Positions 1-64,000 of a stretch of DNA of 64,000 bases are shown one piece after another. The stretch's first letter is position 1. Every line of letters begins with the position of its first letter. The notes beneath the pieces were generated by a model. It searched no databases. It saw only the letters and a program-made list of their open reading frames with translations, and was not told where the DNA came from. Source of the DNA: Anadara kagoshimensis. Lineage: Eukaryota; Mollusca; Bivalvia; Arcoida; Arcidae. The stretch is taken from the NCBI GenBank assembly GCA_021292105.1, contig CM037870.1, forward strand, positions 43,232,576-43,296,575, written 5' to 3'. The translations under genes and the position numbers were made by a program.

Positions 1-105
1 TAACTCCTGAATATCTTGAAAATTAACAAAATTATAAAGATTTGAAATTTGGCAACATTTAAGTTAAGGAACATCCTAGCCAAGGAATGATAGAAGCTAC
101 CAGAA
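1..105. mobile_element. Fragment of MITE family Z
   Basis: Bases 52-95 read TTTAAGTTAAGGAACATCCTAGCC and then AAGGAATGATAGAAG; this is a diverged right arm of the Z element seen complete at 42597-42868. The left arm would lie outside the window. Confidence 0.45.
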
Positions 106-423
106 CCAAATATCTCCCATATTTTGTTTGGATTTATACAGTCCAAATTTCAAATGACAGGGGTAACTTCATTATACAGTACAGTGTGTTTAAAGTGAAC
201 ATGAATACATTCTTATAATCTTTGGGGTAAATATACAAGCAAATGACCTGTCTGCTCTAAGTAAAATATTTATTCCTGCAATTCAGTTTAACCAACCCAC
301 CCACCAACACCACATACATTTTTCAGCAGACTGTTTTATACATCTATCTGTCAACACCTTTACACTCTGGTGCAGATCCAGATTGTTAATAGATAGTACA
401 TAAATCTAGGTACTTAATTAGTA

Positions 424-700
424 GGGCTCACAAAGGGGAAATGAAAACATCAAAACCATTCATTAGTGGGGCTCACAAAGGGGAAAACAGAAAGCAGATT
501 AACCTCAAAACCATTAAGGTACACATGCAATAAAGATGTTGCCTAATGAGGCATCATAAGGGTTTCAGACAATCCATAATTAAACTGGGGGTCACAAAGG
601 GGAAATGAGGAAACAGTACACATGCAATAAAGAGAATCATACATCATGTTGCCTAATGAGGCATCATAAAGGGTTTCAGACAATCTATAATTAACTTGAT
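424..700. repeat. Local direct repeats
   Basis: GGGCTCACAAAGGGGAAA-type segments occur near 424, 470 and 588. A roughly 65-bp block (ACACATGCAATAAAG ... TTTCAGACAATC) occurs near 521-585 and 615-695. No gene is seen in them. Confidence 0.6.
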
Positions 701-1439
701 AATTAACAGCAGGTGGCAATACTCTGTAATAACCTGCATACCATAAGAACATCAGAAAAAAGTAACTATGTATTAGTGAGGTACCCTACAGGGGCACTTA
801 TCAGTGAGGTACCACAGGGGGGGGAGGTAACTGATCAGTTATACCTTATCAGTTAGGAAACTTAAGGGGTAAGTTGATTGTATATTTAACATCACATTAG
901 TAATTTTCAGCTATTTCATTTTTTTAAAATAAATTTATAGAGGATTAACTAATAACAAGTTCATAAAGTGTGTGGTGTTGTCTGGTTTGTTTCGTAGCAG
1001 GACTGAGCTTGTCATGTTGTTGTAGTATTGATATTGCAGATATTATATAGAGTGATTTACTGCCAGACTATCTGGTCTGGATCTTTTAGCCTTGTAGTAG
1101 AATGCTTGCTTTTCACCTGGTAGGGGTGGGTTTGATCCTCAGCTGGGCACTTGGTTGGGAAGTGGATTTTTCAGGCATTACAGTTTTATATTGGTACATT
1201 TTCATGCCATGGTAACTTCAAGTAATACATGGGCAAATTTATGTCAGATGAAACTACAGTCCACTATACTGATACATCCTAGCCAACCAATTTAGCCCAT
1301 GACAATGAGATCCCTGTTGGCAGGGTCAAATCCAAAATGTTGACAAACTTTGAGCTTGAGGACTTTCAAAGCAACTCAAATACCATATCTTTGGGCAATA
1401 TGTTTTCAAAGAAAAGGTACAAGTTGTTCAATATAACAG

Positions 1440-1690
1440 CTAAGAGTATAGTGTGTCAAGTTTGACCTGGCCATTTGACCTTTAATTTGAATATCCAAAC
1501 AGACATACCCACTGTGTAATTTAGGTGCTATATAAAGTTGATATATAGGGACAGATTATAGTGATACTGGGTACCGGGTGTTTATGGTAATGACACATGT
1601 TGTCTTACCTAAATCACACAGTCTATTAGCCCAATCTTAAATTCAAATTAAAGGTCAAACAGCCAGGTCAAACTTGACACACTATAGGTA
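1440..1690. mobile_element. Inverted-repeat element (MITE-like)
   Basis: The left arm at about 1449-1495 starts TAGTGTGTCAAGTTTGACCT and includes TTTGACCTTTAATTTGAAT. The reverse complement, ending GGTCAAACTTGACACACTA, closes at about 1685. There is no coding capacity. The 'TTTGACCTTTA' inner part resembles family X. Confidence 0.7.
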
Positions 1691-2029
1691 CAATTTTGGC
1701 ATGAAATCAAAGGCATATTAGAAAACACGAACTACTAGTATGTTTTGGTAAGATGAGTCCTGGAATCAAATTCCATCTAAAAGCTTACTAAGTATTTAGA
1801 AGACATTAAAAACAAGACTTAGGAATAATAAAATATATACAAATTTTACAGGTTTTTTTTTATTATGGTTTAATCAAAGAACTATAAATGCCCTGTGATA
1901 GGAGGGAGCAAATGCCAGAAAAAAGCAAAACCTGGCACTTCTGGGTATAATTTAGCAATTAAACATTCTACCATAAGGCTATAAGACCCACAATGAAGTT
2001 TCTGGCAGTAAATTCTTCTATTATATACA

Positions 2030-2207
2030 TAGTCAAACCAGTCTATAAAGGCAACCTACAGGAACCAGTAAAAGTGGCCTTTATGGGCAGGTAGCCTTTA
2101 TATACAGGTTCAAATAATATGGAAAAAAACAATTGGGATAAAATTCTACTGGCCTTTATAAGCAGGTGGCCTTCATATAGAGGTGACCTTTAAGGCAGGT
2201 TGGACTC
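2030..2207. mobile_element. MITE family Y copy
   Basis: It starts AGTCAAACCAGTCTATAAAG and ends GCAGGTTGGACT. Internal direct and inverted motifs of the type AAGTGGCCTTTATGGGCAGG are shared with the copies at 33.0, 40.1, 49.9, 53.8 and 56.4 kb. The arms are inverted and there is no ORF. Confidence 0.75.
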
Positions 2208-2679
2208 TCTCTCTCTCTATATATATATATATAATTATTTATTACACCCAATTAACTCAGTCCTGCTACAATTTATACCCCCACAATGGGTAAATTTTTG
2301 CATCATTGGCAAACTTCAACATCATTACCATATCAACTGAACACATGACACAAATTACATAATTCAGAAAATACCAAACAAATACCTTATCACAAACATA
2401 ATTAACTTCTATTACCCAGCTTGTTAATCATTTAGAAGATTTGCAAAAATTCTATAGTTGTCAAGTATGGTTGATTTTTTTCTACCAGCAGTTATCTCCC
2501 TTTGGTTATTGCAAGATGAAATAGTGTTGTATCATTTTATTTATACAGTAAAATCTGTTGATTTATGGCCACAATTTTTTCAGTCATATTGTATTGTTAT
2601 ATAAGGTTTTGGTGATAAATTGAGGTAGTAGCTCAGGCTTATGAAGAAAAATTTAAAAGAATGGGACTTTGGGGCTTCA

Positions 2680-3110
2680 AAATACTTTGGAGATATCAAA
2701 ATCTATTTTAGCAACCATGACCTTCACAACTGACCCCCGAGATGTTTAACTAAGTCCCAAACAACAACTCTCCATATACTATCATTGTATAAAGTTTTAA
2801 TGGAAATGAAGATTTCTAACTCAAGTAATCATTCAGAAACAGCAAATCTATTTTTAGCAACCATGACCATCACAACTAACCCCAAGATGTTTAACACAAT
2901 CCCACACAACAACTTACCATATACTACCATTGTATAAAGTTTTAATGAAATGAAAGTTATTAATCAGAAACAGCAAAATCTATTTCAGCAATCATGATAC
3001 ACATGATTGACCTAGGGACTAGAAACAAAATCCCACACAAAAACTCTATATATACTATTATTTATTCAGTTTCAATGGTCATTTCTAACTTAAGTTAATT
3101 TTTATTATTG
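2680..3110. repeat. Three imperfect ~140-bp tandem repeats
   Basis: Each unit contains AGCAACCATGACCTTCACAA-like sequence, then GATGTTTAAC and ATTGTATAAAGTTTTAATG. Units begin near 2700, 2850 and 2985. No gene seen. Confidence 0.6.
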
Positions 3111-3618
3111 TGTCAAAGAACCAGTCATTAAGTAAAAACTTGTAACAGATTTCAAACACTAAATAATATTTAGTATATATATAATGCTTCATGTGAGACT
3201 TGATCTTCCTCGTTCCCTTGGAGTCACAAAAAGTTGAAACTTGTCGACGTCACAAAATGTACAAGGTGGCAGAAGAATACTTTGAGCTGGTTGCGCTAAC
3301 AAGAGGTCTCGAGTTTCATGTCTAGCTGAATCACAATTCCTTCAATTTTTAAACACAGGAGATGATAATGAATATGTCTGTCCCAATAACAAAAAACAAA
3401 ACCCAAAACATACCAAGGTACACTCTGTTGGGATAGGATTATAAATATAAGCAATGAGCTTTGATTGTAATTGATATATCGGCATGTAAGTCTATTGGGT
3501 GCCTTACAAATTTGAAGGGGCTCATTCAATTTGTTTGTGACCATATATATATAGTTTAATGCCAATAAATCAATTACACTCAAAGTTCATTGCTTAAGTA
3601 GTGTAAAGATTTACTTAC

Positions 3619-3774
3619 ATCAATAACATTCTCAAACTTTAATTCTGGTAAGTCAGATGGAGTTTCAGCTGGTTTTAAAATCTTTGTAACCATAATTTTA
3701 TCAGGAAACAAAAATATGTGACACTCTCCTTCTGGAACGCTCACTTCATCTTCCTTCCACAATGTTACTTTCTC
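3619..3774 (-). CDS. PH domain, N-terminal part
   Basis: 156 nt, phase 0-0; acceptor ATCTTCCAG, donor GAT|GTAAGT. It reads EKVTLWKEDEVSVPEGECHI, then FLFPDKIMVTKI (the buried beta strand, compare VFLFRNHLVICK in obscurin) and LPELKFENVID. The C-terminal PH strand and helix are not recognisable in the remaining 3.6 kb, so the next exon probably lies left of the window. Confidence 0.88.
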
Positions 3775-6700
3775 CTGGAAGATAAATTACAAAGCTTGGT
3801 TATAACATATTTAACATTTTTTGTATTTTGAATAATTTAGAAATAACATTCAATTTGTTGTGGTTTACAGGATATAATCTTGTTAATATTCCCCATAAAC
3901 CAAAACAAATTGAAAGTTGTTTCTTATATGACAATATTAATTGTTGATAATTCTGCAATCATTTAATATTACAAAATACTGGATCATGTTCTTATCCGAT
4001 GGTTTTTTAGTAAATGAAACAGCGCCATTCATCCTTTCAGAGCATTATGTCCCTCCTTCTTTGATGTCATTCATCACTTCAATGCATTTAGCCCCGCCTT
4101 CCTTGACATCACAATAAAGAACGAAAACCAAAATCAAACTTGACAAGAGATTGACAGGTCATGCTAGTTTACTGAAGAATAAAATCAGCAATTGTAAATA
4201 GTGTAATATGTCTAAAAACCTGATGAAAATACAAAAATAAATGAATGTGGAAAGGATTAATAGTGTTTTAAGTCCCAGTCAAGATTTCTTTTCACTTATA
4301 TCTAGGTGGCAAGTTCTGGGATAGTAGAGGTAACTGAAGTGCCAGCGGACATCAACCACATTTACCAAGTGAACAGACAAACTTTCTCACAGTAGGTCAG
4401 TAGGATTTACCCCCCACCTGGAAATCAATATATATGTGCCACATCCATCTTAATGTGTGACCTGGAGGCTCATTTGGTAGAGAGTTCAACTACCATTGAG
4501 AAGATCCTGGGTTTGAATACCAATGTTTGAACTTTGTAATGCAGTTTGCCATGTACCATGCGCCATAATGTTTCTGCGTAACAATTATTTCCATTGGAGA
4601 TGGAAGCGTTTCAGTTCATGTTTTCCCATAAAAGTGACATAATTCCAGTAAATTCCTGGCCTGACGTAAATCTTTTACAAATCGTTCCGCACAAACGTTA
4701 AGGAGTATTAATCGCGTGGTATGCTGGCGAACTTCAGTGAGTTATCTAGAAGATTATTATCTAGCCAGTGAGCAAGTGAATCATTAGACTGGAAAGTGTC
4801 CTTGAACCCCTGTACTTTGTAATATTCCTAAAGATGATCTACTTGCCCATGTTCAAATCACCTTGCCTCATCCCATTTACAAAAAGGTCATGAGGTACTT
4901 CACACATGTCTTATAACCCTATAGTTAATATCCATTACCCTAATACTTCTGTACTTTGTCAAGTAACATAAGATTCTCCATCCCCCTCCCCTAAAACCTC
5001 ATCCCCATCCAACAACCACAGGCTGTGTGGTACATGTACTTTCATGTCTTAAGTCTGGTCCGACCCCAATCATTATCATCACCATTGTGCACCTGTATTT
5101 TGTCTATAAAACATAGGTCCTCTACGTTCCAACACCCAAACCTTAACCCCATCCCACTCTATCTACACAAATGTTATAAGTGTAACACTTAATGTCTTAT
5201 AACTGGACCCAAATTTTTTACATCACCATTGTACCCTAATACTCTGTCTAGTAATATAAGGTTCTCTACCCCTTAAACCCTCAACCCCCATCCCATCCCA
5301 GCTTCACAAGTTTTGAGGTACACTTACATGTCTTATAACTGGACCCAAATCTTTGACATCACCATCATACCCCTGTACTCTGTCCAGTAACATTAGGTTC
5401 TCTACTTCCCGACATAGATCTGTTAACATCTGAACTGCTGATATCAGCTGGGTACAATCCCCTCCAGCTAAAGCTGTATATTTGATCAAACTCTGAAACG
5501 CAAAACATGTTACCACAAATATTCCTACCCCCACCCCTCATCTACCGCAATTAACAAACATAAATTACAATCAACTATGATAAAAGTTAACAAACTGAAA
5601 ATAACCAAATTCACATAATATAACACTTAATTATAAATATTTGTTTTATTTTACAAAATACAAAAAAATCAAATTTAAAACAATAATTACTTGTAATTGT
5701 ATGTCTTAAATCCACTCTCGATTTTGATGCTTTAAATAGTACTGTAAATGTATTTGTTTTAGCTTGTACAATTTTAGCATAAATTATAATTTAGGTAAAT
5801 TCAAGTGGACTTGAATTAGCTTAAATCTCATGGATCACCATGTGCAATTTCCAACTATCACTATTGCATCATCATGAAATTGCTAAAATTAGTACACTTC
5901 TAATTTAAATACATTTACAGAATTAGGTTGACAATTCAATATTTATATAAATATTGACACTTTAATTGAAGACGACAGAAACGTGACACCTATTTTCAGC
6001 CATCACTTGTTTGTAATGGCAAACAAAATGAGTGTCCATAATCACCAGCTGTAACTAACAAACCATGCAGAATATGAAAACCTCCCTACCTTGAGTAGTT
6101 CAATATATTCATGTATTCTGTCCACAGGCCTGTTTAGTAAATCTGTGAATGCTGTGTCTGGGTCACCTAAGGCCTGACTGTATGCCTGGAAAAACAGATT
6201 TTCAAAAATTAAAAATTGAAACAGTCATTTTTATTTGAATCAAAGGGATTAAATGTGACAGTTAAGAACATTCCATAATATGTGTAAACAAGTAAACTTA
6301 GTGAATTAGGATCCTCCACCAGCAGGTTATTTTTTGTGATTTGCACTTATGTTCAAAGAGCAATAACTCTCAGGAAATAAGCAAACCCACTCGGGTTAGC
6401 GATATGCGCATCTTTGATCAATGTTGATGCTTTGCACCAAGTTTCATAAAAAGGGCTTCATAGATTTCGAAAATTTGCGCAGACAAGAATTTCGGACGAA
6501 CCGACGTACACATGATGGAAGGAAGGACAGAAACTCAAACTTAATATCCCCCTCTTACTTCGAAAGGCGGGGGATAATTAAAGAAAAGTAAAATATGCTG
6601 CAGTGTAACTGAGAATCAAATCAAACACTGATATAACTGTAAATAAGCGTCTAACAGCAAAATAATTGTACATTCAAGGTTAAATGTGTCATCAAAAGCA

Positions 6701-9700
6701 TTTCACTTATATCAAGATGGTTATTGCTAGAGAGGTGAAGGAAACTGGAATATCCAGGTAAAACAAAATATTTCAGTAAGACCTGTGAAAAACAAAACTT
6801 TACTAATTTGAACTAATGTTTAAGCACATAATTTAAAACCACCAATTTACATCCCATTGAAATGTTATTTTTCACAGATTCCACGAAAATTGGGACCCAT
6901 AAAAAGAAAACCATCCACAGTATTGTTGAAAATACAATTAAGCTGTGTGAAATAAAATAGTATCTAATCTCAACAAAATCCTGTAAAACATTTACATGCA
7001 GAGTAATAATTTTTGGAATTGTGAACCCAAATTCAAATGAAGAAAATATGTCCTTGAAATATTTTGCACTAAAATCATATTATAGACATAAATAAAAACT
7101 AGCCTACAATTACATGTGTATATCCATTTTATAAATATAAACTTCTTAACAAGACTCTTTATTACAAAGTTATTTAATTTAAATACTTTCTACATATATC
7201 CAAAATTACCCTGGATATGTTAATGCCCATAGTTCTATGTAAATTCCTTTCATTCACATGGCAGTTGTAGCTAGCTAAACAGGAGTTGTTTACCCTTCCA
7301 GAGCACCAGGGCTCACTTTCCTTATAGAAGTTCTTAATTTCATTTGCTAGTTTTTGCTTTTGGAATTGTGATTTAAGGTAAACCCGTCTGTTTGGTAGTT
7401 TTGGTATATAGTGGAAAGAGAAATAACTCTGGAGAAATTGTTTGCAGTCACTTTACATATAATTTTATGCAACCACCTTTAATTTATTCATACCTTTTAT
7501 ACAATAAACAAAACCATTTATTTTAGGGTTTAAAAAAAATATTGAATTAAAATCTATACAACATTCAAGTCAGATGGATATATGTTTGGCATACCTGAAG
7601 AAACTGTCTGACTTCTTCACTTCCTAGAAAATTATCAACTTTGTCTTTACCAGCACACAATGGTATATACTTCACAAATTTATCTTTCTGTAAAATAAAT
7701 TTTTCTATACACATCAAAAACATGTACTTGTATATCAGAGTCACAGTTAGTAACTCTAAATTTGTCATGTAATTTTCTTATGTACAACAAGATATTTTGA
7801 AGAGAAATTAAAATTGGATGACCCTGTGTTGTGGTAGGTGTGGCATGCTAAAGAAGCCTTTAGATTTGCCCTAAGTGAACTACAAAGATATAAATTCCTG
7901 ACATTCCTTCTATAGCTGGTGGCATCTTGATATTAGTGAAATATTCTTGACTGAGACATAAGACCCCATTTATTCAATCAAAACAAACTATTATAAAACA
8001 ACAAATTCTCAATTCATTTTCATTTTATACACCTTTTTATCATATTTTGATTTCGATTTTTAAGTATTTTTTTGCATTTCATGTTCATGTGTTGCCAATG
8101 ACATATGAGAATAAAGTGGTTACAGAAACAACATATATAATACATGTAGTACTACATGTACTTTACAAACTATAAGATACAAATTTGCACATAAGTTAAA
8201 GACTGTCAGATACCTACTTTTTCTAGGAACAAATTTGCAACTTTAGCTGGATTTTCTGTTGATGCTATCAATTCTGGTAACAATTCCCTGTAAAGATATA
8301 ACACCAATTCATAATTCAAAATGTTATTTTAAATAAAATTTCAAAAACCAATTAATGGCCAGCAACAACACTGAAATAGTCAACACAACACATACATGTA
8401 CTTTCTTTTTAGTGAGACAACAATTATTTAAAACCTCAGTCAAAGAAAGTAAAAAAGACCTGAAAAAATACAGTAAATAGTGTACAAAAGAAGAAAACTA
8501 CATTATGATGTGAGCTGTTTACACAAAGGCTTGGCATTAATAGAAACCTAACTATCAAAGACAAGTAAAAGTAAAAATAGAGTAATAATACAAAAATACT
8601 GGCGATCGATCCAACCAGTCGCGGGAAGTGAAATAATTTTTGAGGTTTTATCAAGCTTGAGAATTAAGTATATAATCCAACTTGAAAAAGATGCATTAAC
8701 GACTTCTGAGAATTTGCAGAATGTCCCTTCAATATATTTTAAACAGAAAAATTGTGTAAACCCAAAATGTTTTAGAATTAACATTTTGATAATATGAGTT
8801 GTCATGGACAAATAATTCTTGTGATGCAAAAGTGAAAACTGACTGCTATGTCATAAGTCAATCTATGCACAATAATGTCACTCCTTTGATTTGGAGTGGC
8901 CCTAAGAGGCTGAGTGGTCTAAAGCACATGCACAGCACCTCTTAATGATGAGGATAGAATCCCACTCAGGACAGATTCTAGTTTAAGAAAAGTTGTCAGT
9001 TTTCTTGCTGAAGGTGAGTGGCTTTCTTTAAGCACTCTGGTTTTCTCCAACATCCATAAACTGACTGCATCCATATAAATGAAATGAAATGAGTCTTGAC
9101 TGTGGCATAAAACACCATTCCTCCACTCAATCCACAGGAATAAAATATTTCTTACTTTTTATGAAAACTGTAAAGATCTGTTAAGTTTTTATATATATCT
9201 TTATTTTCATCCACCATCATATCTGGAAATTTTTCCTCTAAAGCCTCATAATAGTTTTCCATTAAATCTTTCATATCACAGATATAGTCTGTCTCCGATT
9301 CCACCAAATCTGCTATAGAATGCCTGAAATGTATATTGTAGTACTGAAGTCCATCTTGTTAAGTGGCCACTATTAAAGTAGGTCTGTAGCATGGTAAGAA
9401 AGTAGTAAGGGTTTGATCGTAGATTAGGTCAGACAAAAGTTGTCAGAAGACAACATAAACATAGCTCATGGGACCTCCAATTTAGTAATAATTCTGGATA
9501 ATATACAGAAAACTTTAACCTTAAATATATGGGGCAGATAGACAAACAGGACAGGGCAGGTGATAGCAAAATTGCTCAGATTTAAATTTGGCTACTGGTA
9601 GTTGAAATAGGTGGGAAAAGACTAGTTTTTTACCAACATACCACATGAACAACACGCAATAAAATTTTCTGTGGAACACTATAGAAAATGTTTCCATAAA

Positions 9701-12700
9701 ATTTCCATGGATAACATATTGTTTCTCCAAGAAAATTGTCAACTTATGATACTTTATATCCAATGGAAGTGATAATTCCACAAAACTGCTATGCAGAGGC
9801 TGTGGTGGTCTAATGGCGTACTGTCTCAGTGAGCTAGCACCTTAAAATTGCCCTGAGTGCGTGCTGGTACAAGACAGACCATAAAACACACTCACACTTC
9901 ACATGCATACACAAACTTGTGTTCATAGGTCAATTCAAAGAGAATAATAAAGTACTTTACGGCACGAATACCTGAAAATTGCTGATGTGATGTTAAGCAA
10001 GATTCAACAATAACAAATTGCAAAAGTGAAAATGGGGATGGATAGGTCACACCATCAGGAAACCTGCAAACAACATAACAAGACAAGCTCTGAAATGGAA
10101 GAGGACGTTTAAGAAACACCAAGAGACAAGATACAGAAATGGAATTGAAACAGAGGGGTAACAACTAGACAGAGATTGAAAAATTCGCTCAGAACAGAGC
10201 CAGATGGAGGGATTTTGTCAATGGTCTAAGCTCCACTGGAAGTTAAAGGCCAAAAAGAAGAAGATTGCAAAATGGTAATTGTGTTATATATATACCTTTT
10301 CCTTTCTTCTGCTATCTTTTGTCGCCCATTAATTCCTATATCATCAAACTCATCACCTTCTTGTATGGGTTGTAATAATGCTGATGGCACATAACAAATC
10401 TGTAATCAAGTTTAAATGTATTTTAGCCAAAACAATATAAATTAGATCCGTCTCTTGAGATAACATTTAATGTTTTCCTGCCACCTTGACCTTCACAATA
10501 TGATCTTGGTTTAATGTCAATCACACCATGAAGATTATTTGTGTGAAGTTTTATGACATTCCTCCAAAGCAATTATGAGATATGACATGATTTTACACCA
10601 ACAGACAGATGGATGGATAAACAGACATGGTGGTTCCTATATACCTACCCTCAATAAAATAAATGTGGTAAGAAATGTACAGACATGGTATTGTGCCTGG
10701 ATTTTAATGTTCAAATCTCACCCAAGACCTTGGGATATTTTCTGATATCTGCTGATATAAGGCTTAAAATGTGTTTCCACTAACAGTTTTAGAAAAACAA
10801 GAGGTGGTAGGTAGGCAATTATTAATTTTTATAATTTTTTTTAAATTGTTAAATTTTTTTTAAACATTTTACATAATATACAAGTGACAAAAAACAACAC
10901 AAGGACACATACAGTCTATTATTTCCTCATACACCCACATATAAATATGATGTATATATAAACAATAGTTTTGATTGTTTTTAACATTGACCAAATGGGG
11001 GGGAAGGAAGCAAACAGTTCTGATCAAAATATTGTCATACCATTTTTAGGGTAAGCATAAGAATTTAGGGTTGGCCGGGTTAGAAGAAAAATCTTAACAG
11101 TACTGTAAAAGAATGCCCACCATAAAGAAGGTTTTTGCAATGTCATGTATCTAACACAACAATATGCTAGCTGTTTCCACTACAAAAAAAAAAAGAATAA
11201 ATTTACTTCAAGTGACATGGTTCATATCTGAACTTTTTACATTTAAAAGTTTTTACCTATCCTGAATCAAAATATTTTAAAGAAGAGATAAATGTTTCGC
11301 CAAAAAAACTTAAAACCACATAAGATATTTTTCTTATGTTTTCATTTAAATAATCAGTAATAATTATAAAATTCATACCCTCTGTCTTTCTTTCAAGTCT
11401 CTGACTAACCAATAAGATTGGAGAGTTTTATCAAGCAATTCTATTATCTCCCCTTGTTGTAGACTGACATCATTATTGGTGTCCTCATAATTTGCAGCAA
11501 CAAGGTATTTCTTTGGCATAAATTCCTGCATGTACAAAAAATATTTCACAAAATGTGTATGTGACTGGTAACATCTATTGACTAAAACCTGATTCTACAG
11601 CTTTCTAGCAGCATAGCTGGTAAAATGAAGGCCATGTGTCCATGGAATATACTAGGGTATTCCATCAGTATCAGAGCCCACAGATCTAGAGACCTATTAA
11701 GAACTAAGACCCAGTGGCCCAGCACTAAGTAGCCACTGCATATAAAAGTTCCTGGCACCTGCATTTTTGGTACCCAATACTATCTCATCTTCATTTGGCA
11801 ACTTGACAAAATCCAAAATCAGCCTATATCAATAATGGTTAAAATGATCTCAAATTTAAAACCAAACTTTGAAGAACAATACTTGATAAATAGAAATTCC
11901 AACAAATGAATGTCATTTGTGTACCACATGTTATTTTAAATAAAATGTGTATTAGGAAATTGCAAAGGGGCATTTTCAAAGACAAGGAAAAACAAAAATT
12001 TCTGAGACATCACATTTTATAAAATATAACATGGTAGTTAGTTCATTGGTAAATACATTTATGTAATACATACATAAGATTCAGAAACTTCCAGCTGGAC
12101 AAACGGACAAGTTGGAGTTTGACCATCATCATCGTTTTCTTTTTTCTCTACAATACAAGAAAATCATCACAATAATTTTAATTTATATTTACTTATTCAT
12201 TTAGTTTCCCTTGCAAATTTAACCACTACGGTAGCTCAGTGGTAGAGTGCTAACTTTGAAAGTAGGAGGACATGTGTTCGAACCCCTGCTGGTTCTAACC
12301 AAGACTTGAAAAAAGGTAGTGACTGTTCTTTTGCCAAGCACTCAGCATTTAGTAATGAAAGTCATGGGGTTCTTTGAGAAGAGACCTTAAAAATTGATGC
12401 CTCTGTCAAGGCAGGCATGGCATGTTAAAGAACTTCAGGAAAATAAGCAAACTAACTCAAGTTATTGATATGCACATTTCCTATCAATGTTGATGCTTTG
12501 CACCAAATTTCATGAAATAGTACTTCATAGTTTTGTAAATTTGTGTGGACAAGAATTTCGGACAGATGAATGGAAGAATGGAAACTCAAATTTAATATCC
12601 CCTTCTTTCTTCGAGAGTCGGGTGATAATAATATTGTTAAGACAATAAAAAGGATATGAACCACAACACTGGATTCAATTTCATTTTGACATACAGTATT

Positions 12701-15700
12701 TTTCTACAGTTGAGTGAGTAATAGTAAATAAAATCAATTTTTGTATACCTTGTCATGCTATCTTGTGAGCATTTTGTTGTGTACTTAACTGGTTTGACTG
12801 TTGCCAAGTTACATTGCAAATATTTTATTTATGAGAAGGTTCACAATAACTGGACTATTTATTGACTTTTATCCTATGTCACCAACAGTGAAAGCAAGGC
12901 TAATAGCTGTTTGGCATACATAAGTCGATCCATCTGTTTAATTTGGATGTTGACTTGGCCTATCTTCAGCATTATATTGCACCAATGTGCATGTGTGTGT
13001 GTTTTACTTAATATGTTGTGTAAGTCAAACTGTATATAAGGTAAAATGTATGTTTTTCAAACTTAATGTAAATGTTTACACATTTATCCATATTGAAGAT
13101 GTTCACCTCCTTTTTTGGAGAAATTTGGCAAAATTTTACCATGTAAACAAAATACAGGCAAGAGTAATAATAGCTTTGTAGTGACATGATAGTGATACCA
13201 GTCCAGACATGTTGTTTGTTTTGTTACCTTCAACATCCACAGTAAAGTCAATCTGGTTGACACCAAGTTCGTTTTTGGCACGACATGTGTATTCCCCTCC
13301 ATCACTAAGATGTACACGGTTTACGGTCAAATATTGATAACCTTCATCTACATATATACTGATGTCATCACTCTCCTCTAAGGGTTTATCATCCTTCAGC
13401 CACTCAACCACTGGTTGTGGAGTGCCTAAAACAATAACATAAGTCCATACTGTCAACCTGATAATTCCCCATTTGTTTATCAATACAAGAAAATAAAAGT
13501 AAAATAAACATATAAAATTAATGTAATTGCTTTTGCACTTGCTCTTATCTAAGATGTCAAAAAATATAAATATTCTAATAAGTGAAAAAGTAGTTTCTCA
13601 ATAAAGATTTCTTTTTACCTTTTGTTTTACCAAATGAAATGCAGTAAAGATTTTACCAATCTTTGTTTCATGAGAACGTATAAAATACTCAGGTGGTTTT
13701 ACCAAACTGTCATTTGGGTCAGTAATCAAGTGATTCAAACAGAAACTCTCCAATATTGCTTGGAGTCTACCGCCGGTGTATTTAGTCCAGAACAAAATAA
13801 AAAGCTATTGATTACACTAAAATAAACTGCGATAAATGTTTACCATTCATCAATCGCTTAAATAAGTATGAGTCAATATAAAACTGTTAACAGCAAAATT
13901 TGGAGAGAGAAAAGTATTAAAAAGGTACATTAAAAACTCATGGCAGTACAATTTTTGAGCACTGTGCTGTGTTTAAGCATGATTGTTAGCTACGCCACTG
14001 TATATGAAGAAGGCATAGGGATCAAGGACTTTAATAATGACAGAAATGAAAGTTAGTTCAAGTATTTTCCCCAAAAAGATGAAAATCTATCTGACACAAG
14101 ATAACACAGATACTTTACCTGTAACTTTGGCTTGAATCACAGCAGGTTCCCCTTCTTTGACTTTACACTTGCTTGGTGCGACAAAAAACTCTGGTGGTCT
14201 CTCAACTATTGCCTCTCTTTAAAAATAAAATTTTTACAAAATAGATCTACTAGAGATAAGCTAATCACATTGACTAGGCAGGTAGCTTGTCTGTAGAGAA
14301 GTATTATTTTATATGAAGTTCAAATGTTTTATGACATCTGCCAATATTGAAACCTTTAGTTTACATTGCTTTTGGAATTAGGGTTTGGATTTTGCTTTTG
14401 CGACTGCAGTTTGAACTTTGCTTTAAACATGGACTGGTATGCTTTTGTTTGATTTATAGAGCTCCAGGTTGTACCCACAGATGAAGGGAGTATGACACTA
14501 GTTTTTTTTGTGCAGACAATCTTAAATAATCAATATGGCTGAAAAACGTTTTAAGTAACTACCAGTGGAATATAAATTCAATACTGATTACTTAATGACA
14601 TTGTGATTTGACAAAATAAATTGCAGATAATTAAAACTGAAGATTCTTCCAAACATTGGGCTAGATGATGATAGTGATTTATGCCACTCGGATATACCAT
14701 ACCATACCATACGCTGTAACCTCCACCCCCCGTTTCAAGTGGGTTCCATCTTGTAAACATGTACATTTCTAACAATCATAGCATTATTGTGTCATCGTGC
14801 TGAGTTATCTTTTAAAACATTGTCGCGTTGGGCATTTCTGTTGTGTAAACACTAAACAAATCATGTCAATTTACATATTGAACTATGGGTTCATTTCCGA
14901 GTTACTGGAATCTCCATGGCAACAGTCAGTGAAATTAAAACCTAGCACGCAATGACACATAGTATGAATCGAAAAGTAATCAACAATAATTATTATTTTC
15001 AATCGATTTGATTAATTCTATTGTAATGATAAACTAGATTCAACACTAGTCAATATATGATGTAACAACATTTTTGGCGGGAAATAGAAAGTTCGAAACA
15101 ATTTTTGAAGCTATTCGAAGTCAATACAAAAACGCGTGCTAACTTAACAGTTAAGAACACTGATAAAATCTATTCAGTGGCATGTATTTACACCGTGTAC
15201 AGTCCTTACCATGTGAGAATCGCAAAAAACAACTGTGAGAATCGCAAACTAAGGCATGTAAGAATCACAAAGCCTCATTTCAAATTAAAACACGAGGTAG
15301 GTAGTTGTCATTTTGTACGCAGTTTCATAATTTAAATATAATCATGCAAACAATTATATACCCCATGGAATAAAGGCGGAACAGTAGCTTTAGTTTCTGT
15401 TGTGTCTTTTTGTTGGGATATTTGATAATTTGCATGCTTCAAAAATGACAACCTTCCTCGTGCGATCCTTTGTTTTTCTCACATACCTGATTTGCTATTG
15501 TCAGGGTAGATTTTAATATTCTCACGTAGTAATTAGGGTTATACACGTTAATTAATGATAAGGTAAACAGTCTAAAATGGGCATTTTAGTTGGTCTTTGC
15601 AAACATTATATTCAAACTATATAGAATTTTGCCTACCTTTCATTTAGTGGTGCATCAGGAATCTTATTCTTTACAACAGCACACGCTTCAATCGTATCAC

Positions 15701-16151
15701 TTCCCGCGTCGTTAGAGACGTGTATTATATAGTAACCAGTGTCCTCTTTCTGTGAGTGGTCTATGTTCATGGTATATTTATTTCCATCTTTGTAAAGTTG
15801 TACCCATTCAAAATCTTGCACATCTTCCTCATCTTTATAAATATTTACTTTTGGTTCAGGAAAACCTTTTAAATCAAACGCAACATTATGGTGATTGTGT
15901 AATTATATGGTCCGAAAAGGAATTATTTAATTTAATTAAAAACCAGCATTTCCAAATCTAATGTAGGCTTGAAATCTAGAGACACCAAGGATTTCTGTGT
16001 TAAACAATTATAAAACTGCAGCCATTTTAATTCCTTTAATTCTTCTGAATAATTATAATAGTCAAAGATGAGGTCCAGAAAGTTGGAAACAAAGAATTTA
16101 AAAAGTTTGAATCTCACCATTTCTCGCTATCTCTTGTATACACCTACATGC

Positions 16152-16202
<51 letters not shown>

Positions 16203-19200
16203 TTTCGTATACATCAACAATGTAACCACTCAATCGTGTACACCTACCGGTTACTTCCCACTGCACTGTCAATGTTTCTCCTTCATGTACTGTAACATCG
16301 GATGTTGCATTTAGTATTCTGGGAGGCCTGAATTCTTCTACAGCGTTTGTCTGAAGTTCTGCTTTTAAACCAATATCATCATTTGTATTTTCAGATTTTT
16401 CAGAAGCAGGACAGAAACCCTCTTCTTTTCCATCTCGAAGCTCAACAATTCTCTCAGACGGTTTGACTTTCACTTTGGAAATGGTTTCAGCCGGAACGGC
16501 AGAAGATGTTTCAATTGCTGCATGCGGAGTTTCATTGATGTGATCATTCAATGCAGACTTACCATTATCGGCATCAACTGAAAGTTCATTTGTTCGAGAC
16601 AATGGTTGTTTTCCCTTTGATCTGTCAACTGTCAAATTGTCATTTTGCTCTGTACCTTTCAACTTAAATTCATTGGGAGCGTCAATACTTTTGGTGCGAT
16701 ATTGCAACTGTTCGTCTGCTGTAGTGACTTCCTTTGTGAAACAAGGTGACTGTGTTTTGTCTTCATATTGCATCACATCTAGTTGGTCAGATTTGGAATC
16801 ATTCTGTTCGATTGTACGGGCACTTGGTTCGGCGTCTTCAATGTTACGAGTTTTGGATTCAAAATTTACAATGTCTTCTGCCTGTTCAACTGACCGACTA
16901 AGAGGACGTTCACTATCAGCTTTTGATTCCAGTTTGCAAATTACTTCACCACTGGTGACATTGGTCTTTTCTGTAAATATCTTACCATCTGGTAAATCTT
17001 TCAAAGCTACTTTAGAACCATCGATAATAATCTGCTCATCGACTTTGCATGGTAATTCATTTATCATACTCTTTTCTTTTTCTTCATCAGACAAAACCTT
17101 TGGATTGGTTTTAAGCACATTTTCATTTTGTAATTGTTGTGCCAGATCATGATCAAATACCTCTCCAGTCACAAAACTATCGTCTGGCATCCTAGTTTGT
17201 TGTTTTATGTCGAAGTTTTCACTTTCCACTACTTTTGCTAGTTCTGTTGTTTCACTTTTAATTTCAGTTTCACATACCGCCAATGTTTTAGTATCAGTGT
17301 TATCTAACTCGTTCGTCATGCTCGGCGTGTTGTCATTCTTGTTTGTTTGTTTCAATACCTGATCATATTTCCCCTTATCTAGGTTTTCAGCGACATTCAA
17401 ACCCAATTCATCAGTGATGTAGATTTTCTTTTCATCATCAAGTAAATCTACATGCGTTTCTAATAGATCATTCGACATTGGCTTTGGAAAATTATATTCC
17501 TCATTTGAAGGAAGTGTTCTTAAAGCTTTTTTGGTCTGGTAATGTCTGCATCTACCTCCTCTTGCAGGTTCATCTCATTTGTTCTACTTTCAGGCTCATC
17601 TGTTTTGTTTGCTATTTTTGAGGTGCCCTTAGTGAAGACAGTATTTGGGATTTCAACATTTGTGTCTTTTAGACGATTAAGACTGAGGTCAGACTCCGTA
17701 TCACAAGTCAAATATTGATTATATAACTGGTCATCTAAAGTTTCAAGCTCCATGGCGATCTGTGCAGCATTCTTGATTAAACCGTCATCATCTGTAGCAT
17801 TGGGTTCTGCAGCTTCAGGGTCATCAGTTAATGTAAGCTCTTTTCCATTTATACTTAGTTGTTGGACTAGGCGAGGTTTAGGCTCCCTGTATGTATTCTC
17901 AACAGTAATTGGAACCTCTTCGTCTGGCAATTCAACATCACGAAACATTAACTCTTCATGCTCGCCACGCCCGTCTATATTTTCAACAGCACTCTGTCTC
18001 TGAAAACCTGGTTTTTGTTGTTGCTTTCGCGAATCTTTATGGATAGTCTCTTCAAAATTCTCTGTGGGAGTTGGACCTTTTGTTCTATTAGTTTCCTCAC
18101 AATCAGGTTCAAAACTATCTACTGACTTACTTTTTGGTTCGACATTTTGACTCAACTCATTTGACTGATTATCAATTTTTGAACTAATTTTTGCGTCAGT
18201 GTTAGGTAAAGAAACAGAATTATCGATTTCTGAGTCTGCACTTACACCATAAGGTATTCCACTAGAAACATTGCCATCAGTGACAGAAATATTAATATTT
18301 TGATCGTCAGAATTAGAATCAACGGAATCGGATGAAATATCAGATTCTGACTCTGTGAATATTTCCGGTGAATATTCCAAATTACGTTTGATATTATCAT
18401 TGTCATGTTCATATGAGACATCTTCTATACTGTCCATGACGTCACTTTGCGGCCTAAAACCCTTTCTTTGCAAGCTATTGTCTTGTTTGTCTGGTACAAA
18501 TAACAGGGACGAGTTTCGGCTGATAATATCATCAAATCCGTCACTGAAATCACCGGACATATCGCCATCATAGTCATCATGGCTAACTTTTCTTTTGAAT
18601 CTATGATGATCTTTCTTGTCTATCAGATATTGCATGTTTAAGGATTCCATGCTGCTTAGAGTATACAAATCCCATTTTCTCTCATCGAACGAAATTTCCG
18701 ATTCAGTGTATTCCATATCGGAACCGGAACCTTCGCTGTCGTCTGCTCCAACATTTGAGAAATGATGGGGCGGTGATATACTTAATCTGTCTTTTGGTTT
18801 TGTTTCCATTTTATCGTGTTGGCCTTCATCAGGTGCTAGTTCCTCCATTGGACCAAATTTATCAAATAATGACATAGAAGACCCTGCTGTATTATTTGGT
18901 TCATTTTTGGGAGAATTCTGGGTTGAACTCTGTTCATCGTCATTGCTGACAGTTTCTATTACCAAATCAGGTAGGTTTCTTTTATTGGATGTGCTTACAT
19001 CGTCCACGACTATGTTTTCAAATTCATCTGGGTACTTTTTGTTTTTAGTATTTGTGACTGCATCCCATAATGGCGGTTCATCAATTGTAGAACTTGATAA
19101 TATGCCTAGATTCTTTGGATCATTATCGGATTCAACAGTAATTGAATTGTTTTCATAAATAGACTGATCTAATTCTGAATCGTTTTGGATATCTCTTTGG

Positions 19201-22200
19201 TGGCTTTTTTGACGGTCATCTGAATTTTCAACATCAGCATCTATCCGATTTGGTTGTGAATCTGCGTCTTCTACAATAGTTTTTGTTTGTTCAGCATCAT
19301 CTCTGTTGATCTTCTTGTCATCAGGCATGTTTGAATCAATGTCTGAACTATCACTTAATTTGCTGCTTGACTCTGTATAACTCTCCTTTTTATCATCTAT
19401 GTTTTTGATATTATTTTGTGTTGACTTGCCGTCATTATTCGACTCATCTCTGGTATATTGATTTTGTATTTCCTCTTCACTGTCGCATAAACTTCCACCG
19501 GATTCGTCTTCTGCTATTCCACTGTCTCCTGTTAACCTACGTAACCTACCTTTGTCGTCTGCTTTCAGAAGCTGATCTGATAAACATTCATATACGTTTT
19601 CTTCAATTACCTTTTCTCCTGTAAGTTGGTCTTCTTCTTGGACTACGATTTCAGGATTTGATTCTATTTTTGATGCAACTGAATTAGAAATACCATCTGC
19701 ATTGGTAAATTCACTGTCGGAACAAAGATTGTTACATGATTGCGAGTCGATATCTGCCTCAGCACCCTCTTCGTTTTTGTTATCTGTTTGCTTTGTTTTG
19801 CTAGAATTAGTAGCTAGAGTTTCAAAGCCATCATCTGTGTTTAGTTCACGAGTATCTGATCTTTCATTTTCAACCAGTGAATCTGTTTCGGTGTTTCTAG
19901 CATTAGGGGCTAAAATTTCAGGGACATCATCTACGTCTGCAGAATTATCAGATCTTTTATCAGAATTCTCTAATGTACTTTTATACTCTTTATTTGCAGC
20001 AGGCTGATCACTTGTTTTGCTGGAAGTTGTCACAGGTGAGTCTGTTTCGGTGTTTCTAGAATTAGGAGCTAGACTTTCAGGGACATTATCTTTGTTTTGC
20101 TCATATGTATCTGACTTTTCGGAATCTATTTCGGTGTCTGTAGAATTATCAGGGTTTTTATCAGAATTCTCTGTTGTACTTTCATACCCTATATTTGCAT
20201 CAGACTGATTACTTGTTTTGCTGAACGTTGTAAAGGGTGAGTCTGTTTCGGTGTTTCTAGCATTAGGAGCTAGAATTTCATCATTTTTGTTTTGCTCACA
20301 TGTATCTGACTTTTTATTTTTAGCTTTTGAATCTATTTCAGTGTTTACAGAATTGTCAGATTGTTTACCAGAATTCTCTATTGTACTTTCATAATCTATA
20401 TTTGCAACAGGCTGATCACTTGTTTTACTGGACGTTGTTACATTGGTGTCAAAATCAGGCTCATGCTGGTCACTTGTTTTGCTAGACGTTGTTACATTGG
20501 TGTCAAAATCAGACTCATGCTGGTCACTTGTTTTACTGGACGTTGTTACATTGGTGTCAAAATCAGGCTCATGCTGGTCACTTGTTTTACTGGACGTTGT
20601 TACATTGGTGTCAAAATCAGGCTCAAGCTGGTCACTTGTTTTACTGGACGTTGTTACATTGGTGTCAAAATCAGGCTCAAGCTGGTCACTTGTTTTGCTG
20701 GACGTTGTTACATTGGTGTCAAAATTTGCTATATCTGTAGCAGACGTTAAGGAAGTATTTCTCATGGCCGTATGTATATCACAATCATCTGTTTGAAAAC
20801 TGTTTCTGTCTGCTCCTGTTACATTATCGAAAGCATCAAGATTGTCTTCCAAAGATTCAACATCAACAGAGTCATAACGGCCTGCACCAAGACTGTGTTG
20901 TTTTATATCTTTTTCACCTAAGACATCTATCGACGATGATAAAGATTGTAGATCGTCTTCTTGACCGATACCGCTATCATTTGTCTTGTTAGGGAACGCC
21001 AATTTCTTTCCACTATTGTCGAGTTCTTCAGTTGTGTTAATGTCTTCGGAAATCTTATCGCTCTCGACACTGTCAATACTGTCAATAAAATCATGGTATC
21101 GTAATTGTAAAATTTTTCGTTCTCTGGATAAAGCGTCATCCGGGTCATCTTTATCGCCATGGCTACCTCCAGTTTCAAACTTCATTTTATGAACTGAAAT
21201 AAGTTCATCGTCTTTATTTTCCTTTGCACCTGCAATAGATCACAAAAGGAAAAGACAATAAGCATAAATCAAACACAAATACAAGCTATGTCCAAATTAC
21301 ACCACAATCCAAAAACAAAGTAAAACTTTTGAGGCTGGAAAAGCAAGTTAAAACATGAACTTCAACCAGGGAAGTGAGGCCGGGTGCTCTGCCCGCCAAA
21401 TGTGTAAAAAGAGATATTTAACGACAATAAAGCGTCTAGAGTTTAATTAAAAAAAAACCAGAAGGTCCACATATCAGAACTGAAGATATGAATGTTAGTC
21501 CAGTAAACTGAAAAGGGAGAGGTATAATTTTACATCTAGTGTTAGCATAATACTTTGCGTAATAGGTTCTGCATGCAGTATATTACAAAGCAGTTTTTTA
21601 ATAAAAAGGACCTTTCTGATAATATATTTCTTTGTCTTTTTTGTTTTGTCTTGTATGACTGTTTTAACATATTCTTACATTGTTTTGTGCCCTTGCCTGT
21701 GTTGGCTTTTGCCATATATTATTTCAGCTGCAAATTTCCTTTTTCTACTTGTAAGTTTGTTACAAATAGCTGTTATTAGTATATGAAATGATGATTGTGA
21801 AATGGGGGAATAATATCTAAATCGGAGAATTTTATCATTATTTTTAAGACATTTTATCACCTTATTATTTAATTTGTTTGTGTCATTCCCTACTTTGAAA
21901 AGTTGTTATGTGCTACTGTTTGAACACTATGTTTTCTTATAAAAATGCCCAAAATTAGCACCCGATCTCACTTTCCTAGTTAAAGTTCACGTGTTTAATC
22001 TAACTTGTCAGTTTCAAAGTTTTTACTTTGCTTCTGGATTGTGATTGGGACATTAGTATGTTTGTTTTTGATTAACATTGTAATTTTAACATTGACCTAG
22101 TAAGAACCAAAGCGAAAAAATGCTAAAGATACGATCAAAATTAAAAATCTTAACACTTTTATATATATAATTCCTAAAGGCCAACTATTAAACTATAACG

Positions 22201-22930
22201 GTAAACACTAGATGGCATTTCGTGGCGTGGTTAAACATCGATTTTAAATCACTAATGGTCCATAAACTCAAATACATTGATATTTTTAGCTGGCATTGTA
22301 CCTTAAATGTTTGAGGTAAACAAGAAACCAACATATTTAATACATTATAGAAGTTGTTATTTACTGATAAATCTTAACTGTCATAATCAAAACGTGGCCT
22401 TATTGTATCAGTTAGAAAGAGGTCAAATTGAAGTCACTATCTTTTTGTTGACATATCAAGGTTGGATGAATTATACCATTAATCTGTGAATTATAATAAC
22501 CGAAGACGTTTGTTGCACCTTGTGCATTTTTTTCATACTTAACAAATTAGTGCTATTGTTACTATATTTTTCAAGTTGCAGTTTCAATTTCTGTTTTGGA
22601 AGAAAGAAGACGCGTATAAATGCTGCATTTTTATCAATCTGACAGACATTTTACTAGACTGTAGACGTGTTGCAAAACATCATCCAAAGTAAGAGTTATT
22701 CCGAGTTATGGTTTTATACTCTTGAGTGATTGCAAACTAAAAACAAGATAGCTTTGACTGCAATTTTAGTTTAAACATAATTTATTTCGATAAAAGTATC
22801 ATAACACCCCTCTCCCTCCAAAAAACCCTATTACAATACATAAGTTAACATGATGTTACAAATACCAAATAAAAGATAAATAAATAAATAAATAAATAAA
22901 AAATTATATAAATTTTAAAAATTGACCAAA

Positions 22931-22966
<36 letters not shown>

Positions 22967-22990
22967 ATAAATAAATAAAAAATAATAAAT

Positions 22991-23022
<32 letters not shown>

Positions 23023-26000
23023 AATTGGTAAATTTTACGTTTTCCAAGTGTACTTTTGTACGTTACAGCAAAATGACTTCAACTTCAGATTACAGTTGTT
23101 CGTTACAGCAAACCAACCAGAAAACAAGAAATAAACAAACAAAAACCTAAATTTATCCGAATTTGAAGCACTCGGATACTAAAAGGGCAATATTACTATC
23201 TAAAGACGAATATTACTTGAGTTACAACGACATTAAAAGATAAATACAAGTTAGTCATAATAGTAGATTTTAAACTTTGCAGATAAGAGACTTCTACTTT
23301 TACAAAATGTATACATTTTAAGAGTCATTTGTGGTAGTTTTATTCATGTTTCGAGGTTTTTTGAGTTTCGGTAATGATTCGTCTAATCAGAACATTTATA
23401 TTAACAAAGCAACTTTTATGCCGAATTCGTATACCTGTTATAAGTATTTCGATCACCTGGCGGGAGTTATCAACAGGTGCTTGTGTTGTGTACAAAAGGT
23501 TTTATATGATGAGAGAAGAAAGAATATGTAAAGCGAGAACTTTGTAAGTTTGCAGATGAATTTTGTAAAATTAGCTTTTGTGTGAGTGTTTATTTTTCAG
23601 AGGGACGATCAGGGGTTCTTTAACGTGCTTACACAAACGAAAACTTTTTCTGCACTTTTTTTTGTGGAATAATTTTTAAGGGAAGCTAGTCTCTGTTTCT
23701 AAAATTTTTCTGGATATATTTGACGTCCAATAGTTTCATGTTCATTTCAATTAGAATTTGGATGCAAGATATTGATAATAATTTTAATTTTCTTGAACTA
23801 CGCAATTCCAAACTGTAAAACTAACTAATATTATGAAATCCAAATAAATTATCGACGTCTACCACGATACCTAATTCCAACAAAAACATTAACATGAGAA
23901 GAACTTGAGACTAATAATGGACAAGGAAAATACGGCATGTTACATCGGGGTCTATACAAGTATCAGGAAATATTGGATGGAAATTTTTTAAAATAAAGTT
24001 AAATATTGTACAGCAGTATAGACGATTATTTTAGTTTAAATAAACTTGTCTGAACCGTCGGCTAAAGGTAGCTAACCTAGACGTATAAAATTACATGTCA
24101 AACGTACCAGAAAAATATGACTTATCTATACGTCGACTACAAACAGCACTATCATGTGTCTTTGTCATGACCCGCTTAGGTTATATATCTGATAAACATT
24201 ATCCACTAAATCATATAGTTCACACTGCACATGGTAACGAATCATTGATCTTCGCGACATAGCAAGCAAATAGTAAAATATGGCTGCAAGGAGTTATGTA
24301 CATACACCACATAAGGGTGAATATTTGTACCAAACTATTCCAGATAGGATCAAATATTTTGCAGAGAAGACTCCAAACAAGGAGGTATTTGTGTTTTTAT
24401 CTCCAGGCAAACAACGGACAGCCATAACTTGTGCAGAGTTATACGAAAAATCTCTTAAATTTGCACGAGGATTGGTGCATATTGGTACAAGACGTAATGA
24501 CATAGTGGCCATCATTATACCAAATTCAGTGGAGTGGGTAATATGTACATTTGGATGTTTACTCGCAGGTGCAACACCACTTCATGCTTTGTTCCTGAAA
24601 TCTGATGGTGAAGACGTGGTGAGCCTTCTAAAATCAGTGGGAAATTGTGTCACTTTAATTTTGGACCCCCGGGAAGACATGCGAAACTTGAAAATTGCGA
24701 AAAACTTTATTGACGAACTGAAAAGTGATGGTACGGTTGTAAGTAAATTGTTGCCAACATTAAAACATGTTATATTTACCCGCGATTTGAATAACGACGC
24801 TTTGACCCTGGAGAAGGTAATTCAATCTGCTGGTTCAGTGGAAAACATAGAACTTCCGAAAATAGATCCAGACGATGGCGCAGCAATTTTAACTACGTCA
24901 GGTAGCAGTGGAACCCCTAAAGCTGTCCTTCATTCACATTTTGGATTAATTTTAGGAGGCGTTCATATGAGTGAAGGGTGTGATATAGGAGAGGATGATG
25001 TATACTTTAACGATAGAACATTCTCTTGGATTGGTGGTTATCCCGGGGTCTTTTTGGCAAAAGGAAACACCATTGTTACGTTTGAGGAATGCAATCTGAC
25101 CGATTTTACAGAAATTACGAATTTTTTCGTCAAAGTTATTGAACAAGAAAAATGCACCATAGCCTTAATCATCCCGCCGGTTATGATGGAATTAATGAAA
25201 TCACCACCAAAGTGTCAAACTTTTCCGTTGAAAGGTGCTCTAGTCGGAGGCATGCCAGTTCCTGAAGCTTACACGGGGGTGCTGGGATCTATTGCAAAGT
25301 CATTGACCAATATATATGGTTGTACAGAGATTGGACTTGCATCGTCATTTAGAGTTCAACAAAAAAGCGATTTTACTGAGAGTTATATCGCTGGAACTCC
25401 GGGGACTGGGCGTGAAATTAAAATCGTAGATGAAACTGGAAGCATCGTTCCTCAAAACACATTGGGAGAAATATGGATTCGTGGACCAGGACTTTTTATA
25501 GAATATAAAAATTCAGACTCGGAGATAAAAACATCAACTGGATGGCTTAAAACAGGCGATATGGGATTGATCAACGACAATGGTTTACTCTTATGTAAAG
25601 GGAGAAAATCGGATGTCATCCATTATGGAATAAGGAACGTGTTTCCGGTTCCTATGGAAGCAGCACTCCGGAAATGCCGTGGTGTACAGGATGTAGTTAT
25701 CGTTCCTATACCAGATGAAATGTTGTACAACCAGCTCTGTGCTTGTATAGTGAAAGAGAGCGGCTCGAACCTAACCGTTACAGAAGTTAGGAAGTATTTT
25801 GAGGATCAACTTGCTATAGATTATTTATGGGGAGATACACCAGGTTATTTTCTATTTTTTGAAAACTTTCCGCGTACTGCGACTGGAAAAGTCATTCGAA
25901 AGGAGGTAGAGAAAATGGCGAGGACACTTCTAGCTTTTTAGTTCAATATACTGTTAAAGAAGAAAATATTAGCTGAAGGAAACTTTCGCGGTTTTGACCT

Positions 26001-29000
26001 TTTTAACAATTTCACTGTAAAAATTTTCATGATTTCTGACTGTAGGGAAAATGTACCAAAGCATTTTTCGCTGAGAATATATATTTGCGGTATATGTGTC
26101 ACCGTGAAAATCGCGAATATTTTCCCCGCGAATGTTTCATCTTATACAGTATATGTTTTATATTAACTTTAAACCACTGGTTTTAAAATGTAAATATGTA
26201 CACATCAAGAATTATTTTTATATTCACATCATGCACATTTTAGTTTTTTACTTTTTGCTTATTTATACAGGTATAGACAAACAACATTATTGACCTGTCC
26301 GCTTGATTTTCCATAAATGGCGATCCACCCAAAGCACGTGTAGCTTTAGGATTCGCAATTCATACATAAACAATGCACATTTCCCATTGTGTAGTTAAAA
26401 TTAACACCTTTGCCCCCTATATATAAATATACTGGTCATTTAAAACAAAGGTCAAGCGGACAGGTCAATGTTGTTTGCCTATATATACAGGTAAATGTAA
26501 AACAATTGAAACGGTTTGAACATGTGTATAATATAGAACATCATCTATGGACACGATGTGTGATGTGTTGTATACGGTGATCGTTCCAAGTCGTGGGTTT
26601 ATATTTATACAGTCATTTATTTTTGTCTTGTATTATTTTCTTATTTTCATATTTTACATTCTTGGTTACATTAGCTGTTACATGAAGTACATGTCTGTAA
26701 TGGGTTTAAAATTCATTTATGAAGCCCAGATGTTACAGTACCGTAATTAGAAAAAAAAATGTTAAAATTAATTTTTTGTCTAAAATGAATTAAGATCCTC
26801 ATGGTACAGGCGTGCGGTGATTCCCATGTAGCCTTTCATTCAAATAAAGCTTTTGTAGAAGAATGTATTGTTATTGTTTATTTGAAAATTAAACAAGAGT
26901 TATACATTATATTACATGCATGCCCGGTTGTTGGTTCAGTGTTTGGTAAGAAGCAACGTTTTTGTTTAAAAACGGTCCTATAAAAGATAAGTTTATTATA
27001 TCAAGTCGTCGACACTACTGTATACCGTTTTGTCAAAATATCAAGTTTCTGTCCCAAGGTTTAAAGTGTTTACCTTATTGTGATTGTGTTCTTAATTGCA
27101 TGTATAGGCCAACAATTTTGACCTGTCTGTTTGACTTTTATCACGGATCAAGGGGAACACAGGAGTTTATTTGTACAGTACATGATATATACACTCACCT
27201 CATAGAGTAAGCATGTGTACTGTGTATCATGTATTTGGTGGACCCTCATAATAACAGGTCAAGCGGACAGGTCAATGTTGTTTGCCTATACTAATTACAT
27301 GTATCACGGATAAAAAACATTATGTCCCAACAATACAAACAAATCATAATTCATGTGAAGCACTCACAGTTATGTCTTGATTGTAAAGTTTAAATTAATC
27401 AACAGTAGCACAAGGAAAATCGAAGCGATGCTATAGACAGACCGGAAAACAGTGTATTGTATAGGCAAACAACATTGACCTGTCCGTTTGACCTTTCATT
27501 TAGGAGGGTCAACCCAATGCATAGGTAGCGTTAGGATTCGCAGTTATTACAAATACACATTGCCCACGTTTAGTGTTCACATCAGGTAGACGAAATATAC
27601 ACGCGTGGTCCCTATTACTTAAATTTACTCGTCCATATAAAATATTTAAATCAAAGGTCAAAGGGACAGGTTAAAGTATACACGCTAAAGACACCTCTGT
27701 AGAGTTCGAAAAGGAGTAAGTCACCTGTGGTCGCTACAGAGGACGCTTACACCTAGAAGCGATTGAAACAGACTGAGTAAGATAAGAAAAATACGGCAAG
27801 AACGTAACAAAATGGATTAGTAATTATATAACTCGCTTCTGAATTTTTATGACAATGGTGTCTATTGGTGTGGTCATTAATATTAGTGATAATTGAAATG
27901 CCCCATCGAAACCAAGTAATTTCTGAAGATGGTTTCCACAGAACTGGTAATATAGGAGATATAAATAAAAAACAAACATACTAATCCATATCCAAATCAC
28001 AATCCAGAAGCAAAGTAAAAACTTTAAAACTGACAAATGATTAACTGCGTGAAATTTCACCAGGGAAGTGAGGCCGGGTGCTCCGAAAGGAAAAGCACCT
28101 CCTATTTAGCTAGCCACATGCACACCTGCCACGTGCGTAATCAAAATTATTTGAAAGGAACGTAGAATGTCAACTATATCCAAGGCAATCCTGGACACAG
28201 AGACATCAAACTTATCAACGATACTGTGATGACAGCCATAAAACTTTTTGAGGGCCTTTATAAGCCTAGGCTTGCAATATCCCTTGGCCAACAATTTATT
28301 TGCAAAATGTGATGGAACACTAATAATAGATAAAGGAGCTTGACAGTTTCTTTTTAAATATATAATTTTACATTATTCGATAATTAAATATCATTACATT
28401 ATACATTTATCAGTTTTGCCATTTATAAAGTAATGGTGATTATCTTGCATACCATAGGGATTTGGTGAAGCTTAATTATATTCTAATTAGTCTAGTGACC
28501 TTAGGGTAATTGTTAATATTTCAGAACCGCTGGTTGAAACATTGATCAGGCCATTGGACAACAATGGCACTTCTTTATGGACACAGTCTATTAAATACAT
28601 TCATTGTAAATCTCTGCTAGTACAATTTTTAACGAATTCTTTATAATAGCTTACACACAAGGCGGGTGTAGCTACCTTAACAGGACGTGCATACCCTTTC
28701 GAAGCACCCGGTCCCACTTCCCTAGTAGAGTAGGTTCAAAGTGTTTACTTTGGTTTTGAATTATGGTTTGGACATGTGTTGGTATGCTTTGTTTTGAATA
28801 TAACATTTTTCATATCAGAGTGTCTACTGAATATATTATATTCAGTGTATTGCCTTCATTCTTGCATATGTTTCTCATTAAAACTATAAAGGACGTTTCT
28901 TCTACAGACTTTAATACCACCAGAAAGTAGGACGATATCGAATGCGGAATTCAATCAGCACATATATGATTTATTATTGGCGTTCAGTATATTTCTTGTA

Positions 29001-32000
29001 AACATTACTACATACACATGTGTGATAGGTATCGCTTTAACTCTAAAAGCGATATAGAAAATGTGATAAAGTGATAGCTACTTTGTTATTTATGTTTTAT
29101 TTCTTGATAATGAGGAAATCCATTGCGCAAAAGAGTATCCATATGTTTATACTGTAAGGGTGTTTTTAGTACTTAGAATGTTCTTATGAAAAAGGTGTTA
29201 TTCACCCACAACGTTCCGGTGTTTATAAATGGTTTAATATCAAACACAAAACATCAGTCCAAATCCAGTTCACAATCCAAATAAAGCAAAATAACTACTT
29301 CATATCAAGTGAGGCTTGAGGGTGCTCTGGAAGGTAAGCTCGTCATGTCTAACTAAATATACCCACCACGTGTGTTAAATCTAAATCCGAAAAGCAAAAT
29401 GTAAACACTGAAAGGTTTTTAATTAAAATAAACAATTGAGACCAGTTGCTCCAGAAAGGTAAGCACAACCTGTGTAGCTACATGTAGCTACATCCATCAC
29501 GTGTAAATAATCACAATAAAACATAAGAATGGAAGGGACATGGAATTATGGGAAGTCACACATATTCAAGATTATTTTGGAAATGAAAGGTGGAGAACCT
29601 TGACTAGTAATGTAAAAACAAGGGTCCTTTTTGATAGAAAATGTTCATATCATCTTGTCGGTTGACACCGTATTGTTAGCAACCAGCCTCGTAGAGCCAA
29701 TAGACTTAAACAAATAATTATGAATCTGATCATTTCTCTATAAAATGGCAGACAAAAAACGTTTCAGAGAGAATTAATAGTAACACAAGGCCAAAGTGGA
29801 ATTTACAACCTTAGAGGTCTTGTGAAACAACACTTTGAACGAAATAAAAAGTTATTTTGGGGTTAATGATAGCATTGATCAGTCAAATTACCTTTCAAAA
29901 AGTTGACTTATAAAACGGTGTTACACGGGAATGTTTCCATCTGTTCCTCGTGTCATTAAATAAAGGTGAAATAATGTGTTTATAAAAAGGTTCTCAGTAA
30001 AATTCAATTAAACAGTACACACGTTATCAACGAACATAAGCTTTATTTTCTTAACACAACGAAAATTATCCAATTCGGGGCATGTAGTCGACAATTCAAT
30101 ATCCTGATTATTAAGTCCAAAACTTTCTACAAAATTTAAAACTCAACGCAAGTACTATTGAAAAAAATAAAAACATCTCTAGAGTGTGGTTTCACATTCT
30201 CGGTTGTTTTGCCAGATAATTCTTATTTAGCCACATCTTGTGAATTGAAATGTTACTATTTATTTTTCTAAAGATAGATTTCGCACTCGAATTTATATTT
30301 AGATAATGATAAGTATGAATACACATTAAACTATTAACCAAAAAACTTTCCCCATAAACCTTTTTTGCCCCATGTTAAAAATAAACATTTTTATACTTAA
30401 ATCCATGTTATAAACCCGACTGATAACCGAACTAGCGGGAGATCAATCGAAAGATAGCAGACGATATTAGGTTCGGCACCAAAACATGAAATTCCTTATC
30501 ATTTCGTATTAATAGACGAACATTAAGACTATTTTAAAGGCTTTTACATCCAATAAAGATTTTTCTGACTTTACTTTTCGAATTGTTCTTTATGAAAAAC
30601 ATTTGAAACGCCCAATTGATAATTGTACATATGCCAGACGATGTTTTGGAAACAGATTTCACAGAAAATCAAAACATTCATTGACCTGTTTATATCAAAT
30701 CCACATACACAATTTAGTCTTAATAGAACATTAACATAGAGGGCAGTATGTAAAATCTGGGAATAACTCTTCATATGGTTTTATTGTTTGGGTCAAAGCC
30801 AATATGTTCTGACCGAATTTAGTATGGAAAAAATATCGACGTTAATGATACAGATTTGATTTTAAGTTTTGATTAAGACAAGGTTAGACATCTGGAACCG
30901 TATCACCGTGCTTTAGGCTGTCACTATGTTTAGTATATGCCTCTCTAAAATGTTGTGTGAAGTTTTTATAAATCTTGAACCACTTCACTGTATTTTATTT
31001 TACATTACGTTTAGTATCGGTCTGTTGGAAGGGTAGAGACTTATAATACAAGTAAGGTTAAAGAAGCGAAGTGAGACCTGGTGCTCAGGAAGGGTAAGCA
31101 CCTCCTGTTAGGCTAGGTACACCCGCCACGTGTGTAATCAAAACTAAGTGAAAGAAACATGGAACTATTGGACGTCAAATATATCATTCAATACATTAAA
31201 GTAATATATGACAAAACTATCGATACAACCTACCTCTGATGTGGAGATAAGCCGCAGTAGCGGCCCAGCCAACACAATTGTCAGCTCGGCATTGGTAACA
31301 TCCCTGATCCTTATGTGTAACATCCTCTATTGTCATGGTAATAACACCCTCTTCACAATAGTCAAACTGGTATCTTTTATTGTTTGTGATATTGTCACCA
31401 TCTTTGAACCACTGTATCGTTGGACGAGGATACCCTATCACCTGACATTCAAATCTTTTACAGCCACCCACCGAAATCCGGGTTTTCTCTGGCATATTGT
31501 CTTTGCATCAAGTCAGATAACTGTTAAAAAATAAAAACGATTTATTAAAACAAAATGCACATCTTTCCATTAATTGGTCATGGAGTACCATAAGGATACT
31601 AATATGAATTGTGTGAGCCATAACTAGCTACCATGACCCAATATAGTAAGATTGCCAATTTGATGTTTGATTTGGTTAAAATTAGTCGAGAATTGTAAGC
31701 TGTAGAATGACATCAAGGACGGACCATAACAATCGGGCTCATAATCTAAATGAAACCACTGCGGTAGCTCAGTTGATAGAGTGTTCGCTATATAAATGGA
31801 AGGTTATGGGTTCGATTCCCGGCCGGGTTTGGCAAAGACTTGAAAGTGGGCAGTGACTTCTTTCGCCAAGCATTCGGCATTACGAAATGAAAGTCACAGT
31901 TCTTTCGGATGAGAACTTAATATAAATGAGACCCGGTGTCAAGGAATGCGTGGAACGATAAAGAACTCTGCTGTATAATACCATCAGCGCAACACACATG

Positions 32001-35000
32001 TAAATGCTGCACCTTGGCCTATAGCTGGTGACGTCTCTATATACGCGAAATAATCGTGACTAGGACGTTAAACACTATTACTCAAATCAACTCATAATCT
32101 CAATATATACATGTAGCTGTACAGTAAATTTGGTTCAAATCGATTGAGAATTGTAGACAGTAGGACGGTAAAGCAGTGACAAGCAATTGTTGATATCAAC
32201 TGGACACATGTTGTGAAGCTCCGATCACAACCAGACGTGTTTGATATATATGTAAAAGTTATCGCGTATGTGTGAATCTTCATCAGGTGATGGTAAATGT
32301 TTTGGTAACTCGTGTCATATAAAGGGAAAAATAAGGATTATACATTAATGGGTTTGCTTTAATTTTTTTTTAAAATATGTATTTGTGAATAGCAATGTTG
32401 GTGTGACGTAAAACAGTACTGCAACAAACTAATCTAGCCTTACAGATGTGCTTTCTTTTCTATAACACCAGTCTCATTTCTGTTTTTTTTTATGTGAAAA
32501 CACTGCACTGAAAAATATTCTGTCCTACACTCTATAACCAAACCAAGCTCTGTCCTCCAACTCAACTCTCTGACCTTCGATTCCCTAGATATAATTTATG
32601 TCTAACTAAGAATTCTGGTTGTTAGATCTAGAATTGATTTAATTAACACATCGCTGAATTCTGTTTGGTAAATGTTAATTGGTTACCAACTTTCCACACC
32701 TGACCTGACGAGCACACAGCTGATAGATATGTATGTGGTGTTTGGACTTGTTAACCATTTACGAACGTATATAAACACACATACCTCATTAATACAAGAA
32801 ATGTAAACTAATTATTTCTTCAACATATCAAAATATTTTGTCGATGGCACTAACAAGTGTCTGTATATTATCTTGTTCTCAAACCTACAATGTACATGTA
32901 GTGCTCGTCTAGCATGTAGTAGGAGATCGAAGTTCGATTCCAATTAGTGTCAAGTCAGCAAATCCCCAAAAACTAAGGTATACCCCCTAATGCAAAGAAT
33001 TTATTTAGCTTAAACTGGTTAATAAACAGTCCAACGTGCCTTAAAGGACACCTGTATATCATCGCCACCTGCTTATAAAGACCAGTAGATTTGTATTCCT
33101 ATTGTTCTTTATTCATTTTATTTGAACCTGTATATAAAGGCCACACTTACTGTTTCCCTTGGGCGGCCATTATAGACAGGTTTGACTGTATTTTGGAACT
33201 TTGGATTTTTTTCAAGCCCTTGTAAAAAATTTTGGTTTCACAATTTTGGTCCAAGCACTTCTGATGGAAATTGTATTCCGAAATGGCCGTCTAGTGCTGC
33301 TGGTAAATTAACACTTGTATATATGTTATATATTGCTTGCAAATAAAATGAACGTATAAGGTTCCTATGGGCGAGACTGTAAAAATAATTATTTGAGTAT
33401 GGTTGATATATTGCTTAATCTTTACTGGAGTGTAAAACAATATTTAATCGATATTTTCAGATCGGCGTGTAGCGCATATGTAGTCTCATCGAAGTATTAC
33501 AAATTATTACATTATTTAAATAACTTCAATCTCCAACTGCACCCCCGATGACCTTATGGACAGAAAGGTAGTCTACAACCCTGTTTCACTACCGATTTTA
33601 AAGGTTGTTTGGTTAGTTAGACTAGAGTTTGAAACAGTTTAGCCATATGTTGAACAAGAATAAAATTTTAACACTGTGTTGTGTTAGGAAGCAAATACAC
33701 ACCAAACTTTTGCTGATGTAAGGAACAGTGGAAAGAAGGTTAATAGGAGACTGGACGTTAATTGACCACGGACCCATCGATATCCATGTCTGATATATTG
33801 TTCAGTGTATATATGCGACGTGAACCATGAATAAAGGTTTGTTATTTGTATTGCAATAGTCTTATCATTTCGTTTCCAGACTTTTTACAGATAAAAATAA
33901 ACAGCCAATGTATAAAGACCAAAAATAGCACATGTCCCGCTGACTATTGTACAAGCTTTATTGCTTAACTCTATATATGATATCGGAATTATCAGACACA
34001 TAAACTTAAAAAATATAAAGATTTAATTTCTTTCAGACTAGAGTGTATTGCTTTGATGAGTAATGATTTTAATGTTTTCTTTTCTTTTTAGTTTTTCTTT
34101 GTCTTTCGTGTTCCGTGATTGTAATAATCATTCAAACATCACACTATAGTCGAAGTTAGGAGTTTTAAAATGAGGTGTGTCGATGTGTTTTATTTTCTAT
34201 TGTTTTTTATTTCCAATTGTTAGTTTCTCCATTCAATGTCAAAATGTGCGTTTCTCATTCGCAAAGTGTTTTTTTCTTGATATAAAGGTTTCAGAAAAGT
34301 AAATTAATAGACACATACTCTTGAAAATAAAACATGTTTCAGAAATGACTTCACTATATATATACCACGGCATTGTTGCATAATATTGTGTATATACAGG
34401 TACATCTTAACAAAAATGTCACCACTTTCTTAAATTCAGTTCAAGTAGTTGATTAAGTAACAAGAGGCCCATGGGCCTGATACGCTCACCTGATAACTAA
34501 TGGCTAGCTGATAGATTTAAAGAAAACATAAATACTAAACCCCAATGACTTTTTTCTTAACATCATAATGACCATTGTATCAATACCTACAACATTCTAA
34601 TATACATGCCTATACAAAAAGTCAATAGTTTTCAAGATAATTAACTATTTCAGTATTGTTTCACATCTGTGACCTTGACCTTTAAGCCCATAACCTTTCT
34701 CTATACATCAAAATTATCGCTGTATCAATACCTACAACATTCTAATATACATGCCTATACAAAACATTTATAGTTTTTGAGATAATTAACCATTTCGGTA
34801 TTGTTTCACATCTGTGACCTTGACCTTTGAACCCATGACCTTTTTCTATACATCAAAATGATCGCTGTATCAATACCTACAACTTTCTAACATACATGCC
34901 CATACAAAAAGTGTATAGTTTTCAAGATAATTAACCATTTTGGTATTTTTTCGCATCTGTGACCTTGACCTTTGAACCCATGACCTTTTTCTATACATCA

Positions 35001-38000
35001 AAATGATCGTTGTATCAATACCTACAACATTCTAATATACATGCCTATACAAAAGTGTATAGTTTTCAAGATAATTAACCATTTCCGTATTGTTTCGCAT
35101 CTGTGACCTTGACCTTTGAACCCATGACCTTTTTCTATACATCAAAATAATCATTGTATCAATACCTACAACATTCTAATATACATGCCTATACAAAAAA
35201 TTTATAGTTTTTGAGATAATTAACAATTTCGGTATTGTTTCACATCTGTGACCTTGACCTTTGAACCCATGACCTTTTTCTATACATCAAAATGATCGTT
35301 GTATCAATACCTACAACTTTCTAACATACATGCCTATACAAAAAGTGTATAGTTTTCAAGATAATTAACCATTTTGGTATTTTTTCGCATCTGTGACCTT
35401 GACCTTTGAACCCATGACCTTTTTCTATACATCAAAATGATCATTGTATCAATACCTACAACATTCTAATATACATGCCTATACAAAAAGTGTATAGTTT
35501 TTAAGGATAATTAACCATTTCCGTATTGTTTCGCATCTGTGACCTTGACCTCTGAACCCATGACCTTTTTCTATACATCAAAATAATCATTGTATCAATA
35601 CCTACAACATTCTAATATACATGCCTATACAAAATGTTTATAGTTTTCGAGATAATTAACCATTTCGGTATTGTTTCGCATCTGTGACCTTGACCTTTGA
35701 ACCCATGACCTTTTTCTATACATCAAAATGATTGTTGTATCAATACCTACAACATTCTAAAATACATGCAAATACAAAAAGTTTATAGTTTTCGAGATAA
35801 TTGACCATTTCAGTATTATTTCACATCTGTGACCTTGACCTTTGAACCCATGACCTTTTTCTACACATCAAAATGATCGTTGTATCAATACCTACAACAT
35901 TCTAATATACATGCCTACACAAAATGTTTATAGTTTTCGAGATAATTAACCATTTGGGTATTGTTTCGCATCTGTGACCTTGACCTTTGAACCCATGACC
36001 TTTTTCTATACATCAAAATGATCGTTGTATCAATACCTACAACATTCTAATATACATGCCTACACAAAATGTATATAGTTTTCGAGATAATTAACCATTT
36101 GGGTATTGTTTCGCATCTGTGACCTTGACCTTTGAACCCATGACCTTTTTCTATACATCAAAATAATCATTGTATCAATACCTACAACATTCTAATATAC
36201 ATGCCTATACAAAAAATTTATAGTTTTTGAGATAATTAACAATTTCGGTATTGTTTCACATCTGTGACCTTGACCTTTGAACCCATGACCTTTTTCTATA
36301 CATCAAAATGATCGTTGTATCAATACCTACAACTTTCTAACATACATGCCTATACAAAAAGTGTATAGTTTTCAAGATAATTAACCATTTCCGTATTGTT
36401 TCGCATCTGTGACCTTGACCTCTGAACCCATGACCTTTTTCTATACATCAAAATAATCATTGTATCAATACCTACAACATTCTAATATACATGCCTATAC
36501 AAAAAGTTTATAGTTTTCGAGATAATTAACCATTTCGGTATTGTTTTGCATCTGTGACCTTGACCTTTGAACCCATGACCTTTTACTACACATCAAAATG
36601 ATCGTTGTATCAATACCTACAACATTCTAATATACATGCCTATACAAAATGTTTATAGTTTTCGAGATAATTAACCATTTCGGTATTGTTTCGCATCTGT
36701 GACCTTGACCTTTGAGCCCATGACCTTTTTCTATACATCAAAATGATTGTTGTATCAATACCTACAACATTCTAAAATACATGCAAATGTTTTCGAGATA
36801 ATTAACCATTTCAGTATTGTTTCACATCTGTGACCTTGACCTTTGAACCCATGACCTTTTTCTACACATCAAAATGATCGTTGTATCAATACCTACAACA
36901 TTCTAATATACATGCCTACACAAAATGTTTATAGTTTTCGAGATAATTAACCATTTGGGTATTGTTTCGCATCTGTGACCTTGACCTTTGAACCCATGAC
37001 CTTTTTCTATACATCAAAATGATCGTTGTATCAATACCTACAACATTCTAATATACATGCCTACACAAAATGTATATAGTTTTCGAGATAATTAACCATT
37101 TGGGTATTGTTTCGCATCTGTGACCTTGACCTTTGAACCCATGACCTTTTTCTATACATCAAAATAATCATTGTATCAATACCTACAACATTCTAATATA
37201 CATGCCTATACAAAAAATTGATAGTTTTTGAGATAATTAACAATTTCGGTATTGTTTCACATCTGTGACCTTGACCTTTGAACCCATGACCTTTTTCTAT
37301 ACATCAAAATGATCGTTGTATCAATACCTACAACTTTCTAACATACATGCCTATACAAAAGTGTATAGTTTTCAAGATAATTAACCATTTCCGTATTGTT
37401 TCGCATCTGTGACCTTGACCTCTGAACCCATGACCTTTTTCTATACATCAAAATAATCATTGTATCAATACCTACAACATTCTAATATACATGCCTATAC
37501 AAAAGTTTATAGTTTTCGAGATAATTTACCATTTCGGTATTGTTTTGCATCTGTGACCTTGACCTTTGAACCCATGACCTTTTACTACACATCAAAATGA
37601 TCGTTGTATCAATACCTACAACATTCTAATATACATGCCTATACAAAATGTTTATAGTTTTCGAGATAATTAACCATTTCGGTATTGTTTCGCATCTGTG
37701 ACCTTGACCTTTGAACCCATGACCTTTTTCTATACATCAAAATGATTGTTGTATCAATACCTACAACATTCTAAAATACATGCAAATACAAAAAGTTTAT
37801 AGTTTTCGAGATAATTGACCATTTCAGTATTGTTTCACATCTGTGACCTTGACCTTTGAACTCATGACCTTTTTCTACACATCAAAATGATCGTTGTATC
37901 AATACCTACAACATTCTAATATACATGCCTATACAAAAAATTTATAGTTTTTGAGATAATTAACAATTTCGGTATTGTTTCACATCTGTGACCTTGACCT

Positions 38001-41000
38001 TTGAACCCATGACCTTTTTCTATACATCAAAATGATCGTTGTATCAATACCTACAACTTTCTAACATTCATGCCTATACAAAAAGTGTATAGTTTTCAAG
38101 ATAATTAACCATTTTGGTATTTTTTCGCATCTGTGACCTTGACCTTTGAACCCATGGCCTTTTTCTATACATCAAATGATCGTTGTATCAATACCTACAA
38201 CATTCTAATATACATGCCTATACAAAAAGTGTATAGTTTTTAAGGATAATTAACGATTTCCGTATTGTTTCGCATCTGTGACCTTGACCTCTGAACCCAT
38301 GACCTTTTTCTATACATCAAAATAATCATTGTATCAATACCTACAACATTCTAATATACATGCCTATAAAAAAAGTTTATAGTTTTCGAGATAATTAACC
38401 ATTTCGGTATTGTTTTGCATCTGTGACCTTGACCTTTGAACCCATGACCTTTTACTACACATCAAAATGATCGTTGTATCAATACCTACAACATTCTAAT
38501 ATACATGCCTATACAAAATGTTTATAGTTTTCGAGATAATTAACCATTTCCGTATTGTTTCGCATCTGTGACCTTGACCTTTGAACCCATGACCTTTTTC
38601 TATACATCAAAATGATTGTTGTATCAATACCTACAACATTCTAAAATACATGCAAATACAAAAAGTTTATAGTTTTTGAGATAATTAACCATTTCAGTAT
38701 TGTTTCACATCTGTGACCTTGACCTTTGAACCCATGACCTTTTTCTACACATCAAAATGATCGTTGTATCAATACCTACAACATTCTAATATACATGCCT
38801 ACACAAAATGTTTATAGTTTTCGAGATAATTAACCATTGGGTATTGTTTCGCATCTGTGACCTGACCTTTGAACCCATGACCTTTTTCTATACATCAAAA
38901 TGATCGTTGTATCAATACCTACAACACTCTAATATACATGCCTACACAAAATGTATATAGTTTTCGAGATAATTAACCATTTGGGTATTGTTTCGCATCT
39001 GTGACCTTGACCTTTGAACCCATGACCTTTTTTCTATACATCAAATGATCGTTGTATCAATACCTACAACATTCTAATATACATGCCTATACAAAAAGTT
39101 TATAGTTTTCGAGATAATAATTAAAATCAGAGGTAAAAAATATTAGGTCACGACCTTCACAATTGGCCTTGACCTCATTTTGAAGATACTAACAAGAAGA
39201 TGTCAAAACTGAAAACCCCATGTCATTATCTGGTCAAATAGTCAAGTTATAACAGTTTGAAGCTATTTGGCGATTTTTTTTAAAATTTAACGCAAAAACG
39301 CGTAACCTATTTTTTATCCGAATTTCACAAAATGAACAAACTATAAGCTTAAGACCCTAGAGAAGCCAAATATCACATCAGATTTTTTCTCCAATCAGTA
39401 CTTTCGGAGAAGAAGATTTTTTAAGATTTTTGCACCCCTAGGTCACGTTGACCTAGCTATGGTAGCCATGGCAACGCCACGAACAAATCTGAATTGCACC
39501 GGCCCATATATACTTCTGACAAAGTTTCATTAAAAACTGTCCAGTAGTTTCAGAGGAGAAGTCGAAAATAGGTGTTAACGACGCACACACGCACACACGC
39601 ACATACACACGCTGCGCTATGCCATAAGCTCACATGACCTTCGGTCAGGTGAGCTAAAAAGGAGACTCTTTCAAATCATTATTAGTTCTTTCCTAACGGG
39701 TTTTGGTAGAAGGCGTTTATTAATTGGTCCGTTACAAGTGTCATGTGACACTTTTTATTTTTATTTTCAAATATTGCATTCAAAAGTAGCACATGACAAT
39801 TGAGTGGTATTTGTTGTTTAGCTGCGACATTGCTGTCGACTAAAGTCTATCAGCACTCAAAACTTCACCATAGATGCAAGATCAAAAATTATCTCACACC
39901 ATATAAACTCGCGTTTATAATAATCATCCAGGTCAAGAATAATGTCTTGTCGCGAAAAGCTGAAAATTGCTGATTTGATGTAAAATAAAATCCAATAATA
40001 ACAAATTACCAATACTTCTTAAAGAAATACTAGCATGTCTTGTTATTTTGAATGTAAATTTAGATATAAAGTCCAACCTGTCTTAAAGGTCACCTCTATA
40101 TAAAGGCCACCTGCTTATTAAGGCCAATTGAATTGTATCCCAATTGTTCTTTATTCATTTTATTTGAACCTATATATAAAGGTCACCTGCCCATAAAGGC
40201 CACTTTTACAGGTTCCCTTTGGTGGCATTTATAGACAGGTTTGACTGTGAATGTAAATGTACATGGTTTGTATATCTGTTTGCATGCGATTGATATAACA
40301 ATAAAACACAACAACTCCTTGTTACTCTTTCTAATTTAAAAAGTTGATTGTTCTTGAGCCAAAAATTCTTAAAAATGCCAATAAGAAACCCAACATAGAT
40401 CAAGAGCATTCTATGTCCTGTTGATTATTACTCGTGGTTTACTGCTAAACCGTATACGATATAAAAAATATCAATTATCCAAGGAAGAGGTATGATCTAA
40501 TATTATTTGAGGAAGTATTTATCAGCTAGATCAAAATTCGGTGTGTTTTATATCAGAGTCAATGTTTATCAATAGTATCCGGAAATAGAACGTCTTGATT
40601 TAAGCCATGTGCTTCATTAAGAATGAATGAAACGTTTGATTCATAAAACCATCTTAACCCTGGAAGATTGTTAACGTGAATTTATACGTGTAACTTGTGA
40701 TTCCAAAACAAATAATAATATAAACTTACATTCAATCTGGATTGAACTCGAAAAAATAGATCTTTTGAGTTATATTGCAAAACTAATTTTAACATGTTTT
40801 TTTTTTATTTTAAATTTTAATTTTATTTCTATTTTTTTATTTTTAAATTTAAAATTTTACTTTATTTTATTTTATTATTTATTTTTTAATTTTTTCCATT
40901 CAAAATTTATATTTAAGCTGTAAAATTTTGAAAGCAAAATAGTGTTTTACGTTCAAACCTCCAGTTTGATCTTTTTTTATATTCCGCTTCATTAAAATTG

Positions 41001-44000
41001 AATATTAGATTTTCCTGTTTGCATTAAGTTTGCTTTTTAAGTTTTAAGTGTAGGGTAATAATAAATATTATCTATGTTGCTATCTTTTATGAACAATTTT
41101 TTTCAAGGTAAAATGGTGTAAATGTTTTTTTTGAATAAGTATTACAACTATATATGATAACTGTTTTATCAGAAACTTAAAAGTGAATGACGTCAACAAA
41201 CGAAGTTAAAACATGTTCTACAACCATACTTACTTTATGAAAACATAAAAGTTGTATTTCATTTTATTGCTTTCAATGATAGTGCACTTAAAATAATAAA
41301 ATTGTTTCAAAATTGTAATGAATTTGTGAAAAGAGCGTTTTGGTGTTTTTATGGACCGTATACGGCTCAGAAATGCGTTGTACAGGCATACAACATTGAA
41401 CTGTCCGTTTGACCTTTCTTTCGGAATATTCATTAAGGAGGGTTCTCTCAATATACATGGGCAGCGATAGAATTCGAAGTTACTAATTTACACATTTCCC
41501 ATAATTAGTGTTCACATCATATAGACGAAATATACACGCGTAATTCCTATTAATCACTTAAATTTACCTGTCTATGATAAATATTAAAATCAAAGGTCAA
41601 GCGGACAAGTCAATGTTGTTTGCCTATAGCCAACATTGTTTAGAATGCATGCATCTTTAGGCATCATAAACCAATTTTGGGTTTTTGGTGACCCAGTGGT
41701 CTAAAGCCCCGCACTTAGAGATCACTGTACCTCTCACCACTTCTGTTCGAAATACACTCCAAATTTTGTCAGCTTGCCGAAAGAAGTTGGTTTCATCCGG
41801 TTTATCCCGACTTTCTCAACCATACGAGGACAGACCAAAATCAACACAAGTGAAAAGGATCTTGACTGGGACATAAAACATAATTTCTTCACTACCGGTG
41901 ATTTTGTTACATTTTTAAAAAACTTCTTTCTGACGTCAAGTTTGGGAAGATTTAAAATCTGAGATTTAACAATCTGCATTGTGATATACTGGCAATAGCT
42001 AGTGTGTTCATTGCAAAAACACTATGTTGTGGTACTATTTGATATTTTGTTGGCAAAGACAACTAAATATGTAGATTTAATTTTTCAGTACACCATTGTT
42101 GTTTTCGGGATTTTTTGTGAACTAATTGGGAAATTTTAGTCATGTATCTCTAGCGGACACTACCTTTACTTGGTAGTAATTTTAAGCAAACAGAATCACT
42201 GATTCCATAAATCAATTTTATCTTGCTTTATATTATCATGATTATTATTTGCTATTATTAGATTGAGAAAGTTTACCAAACATATCAAAATGCGAAACTT
42301 TATCTCTCTAAGTAAGTGAATAAAATATTAACTATAAAAGCTGGAAAAAGTTTAAGATAATTTAATGGAGAGAATCTGTACTTAGGTCTAAAATGTGTAT
42401 ATTGCTGTTATCCACGCAATGCTGTTTATAAATACGTTTAATTTAATAATATAATTATGTTCTCTTTGTTTTTGTAATGCAATGAGAGAAATAAAGAAAA
42501 TTCAGTAAACTAAAATATAAATGCGATACATTGTTTTAAAGGACTGTCGAAGTACACTGTAATTCTAATGCTTTGTAATATATGAACTTTTTTTTAGACC
42601 TGGCCCCGGTTTCACAATCATTCCTTAGCTAAGATTTTCCTTAACTTAAATCTTGAAAAATTTCAAACCTTCATAATTTTTGTAATTTTCAAGATATTCA
42701 GGAATTTAAGGTGTTATTTTTAAGATGACATCAAGATTAAAACATTTGCATTTAGTTTTGACAAAAATATTCATCAATAGTTCCAAAAAGAGAATATCAA
42801 AATTGGCTCAATTTAAGTTAAGGAAAATCTTAGCTAAGGAATGATTGTGAAACCGGGGCCAGGGAGACGGTAAACATACACTGTGCTATTAGAACAGTGT
42901 TTTATTTTGATTTTAAAAGGTATAAAATAGGTCTGAACCTGTGTACCATTTCATAATTTGACCACGTACCAGTATCTATAATACTACCAACTACTATAAC
43001 TTGCTTTAAAAATCGCTTTTAAATTAATTTAAAACGCTTTGGAAAACTGACACACAACTAAGTTCATATATAAATAAAAATCGAAAACTCTTACCTTAAA
43101 CAGGTGAAAAATCAATATTTTTGGCCGTGTGATCTATCTCGCAGTCAGAACCCAGGATCGAAAGTAAACTTATTTAATTAATCCATTTACGATATTGTGT
43201 AAGCACTAATTGGGATATCATCATTACATGCACACGCGTCATCAAAAGTATCAAAAATCATTTAATTGGCCACCTCTAATCCAATTTTTCGGTTTCCAAG
43301 GAAATATTTATGTATCATAAGTTTCAGATAAAGATAATCAGTTATACGCGGTGCATCAACTATTTTCAATAAGAAGCGGGCTTAGAAAAGTTATGTCAGT
43401 TTTTCTCCTACTACTTTATAGACCGCCTATCAATTGGACATATCGTTTTTACGCACTTATCTTGACCCCATGTGGTATTTTCTAGACGTTTCATCCAGCT
43501 CTTTGATTTTGAACAGGTTTAAAAGCAAGCATCCTTGGGATAAAAATAGTTTAGTTTTTGAATCATAGATCAAACTGATTACGGAAATATATACAATGTA
43601 GTTGTTTTTATTATGAAATAGCCTTTTGCTTTTGAAGATTATTTTATTTAGTTTATATGTGTTTAATTATAGAGACTGAAATGGTTTTGCACTTAAGTGT
43701 TTATACGCAGTGGTCATTTAAGACTAAATGCATTTTTTCTGACAATATTTCACATTTTCTTTATCTGGCGCAAATCATTGTTTTTGACCGTTTAGCGGGA
43801 TGTAAGCGTTATGATTATTTTGGAAAGACTGATGTATGCAATGATGTTTTCCCAGTTACAAATGTAAACCTGCTTATAACGGTTTTCCAGTAAATGTGCT
43901 AATCAAAAACAAACATAACAATCCGAATCACAATCCAGAAGCAAAGTAAAAACTTTGGAACTGAGAAGTTAGGTTAGACATGTGAACTTCACCAGGGAAG

Positions 44001-47000
44001 TGAGGCAGGGTGCTCACAAAGAATTAAAATTTCAACGTTCTTTTCCTGACTAGGATGTTCCTTAATTTAAATCTGGCAAAATTGAAAACTTAATCACTCA
44101 ATTAATAGTTAAGATATTTAAGAATTCAAAGTGTCGTTTTGAATATTACTTCAAGCTCATAATCCTTGTATTTAGTTTGGACAAAAATGTTTATTCATAA
44201 TTCCAAACTAGCTAGGCAAAATTAACTAAATTTTACTTAAGGCAGTTCTAAGTTACAGGCATGATTGTAAAATTGGGACCAAGAACTGTAATTTTATGAA
44301 AGACATAGCTGGTTGTTTGGTTCTGGTTCATTTTACATTATTGAACATTTACAGTATTGGTGATGAGTTGGATGTTTCTGTGTTCAAGATTGCCCTGGAT
44401 ATATTTGACCTAGTTCCATGTTCCTTTCACACAATTTTGATTACACACGTGACGGTTGTAGCTAGTAAACTGGAGGTGCTTACCTTTCCGGAGCACCTGG
44501 CTTCATTTTCCTGGTGGAAGTTCACGTGTCTAACCTAACTTGTCAGTTCCAAAGTTTTTACATTGCTTCTGAGTTTTGATTCGGACATGGATTAGTATGT
44601 TTGTTTTTGAGTACATTGCTTTAAAACATATTTTACTAGCTTGAACACGTTATGATGTTTTACTTCAATATTACCATTTAGGAATATTCTACTAATTTAG
44701 TCATGATACATATCGCTGTCAGTGTGGTTCTCAAATTTCTCGAAATAAATATGGTTATTCACCTCTGAAAATGAATGGGAAAATCACAGCTGTGGCATAA
44801 CACTTTGTAAACAAGATTCCAACTTATTTTTATAATATTAATTGTCTGCAATGTACGTAAATATCCATAGACAAAGTAACCATACTTTATGAGACTGAAA
44901 TCGTTTTTCCCTGCGGGTGAAAGAATAACTAGATACCGATAATTTTCTACGTATTTATATTTTACTGATAAGTTTGATGTTTTTGTGTCCAGAATTGTCC
45001 TGGGTATATTTGACGTCCTATAGTTCCATGTTCCTTTCACTCAATTTTGATTACACACTTGGCGGGTGTAGCTAGTTAAACATGAGATGCTTACCCTTCC
45101 GGAGCATCTGGCCTCACTTTCTTGGTAAAAGTAACCTAAGCTGTCAGTTTTCACTTTGCTTCTGAATTGGGATTCGGATATGGGTTAGTGTTTGTTTGTA
45201 TTAAACACGTGGCGGGTGTAGCTAGCTAAACAGGGGGTGTTTACCCTTCCGGAGCACCCGATCTCACTTCAATGGTGGAAGTTCACGTGTCTAACTTGAC
45301 GTCCACTCTTAAGTAAACTCTGCATGTCCGTTATTAATCCTTTATGCTATTCAGGAATTTAGACAAGACAGAGTTACTAATGTACATATTACGATTATTG
45401 CATGAAAATTCAAAATCAAAGAATATTTGTATTTTCAGGATGAAATTTGAGAACAAAATCAAATTATAAAATGTCATAAGTATCGACTTTTTGAATTACG
45501 GTGACAGGTCATTATAGATCTTCCTGTTTTGGTATTTTGTATCAAGGATCCTAGCCTGAAAATACACCAAAATACACTATAAAATACATCATAATAACAA
45601 TATTAACAGTGTATTACATACAATTGATTTATATAATTCGCACATGACGCATTGTACGTAACGACATCATAAGGCGTAGGACTTCATTAGGAGTTGTTAG
45701 AGCGCATTTATCTTGACTTTCACCACATAAGCTACATAAGTTTTTAACGATAACCAAGAAAACTTGGAGTACATAGAGAAGTATCTCTGGTTTTCCCTCA
45801 TTAAAATAAGAATATTTGAGATATACAGTCAAGATTTTTGACTTAAATTAAAGCGGTAAGTTCTTGAAGCATTGAAGCAATCGGTTTATCGGGTGATAGC
45901 CAGACCAAACTGACTATCGACAAGTAAATTAACTTTCAAACCTTTTGCATATTAGGAGTTTTACGAATGGGATTTCAACCATAAGCACGGATATTTATCA
46001 TTTCATTGGTTAATAGTCCGACAGTGTTATCAGAATTGAGTAAAACATAACAATTATAAGACAATTGATATTTAAGAGCATTAATTTTCCAATCTCAGCC
46101 ATTGGACAGTTAAACCTCGAAAATTCTTTTTCGTAAGCTTATTTTGAAATTTTCACCTTGACTGTACTTTATGGATCATTAAATCTGTCAACGTATTTCG
46201 CGTGTATTTTTTTTCAAGGCTTATGGAATTTAGACATATCTGCGTTGTTGAATTTCCGCGTTTTTTAAATATGCACTATAACACAATAGGCATAATAATT
46301 ATAATAAGTACATATCGCAAAAATTAATCCGTTTACAGCAAAAGCTGCGGAGGCCGCGGTGGCCTAATGGATAAGATATCAGTCTTCAAATCCAGGAGTT
46401 CGAGTGCCGCTTAGACCACATGTGGGAAATGAATTTGCATTGCCTTTGGCCTTTACTGATTCACCTTATCAGTATAATGGACTGAGGAGTATATACGCTT
46501 GTCTGCGGCGTACTGACTCTGTGAGCTGGCACGTTAAAGTCGCTCCGAGTGCGCGCTAGTACAAAGAAGACCATACAACACACTCGCACTTCACATGCAT
46601 ACACAAAATTGTTCATAGATTAATCCATAGAGATTAATAAAATCGTTCTTGCTGCGAATAGCTGAAAAATTGCTGATGCGACGTTAAGCAACAGTCAACC
46701 AACCAACCAACCAACCAACAAAAAAAAAAAAAAGCTTGGACTCACTAACTTACCTTGAACTCTTCGTGTAAATGGAGGGAAAGTAAATGTCAACTTTACG
46801 TTTTTACTGACGTGTGCTGAAAGAGAAACCAGAGATAGGGAGGTATTGGACCTTGCAGCCTTAGTATAAATGCCACACTGTTGTGTTTAATAAGATTATA
46901 AAATAATGCATTCATAACTCATGTGCAATATCATAATACATAATTTTATTTGTATTTTATTAAAAAGCATACGACGCAAGTGAAATACCATAACTTGGCC

Positions 47001-50000
47001 TTATGGTTCTTCTTCTTTTTAATTTTACGTCATAGACGTAAGAATGTTTTAAGTCAGGTATGCGTTCAAAACAAGAATATACTTTTATTAAAGTCTAGAG
47101 GCATTCATTTATCAAAGATATGTAATGAAAGTAAAAGTTCATGTTATTGGCAAGTTGTGTTCTGGCACAAAACAGTTCATTATCGGGTGGACTTCATCCT
47201 TATATTAGAAGTTGGCCAATTCGCTTCCAATTTGAGAATCATTTAGTTAAAGAAACAATTGACAACATAAGAAACTTACCTTTTGTAGATGCAATATTAG
47301 GCGTTGTGGTCCTCTTTGCTGTTGGTGCCTGTTTTGTGGTTGTCTTTTTCGTTGTTGGTGTTTGTTGAGTGGTTGTCATATGCGTTCTTGGTGCCTGTTG
47401 AGTTGTTGTTCTTTGCGATGTTGATACTTTTGTGGTTGTGCTTTGTGCTGTTGGTGAATGTTTTGCGAATGTGTTTTGCGCTGTTGGAGCATGTTGTGCA
47501 ATTGTGCTATGCGTTGTTGGTACATTTTGTGCGGTTGTGTTTTTCGCTGTTGGTGCATGTTGTGCGATTGTGTTTTGCGCTGTTGGTAGATGTCGTGCAA
47601 TTGTGCTTTGCGCTGTTGGCGCATGTTGTGCTATTGTGCTTTGCGCTGTTGGTACATGTTGTAAAATTGTGCTTTGCGCTGTTGGTAAATGTTGTGCGAT
47701 TGTGCTTTGCGCAGTTGGTACATGTTGTAATATTGTGCTTTGCGCTGTTGGTACATGTTGTAAGATTGTGCTTTGCGCTGTTGGTACATGTTGTAAGATT
47801 GTGCTTTGCGCTGTTGGTACATGCTGTGCGGTTGTGCTTTGCGCAGTTGGTACATGTTGTGCGGTTATCCTATGTGTCGTCATTCTGTTATGCAGTGGGT
47901 TAACTGTTATCGGAATAGCTGAAACAGATATATAGATATCACAATATATAAGAAATACATGTACCTGAAATCGGTGACCTGTGTTTGAATGTGTAATGAT
48001 ATAAAAATATCGTCTCAGTGTACCATGAAACAAACCAGTAAAATAGACCGAACTAAAGATTTCGTTCACTTTTTATTTCTTTCTCGTTTTGGTATAGGTT
48101 GAAATTGGGAAGTTTTCTTTTTAAACCAGTATGTCGAGAAGACATTTATAAATTAAGAAATCCCATGTCCAGGCCTACGAAAATAGACATATATAGTAAT
48201 GTTATTACCAATGTTGCATTGACAATCAATGGAGTTTAACTTTTATGATGAGTAGGTTTTCCCTTTTGTCAATATTATTTTGAAAAAAAGATCACCATAA
48301 AATATAGCTATAGGATGTGAAATTCCCAGGTCGGAATACCGACAGGAAACGGCACTGACTTTCAACAGAAATTTTTGCTCTTTATATTTTCTGAAAACAT
48401 ACCAAATGATTTTCTTAGTTTCTGATAACGATATCCTAGAAATAACAATGAGAAATATGTTAAATCAGACTAAATTCAAGTCTTGTACTATACTAAATCA
48501 TGTGGGAAATTTATTGGATTATTCAGGAAATGACAATGAACGAAGTCATGAGAGATACATATTTGTAACAATAATATCGTTTGACATTGTAAGAGTGTTT
48601 CGAACTTTACACTTCGGTTCTGCTGTCGTCCCTTATAGATGTGTTTATAGTATTAATTAGGGATACATTGTCAGTAAGCACATGGTAATCTTCATGATAT
48701 TTTACTTAGACAGCCAGTCCACAAGTGTTATTTAGAAAAAAAACCTCCTAATATGTCGTCTTGTAATATAAAATATACCAGTGCCGGTAAAAGAACAGGA
48801 AATCAAATATGCTTTATTTATATGTATTATGCTGTTTTCTGAATAAGACGTAGTGATAAACAGAATGAAATTGAAAAAAAAACACTACTCAGTATACAAA
48901 ATTTTATCACATACCCATTTAATCTTACTATAGCAATACACTGTTTTTTCAAGCTATGTGATATGGAAGTCTGTATCACACGCGTGTGTGATACAACATT
49001 CTGTATCACCATAGTAGCCGGAACTCCTTTTAGGGGAATTCCCTTTTCCGACAACAATAATATGACGTCATTATGTGATACGTAATGACAAAAATAATAT
49101 GACGTCAATATGTAATACATACGTCATGTTAAGTCGGGAGAATTTACTCGAGTTGGGAGAATCGCGGACGATATTAAAATAATTTTGTAAAATCAATGTT
49201 TGTTTTTTAATTTTTCCCACTGTTTACGATGGTATAAGTAAAATGTTAACCAATGATGCGTAAACGAAGAGTTATCTGTTGTTTTTAATTACTTCTTTAG
49301 CAGTTTTTCCAGTCAGGTATCAGATTTTTCGAATCAGATCAAAAATCAATATGAAATACTGAGTTGATTGTGAATTCTTTGACAGATTAAGCCAAAGAAA
49401 GCTTTTCATTTAGTTTGGTAGGGCATGTGATAAATACAAAACCACACAAAAGTGGTTTTCTGACGTAGCTTGATCGCACTCGTTTATTGTGCGAACGCAT
49501 ACATTACACTCGTGCGCAGAGCGCACTCGTGTAATGTATCCGTCCGCACAATAAACTCGTGCGATCAGCTACGTCAGAAAACCACATATGTGTGGTTTTG
49601 CGTATGTATAACATGTTTAGAGAACACTTTTGTTAACAAGTGAGTTTGTTTTTTTAAAAGCACTGCAGACATTATTCACATTTTTTCATATATTTATTCT
49701 TAATCCTAAATTCCTCAAAAACTAAGGTATACTCCCTCATGCAGAGTATTTCCCTTAGATAAATTTGGTAAATTATATTTTGGTTCTTTGGATATTATAC
49801 AATCCCTTGAAAAATTAATTGGTTTAAGCGCTTCTGATGAGTAATTGCATTCCGAAACAGTCGTTTAGTGTTGTTAAATTGACACAGGTATATGTACATT
49901 CAAATCTGTATATAAAGGTCACCCAAGAGAAGCAGTAAAAGTGGCCTTTATGGGCATGTGACCTTTATATAAAGGTAAAAATAATATGAATAAAGAGCAA

Positions 50001-53000
50001 TTAGGATACAATTCTACTAGCCTTTATAAGCAGGTGACCCTTATATAGAGGTGACCTTTAAGGCGGGTTGGACTGTAATTGATATAATTAGTGAGTAAAT
50101 GTGACTGATTGAAACTACAAATGTGTTTATTCAAATGTAAATTATTGTAACAGCTTTAATCCATATTATAATATCATATCATGCTCTCTACTTCAGAATA
50201 GGACGGAAAGTTAAAATAAAGAAATTAGATACCATTTCATACCCTGGTTAAAAATGTCTTGCCAAAATGAGTTCTTAAGTTTTACGAATAACAATTTTTT
50301 CTTTTTTTTCGCTGATATAAATAATGAATAAAAGAGGCTGTTCGAAACTAGAGAACCCATTTCCATAGTGAAATATATAATACAGCACATTTAAGCTGAA
50401 ATATACTAAACTAACATATACATCTATCGTTTAAATCATACCATACTGTCGATTACTAATGAATATTAATCAAAACTCAAAGAGAAACATAGAGAAAAAA
50501 TATTATAGATCATGGATTATCAAGAAAAGGAATTTGTTATTCAATCAAGTCAATGGAGAGACTCGTGTATAACAATAACATCATTTGGCTTGCTAATGGG
50601 GAGGTTTGTCAAACCTTGCCATTGGCTTGCAAAGAACATTGGGCTCACGTCTCCCAATCCAAAAGAAAGGACCATAGGGGAATCAATATATCATCAACTT
50701 ACGTGTATTGTGTGCATTATTAGTTGAATGTTGGTGGTGATGATGGTCTATAATAATAATAATAATTATAATAATAAATAATAATAATAATAATAATAAT
50801 TATAAATAATAATAATAATTTCGATTAACAATGTTTAATCATGTCTTTTCTTGCACCTAATTATGAAGACATTTTTGAAGAATGTGGGTTTACAGAAAAA
50901 TGTCAATGAACCACATGTTGTACAACAATTCTGTTGTTTCGATGATTTGAAATGTAAAGGATATTTCAAACATACAGAAATGATATCTCTTTAATCAGAG
51001 TCAATCTGATGATGTTAAGATAGTTACATGCTTCGGTATTTCGTAGCCCCTCTACACAAGTGAATATCAAGGAACAGAGAAAAACATTAGATGACATCAG
51101 CTTGTCATCTTAAAAAACATTGTGAAAGTACATTATGTAGAAATGCCGAAAAATCAATGACTTGCACAGTAGGTTGTCCATAACATATTCTTTTAATTAA
51201 CATCATATTACCAGTCATAAGAAATTGAAACGATTTGACACATACAGTTTATTGACATATATGTAGAACAATTGGACAAAAGAACTGTTTATTTGATCAA
51301 GGATTTATAAAACTACAAATTAACATCGGATGTTCGGAACTAAATAGACTTTAAACATTTCAGCTAAAATAAACATCTTATACATGTCATATCGAAATCA
51401 TCATGCCAGAGCTTTTTATTCATAATACATTTTAATCAATATATCAACACATAAAATGAAAGAGTGCCATGGTGAAACAACATCATTATTTAGAAATATT
51501 ACAAACTTACGTATTAAATGTGCTTTAATAGTTGTTGAATGTGGGCGATGATGCGCTAAAATAAAAGTTTTTAAAAGTTTTTTGAAAGGCAGCAATAATG
51601 AGAGATTAATGTTCTTATCTTGTTTAACAATATCATGATATCTTGTGGGTTTTCTAGAATTATTAATGTCGATAAAACAAATCAGCACTGAAGTGATTTG
51701 ACGCGTGAGGAGTCATTCTATACTGGAGATTATTGGATTTTTGATTTTCTTCATAAGAAAGCAAAGGAAGTCAAAATAGTGTTCAGCAGCTTGACATAGT
51801 TTTATGACCGTTGTGTAAATAATGTACACATATACATGTAATTAAATGGCAATTTATTATTTTTCTATTGTTTCATTTTACCCCAATGTCAAAAGTTAAA
51901 TTCATATATATTCATTAGAGAGGTATTTACTAGGTTAAATGAATAGTTAATCGACAAGTCAAAGACAACCAATTAACAAGTCTGCGATACGTTGATCCGA
52001 TGATTGAAGTTTCAGAGACTGATTGTAATAATACGTTGTTTCAGTCATGTTAGAATTGGAATAAACAACACTTAGCCGTACGTATCCTCTCATAATGCAA
52101 GGAACATCGTGCACATGAGTCAAAATATTTCATTAAGTGAGTTCGCCACCGTAAATATTGCTTTTTACGTTACTTTTATTTGAAATTGTAAGATCCTAAT
52201 CAAGGAAAGAAACACGTGTATCGGACTTGTTTGCTGTGGTATTTTTAATTTTTATGATATATTTCAGGTATGCATTTTTTATTTACAGGGTTATTTTAAT
52301 ATAAACATATAAATATAAATCAAAACACAAGGAGAAGCATAGAGAAAACAATAAAATTATAAAACATTATAACATTACTTGTATTGTGTTGTCTAACTGT
52401 AGTTGGATTTGGCCAATGATTGGCTAAAATATACAAGATAATAGTATAAATATGATTTTGATGCAATCTTCGTTTATATCTTGTGATATATTTGTGGCCA
52501 AGAAAATTATTAAACGCTAACTAATAAAACAAAAAGTCAATTGCTTACACAAAAGCAAACACATTGTTATTTATGCTTAAAGGTGGTCAATTTTTTCCTA
52601 AACTGTACTTCAGAAGATAAAGATACTAATCTATATTATAACATCATGCCATGTTATCTACTTCAGATTTCAACGGAAAGTTTAAAGAAGAAATTGAATA
52701 TATTTCCATACCCTGGTTAAAAGATTTCTTGTCAAAATGAGTCCTTAAGTTTTACGAATAACAATTTTTGTTCAGTTTTTTTCGCTGATACAATAATGAA
52801 CAAAAGTGGCTGTTCGAAACTAGAGACAATATTTCCATTGTGTAACACGTAATGCAGCACATTAAGGCTAAGATATATATCTATCGATAAAATTATACCA
52901 TACTTAAGGTTACCAATGAATACCAATCAAAACACAAAGAGAAACATAGAAAAAATTATTGTAAACCCTAAATTATCCAAAAAAGGAATTTGTCAATGCA

Positions 53001-53180
53001 CTAAGTCAATAAATAGACTCATGTATAACAACAATAGCATATCATATTTGACTTGCTAAGAGGACGGTTTGTCAAGCCTTGCGTTAGGCTCACGTCTCCC
53101 GAACCATAGAGAAATAAATATATCACCAACTTACGTGTATTGTGTGCAGTATGAGTTGAATGTTGGTGGTGATGATGGTC

Positions 53181-53225
<45 letters not shown>

Positions 53226-55800
53226 TGTACTTAACAATCTTTAATTATGTTTTCCTGCATTTATTTACGAAGACAGTTTGAAGAACGTTGGTTTACAGAA
53301 AAATGTCAATGAACCACACCTTGTACAACAATTCTTTTGTTTGGAGATTTGACATGCAAAAAATATAGCAAACATACAAAGATAACTTGTGTTACACCTG
53401 GCTTACGCATGCTTCTCTTTAATAAGATTCAATCTGATAATTTTAAAATAGTTACATGCTTCTGTACTTCAGAAAACATCTACACAAGTACAAGTCAAGA
53501 AACAGAGAAAAACATCACATTACATCAGCTTGTCATCTTTAAATTATTGTGAATGTACATTATGTAGAGATGCCGAAAAATCAATGGCTTGCACAGTAGG
53601 TTGTCCACAACATATTCATTTAATTGACATCACAGTACTTTATCTTAAGAAATTGGAGAGAAGACATTTTGACGATTTGACACTTACAGTTTAATAACAT
53701 GTATATAGAACAATTGGACAAAAGAACTGTTTATTTGATCAAGGATTTTCAATATTTTCAATCTTGATTTATAAATCTACAAATTAACATCGGATGTTCA
53801 CAACTAAATACAGTCAACCTGTTTATAAATGCTACCCAAGGGAACCAATAAAAGTGGCCTCTATGGGCAGTTGGACTTTATATACAGGTTCAAATGATAT
53901 GAATAAAGAACAAGTTGAATACAATTCTTCTGGCCTTTATACGCAGGATGCCCTTATGTAGAGGTTGGACTAAACACTTTAAACACTTCAGCTAAAATAT
54001 ACGTCTAATACACGTCATATCGAACTTGTTATGGCATACCAAAGCTTCTTTTCCGTGAAACATTTAAATCGATACATCAACACACAAAGAGTACCATGGT
54101 CAAAACAATATCATTATTCAGAAATATTATAAACTTACGTATAAAATGTGCTTTAATAGTTGTTGAATGTGGGCGATGTTGCGCTAAAATAAATAGATTT
54201 TTATAAAACATCGATGAAAGAATTAGTATTCATATCTTGTTTAAAAAAATCATGAAATCCTGGGGTTTTCTAGAAATGTTTATAAAACAAATCACCACTG
54301 AAGTGATTTGACGCGTGAGGAGTCATTCTATACTGAAGATTATTGGATGCATTTTGATTTTCTTCATAAGAAAGCAAAGAAAGTCAAAATAATGTTCAGC
54401 AGCTTGACATAGTTTTATGACCGTTGTGTAAATCATGTACACATATACATGTAATTAAATGACAATTCATTATTTTTCTATTGTTTCATTTTACCCCAAT
54501 GTCAAAAGTTTAATTCATATATATTCATTAGAGAGGTATTTACTAGGTTAAATGAATAGTTAATCGATAAGTGAAAGACAACCAATTAACAAGTCTGCGA
54601 TACGTTGATCCCATGAAAAAAGTTTCAGAGACTGATTGTAATAATACATTGTTTCAGTCATGTTGAAATTGGAATAAACAACACTTAGCCGTACGTATCT
54701 TCTCATAATGCAAGGCACATCGTGCGCATGAGTCAAAATAACTCATTAAGTGAGTTCGCCACCGTAAATATTGCTTTTTACGTTACTTTTATTTGGAATT
54801 GTAAGATCCTAATCAAGGAAAGAAACACGTGTATCGGACTTGTTTGCTGTGGTATTTTTAATTTTTATGATATATTTCAGGTATGCATTTTTCATTTACA
54901 GGGTTATTTTAATATAAACATATAAATATAAATCAAAACACAAGGAGATGCATAGAGAAAACAATAAAATTATAAAAAATTATAACATTACTTGTATTGT
55001 GTTGTCTAACTGTAGTTGGATTTGGCCAATGATTGGCTAAAATATACAAGATAAAAGTATAAATATGATTTTGATGCAATCTTATATCTTGTGATATATT
55101 TGTGGCCAAGAAAATTATTAAACGCTAACTAATAAAACAAAAAGTCAATAGCTTACACAAAAGCGAACACATTGTTATCTATGCTTAAAGGTGGTCAAGT
55201 TTTTCCTAAACTGTACTTCAGAAGATAAAGATACTAATCTATATTATAACATCATGTCATGTTATCTACTTCAGATTTCAACGGAAAGTTTAAAGAAGGA
55301 AGTCAATATATTTCCATACCCTCGTTAAAAGATTTCTTGTCAAAATGAGTCCTTAAGTTTTACGAATAACAATTTTTGTTCAGTCTTTTCGCTGATAAAA
55401 TAATGAACACAAGTGGCTGTTCGAAACTAGAGACACTATTTCCATTGTGTAACAAGTAATGCAGCACATTAAGGCTAAGATATATATCTATCGATTAAAT
55501 TATACCATACTTAAGGTTACTAATGAATATCAATCAAAACATAATGAGAAACATAAAGAAAAATTATTGTAAACCTTAAATTATCCAAAAACGGATTTTG
55601 TCAATGCACTAAGTCAATAAATAGACTCATGTATAACAACAATATCATATCATTTGACTTGCAAAGAGGACGGTTTGTCAAGCCTTGCGTTAGGCTCACG
55701 TCCCCCAAACCAAAAGAAAAGGACCATAGAGAAATAAATATATCATCAACTTACGTGTATTGTGTGCAGTATGAGTTGAATGTTGGTGGTGATGATGGTC

Positions 55801-55842
<42 letters not shown>

Positions 55843-58800
55843 TGTACTTAACAATCTTTAATTATGTCTTTTCCTGCACTTATTTACGAAGACAGTTTGA
55901 AAAACGTGGGTTTACAGAAAAATGTCAATGAACCACACCTTGTACAACAATTCTTTTGTTTCGGAGATTTGACATGTAAAAAATATAGCAAACATACAAA
56001 GAAAACTTGTGTCACACCTAGCGTACGCATGCTTCCCTTTTATAAGATTCAACTGATAATTTTAAAATAGTTACATGCTTCCGTACTTCAGAAAACATCT
56101 ACACAAGTACGAGTCAAGAAACAGAGAAAAACATCACATAACATCAGCTTGTCATCTTTAAAAACATTGTGTATGTACATTATGTAGAGATGCCGAAAAA
56201 TCAATGGCTTGCACAGTAGGTTGTCCACAACATATTCATTTAATTGACATCACAGTGCTTTATCTTAAGATATTGGAGAAAAGACTTTTTGACGATTTGA
56301 CACATACAGTTTAATAACATGTATATAGAACAATTTGACAAAAGAACTGTTTATTTAATCAAGGATTTTCAATATTTTCAATCTTGATTTATAAAACTAC
56401 AAATTAACATCGGATATTCCGAACTAAATACAGTCAACCTGTATATAGAGGCCACCCACAGGAACCAGTAAAAGTGGCCTCTATGGGCAGGTGGACTTTA
56501 TATACAGGTTCAAATAATATGAATTAAGAAGAAGCACGTGTATCCGACTCGTTTACTATGGTTCTTTTGATTTTAATGATAGATTTCATTGACGTATTTT
56601 TCAAATTCAGGGGTATTAATACCTAAAATATCACCAATGTTTCAATATAAACACGTAAATATAAATCACAACACATGGAGAAACAAAGAGAAAACAAAAA
56701 CATTATAAACATTTATAAAATTACTTGTATTATGTGCTCTAGCTGTAGTTGGATTTGGCCAATGATTGGCTAAAATAAAAAAAAGATAATAATATAAATA
56801 TGATTTTGATGCAATCTTTGTTTATGTCTTGTGATATACTTGTCGCCAAGAAAATTATTAAACGCGACTTAATAAAACAAAAAAGTCCGCAGTTTACACA
56901 ATAGATGTACTTCAGAAGATAAAGAGAAGAAAGGACACTGAATATGTATGTTTTATCCTTATATCGAGTCAAATTTTTATGAATTTGACATAGATGTTCA
57001 TGTTTTTATAGAAATGAAATTGATTTTTCTTTTTACTATGGAAGTGTGGAAGAATTGGAAATTTTTCAAATTGTCAAATTCTTTTATACTTTCATAACAG
57101 AATGAAAATTTAATTTTTTTTCTTATAATTCAATTCATAGAAATTTTCCAACAACTAATCAACAATTTAAACTACAATATATCCGAAGTAAGGAGCTTAT
57201 GCTATGGCGTAATAATTCAAATAAGATGACGCCACAGGGATCCAATCCATTGATGCAAGCATAAAGGAAAAGAACTGACGAATCAAAATGATTGAAAGAA
57301 AGAAAAATTGAATTATATTAATAAACCTAGTGTTTTAATTCGCTGTTAAATTACAAGAGTTGTCTCCCTTTTCAATGTAAAGTATTGTGATGTATTATAA
57401 ACTTACGTGTATTGTGTGCATTATTGCTTGTTAAATGGTAGTGATGGTGTGCTATAATAAAAGTAATAATGTTAATAAAGCAATAACAAAACAATCTTCA
57501 TTTATGTCTTGTGTTTTTAATCAATCGTGAAAACAGCGTGTACAATTTAGGTTAACAGATAAAGACAAAAACTAAATCACACATGCCAAATTACATATTA
57601 TACCAGTTTTATTTTACTTTTTTGATCAATTGGTATACAAAAAGTAAATTATCTCGGGTCAAACCAACACATTGTTGTAGTCAGCTGAGTTGTATCTAGA
57701 TAATTTTAAAGCATTTACAATAATAATCCAGTACAAAGATGGTAGTCAAGGGAAAGAGAAAACCTTCACCTACAGTGCATAGTGTACATATTATGTTATG
57801 TATAACAAACAATATCTCCTACATTGCACATTAATGCACAAGAAAAGTTCGTCAAAATGACATCCCTATAACTTTTTTCTAGCCAGTAATAAATTAATTT
57901 AGTTATGTAGCTACAATTGTGTTTCCTTTCTTAACGAAAATAAAGTTTGCATGGATGATGAATGGGTCATTACAAAAAAATCAATGCAAATCACGGGACT
58001 AAATTAAAATCCTTTGTTGAGATGTAAACACTGTAAATTACATAAGAAAGCTTGATAAAACAATAAGGGACATCAATGGCAAATATAAAGCAGTCAAAAT
58101 TTCTAATTTATTAGCTTGTAATTTTTCAAACAGTAGCTTTGAATGTTAAAATTTCCTGTATTAAGACTTTACAGATCATACATCTGTCAAAAACAACATT
58201 TCAGAATGAGAGGACGAAAACTTAATTTAAAGAAATTAGAAAAAACCGGCAAAAAAGCCCACCCCAAACAATGTTCGGAAAACAAATTAGAGAAGGAATA
58301 GCGATTAGGAATACAATTCATTGAGTAAGTAAGAATGGTAGTTCTAGACTATAGGTATTTTTTCAATTTCAATATAAGGTATTATAACGCATTCCAGATA
58401 TATATCTAATGCATGAAATGCATGAAATAGTTATACTTATACAAAAAAGAAACATAATGATAAGATAACCGTTATGTAAAATAGTATAAACTTACAAATG
58501 ATGTGCGTTTTCATAGTTGAATGTGGGCGATGGTAGGCTGAAATTAAAGTAATATAAATAAAGCTATGATAAGAAATATCTTCATTCAGGTCCTGTATTA
58601 CAGAACATCAAAGACTTCTAGGCTGTCAAGAAAAGACAAGGAAGCAAAGTGTTTTGTGATGATAATGTTTAATGATACTTATAATGTGATGTTGTAATGT
58701 AAACTAACTAAAACATGCAAATGTATGAATAAATTATGTAAATGTGCGGCTGAATTATTGTATCACTCTATTTGACGTTCGTTTCATTCGTATAATTATT

Positions 58801-61800
58801 CATTTTTTCTTCACTCGTTTAAATGAACAGTTTATCGACAAGTCACAAAGAACCAATTTACAAATTTAACATTTATTTTTTTTTTTGCGGAAAGAATTTT
58901 AGTAAACTAAAATAAATACGTTGTTTTAAGTATGTAATAAGTGAAATAAACAGCATTTTGCAGTATTTTATAACTGAATCCTTACGGCGTGGTTATAATA
59001 TGTGTCAAAGCTGTTTCAGGTTAACTAAATATTGTGTGTAAAGAGTTAAATAATTAGATAGAGAGAAAAATACATGTTGATTGCTAGTAATAATGTTTTA
59101 AATAATCTTAAGGTAAATTAGATATACAAAACATTAGACTCATGGAGATAACAATAACATTATAAACATTTATAAAATTAATTGTTTTGTATGCTTTAAC
59201 TGTAGTTGGATTTGGTTGATAATTGGCTGAAATAACAAACATTCTAATCCATATTCGAACCATAATCCAGAAGCAAAGTAAAGCAGTTTGGAACTGACAA
59301 GTCAGATTAAACACTTAAACTTCCACCAAGGAAGTGAGGTCGGGTGTTCCGGAAGGTCTATCCTTACAAGACCATTCGACTAGCATTTCATGTCCACATG
59401 TTTTATATTATTTATTTTTATGAAGAAAACCTTCTTAAACTCAGGCATGCTATAAGAACCTTGTGACTGATAGTGCTCAACGAAGTTTAATGCGATTTAG
59501 TATGTGTGTTTGCAATGCAAATTTAAACTAAAATTAAAGCTGCTCTAATATTTGATTCGTGGTGCTTTTTGAATATTCTAATTGGTTATGGTTTATTCAA
59601 ATGGCAGCTTTAAATAGTAGTTGGTTGTCATTCGCAAAATGTATGAAATATTTTGAACTGTTCGGAAGTACTCTTGTTTCTCACTCATAAAACTGGTTGA
59701 TGTAATCAAAAACACACATACTAATCCATGCCCGAATCACAATCCAGAAGCAAAGTGAAAACTTTGAAACTGACAAGCCTGGTTAGACACGTAAACTTCC
59801 ACCAGGGAAGTGAGACCGGGTGCTCCGAAAGGGTAAGCATCCCCTGTTTAGCTAGCTACATCCGCCACGTGTGTAATCAAAATTGTGTGAAAGGAACATG
59901 GAACTATGGGACTTCAAATATATCCAAAACATACATAAACTTTTCAACAATACTGTGATGATGGCCATAAAACTTTTTTAGGGCCTTGTAACTAATTTGT
60001 TTTTATTTCATGAAAGTATTCTGTCTAATTCATCTAATACATATTAAATCAATACATATCAATTAACACAAGAAGAAAAACAGTATCCTTAAAATACAAT
60101 GAACGTACGTGTTATAAGTGGTCTTGTCGTTGTTGAGTGTGGGTGATGATGGGCTAAAATAAAAGAAATCTTGATTAATTAGTAATGAAAATCTTCATTG
60201 AAGTATTGTTTATAATGAGATGATGTATGTTTAACTATTTAATGACGATATTGTTATTTTATGATTCTACAATTTCATTTGCCATTTTATGTAACTTGGT
60301 ATTTGCATTATAACAAACAATGATTTTTCAAGGAGAAATATTATGGTAACGTAATGTAATCATAAATAAACAAGCATACTAACCCATGTCAAAATTAAAA
60401 TCCAGAGGTAAAAACTTTAAGATTGACAAATTAGGTTTAATTCGCGAACTTCCACCATGGAAGTTAGACCGGGTGCTCCGGAAGGTTAAGGAACCTGTGT
60501 TAGTTAACTTCATCCGCCATGTGTGTAATCAAAATTGAAAGTGAAAAAAATGAAATAATTGAACGTTATATAATCCAGGTCAAAGTCTTTGTTTGCAGAA
60601 TCCCTGTGTCAACAATTTATTTGTAAGCTGCTTGCTTCGTTGTATGAAGTTTCCGTAATAGGAACAAGCTCTACTATAGCGTATGAATTATGAAATAAAT
60701 ACACCATAAGCAGGAGAAGCAGTATGGAAAAGGAAAGGTGACAATAGAAAAATTGAAGTCATGACGTTTGTTATACAACTTTAAATGTAGCCTTTTGTGT
60801 GCGTCATAATTGCGATACAAGTCTAAATATGAGGCAGTAATGAAATAAGTTGATTAGACTTGTTAAAATTGCAAGGATAAACATCGATGTTTTGTAAAAG
60901 TCCAATAATGCAGTACACGTGCTACAGAAAAATTCATTGGAGGAGTTCACTATCTTGTGATATAATAGTAATCTACTATGATATATGATTCACAGCGGTA
61001 ACTCAGTTGGTAGAGTGCTCGCTCCGGAAGTGGGAGGTCGTGCGTTTGAGCCCGACCGGGTCTGACCCATGACTTTAAAGTGGGTAGTAAATGTTCTTTC
61101 GCAAAGCACTCGGTATTACTAAATGAAAGTAACGGTTCTTAAAGGTTTCGGATGGGAACTTAAAATAAACTAGGTCCCGTGTCACGCTAGGCTTGGCACA
61201 CGTACGATAAAGGAACCTGCTGTATAATGTCTATAGCACAATGTACATGCAAAATTTCTGAACCTTCGCCAGGCGACGTCTCTGAAATGTTCTTGACTGG
61301 GACGTTAAACACCATTACTCAACTCAACTCAACTCACTACTATGATATATGTCTTTAGCCATAGATACTGGACTAACAACAGCAAAAACAACAATGACAA
61401 AAAATATAAATCTTAAATATAGCACAAAAAGAGAAACATAATTATGAAACCATTATTTACAATATATGTAAACGTACGTGTATTGTGTGGTTTAATAGTT
61501 GTTGAATGTGGCTGGTGATGATGGACTGAAATAGAAAAGTGATGGAACACATGCAAAATTTCTGTACCTTCGTCAGGCGACGTCTCGATATAAATGAAAT
61601 GTTCTTGACTGGGACGTTAAACACCATTACTCAACTCAACTCACTACTATGATATATGTCTTTAGCCATAGATACTGGACTAACAACAGCAAAAACAACA
61701 ATTATGACAAAAAATATAAATTTTAAATATAGCACAAAAAGAGAAACATAATTATGAAACCATTATTCACAATATATGTAAACGTACGTGTATTGTGTGG

Positions 61801-63309
61801 TTTAACAGTTGTTGAATGTGGGTGGTGATGATGGACTAAAATAGAAAAGTAAGCTTTATTCATGTCTTCACTTAAACGTAATAAGTTAATTAATACTAGA
61901 CAGATGTGAATCAAAGCTATCATTTAAGTGATGTGACGTGCAAAATCGGCGGTGATTGACAATTACATTCTTTTGCTCTACGGAGGTGAATGGGTACTGT
62001 TTACTATCCCTTCTGCATATTATAACAGTGTTCAAAAATGTACCTCGAATATATTCCAGGTTCATTCCAAGATGGACTATGAAGCAACATGCAGTCTATT
62101 ATTCATTAAGTCACCTATATGAAAGGCCAAATCAAATTACCAGCAAGCCTTTCTATTATCAATAGCCCAAACTTGTGTTTCTTTTTCCTTGTCCATTTCT
62201 CTGATAAAAGTTTATTGTCCCGTTTGCTGTTAATTACATTCGTATATTGCATACTAAAATTTGAATTTCAAACATTGAAAAATATTTGTGTTTTTCTCAT
62301 AAGTTGATTGATATGATATTAAAATTTATGTTCGTTACTTCCAAATCGATATGTTTGAGCCACAGAATTAGTCTAAAGCCGATGTACTTACTTTGTGTTG
62401 TTGACGTGTTAATTTGGTGATGATGAACATGCATGTGAACGTGCACATGCATATGACCTACAACAATACAAAGACGATATTCAACTTTTGATGAAAATCC
62501 TAACATTAACATTTGTCTAAAACAGCAGGTGGAAGATATGAATTCAAAGCCTAATTTCATTGTTTCATCCTTCTATTTGTATTCACATATCTCTACAAGA
62601 TTTGGTGATTAATGGAAGGTAAGACAAGACGCCATTTATATATTTTATGTTCGAGGAACATATAATACCTTGAACAATTCGATTGAAAAGTTGTAATATG
62701 TGTTTTTTGTAAAATATTGACAGTAAAATAGGAGGTAAAGTTAGGGCCTTCAAATTACAACCCTTTTAATATATATCTTGTTACCATTCCAAGCCTGGGG
62801 ATTTTATCTACAGTGCTCTAAATGTGTTTATAGTTTGTGTTCTCGGTTTCATTGTGAAACAGAGTAAAACGATATATAAATAGCACTAATATGGCCAAGA
62901 AATATGTCTTAAATAATTCTAGTCATAGTTACAAATTCTTGTTATAGTTTCAGTGTCCATCAAAAGAGTTTTATAATCAGAGTATGTCATAAATTGATTC
63001 TACTTAAATAGTTTTTGTCTTGCAACAATTTATCATCATATGATGTTCAAAAACCATTTTAGATCTGTATTTGTCATTTTATTTCGCTTAAACTGCTTCA
63101 CTATGAGCGTTTAATAACTTGAAGTAAAGAACATTTTGTATCGTCATTCTAATCATACTGAAAGATTTGATATTTGTTGTTACACGGTTTTCAGAATCTT
63201 TCCTTTCTCTATCATTTTAACAAAGTTATTGTTTCCCAGATTGCTTGCTTACTTCTGCGTTTGTGAGCATCATAATTAGTGCGATTTGCGGTTGATTTGT
63301 TTATATTTG
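3619..63309 (-). CDS. Obscurin/UNC-89-like giant muscle scaffold gene (partial, 31 exons recognised)
   Basis: Overview entry; exons are listed separately. Reading right to left, the spliced product carries His-rich micro-repeats, a Thr/Gln-rich repeat, Ig1, a giant acidic disordered segment, Ig2, Ig3, an acidic linker, SH3, DH and the start of PH. Every junction was checked: GT donor, AG acceptor and matching phase. Known biology: obscurin/UNC-89 proteins sit at the sarcomere M-band, bind titin-like partners and activate Rho-family GTPases through DH-PH. The SH3 with a WLVR segment and a VPSA ending, followed directly by DH-PH, fits this family better than Trio/Kalirin, where the order is DH-PH then SH3. 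The 5' end lies right of the window. The rest of PH, and probably more Ig and kinase domains, lies to the left. Membership of the micro-exon part rests on strand, phase and proximity, not on transcripts. Confidence 0.8.
4440..4575 (+). mobile_element. Degenerate tRNA-derived SINE head
   Basis: GGCTCATTTGGTAGAGAGTT resembles a Pol III A box and GGGTTTGAATACC a B box, spaced as in a tRNA. The acceptor stem does not pair and the sequence is diverged. Confidence 0.45.
4885..5280 (-). repeat. Decayed tandem copies of the DH exon 3' end
   Basis: Three imperfect ~140-bp units begin near 4890, 5035 and 5184. Each resembles the real exon end at 5328-5420 (ATGTCTTATAACTGGACCCA ... CTGTCCAGTAACATTAGGTT) plus the start of its intron. 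Two copies have lost the donor GT (CATTAAGT and CATGAAAG in place of CAT|GTAAGT). They are not coding. Confidence 0.7.
5328..5492 (-). CDS. DH domain C-terminal helix and DH-PH linker
   Basis: 165 nt, phase 0-0; acceptor CGTTTCAG, donor ACAT|GTAAGT. It reads SLIKYTALAGGDCTQLISAV, then the long last DH helix with LTDLCREVENLM, ending DLGPVIRH, where PH begins. Decayed copies of its 3' end lie downstream in the intron (see repeat entry 4885-5280). Confidence 0.88.
6090..6185 (-). CDS. DH domain, conserved region 3
   Basis: 96 nt, phase 0-0; acceptor CTGTTTTTCCAG, donor CTCAAG|GTAGGG. It contains DLLNRPVDRIHEYIELLK, equivalent to the signature LxxPVQRIxxYxxLLK, which is the most diagnostic DH motif. 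The Gln of PVQR is Asp here; obscurin has Glu, so exchange activity cannot be judged from this alone. Confidence 0.9.
6355..6578 (+). repeat. Interspersed repeat V, copy 1
   Basis: Contains ATCAATGTTGATGCTTTGCA, GACAAGAATTTCGGAC and a final TTCGAAAGGCGGGGGATAAT. The same order recurs at 12425-12632. Probably a non-autonomous retroelement or SINE body. Confidence 0.6.
7205..7400 (-). mobile_element. Partial family W element
   Basis: GTTGTAGCTAGCTAAACAGG, CCTTCCAGAGCACCAGGGC and TTTTGCTTTTGGAATTGTGA match the reverse-oriented arm of family W (complete copies at 21.3, 28.0 and 43.9 kb). Confidence 0.6.
7595..7687 (-). CDS. DH domain, conserved region 2
   Basis: 93 nt, phase 0-0; acceptor TTTATTTTACAG, donor CTTCAG|GTATGC. 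KDKFVKYIPLCAGKDKVDNF is the FxxYxxYxxxxxxA-type helix of DH domains. It ends SEEVRQFLQ. Confidence 0.87.
7805..7990 (+). mobile_element. 3' part of a SINE (family A)
   Basis: GACCCTGTGTTGTGGTAGGT through CTTGACTGAGACATAAGACC matches the tail seen in the complete copies at 31757 and 60990. The tRNA-like head is missing. Confidence 0.55.
8218..8287 (-). CDS. DH domain, short internal exon
   Basis: 70 nt, phase 2 to phase 0; acceptor TATCTTTACAG, donor GAAAAA|GTAGGT. It codes ELLPELIASTENPAKVANLF, then LEK. It lines up with the obscurin stretch between FHxxFLxEL and VAxxFI. Confidence 0.85.
8890..9126 (+). mobile_element. SINE-like element with tRNA-like head
   Basis: GGCTGAGTGGTCTAAAGCAC is an A-box-like start (Leu/Ser tRNA style). 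The element ends GTCTTGACTGTGGCATAAAA, the same tail theme as family A. Similar to 41685-41890. Confidence 0.55.
9156..9323 (-). CDS. DH (RhoGEF) domain, conserved region 1
   Basis: 168 nt, phase 2-2; acceptor ACATTTCAG, donor AAAA|GTAAGA. HSIADLVESETDYICDMKDL matches the DH opening pattern ELvxTExxYvxdL. It continues with KDIYKNLTDLYSFHKK, the segment in which obscurin carries an IFxNVxDIxxFH pattern. This helix contacts the Rho GTPase switch regions. Confidence 0.88.
9793..10025 (+). mobile_element. SINE family B copy, head truncated
   Basis: It shares with 46349-46733 the sequences CGTACTGTCTCAGTGAGCTA, ACTTCACATGCATACACAAA and GCTGATGTGATGTTAAGCAA. Only a short piece of the tRNA-like head (GGTGGTCTAATGG) remains. 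Confidence 0.65.
10026..10268 (+). pseudogene. Decayed 3' end of a LINE retrotransposon ORF
   Basis: Conceptual translation on the plus strand gives GWIGHTIRKPANNITRQALK, followed after stops and frame slips by a segment ending like RARWRDFVNGLSSTGS. This is the usual C-terminal pattern of LINE reverse-transcriptase proteins (WIGHxLRxxxxxxxxQALxW ... DRxRWRxxVxGLCS). It carries stops and is inactive. It lies inside an intron, directly downstream of the SINE B copy, which may share its tail. Confidence 0.6.
10296..10399 (-). CDS. SH3 end and DH domain start
   Basis: 104 nt, phase 0 to phase 2; acceptor CTTGATTACAG, donor AAAAG|GTATAT. ICYVPSALLQP is the last SH3 strand (compare G-x-VPSxYL). 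The charged segment EGDEFDDIGINGRQKIAEE then leads into the first DH helix. Confidence 0.87.
11379..11525 (-). CDS. SH3 domain, first exon
   Basis: 147 nt, phase 0-0; acceptor GTACATGCAG, donor AGG|GTATGA. Residues YLVAANYEDTNNDVSLQQGE correspond to the ALYDY strand and RT loop. QQGEIIELLDK is the conserved diverging turn. YWLVRDLKERQR carries the conserved Trp. The WLVR wording is typical of UNC-89/obscurin SH3 domains. Confidence 0.88.
12074..12147 (-). CDS. Acidic linker exon between Ig3 and SH3
   Basis: 74 nt, phase 1 to phase 0; acceptor TTGTATTGTAG, donor TTAT|GTATGT. It codes EKKENDDDGQTPTCPFVQ and then LEVSESY. It is a short charged linker leading directly to the SH3 domain. Confidence 0.78.
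12228..12424 (+). mobile_element. SINE family A copy (tRNA-derived)
   Basis: The head CGGTAGCTCAGTGGTAGAGT (A box) and TGTTCGAACCCC (B box) are in tRNA spacing, followed by AAGCACTCAGCATTTAGTAA and TCAAGGCAGGCATGGCATG. The acceptor stem ends do not pair, so it is not a tRNA gene. Confidence 0.7.
12425..12632 (+). repeat. Interspersed repeat V, copy 2
   Basis: Same element as 6355-6578; here it is attached to the 3' side of the SINE A copy. Ends TTCGAGAGTCGGGTGATAAT. Confidence 0.6.
13228..13425 (-). CDS. Second half of Ig domain 3
   Basis: 198 nt, phase 1-1; acceptor ATTGTTTTAG, donor TTGAAG|GTAACA. It contains PQPVVEWLKDDKP (core Trp kept) and LSDGGEYTCRAKNELG (F-strand Cys kept), ending FTVDVE. 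This is a standard I-set second half as found in obscurin, titin and related muscle proteins. Confidence 0.9.
14119..14216 (-). CDS. First half of Ig domain 3
   Basis: 98 nt, phase 2 at the start and phase 1 at the end; acceptor TTTTTAAAG, donor ACAG|GTAAAG. It reads REAIVERPPEFFVAPSK and ends EPAVIQAKVTG. The B-strand Cys is replaced by Ala. The intron falls at VTG|xPxP, exactly as in Ig2, which suggests the two domains arose by duplication with the intron in place. Confidence 0.85.
15637..15865 (-). CDS. Second half of Ig domain 2
   Basis: 229 nt, phase 1 at the start and phase 2 at the end; acceptor TTTAAAAG|GT (weak tract), donor GAAAG|GTAGGC. It continues ...WEVTG into FPEPKVNIYKD and ends with DTGYYIIHVSNDAGSD, a clear F-G hairpin. 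The B-strand Cys is Trp, the C-strand Trp is Ile, and the F-strand Cys is Ile, so the usual disulfide and core Trp are absent. The fold is still recognisable from spacing and from the DTGYY motif. Confidence 0.82.
16155..16198. repeat. (CT)n microsatellite just after the giant exon
   Basis: 44 bp of CT; on the transcript it is GA repeat, 50-93 bases downstream of the 16248 donor. Purine-rich tracts near donors can bind splicing factors; any effect is inference. Confidence 0.9.
16248..21229 (-). CDS. Giant acidic disordered exon plus first half of Ig2, with a frame break
   Basis: Acceptor CTATTGCAG|GTGC and donor AACCG|GTAGGT. The exon is 4982 nt, about 1660 codons. It is rich in Asp, Glu, Ser, Thr and Asn and has almost no hydrophobic runs, as expected for an intrinsically disordered linker. 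Repeats include six 18-residue units of the TSSKTSDQ type near 20.43-20.74 kb and weaker copies of SDKRSDNS-like blocks. The last residues (PPRILNATSDVTVHEGE) open Ig2. The first frame stops at 17520-17522, after a run of six A (T on the plus strand, 17527-17532). A second frame takes over and is open to the donor. The total length is one base short of keeping phase 1-1. See the finding for the two explanations. Confidence 0.85.
20430..20740 (-). repeat. 54-bp tandem repeat inside the giant exon
   Basis: Nearly identical 54-bp units code FDTNVTTSSKTSDQHEPD with His/Leu and Pro/Ser variants, six copies in a row. More diverged copies of the TSSKTSDQ core continue towards 19.7 kb. The repeat is in frame and adds a Ser/Thr/Asp-rich spacer. 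Confidence 0.92.
21266..22078. mobile_element. Family W element, two-ended (~810 bp)
   Basis: The left arm near 21268-21400 contains CACAATCCAAAAACAAAGTA and AGGGAAGTGAGGCCGGGTGC. The right arm near 21958-22076 is its reverse complement (AGCACCCGATCTCACTTTCC ... GCTTCTGGATTGTGATTGGG). No ORF of note, so a non-autonomous DNA element is likely. Confidence 0.65.
22870..23030. repeat. (AAAT)n microsatellite
   Basis: About 160 bp of AAAT/TAAA repeat with interruptions, upstream of the synthetase gene. Confidence 0.9.
23031..24279. other. Upstream region of the synthetase gene
   Basis: No repeat or exon recognised. TATA-like AT-rich stretches are present (TATAAAATT near 24085), but the base composition makes them uninformative. 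The promoter of the nested gene is presumably here. Confidence 0.3.
24280..25941 (+). CDS. Acyl-CoA synthetase, AMP-forming superfamily (ACSF2/4CL-like), intronless
   Basis: 553 codons, uninterrupted, near full length for the family. The start has a favourable context (A at -3, G at +4). Motifs in order: the phosphate-binding loop TTSGSSGTPKAVLHSH (about residues 206-221), YGCTEIG (about 348), GWLKTGDMG (about 427), the hinge KGRKSDVIHYGIRN, and a C-terminal TATGKVIRK with the expected catalytic Lys. Known role: ATP-dependent activation of a carboxylic acid to an acyl-adenylate, then the CoA thioester. The substrate cannot be read from sequence. No signal peptide or membrane segment is evident. 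The gene sits in the opposite orientation inside a ~10-kb intron of the obscurin-like gene. The lack of introns suggests origin as a retrocopy. The reading frame is intact, so it is probably functional. The hinge carries KSD where many relatives have K-D. Confidence 0.93.
   Translation: MAARSYVHTPHKGEYLYQTIPDRIKYFAEKTPNKEVFVFLSPGKQRTAITCAELYEKSLKFARGLVHIGTRRNDIVAIIIPNSVEWVICTFGCLLAGATPLHALFLKSDGEDVVSLLKSVGNCVTLILDPREDMRNLKIAKNFIDELKSDGTVVSKLLPTLKHVIFTRDLNNDALTLEKVIQSAGSVENIELPKIDPDDGAAILTTSGSSGTPKAVLHSHFGLILGGVHMSEGCDIGEDDVYFNDRTFSWIGGYPGVFLAKGNTIVTFEECNLTDFTEITNFFVKVIEQEKCTIALIIPPVMMELMKSPPKCQTFPLKGALVGGMPVPEAYTGVLGSIAKSLTNIYGCTEIGLASSFRVQQKSDFTESYIAGTPGTGREIKIVDETGSIVPQNTLGEIWIRGPGLFIEYKNSDSEIKTSTGWLKTGDMGLINDNGLLLCKGRKSDVIHYGIRNVFPVPMEAALRKCRGVQDVVIVPIPDEMLYNQLCACIVKESGSNLTVTEVRKYFEDQLAIDYLWGDTPGYFLFFENFPRTATGKVIRKEVEKMARTLLAF
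26271..26484. mobile_element. MITE family X copy 1
   Basis: Terminal inverted repeats: left TATAGACAAACAACATTATT then GACCTGTCCGCTTGA; right GTCAAGCGGACAGGTCAATG then TTGTTTGCCTATA. 214 bp with no ORF. Confidence 0.85.
26842..26847 (+). promoter_or_regulatory. Possible polyadenylation signal downstream of the synthetase
   Basis: An AATAAA hexamer lies about 0.9 kb after the stop. A MITE copy (26271-26484) lies between, so the real 3' end may be closer and use a variant signal. Weak evidence. Confidence 0.2.
27103..27290. mobile_element. MITE family X copy 2
   Basis: Left TATAGGCCAACAATTTTGAC, right AAGCGGACAGGTCAATGTTG then TTTGCCTATA. The internal sequence differs from copy 1. Confidence 0.8.
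27460..27682. mobile_element. MITE family X copy 3
   Basis: Left TATAGGCAAACAACATTGAC is well preserved; the right arm is diverged (AAAGGTCAAAGGGACAGGTT). The interior matches copy 4 at 41.4 kb (GACGAAATATACACGCG). Confidence 0.75.
27966..28797. mobile_element. Family W element, two-ended (~830 bp)
   Basis: The left arm runs CAAACATACTAATCCATATC ... GAAGTGAGGCCGGGTGCTCC. The right arm is its reverse complement near 28700-28795 (AGCACCCGGTCCCACTTCCC ... GGTATGCTTTG). Interior includes CACGTGCGTAATCAAAATTA and GGACACAGAGACATCAAACT. Confidence 0.65.
29245..29600 (+). mobile_element. Partial family W element
   Basis: AATCCAGTTCACAATCCAAA, AAGTGAGGCTTGAGGGTGCT and two copies of the ACCACGTG-type 'CCACCACGTGTGTTAAATC / CATCACGTGTAAATAATC' segment suggest a nested or duplicated W half. 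Confidence 0.5.
31040..31200 (+). mobile_element. Partial family W element next to the Ig1 donor
   Basis: GAAGTGAGACCTGGTGCTCA, GGTAAGCACCTCCTGTTAGG and CCGCCACGTGTGTAATCAAA; it ends about 35 bp from the Ig1 exon donor. Confidence 0.6.
31234..31500 (-). CDS. Ig domain 1 (I-set) exon
   Basis: The 267-nt exon is phase 1-1, with donor AGAG|GTAGGT. I set the acceptor at ATGCAAAG|AC. The better-looking upstream AACAG would put an in-frame TGA into the exon, whereas this choice continues PPFTRRVQ as DNMPEKTRISV. The hallmarks are all present: Cys in FECQVIG, Trp in IQWFKDG, and the DQGCYQCRA F-strand with its Cys. It is the only one of the three Ig domains in the window with a complete Cys-Trp-Cys set. 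The following intron is about 10 kb and contains the acyl-CoA synthetase gene. Confidence 0.88.
31757..32095 (+). mobile_element. SINE family A, full-length copy
   Basis: The head has A box GCGGTAGCTCAGTTGATAGA and B box GGTTCGATTCCCGG. The body has AAGCATTCGGCATTACGAAA and CGGTGTCAAGGAATGCGTGG. The tail has CTAGGACGTTAAACACTATT and a short ACTCA repeat. Confidence 0.8.
33026..33189. mobile_element. MITE family Y copy
   Basis: Opens ACAGTCCAACGTGCCTTAAA and closes TATAGACAGGTTTGACTGT, with the shared interior TTATTTGAACCTGTATATAAAGG (shortened here). Confidence 0.8.
34459..39657. mobile_element. Large pearl-like / Helentron-like element with satellite core
   Basis: The left boundary region reads AAGAGGCCCATGGGCCTGAT then ACGCTCACCTGATAAC. 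The right boundary ends CACATGACCTTCGGTCAGGT then GAGCTAAAAA. Short subterminal inverted repeats (GCTCACCTGA near 34487 and TCAGGTGAGC near 39644), a small hairpin (TGACC-TTC-GGTCA) close to the end and a CTAA terminus recall non-autonomous Helitron/Helentron elements and the oyster 'pearl' elements, which also carry tandem-repeat cores. Autonomy is ruled out: there is no long ORF. Class assignment is inference. Confidence 0.6.
34660..39115. repeat. ~146-bp satellite array, about 31 copies
   Basis: Each unit contains CATCTGTGACCTTGACCTTT, CATGACCTTTTTCTATACAT, GTATCAATACCTACAACATT and AGATAATTAACCATTT. A marked variant unit with AAAATACATGCAAAT occurs near 35759, 36775, 37772 and 38643, showing higher-order blocks of about seven, seven and six units. 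Confidence 0.95.
40069..40249. mobile_element. MITE family Y copy
   Basis: Opens AAGTCCAACCTGTCTTAAAG, closes ATAGACAGGTTTGACTGT, with interior GGCCACCTGCTTATTAAGGC. Confidence 0.8.
40795..40925. repeat. AT-only low-complexity tract
   Basis: About 130 bp of almost pure T/A (TTTTATTTTATTTTATTATT type). Confidence 0.85.
41381..41628. mobile_element. MITE family X copy 4
   Basis: Left TACAGGCATACAACATTGAA; right AAGGTCAAGCGGACAAGTCA then ATGTTGTTTGCCTATA. Interior GACGAAATATACACGCGTAA is shared with copy 3. Confidence 0.82.
41685..41890 (+). mobile_element. SINE-like element
   Basis: Head GTGACCCAGTGGTCTAAAGC, B-box-like CTGTTCGAAATACACTC, tail TCTTGACTGGGACATAAAAC. Same type as 8890-9126. 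A direct match of the tail to family A suggests shared LINE machinery. Confidence 0.5.
42597..42868. mobile_element. MITE family Z, complete copy
   Basis: Nearly perfect ~50-bp inverted arms: left TGGCCCCGGTTTCACAATCA then TTCCTTAGCTAAGATTTTCC; right the reverse complement, ending GTGAAACCGGGGCCAGG. 272 bp, no ORF. A degenerate relative sits at about 44025-44285, inside a W element. Confidence 0.88.
43905..44622. mobile_element. Family W element, two-ended (~715 bp)
   Basis: Left arm CAAAAACAAACATAACAATC ... AGGGAAGTGAGGCAGGGTGC. The right arm, reverse complement, is near 44455-44620 (GGAGCACCTGGCTTCATTTT ... TTAGTATGTTTGTTTTTG). A degenerate Z-like stretch (44025-44285) lies within. Confidence 0.68.
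44985..45300 (-). mobile_element. Two adjacent partial family W arms
   Basis: GGCGGGTGTAGCTAGTTAAA ... CCGGAGCATCTGGCCTCACT and, 150 bp on, GGCGGGTGTAGCTAGCTAAA ... CCGGAGCACCCGATCTCACT. Same orientation, separated by the arm end TGTTTGTTTGTATT. Confidence 0.6.
46349..46733 (+). mobile_element. SINE family B, full-length copy
   Basis: The tRNA-like head GGCCGCGGTGGCCTAATGGA has a B box GAGTTCGAGTGCCGC. The body has CGTACTGACTCTGTGAGCTG and CACTTCACATGCATACACAA. The tail has GCTGATGCGACGTTAAGCAA, an (AACC)n run and poly-A. It inserted just downstream of the 46754 donor. Confidence 0.82.
46754..46816 (-). CDS. Linker exon and first strand of Ig1 (63 nt)
   Basis: Acceptor GTTTCTCTTTCAG and donor AAG|GTAAGT, phase 1-1. 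Interior residues HVSKNVKLTFTFPPFTRRVQ. The PPFTRRV stretch is a typical A-strand opening of an I-set Ig domain, which the 31.5-kb exon completes in frame. This exon therefore ties the repeat region to the Ig part of the gene. Confidence 0.8.
47280..47918 (-). CDS. Thr/Gln/Ala-rich repeat exon (639 nt)
   Basis: Acceptor ATCTGTTTCAG and strong donor AAAAG|GTAAGT, phase 1 at both ends. It starts AIPITVNPLHNRMTTHR, then holds an 11-residue (33-bp) repeat, typically TILQHVPTAQS or TIAQHAPTAQN. The copies grow degenerate towards the 3' end and become Lys/Thr/Gln-rich (TTTKQAPTAKR). The segment is low-complexity, Thr-rich and probably disordered or mucin-like. The mirror strand is also open through the repeat, but that is a by-product of the 33-bp period. 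The His/Thr/Pro composition recalls the micro-exons; whether it derives from them is unknown. Confidence 0.75.
49437..49600. mobile_element. 164-bp near-perfect hairpin (foldback MITE)
   Basis: The left arm opens CAAAACCACACAAAAGTGGT then TTTCTGACGTAGCTTGATCG; the right arm closes CGATCAGCTACGTCAGAAAA then CCACATATGTGTGGTTTTG. The arms meet at GTGCGCAGAGCGCAC. The outer ends contain their own smaller inverted repeats. Confidence 0.8.
49905..50076. mobile_element. MITE family Y copy
   Basis: Interior GTGGCCTTTATGGGCATGTG and end AAGGCGGGTTGGACTGTAA; same architecture as the other Y copies. Confidence 0.78.
50703..50747 (-). CDS. Micro-exon 15, alpha type (45 nt), last of the array
   Basis: Donor GTAAGT; acceptor TTATTATAG from an interrupted TAA/TTA repeat; phase 1-1. 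Interior residues HHHHQHSTNNAHNT. Its final C joins the CT of the 47.9-kb exon to give CCT (Pro), so the frame runs on into the Thr/Gln repeat. Confidence 0.82.
50748..50822. repeat. (TAA)n repeat forming the acceptor tract of alpha exon 15
   Basis: TAATAATAAT with ATT interruptions. On the transcript it is TTA/TAT repeat ending in the TATAG acceptor. Confidence 0.85.
51511..51555 (-). CDS. Micro-exon 14, beta type (45 nt)
   Basis: Acceptor TTTATTTTAG and donor GTAAGT, phase 1-1. Interior residues HHRPHSTTIKAHLI. Confidence 0.82.
52379..52423 (-). CDS. Micro-exon 13, gamma type (45 nt)
   Basis: Acceptor TATATTTTAG and donor GTAATG, phase 1-1. Interior residues NHWPNPTTVRQHNT, identical to micro-exon 10. 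Confidence 0.8.
53135..53179 (-). CDS. Micro-exon 12, alpha type (45 nt)
   Basis: Donor GTAAGT; acceptor inside a TAA/TTA microsatellite; phase 1-1. Interior residues HHHHQHSTHTAHNT, the same peptide as micro-exon 9, as expected for recent 2.6-kb duplicates. Confidence 0.85.
53181..53225. repeat. (TAA)n repeat forming the acceptor tract of alpha exon 12
   Basis: 45 bp, uninterrupted, directly abutting the acceptor AG. Confidence 0.9.
53810..53970. mobile_element. MITE family Y copy in duplication unit 2
   Basis: CAGTCAACCTGTTTATAAAT ... TATGTAGAGGTTGGAC, flanked by TA on both sides. Unit 1 has the unoccupied site near 51340 (ACTAAATAGACTTTAAAC). Confidence 0.85.
54139..54183 (-). CDS. Micro-exon 11, beta type (45 nt)
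   Basis: Acceptor TTTATTTTAG and donor GTAAGT, phase 1-1. Interior residues QHRPHSTTIKAHFI. It differs from the beta exon at 51.5 kb by Gln for His and Phe for Leu. Confidence 0.82.
54992..55036 (-). CDS. Micro-exon 10, gamma type (45 nt)
   Basis: Acceptor TATATTTTAG and donor GTAATG, phase 1-1. Interior residues NHWPNPTTVRQHNT, identical to the gamma exon at 52.4 kb. The flanking introns also match that copy almost base for base. Confidence 0.8.
55755..55799 (-). CDS. Micro-exon 9, alpha type (45 nt)
   Basis: Donor GTAAGT; the acceptor TTATTATAG is built from a TAA/TTA trinucleotide repeat. Phase 1-1. Interior residues HHHHQHSTHTAHNT, seven His of 14. The peptide is identical to the alpha exon at 53.1 kb. 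Confidence 0.85.
55801..55845. repeat. (TAA)n repeat forming the acceptor tract of alpha exon 9
   Basis: About 44 bp, uninterrupted, same position as in the other alpha units. Confidence 0.9.
56430..56526. mobile_element. Truncated MITE family Y copy at a deletion junction, unit 3
   Basis: It starts like the unit-2 copy (CAGTCAACCTGTATATAGAG) but breaks off after CAAATAATATGAATTAAG. It then joins sequence equivalent to about 54.82 kb of unit 2 (CACGTGTATCCGACTCG). The beta exon region is deleted. Confidence 0.8.
56725..56769 (-). CDS. Micro-exon 8, gamma type (45 nt)
   Basis: Acceptor TTTATTTTAG and donor GTAATT (weaker than GTAAGT), phase 1-1. Interior residues NHWPNPTTARAHNT. The gamma type is poorer in His and carries Trp and the motif PNPTT. 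Confidence 0.75.
57407..57451 (-). CDS. Micro-exon 7, alpha type (45 nt)
   Basis: Acceptor TTTTATTATAG and donor GTAAGT, phase 1-1. Interior residues HHHYHLTSNNAHNT. The NNAHNT ending is shared with the alpha exon at 50.7 kb, so this is the diverged alpha member of the oldest unit. Confidence 0.78.
58496..58537 (-). CDS. Micro-exon 6, beta type (42 nt)
   Basis: Acceptor TTAATTTCAG and donor GTAAGT, phase 1-1. Interior residues YHRPHSTMKTHII. It shares HRPHST with the beta exons at 54.2 and 51.5 kb but is one codon shorter. It ends in T, so the joined codon with the next exon is TCA. Confidence 0.78.
59182..59229 (-). pseudogene. Decayed gamma-type micro-exon (donor lost)
   Basis: The acceptor TTATTTCAG is intact and the body reads NYQPNPTTVKAYKT in phase 1. 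At the expected donor the intact siblings have ACAA|GTAATTTT, while this copy has ACAATTAATTTT, so the GT is gone. No good replacement donor follows. A partial W element starts a few bases away on the acceptor side. It occupies the gamma position of the oldest alpha-beta-gamma unit. Confidence 0.6.
59236..59365 (+). mobile_element. Partial family W element
   Basis: AACAAACATTCTAATCCATA ... AGGAAGTGAGGTCGGGTGTT; it starts directly beside the decayed gamma exon. Confidence 0.6.
59703..59995 (+). mobile_element. Partial family W element
   Basis: AATCACAATCCAGAAGCAAA, GGGAAGTGAGACCGGGTGCT, CCGCCACGTGTGTAATCAAA and ACTGTGATGATGGCCATAAA, matching the left half and interior of the 27966 copy. Confidence 0.65.
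60109..60153 (-). CDS. Micro-exon 5, His-rich cassette (45 nt)
   Basis: Acceptor TTTTATTTTAG and donor GTACGT, phase 1-1. Interior residues HHHPHSTTTRPLIT, matching the family core HxPHSTT. It lies between two partial W repeats. Confidence 0.78.
60365..60600 (+). mobile_element. Partial family W element
   Basis: AACAAGCATACTAACCCATG, GTTAGACCGGGTGCTCCGGA and CATCCGCCATGTGTGTAATC. Diverged left half. Confidence 0.58.
60990..61340 (+). mobile_element. SINE family A, full-length copy
   Basis: A box GCGGTAACTCAGTTGGTAGA and B box CGTTTGAGCCCGACC. Body AAGCACTCGGTATTACTAAA. Tail GACTGGGACGTTAAACACCA then (ACTCA)n. Its last ~95 bp are included in the duplication that also carries micro-exons 3 and 4. 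Confidence 0.82.
61478..61525 (-). CDS. Micro-exon 4, His-rich cassette (48 nt)
   Basis: Acceptor TCTATTTCAG and donor GTACGT, phase 1-1. Interior residues HHHQPHSTTIKPHNT. It differs from micro-exon 3 by His to Gln and Val to Ile, which supports a recent tandem duplication. Confidence 0.8.
61788..61835 (-). CDS. Micro-exon 3, His-rich cassette (48 nt)
   Basis: Acceptor TCTATTTTAG and donor GTACGT, phase 1-1. Interior residues HHHHPHSTTVKPHNT. It is nearly identical to micro-exon 4, about 310 bp away, and both lie in a recent direct duplication. Confidence 0.8.
62392..62457 (-). CDS. Micro-exon 2, alternating His exon (66 nt)
   Basis: Acceptor TTGTTGTAG and donor GTAAGT, phase 1 at both ends. 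Interior residues begin HMHVHVHMHVHHHQ and end INTSTTQ. Nine of the first 13 residues are His, alternating with Met or Val. This is the longest micro-exon. The pattern suggests internal expansion of a CATGTG-like hexamer. Metal binding is plausible for such a motif but is inference. Confidence 0.75.
63253..63309 (-). CDS. Micro-exon 1 of the array (Asn/Lys-rich, 57 nt)
   Basis: Acceptor TTTTAATTTCAG and donor GTAAGC enclose 57 nt, phase 1 at both ends. The interior codons read NINKSTANRTNYDAHKRR. It has little histidine and may be an older, divergent member of the array or the exon leading into it. It is the most 5' exon I can recognise; more may lie right of the window. Confidence 0.6.
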
Positions 63310-64000
63310 CTGAAATTAAAAGAAAAACAAAAAATATAAACATTAAAGCAGACATACAAAAATGGCTATCGAAAGTTTAACACGACTGAGCTAATGAAAA
63401 GGCTGTAGAGGGATGGGGTCGAGCTGTGGAAGGTAATGGCCGAAAAACTGTTCATCTGTCGGTCCCTCTGTAACCAGAATCGTCCACACCCCGGGAACTC
63501 ATTCGGCCTCAAGGCTTTACAGGTTTATTTTTCATATGTTTGGTTATTATCTTAAACTTATCTCGTGTACACCTAAAGGTAATAATATTAAAGAAGGAAC
63601 TTAGTGTACGTGTTAACCTGACAGTGCTTCTGAGTTCCTTATCAGTTGAACCCTCATTTAAATAAGTTTGAGATAACGCAAAAATAGTTTATATTTTCGT
63701 ATAAAACTCATTCCCTTTCCTTTGCGATTTTGACAATTTTTTTTCCACCATTAAGCATGAATAAGATCATACACAAACGTTCTAACACACCAAACCAAAA
63801 GAAAGCAAACACTTTGAAAATTGTAAAATTAAGATTCAATCGCAGAAAACTGCTCCCCGAAAGGGTAATCACCTGTCTAGCTAACTAAAATTTAAGGATT
63901 CATTGATTGCTAATTATTGATGCCTTAATATTCTACTCAACCAAAAATACATTTGCTATTATTATATAAGTATTACTAACATCGTGTTCCAATACTCCTG
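63310..64000. other. Right edge, intron
   Basis: A partial W arm lies near 63770-63885 (GAAAACTGCTCCCCGAAAGG). No further micro-exon with acceptor and phase-1 frame was found. Confidence 0.4.

Follow-up and report, generated by a model that had tools for sequence, protein, structure and literature searches.

The PEVK region of titin is encoded by an array of short, symmetric phase-1 exons, which specify a disordered stretch of protein. Another gene design built on short exons is found in the micro-exon genes (MEGs) of schistosomes. According to PMC4671649, PMC5825161 and PMC10526429, these genes have a 5' exon encoding a signal peptide and short symmetric middle exons separated by long introns; the symmetry of the micro-exons allows splicing without loss of the reading frame. 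The products are described in the same three sources as small secreted proteins with Thr/Ser/Pro-rich, disordered and O-glycosylated stretches. Some MEG families have a conserved C-terminus, and C-terminal motifs have been proposed to organise a mucus-like net (PMC4671649, PMC5825161 and PMC10526429). Among molluscs, His-rich byssal proteins such as mussel foot protein 4 and the flanks of precollagen are reported to bind copper or other metals in the byssus (PMC5435178). No micro-exon gene of the type described below was found for a mollusc in searches of the openly licensed (CC0, CC BY or CC BY-SA) PMC literature.

The window is a 64-kb stretch of the Anadara kagoshimensis genome (C14:43232576-43296575). 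The minus strand was read at 40-64 kb of the window, and a further 100 kb past its right end was fetched; positions are those of the window, continued past the right edge. The window together with these 100 kb is called block A, and C14:42560001-42660000 is called block B. A collinear second copy of block A 8747-118504 lies approximately 685 kb away at C14:42560781-42660000 and is 80-98% identical by segment; it may have arisen by genuine segmental duplication, or it may be a haplotype left unmerged.

Between 50703 and 63309 the minus strand carries fifteen intervals of 42-66 nt. All fifteen have an AG acceptor and a GT donor and are in phase 1 at both ends, as the earlier note reported; each is open, and its length is divisible by three (15/15). 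Their reading frame continues into a Thr/Gln exon (47280-47918), again in agreement with that note. The further claim that the intervals encode variants of HHxPHSTTxxAHNT applies to most of the array: thirteen of 15 are HHxPHSTT-like or NHWPNPTT-like, whereas the two 5'-most differ. These are micro-exon 1 (63253-63309, 57 nt, phase 1-1), which encodes NINKSTANRTNYDAHKRR and is intact in block B, and micro-exon 2 (62392-62457, 66 nt), which encodes HMHVHVHMHVHHHQINTSTTQ. Chance occurrence was assessed with a filter covering length (42-66 nt), phase (1-1), an open frame, composition, pyrimidine tract and donor. This filter recovers 13 of the 15 micro-exons in the array region, missing those at 63253 and 58496, and passes nothing on the plus strand of the same region. 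Over 125 kb elsewhere in the locus it passes one interval on the minus strand and none on the plus strand; in 200 first-order Markov simulations the mean was 0.025 and the maximum 1. The micro-exon pattern is far above chance. Many of the cassette splice sites are weak when judged by a simple score.

The remaining micro-exons, all on the minus strand, belong to three cassette types: H, N (NHWPNPTT) and R (HRPHSTTIKAH). The H-type cassettes are micro-exons 3 (61788-61835) and 4 (61478-61525), both of 48 nt, and micro-exons 5 (60109-60153), 7 (57407-57451), 9 (55755-55799), 12 (53135-53179) and 15 (50703-50747), each of 45 nt. Micro-exon 4 is a local duplicate of micro-exon 3 and has no counterpart in block B. 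Micro-exon 9 encodes HHHHQHSTHTAHNT, and a (TTA)n tract abuts its acceptor; in three H-type cassettes (TTA)n microsatellites directly form the acceptor (50748-50820, 53180-53225 and 55800-55845), replacing the ordinary pyrimidine tract. N-type cassettes are micro-exons 8 (56725-56769), which encodes NHWPNPTTARAHNT, 10 (54992-55036) and 13 (52379-52423), all of 45 nt. R-type cassettes are micro-exons 6 (58496-58537, 42 nt), which is without a counterpart in block B, 11 (54139-54183) and 14 (51511-51555), the latter two of 45 nt. The order N-R-H is repeated along the array except that one R is missing and one N is dead. The triplet is carried on tandem duplications of approximately 2.6 kb, the two youngest units being 92% identical, and the array has grown by tandem duplication of this three-cassette unit. 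Because all internal exons are symmetric and in phase 1, the frame can survive the gain, loss or skipping of cassettes. The dead N-type cassette, a sixteenth (59182-59226, minus strand), has lost its donor GT in block A and its acceptor AG in block B; single cassettes can thus be dropped with the frame unbroken.

The 5' end of the gene lies to the right of the window. Exon 1 (65480-65689, minus strand; C14:43298055-43298264), about 1.5 kb outside, encodes MFFLAICLSLSSLGITIVTGYDCICIMEAGTYMKIENTLYTVKELPIGECYQWLPDPAILPTIRIKHDLQ and ends in phase 0. Exon 2 (64332-64401, minus strand), also outside the window, continues exon 1 and contributes a fourth cysteine; its end is in phase 1, which is the phase required by micro-exon 1. 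A hydrophobic N-terminus, judged by eye to be a signal-like peptide, is encoded by exon 1 in all four copies of the gene, that is, in the window gene and a tandem paralogue in each of the two blocks. At the 3' side, the Thr/Gln exon (minus strand, phase 1-1) consists of AQHVPTAQSTI repeats and is 639 nt long in the window and 279 nt in block B. It is followed by a conserved C-terminal exon (46754-46816, minus strand, 63 nt, phase 1-1) encoding HVSKNVKLTFTFPPFTRRVQ, which is identical between blocks A and B at 63 of 63 nt in both the window gene and the paralogue. Downstream of this exon is TTTTCAG/GC TAG (slash, acceptor), so that the coding part of the terminal exon (45551-45555, minus strand) specifies glycine and then a stop at 45551-45553, with the 3'UTR beyond. 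The acceptor scores for the terminal exons are 1.9 and 4.2. On the minus strand, the 8-mer CAGGCTAG has two occurrences in block A (164 kb) and two in block B (100 kb), and these four coincide with the four gene ends. Exon 1, exon 2, the C-terminal exon and the CAG/GC TAG end are thus each present in 4/4 copies.

When its 19 coding exons and the terminal stop are spliced together, the window gene is predicted to encode 565 aa, with a single stop at the end. The order is signal-like peptide, small cysteine domain, fifteen cassettes, Thr/Gln exon, conserved C-terminal exon and stop. Histidine makes up 15% and threonine 19% of the product, acidic residues are nearly absent, and the cassette stretch is 28% His. 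On this evidence the array is probably the central part of a self-contained gene whose product is secreted, His/Thr-rich and mucin-like.

The block B copy of the array gene encodes 415 aa and has 13 cassettes. The tandem paralogue is located upstream, at 66-85 kb of block A; it encodes 329 aa on the same plan, and its symmetric exons, picked by hand, comprise four that are His-rich and four that are Thr-rich. Its 5' exons are at 84281-84490 and 83273-83342, and the domain they encode is 58% identical to that of the window gene. Its 3' end encodes GHVTGNVKVTFTFPTFPQKIV and is followed by CAG/GC TAG at 68917-68924. The paralogue also has decayed extra cassettes, and in block B one of its Thr exons is without its GT donor. 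The exon order, the phases, the full frames in four copies, the stop and the gain and loss of cassettes between copies are all established at the level of these predicted genes.

Several other elements occur at the locus. Upstream of both putative secreted genes, on the minus strand of block A, there are guanylate-cyclase exons (PF00211, E 1.6e-17) and an exon encoding a NIT domain (PF08376, E 3.6e-8), at 95041-97502 and 127191-127721. Block A also contains a long minisatellite (132760-141122), within which an open frame repeats (VTYIPVWRHRVEYNDDIVP), and open frames at 87210-88142 and 104257-105159 which we take to be transposase-like and reverse-transcriptase-like. A tandem satellite of approximately 145 bp occupies 34553-39660 of the window; it is absent from the collinear place in block B and present elsewhere in that block. 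An intronless acyl-CoA synthetase-type gene (24277-25941, plus strand; AMP-binding, E 4e-58) is nested in the neighbouring minus-strand gene, with Ig-type exons of the latter, on the other strand, to either side.

That neighbour is the source of a competing assignment. The earlier note placed the array in obscurin/UNC-89, as an extensible His-rich region spliced to the Ig exon at 31.5 kb. The two lie on the same strand, the array exons are in phase 1 and the Ig exon, which matches the I-set family (Pfam, E 5.5e-21), is downstream. However, a terminal exon with a stop is common to 4/4 copies of the array gene, and an exon for a signal-like peptide stands at its 5' end. The Ig exon has one good acceptor, at 31520 (score 6.0). 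Entered from a phase-1 exon ending in G, this acceptor gives GTT ATC TGA (V-I-stop) in both blocks; the sole phase-compatible AG, at 31488, scores -6.6. A simple in-frame join of array and Ig exon is refuted by the stop reached from the good acceptor, the array gene's own terminal stop and the phase; with the exon for the signal-like peptide also taken into account, membership of the array in obscurin/UNC-89 is very improbable. Another in-frame TGA follows the acceptor in block A, ahead of the Ig exon's ATG. The codon in block B is TTA, so the TGA is not decisive alone and the ATG is not proven as a start. As for the domains listed downstream of the array, the Ig domain was borne out, but the RhoGEF-like composite pieces in the window have no Pfam match, the PH-like piece reaches E 0.087 and SH3 was not found in the searches made; the identity of the neighbour is thereby neither confirmed nor denied beyond its Ig domains. 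A Pfam scan of the 565-aa product found no Ig domains. The array gene appears to be separate, with its predicted end falling before the neighbouring muscle-type gene begins.

Even in a separate gene, the 5' and 3' exons could encode the real secreted protein while most cassettes are relics of duplication that seldom or never enter the transcript. Such an account would explain the weak cassette splice scores, the unequal number of cassettes in the two copies and the cassette which is dead in both through different mutations. It is also in keeping with the substitution pattern. Over 13 cassette pairs from blocks A and B dN is 0.061 and dS 0.052; without the first cassette (12 pairs) dN is 0.044 and dS 0.009, and in neither case does dN/dS differ significantly from 1. 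Strong constraint is found in the Ig exon (dN 0, dS 0.193) and in the acyl-CoA synthetase (dN 0.005, dS 0.064). A dN/dS near 1 would also fit non-functional exons. Relics are nevertheless a rather improbable explanation in view of what is preserved: the frame, both splice sites and the length are kept in 13/13 pairs, all intact in block B as well (61478 and 58496 are unpaired), despite an intron divergence of 7.5% (665 mismatches in 8829 aligned positions, 92.5% identity) and 106 indel events per 9797 aligned bases of the array region, or approximately 10.8 per kb. The 12 scored pairs differ at 22 of 564 nt; at the surrounding rate about six indels would be expected in these 564 nt, and all lengths are equal. 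The paralogue, too, carries His/Thr cassettes of the same phase. With dN/dS near 1 and the ends kept, the frame and splice sites look retained and the cassette sequence looks either free or diversifying. The second possibility, that the gene is real and its cassettes are under diversifying selection in an immune, reproductive or anti-microbial role instead of a mechanical or metal-binding one, draws on the 18 replacement changes and one silent change in the 12 pairs (P ~0.04 against random substitution) and on the first cassette, where 17 of 57 nt differ, a rate some three times that of its flanks, and where the frame and splice sites are preserved. Set against this, the departure of dN/dS from 1 is not significant (Fisher 0.14), a single pair of copies is compared and relaxed constraint explains the data equally. 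Diversifying selection is unlikely, if less so than relics. The favoured reading is still a self-contained gene with interchangeable cassettes. Judged from its DNA, this is a predicted lineage-restricted family of secreted micro-exon genes; the feature is real and its earlier assignment was wrong.

Few relatives of the N-terminal domain were found. It has no Pfam or NCBIfam match and no convincing match in the PDB, where one chance match was obtained (E 0.33); a first profile matched nothing in the PDB and a second gave three hits at chance level (E 0.6-1). An SH3b-like fold was considered and dropped, being without support in Pfam. A full-length protein search for homologues of residues 1-95 returned 29 candidates, none of them at E<=1. 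With a profile of exons 1 and 2, two of six candidates matched, both of them exon-1 reading frames, 91% and 54% identical, which run into the intron. The protein database searched does include comparable animal DNA, since it contains a 96% match to the nested synthetase; the absence of homologues from it is nevertheless weak evidence. Within the same genome (36 contigs, 1.115 Gb) exon-1-like sequences comprise four near copies and three distant places, two on C14 at 24.4 Mb and 25.7 Mb (30% identity) and one on C17 (37%). C-x-C, G-x-Y and L-x-x-G-x-C-Y are common to these sequences. No obscurin was seen within 3-10 kb of surroundings of the distant places, and the splice filter revealed no clear cassette array in the 10 kb downstream of the paralogue at C14:25.67 Mb. 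Several kilobases downstream of this distant exon-1 paralogue, at C14:25.66 Mb (L038 1421-1633), there is an open frame rich in Thr and Pro, which may be a related gene.

Exon 1 would supply a signal-like peptide and most of the small cysteine domain, and exon 2 the remainder. The fifteen interchangeable phase-1 cassettes would form a disordered His/Thr stalk, the Thr/Gln exon a stretch which is likely O-glycosylated, and the two last exons a short conserved C-terminus with the stop. The product presumably enters the secretory path; its stalk would connect a small N-terminal domain, presumably folded, with a C-terminus that is conserved and beta-like. Alternative splicing of the cassettes is also envisaged. 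It is suggested, tentatively, that the product is an extracellular gel or adhesive in which the extent of cross-linking depends on His protonation or on the binding of Zn or Cu. Somewhat more doubtful is the wider proposal of a micro-exon family outside the flatworms: a tandem, fast-evolving secreted pair whose frame-neutral His/Thr cassettes are spliced into many metal- or pH-switchable gel isoforms, convergent with the schistosome MEGs.

Such genes are easily overlooked: most of the coding sequence is divided among 42-66-nt exons scattered across 20 kb, and this array was nearly credited to the adjacent muscle-type gene. If the cassettes are splice-selected, one locus could yield a graded series of His-rich secreted polymers, a natural experiment on how gelling that responds to metal or pH depends on the number of repeats and on their His content. 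The micro-exon design, known chiefly from the secretions of schistosomes, would then also prove to have arisen elsewhere. The evolution of the array can be read directly from the collinear second copy, with its other cassette number and independent losses.

Like the titin PEVK region, the array consists of short symmetric phase-1 exons encoding a disordered stretch. Unlike it, the product is apparently secreted, has another chemistry and carries no sarcomere domains in its reading frame. The Thr-rich repeat exon with its PTAQST units is mucin-like; the 565-aa product contains no recognised mucin domain in Pfam, the Mucin-like family scoring 11.7 bits (E 0.34) against a cut-off of 28.7. In contrast to secreted mucins, the product has no VWD, cystine-knot or other polymerisation domain, and histidine replaces much of the mucin Ser and Pro. 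For metal binding, the suggested parallel is the His-rich byssal protein, as described in PMC5435178. Both are His-rich and repetitive, and the array product, like the byssal proteins, is probably secreted. We know of no cassette exon array in His-rich byssal proteins. The schistosome MEGs differ in that their micro-exons are dissimilar and mostly shorter than 36 bp (range to 81 bp), whereas the cassettes here are near-identical and 42-66 nt long. The array gene is also very His-rich, and the word histidine did not turn up in PMC4671649, PMC5825161 and PMC10526429 when these were searched. The middle of the array gene is made mostly of short symmetric exons (15/15 in phase 1-1), as in MEGs, though longer than is typical. 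Symmetric cassettes, a Thr-rich middle and a conserved C-terminus are likewise shared with MEGs, as secretion would be. By its layout, and with no claim of membership, the array gene would seem to work like the schistosome MEGs, to which its design is nearest.
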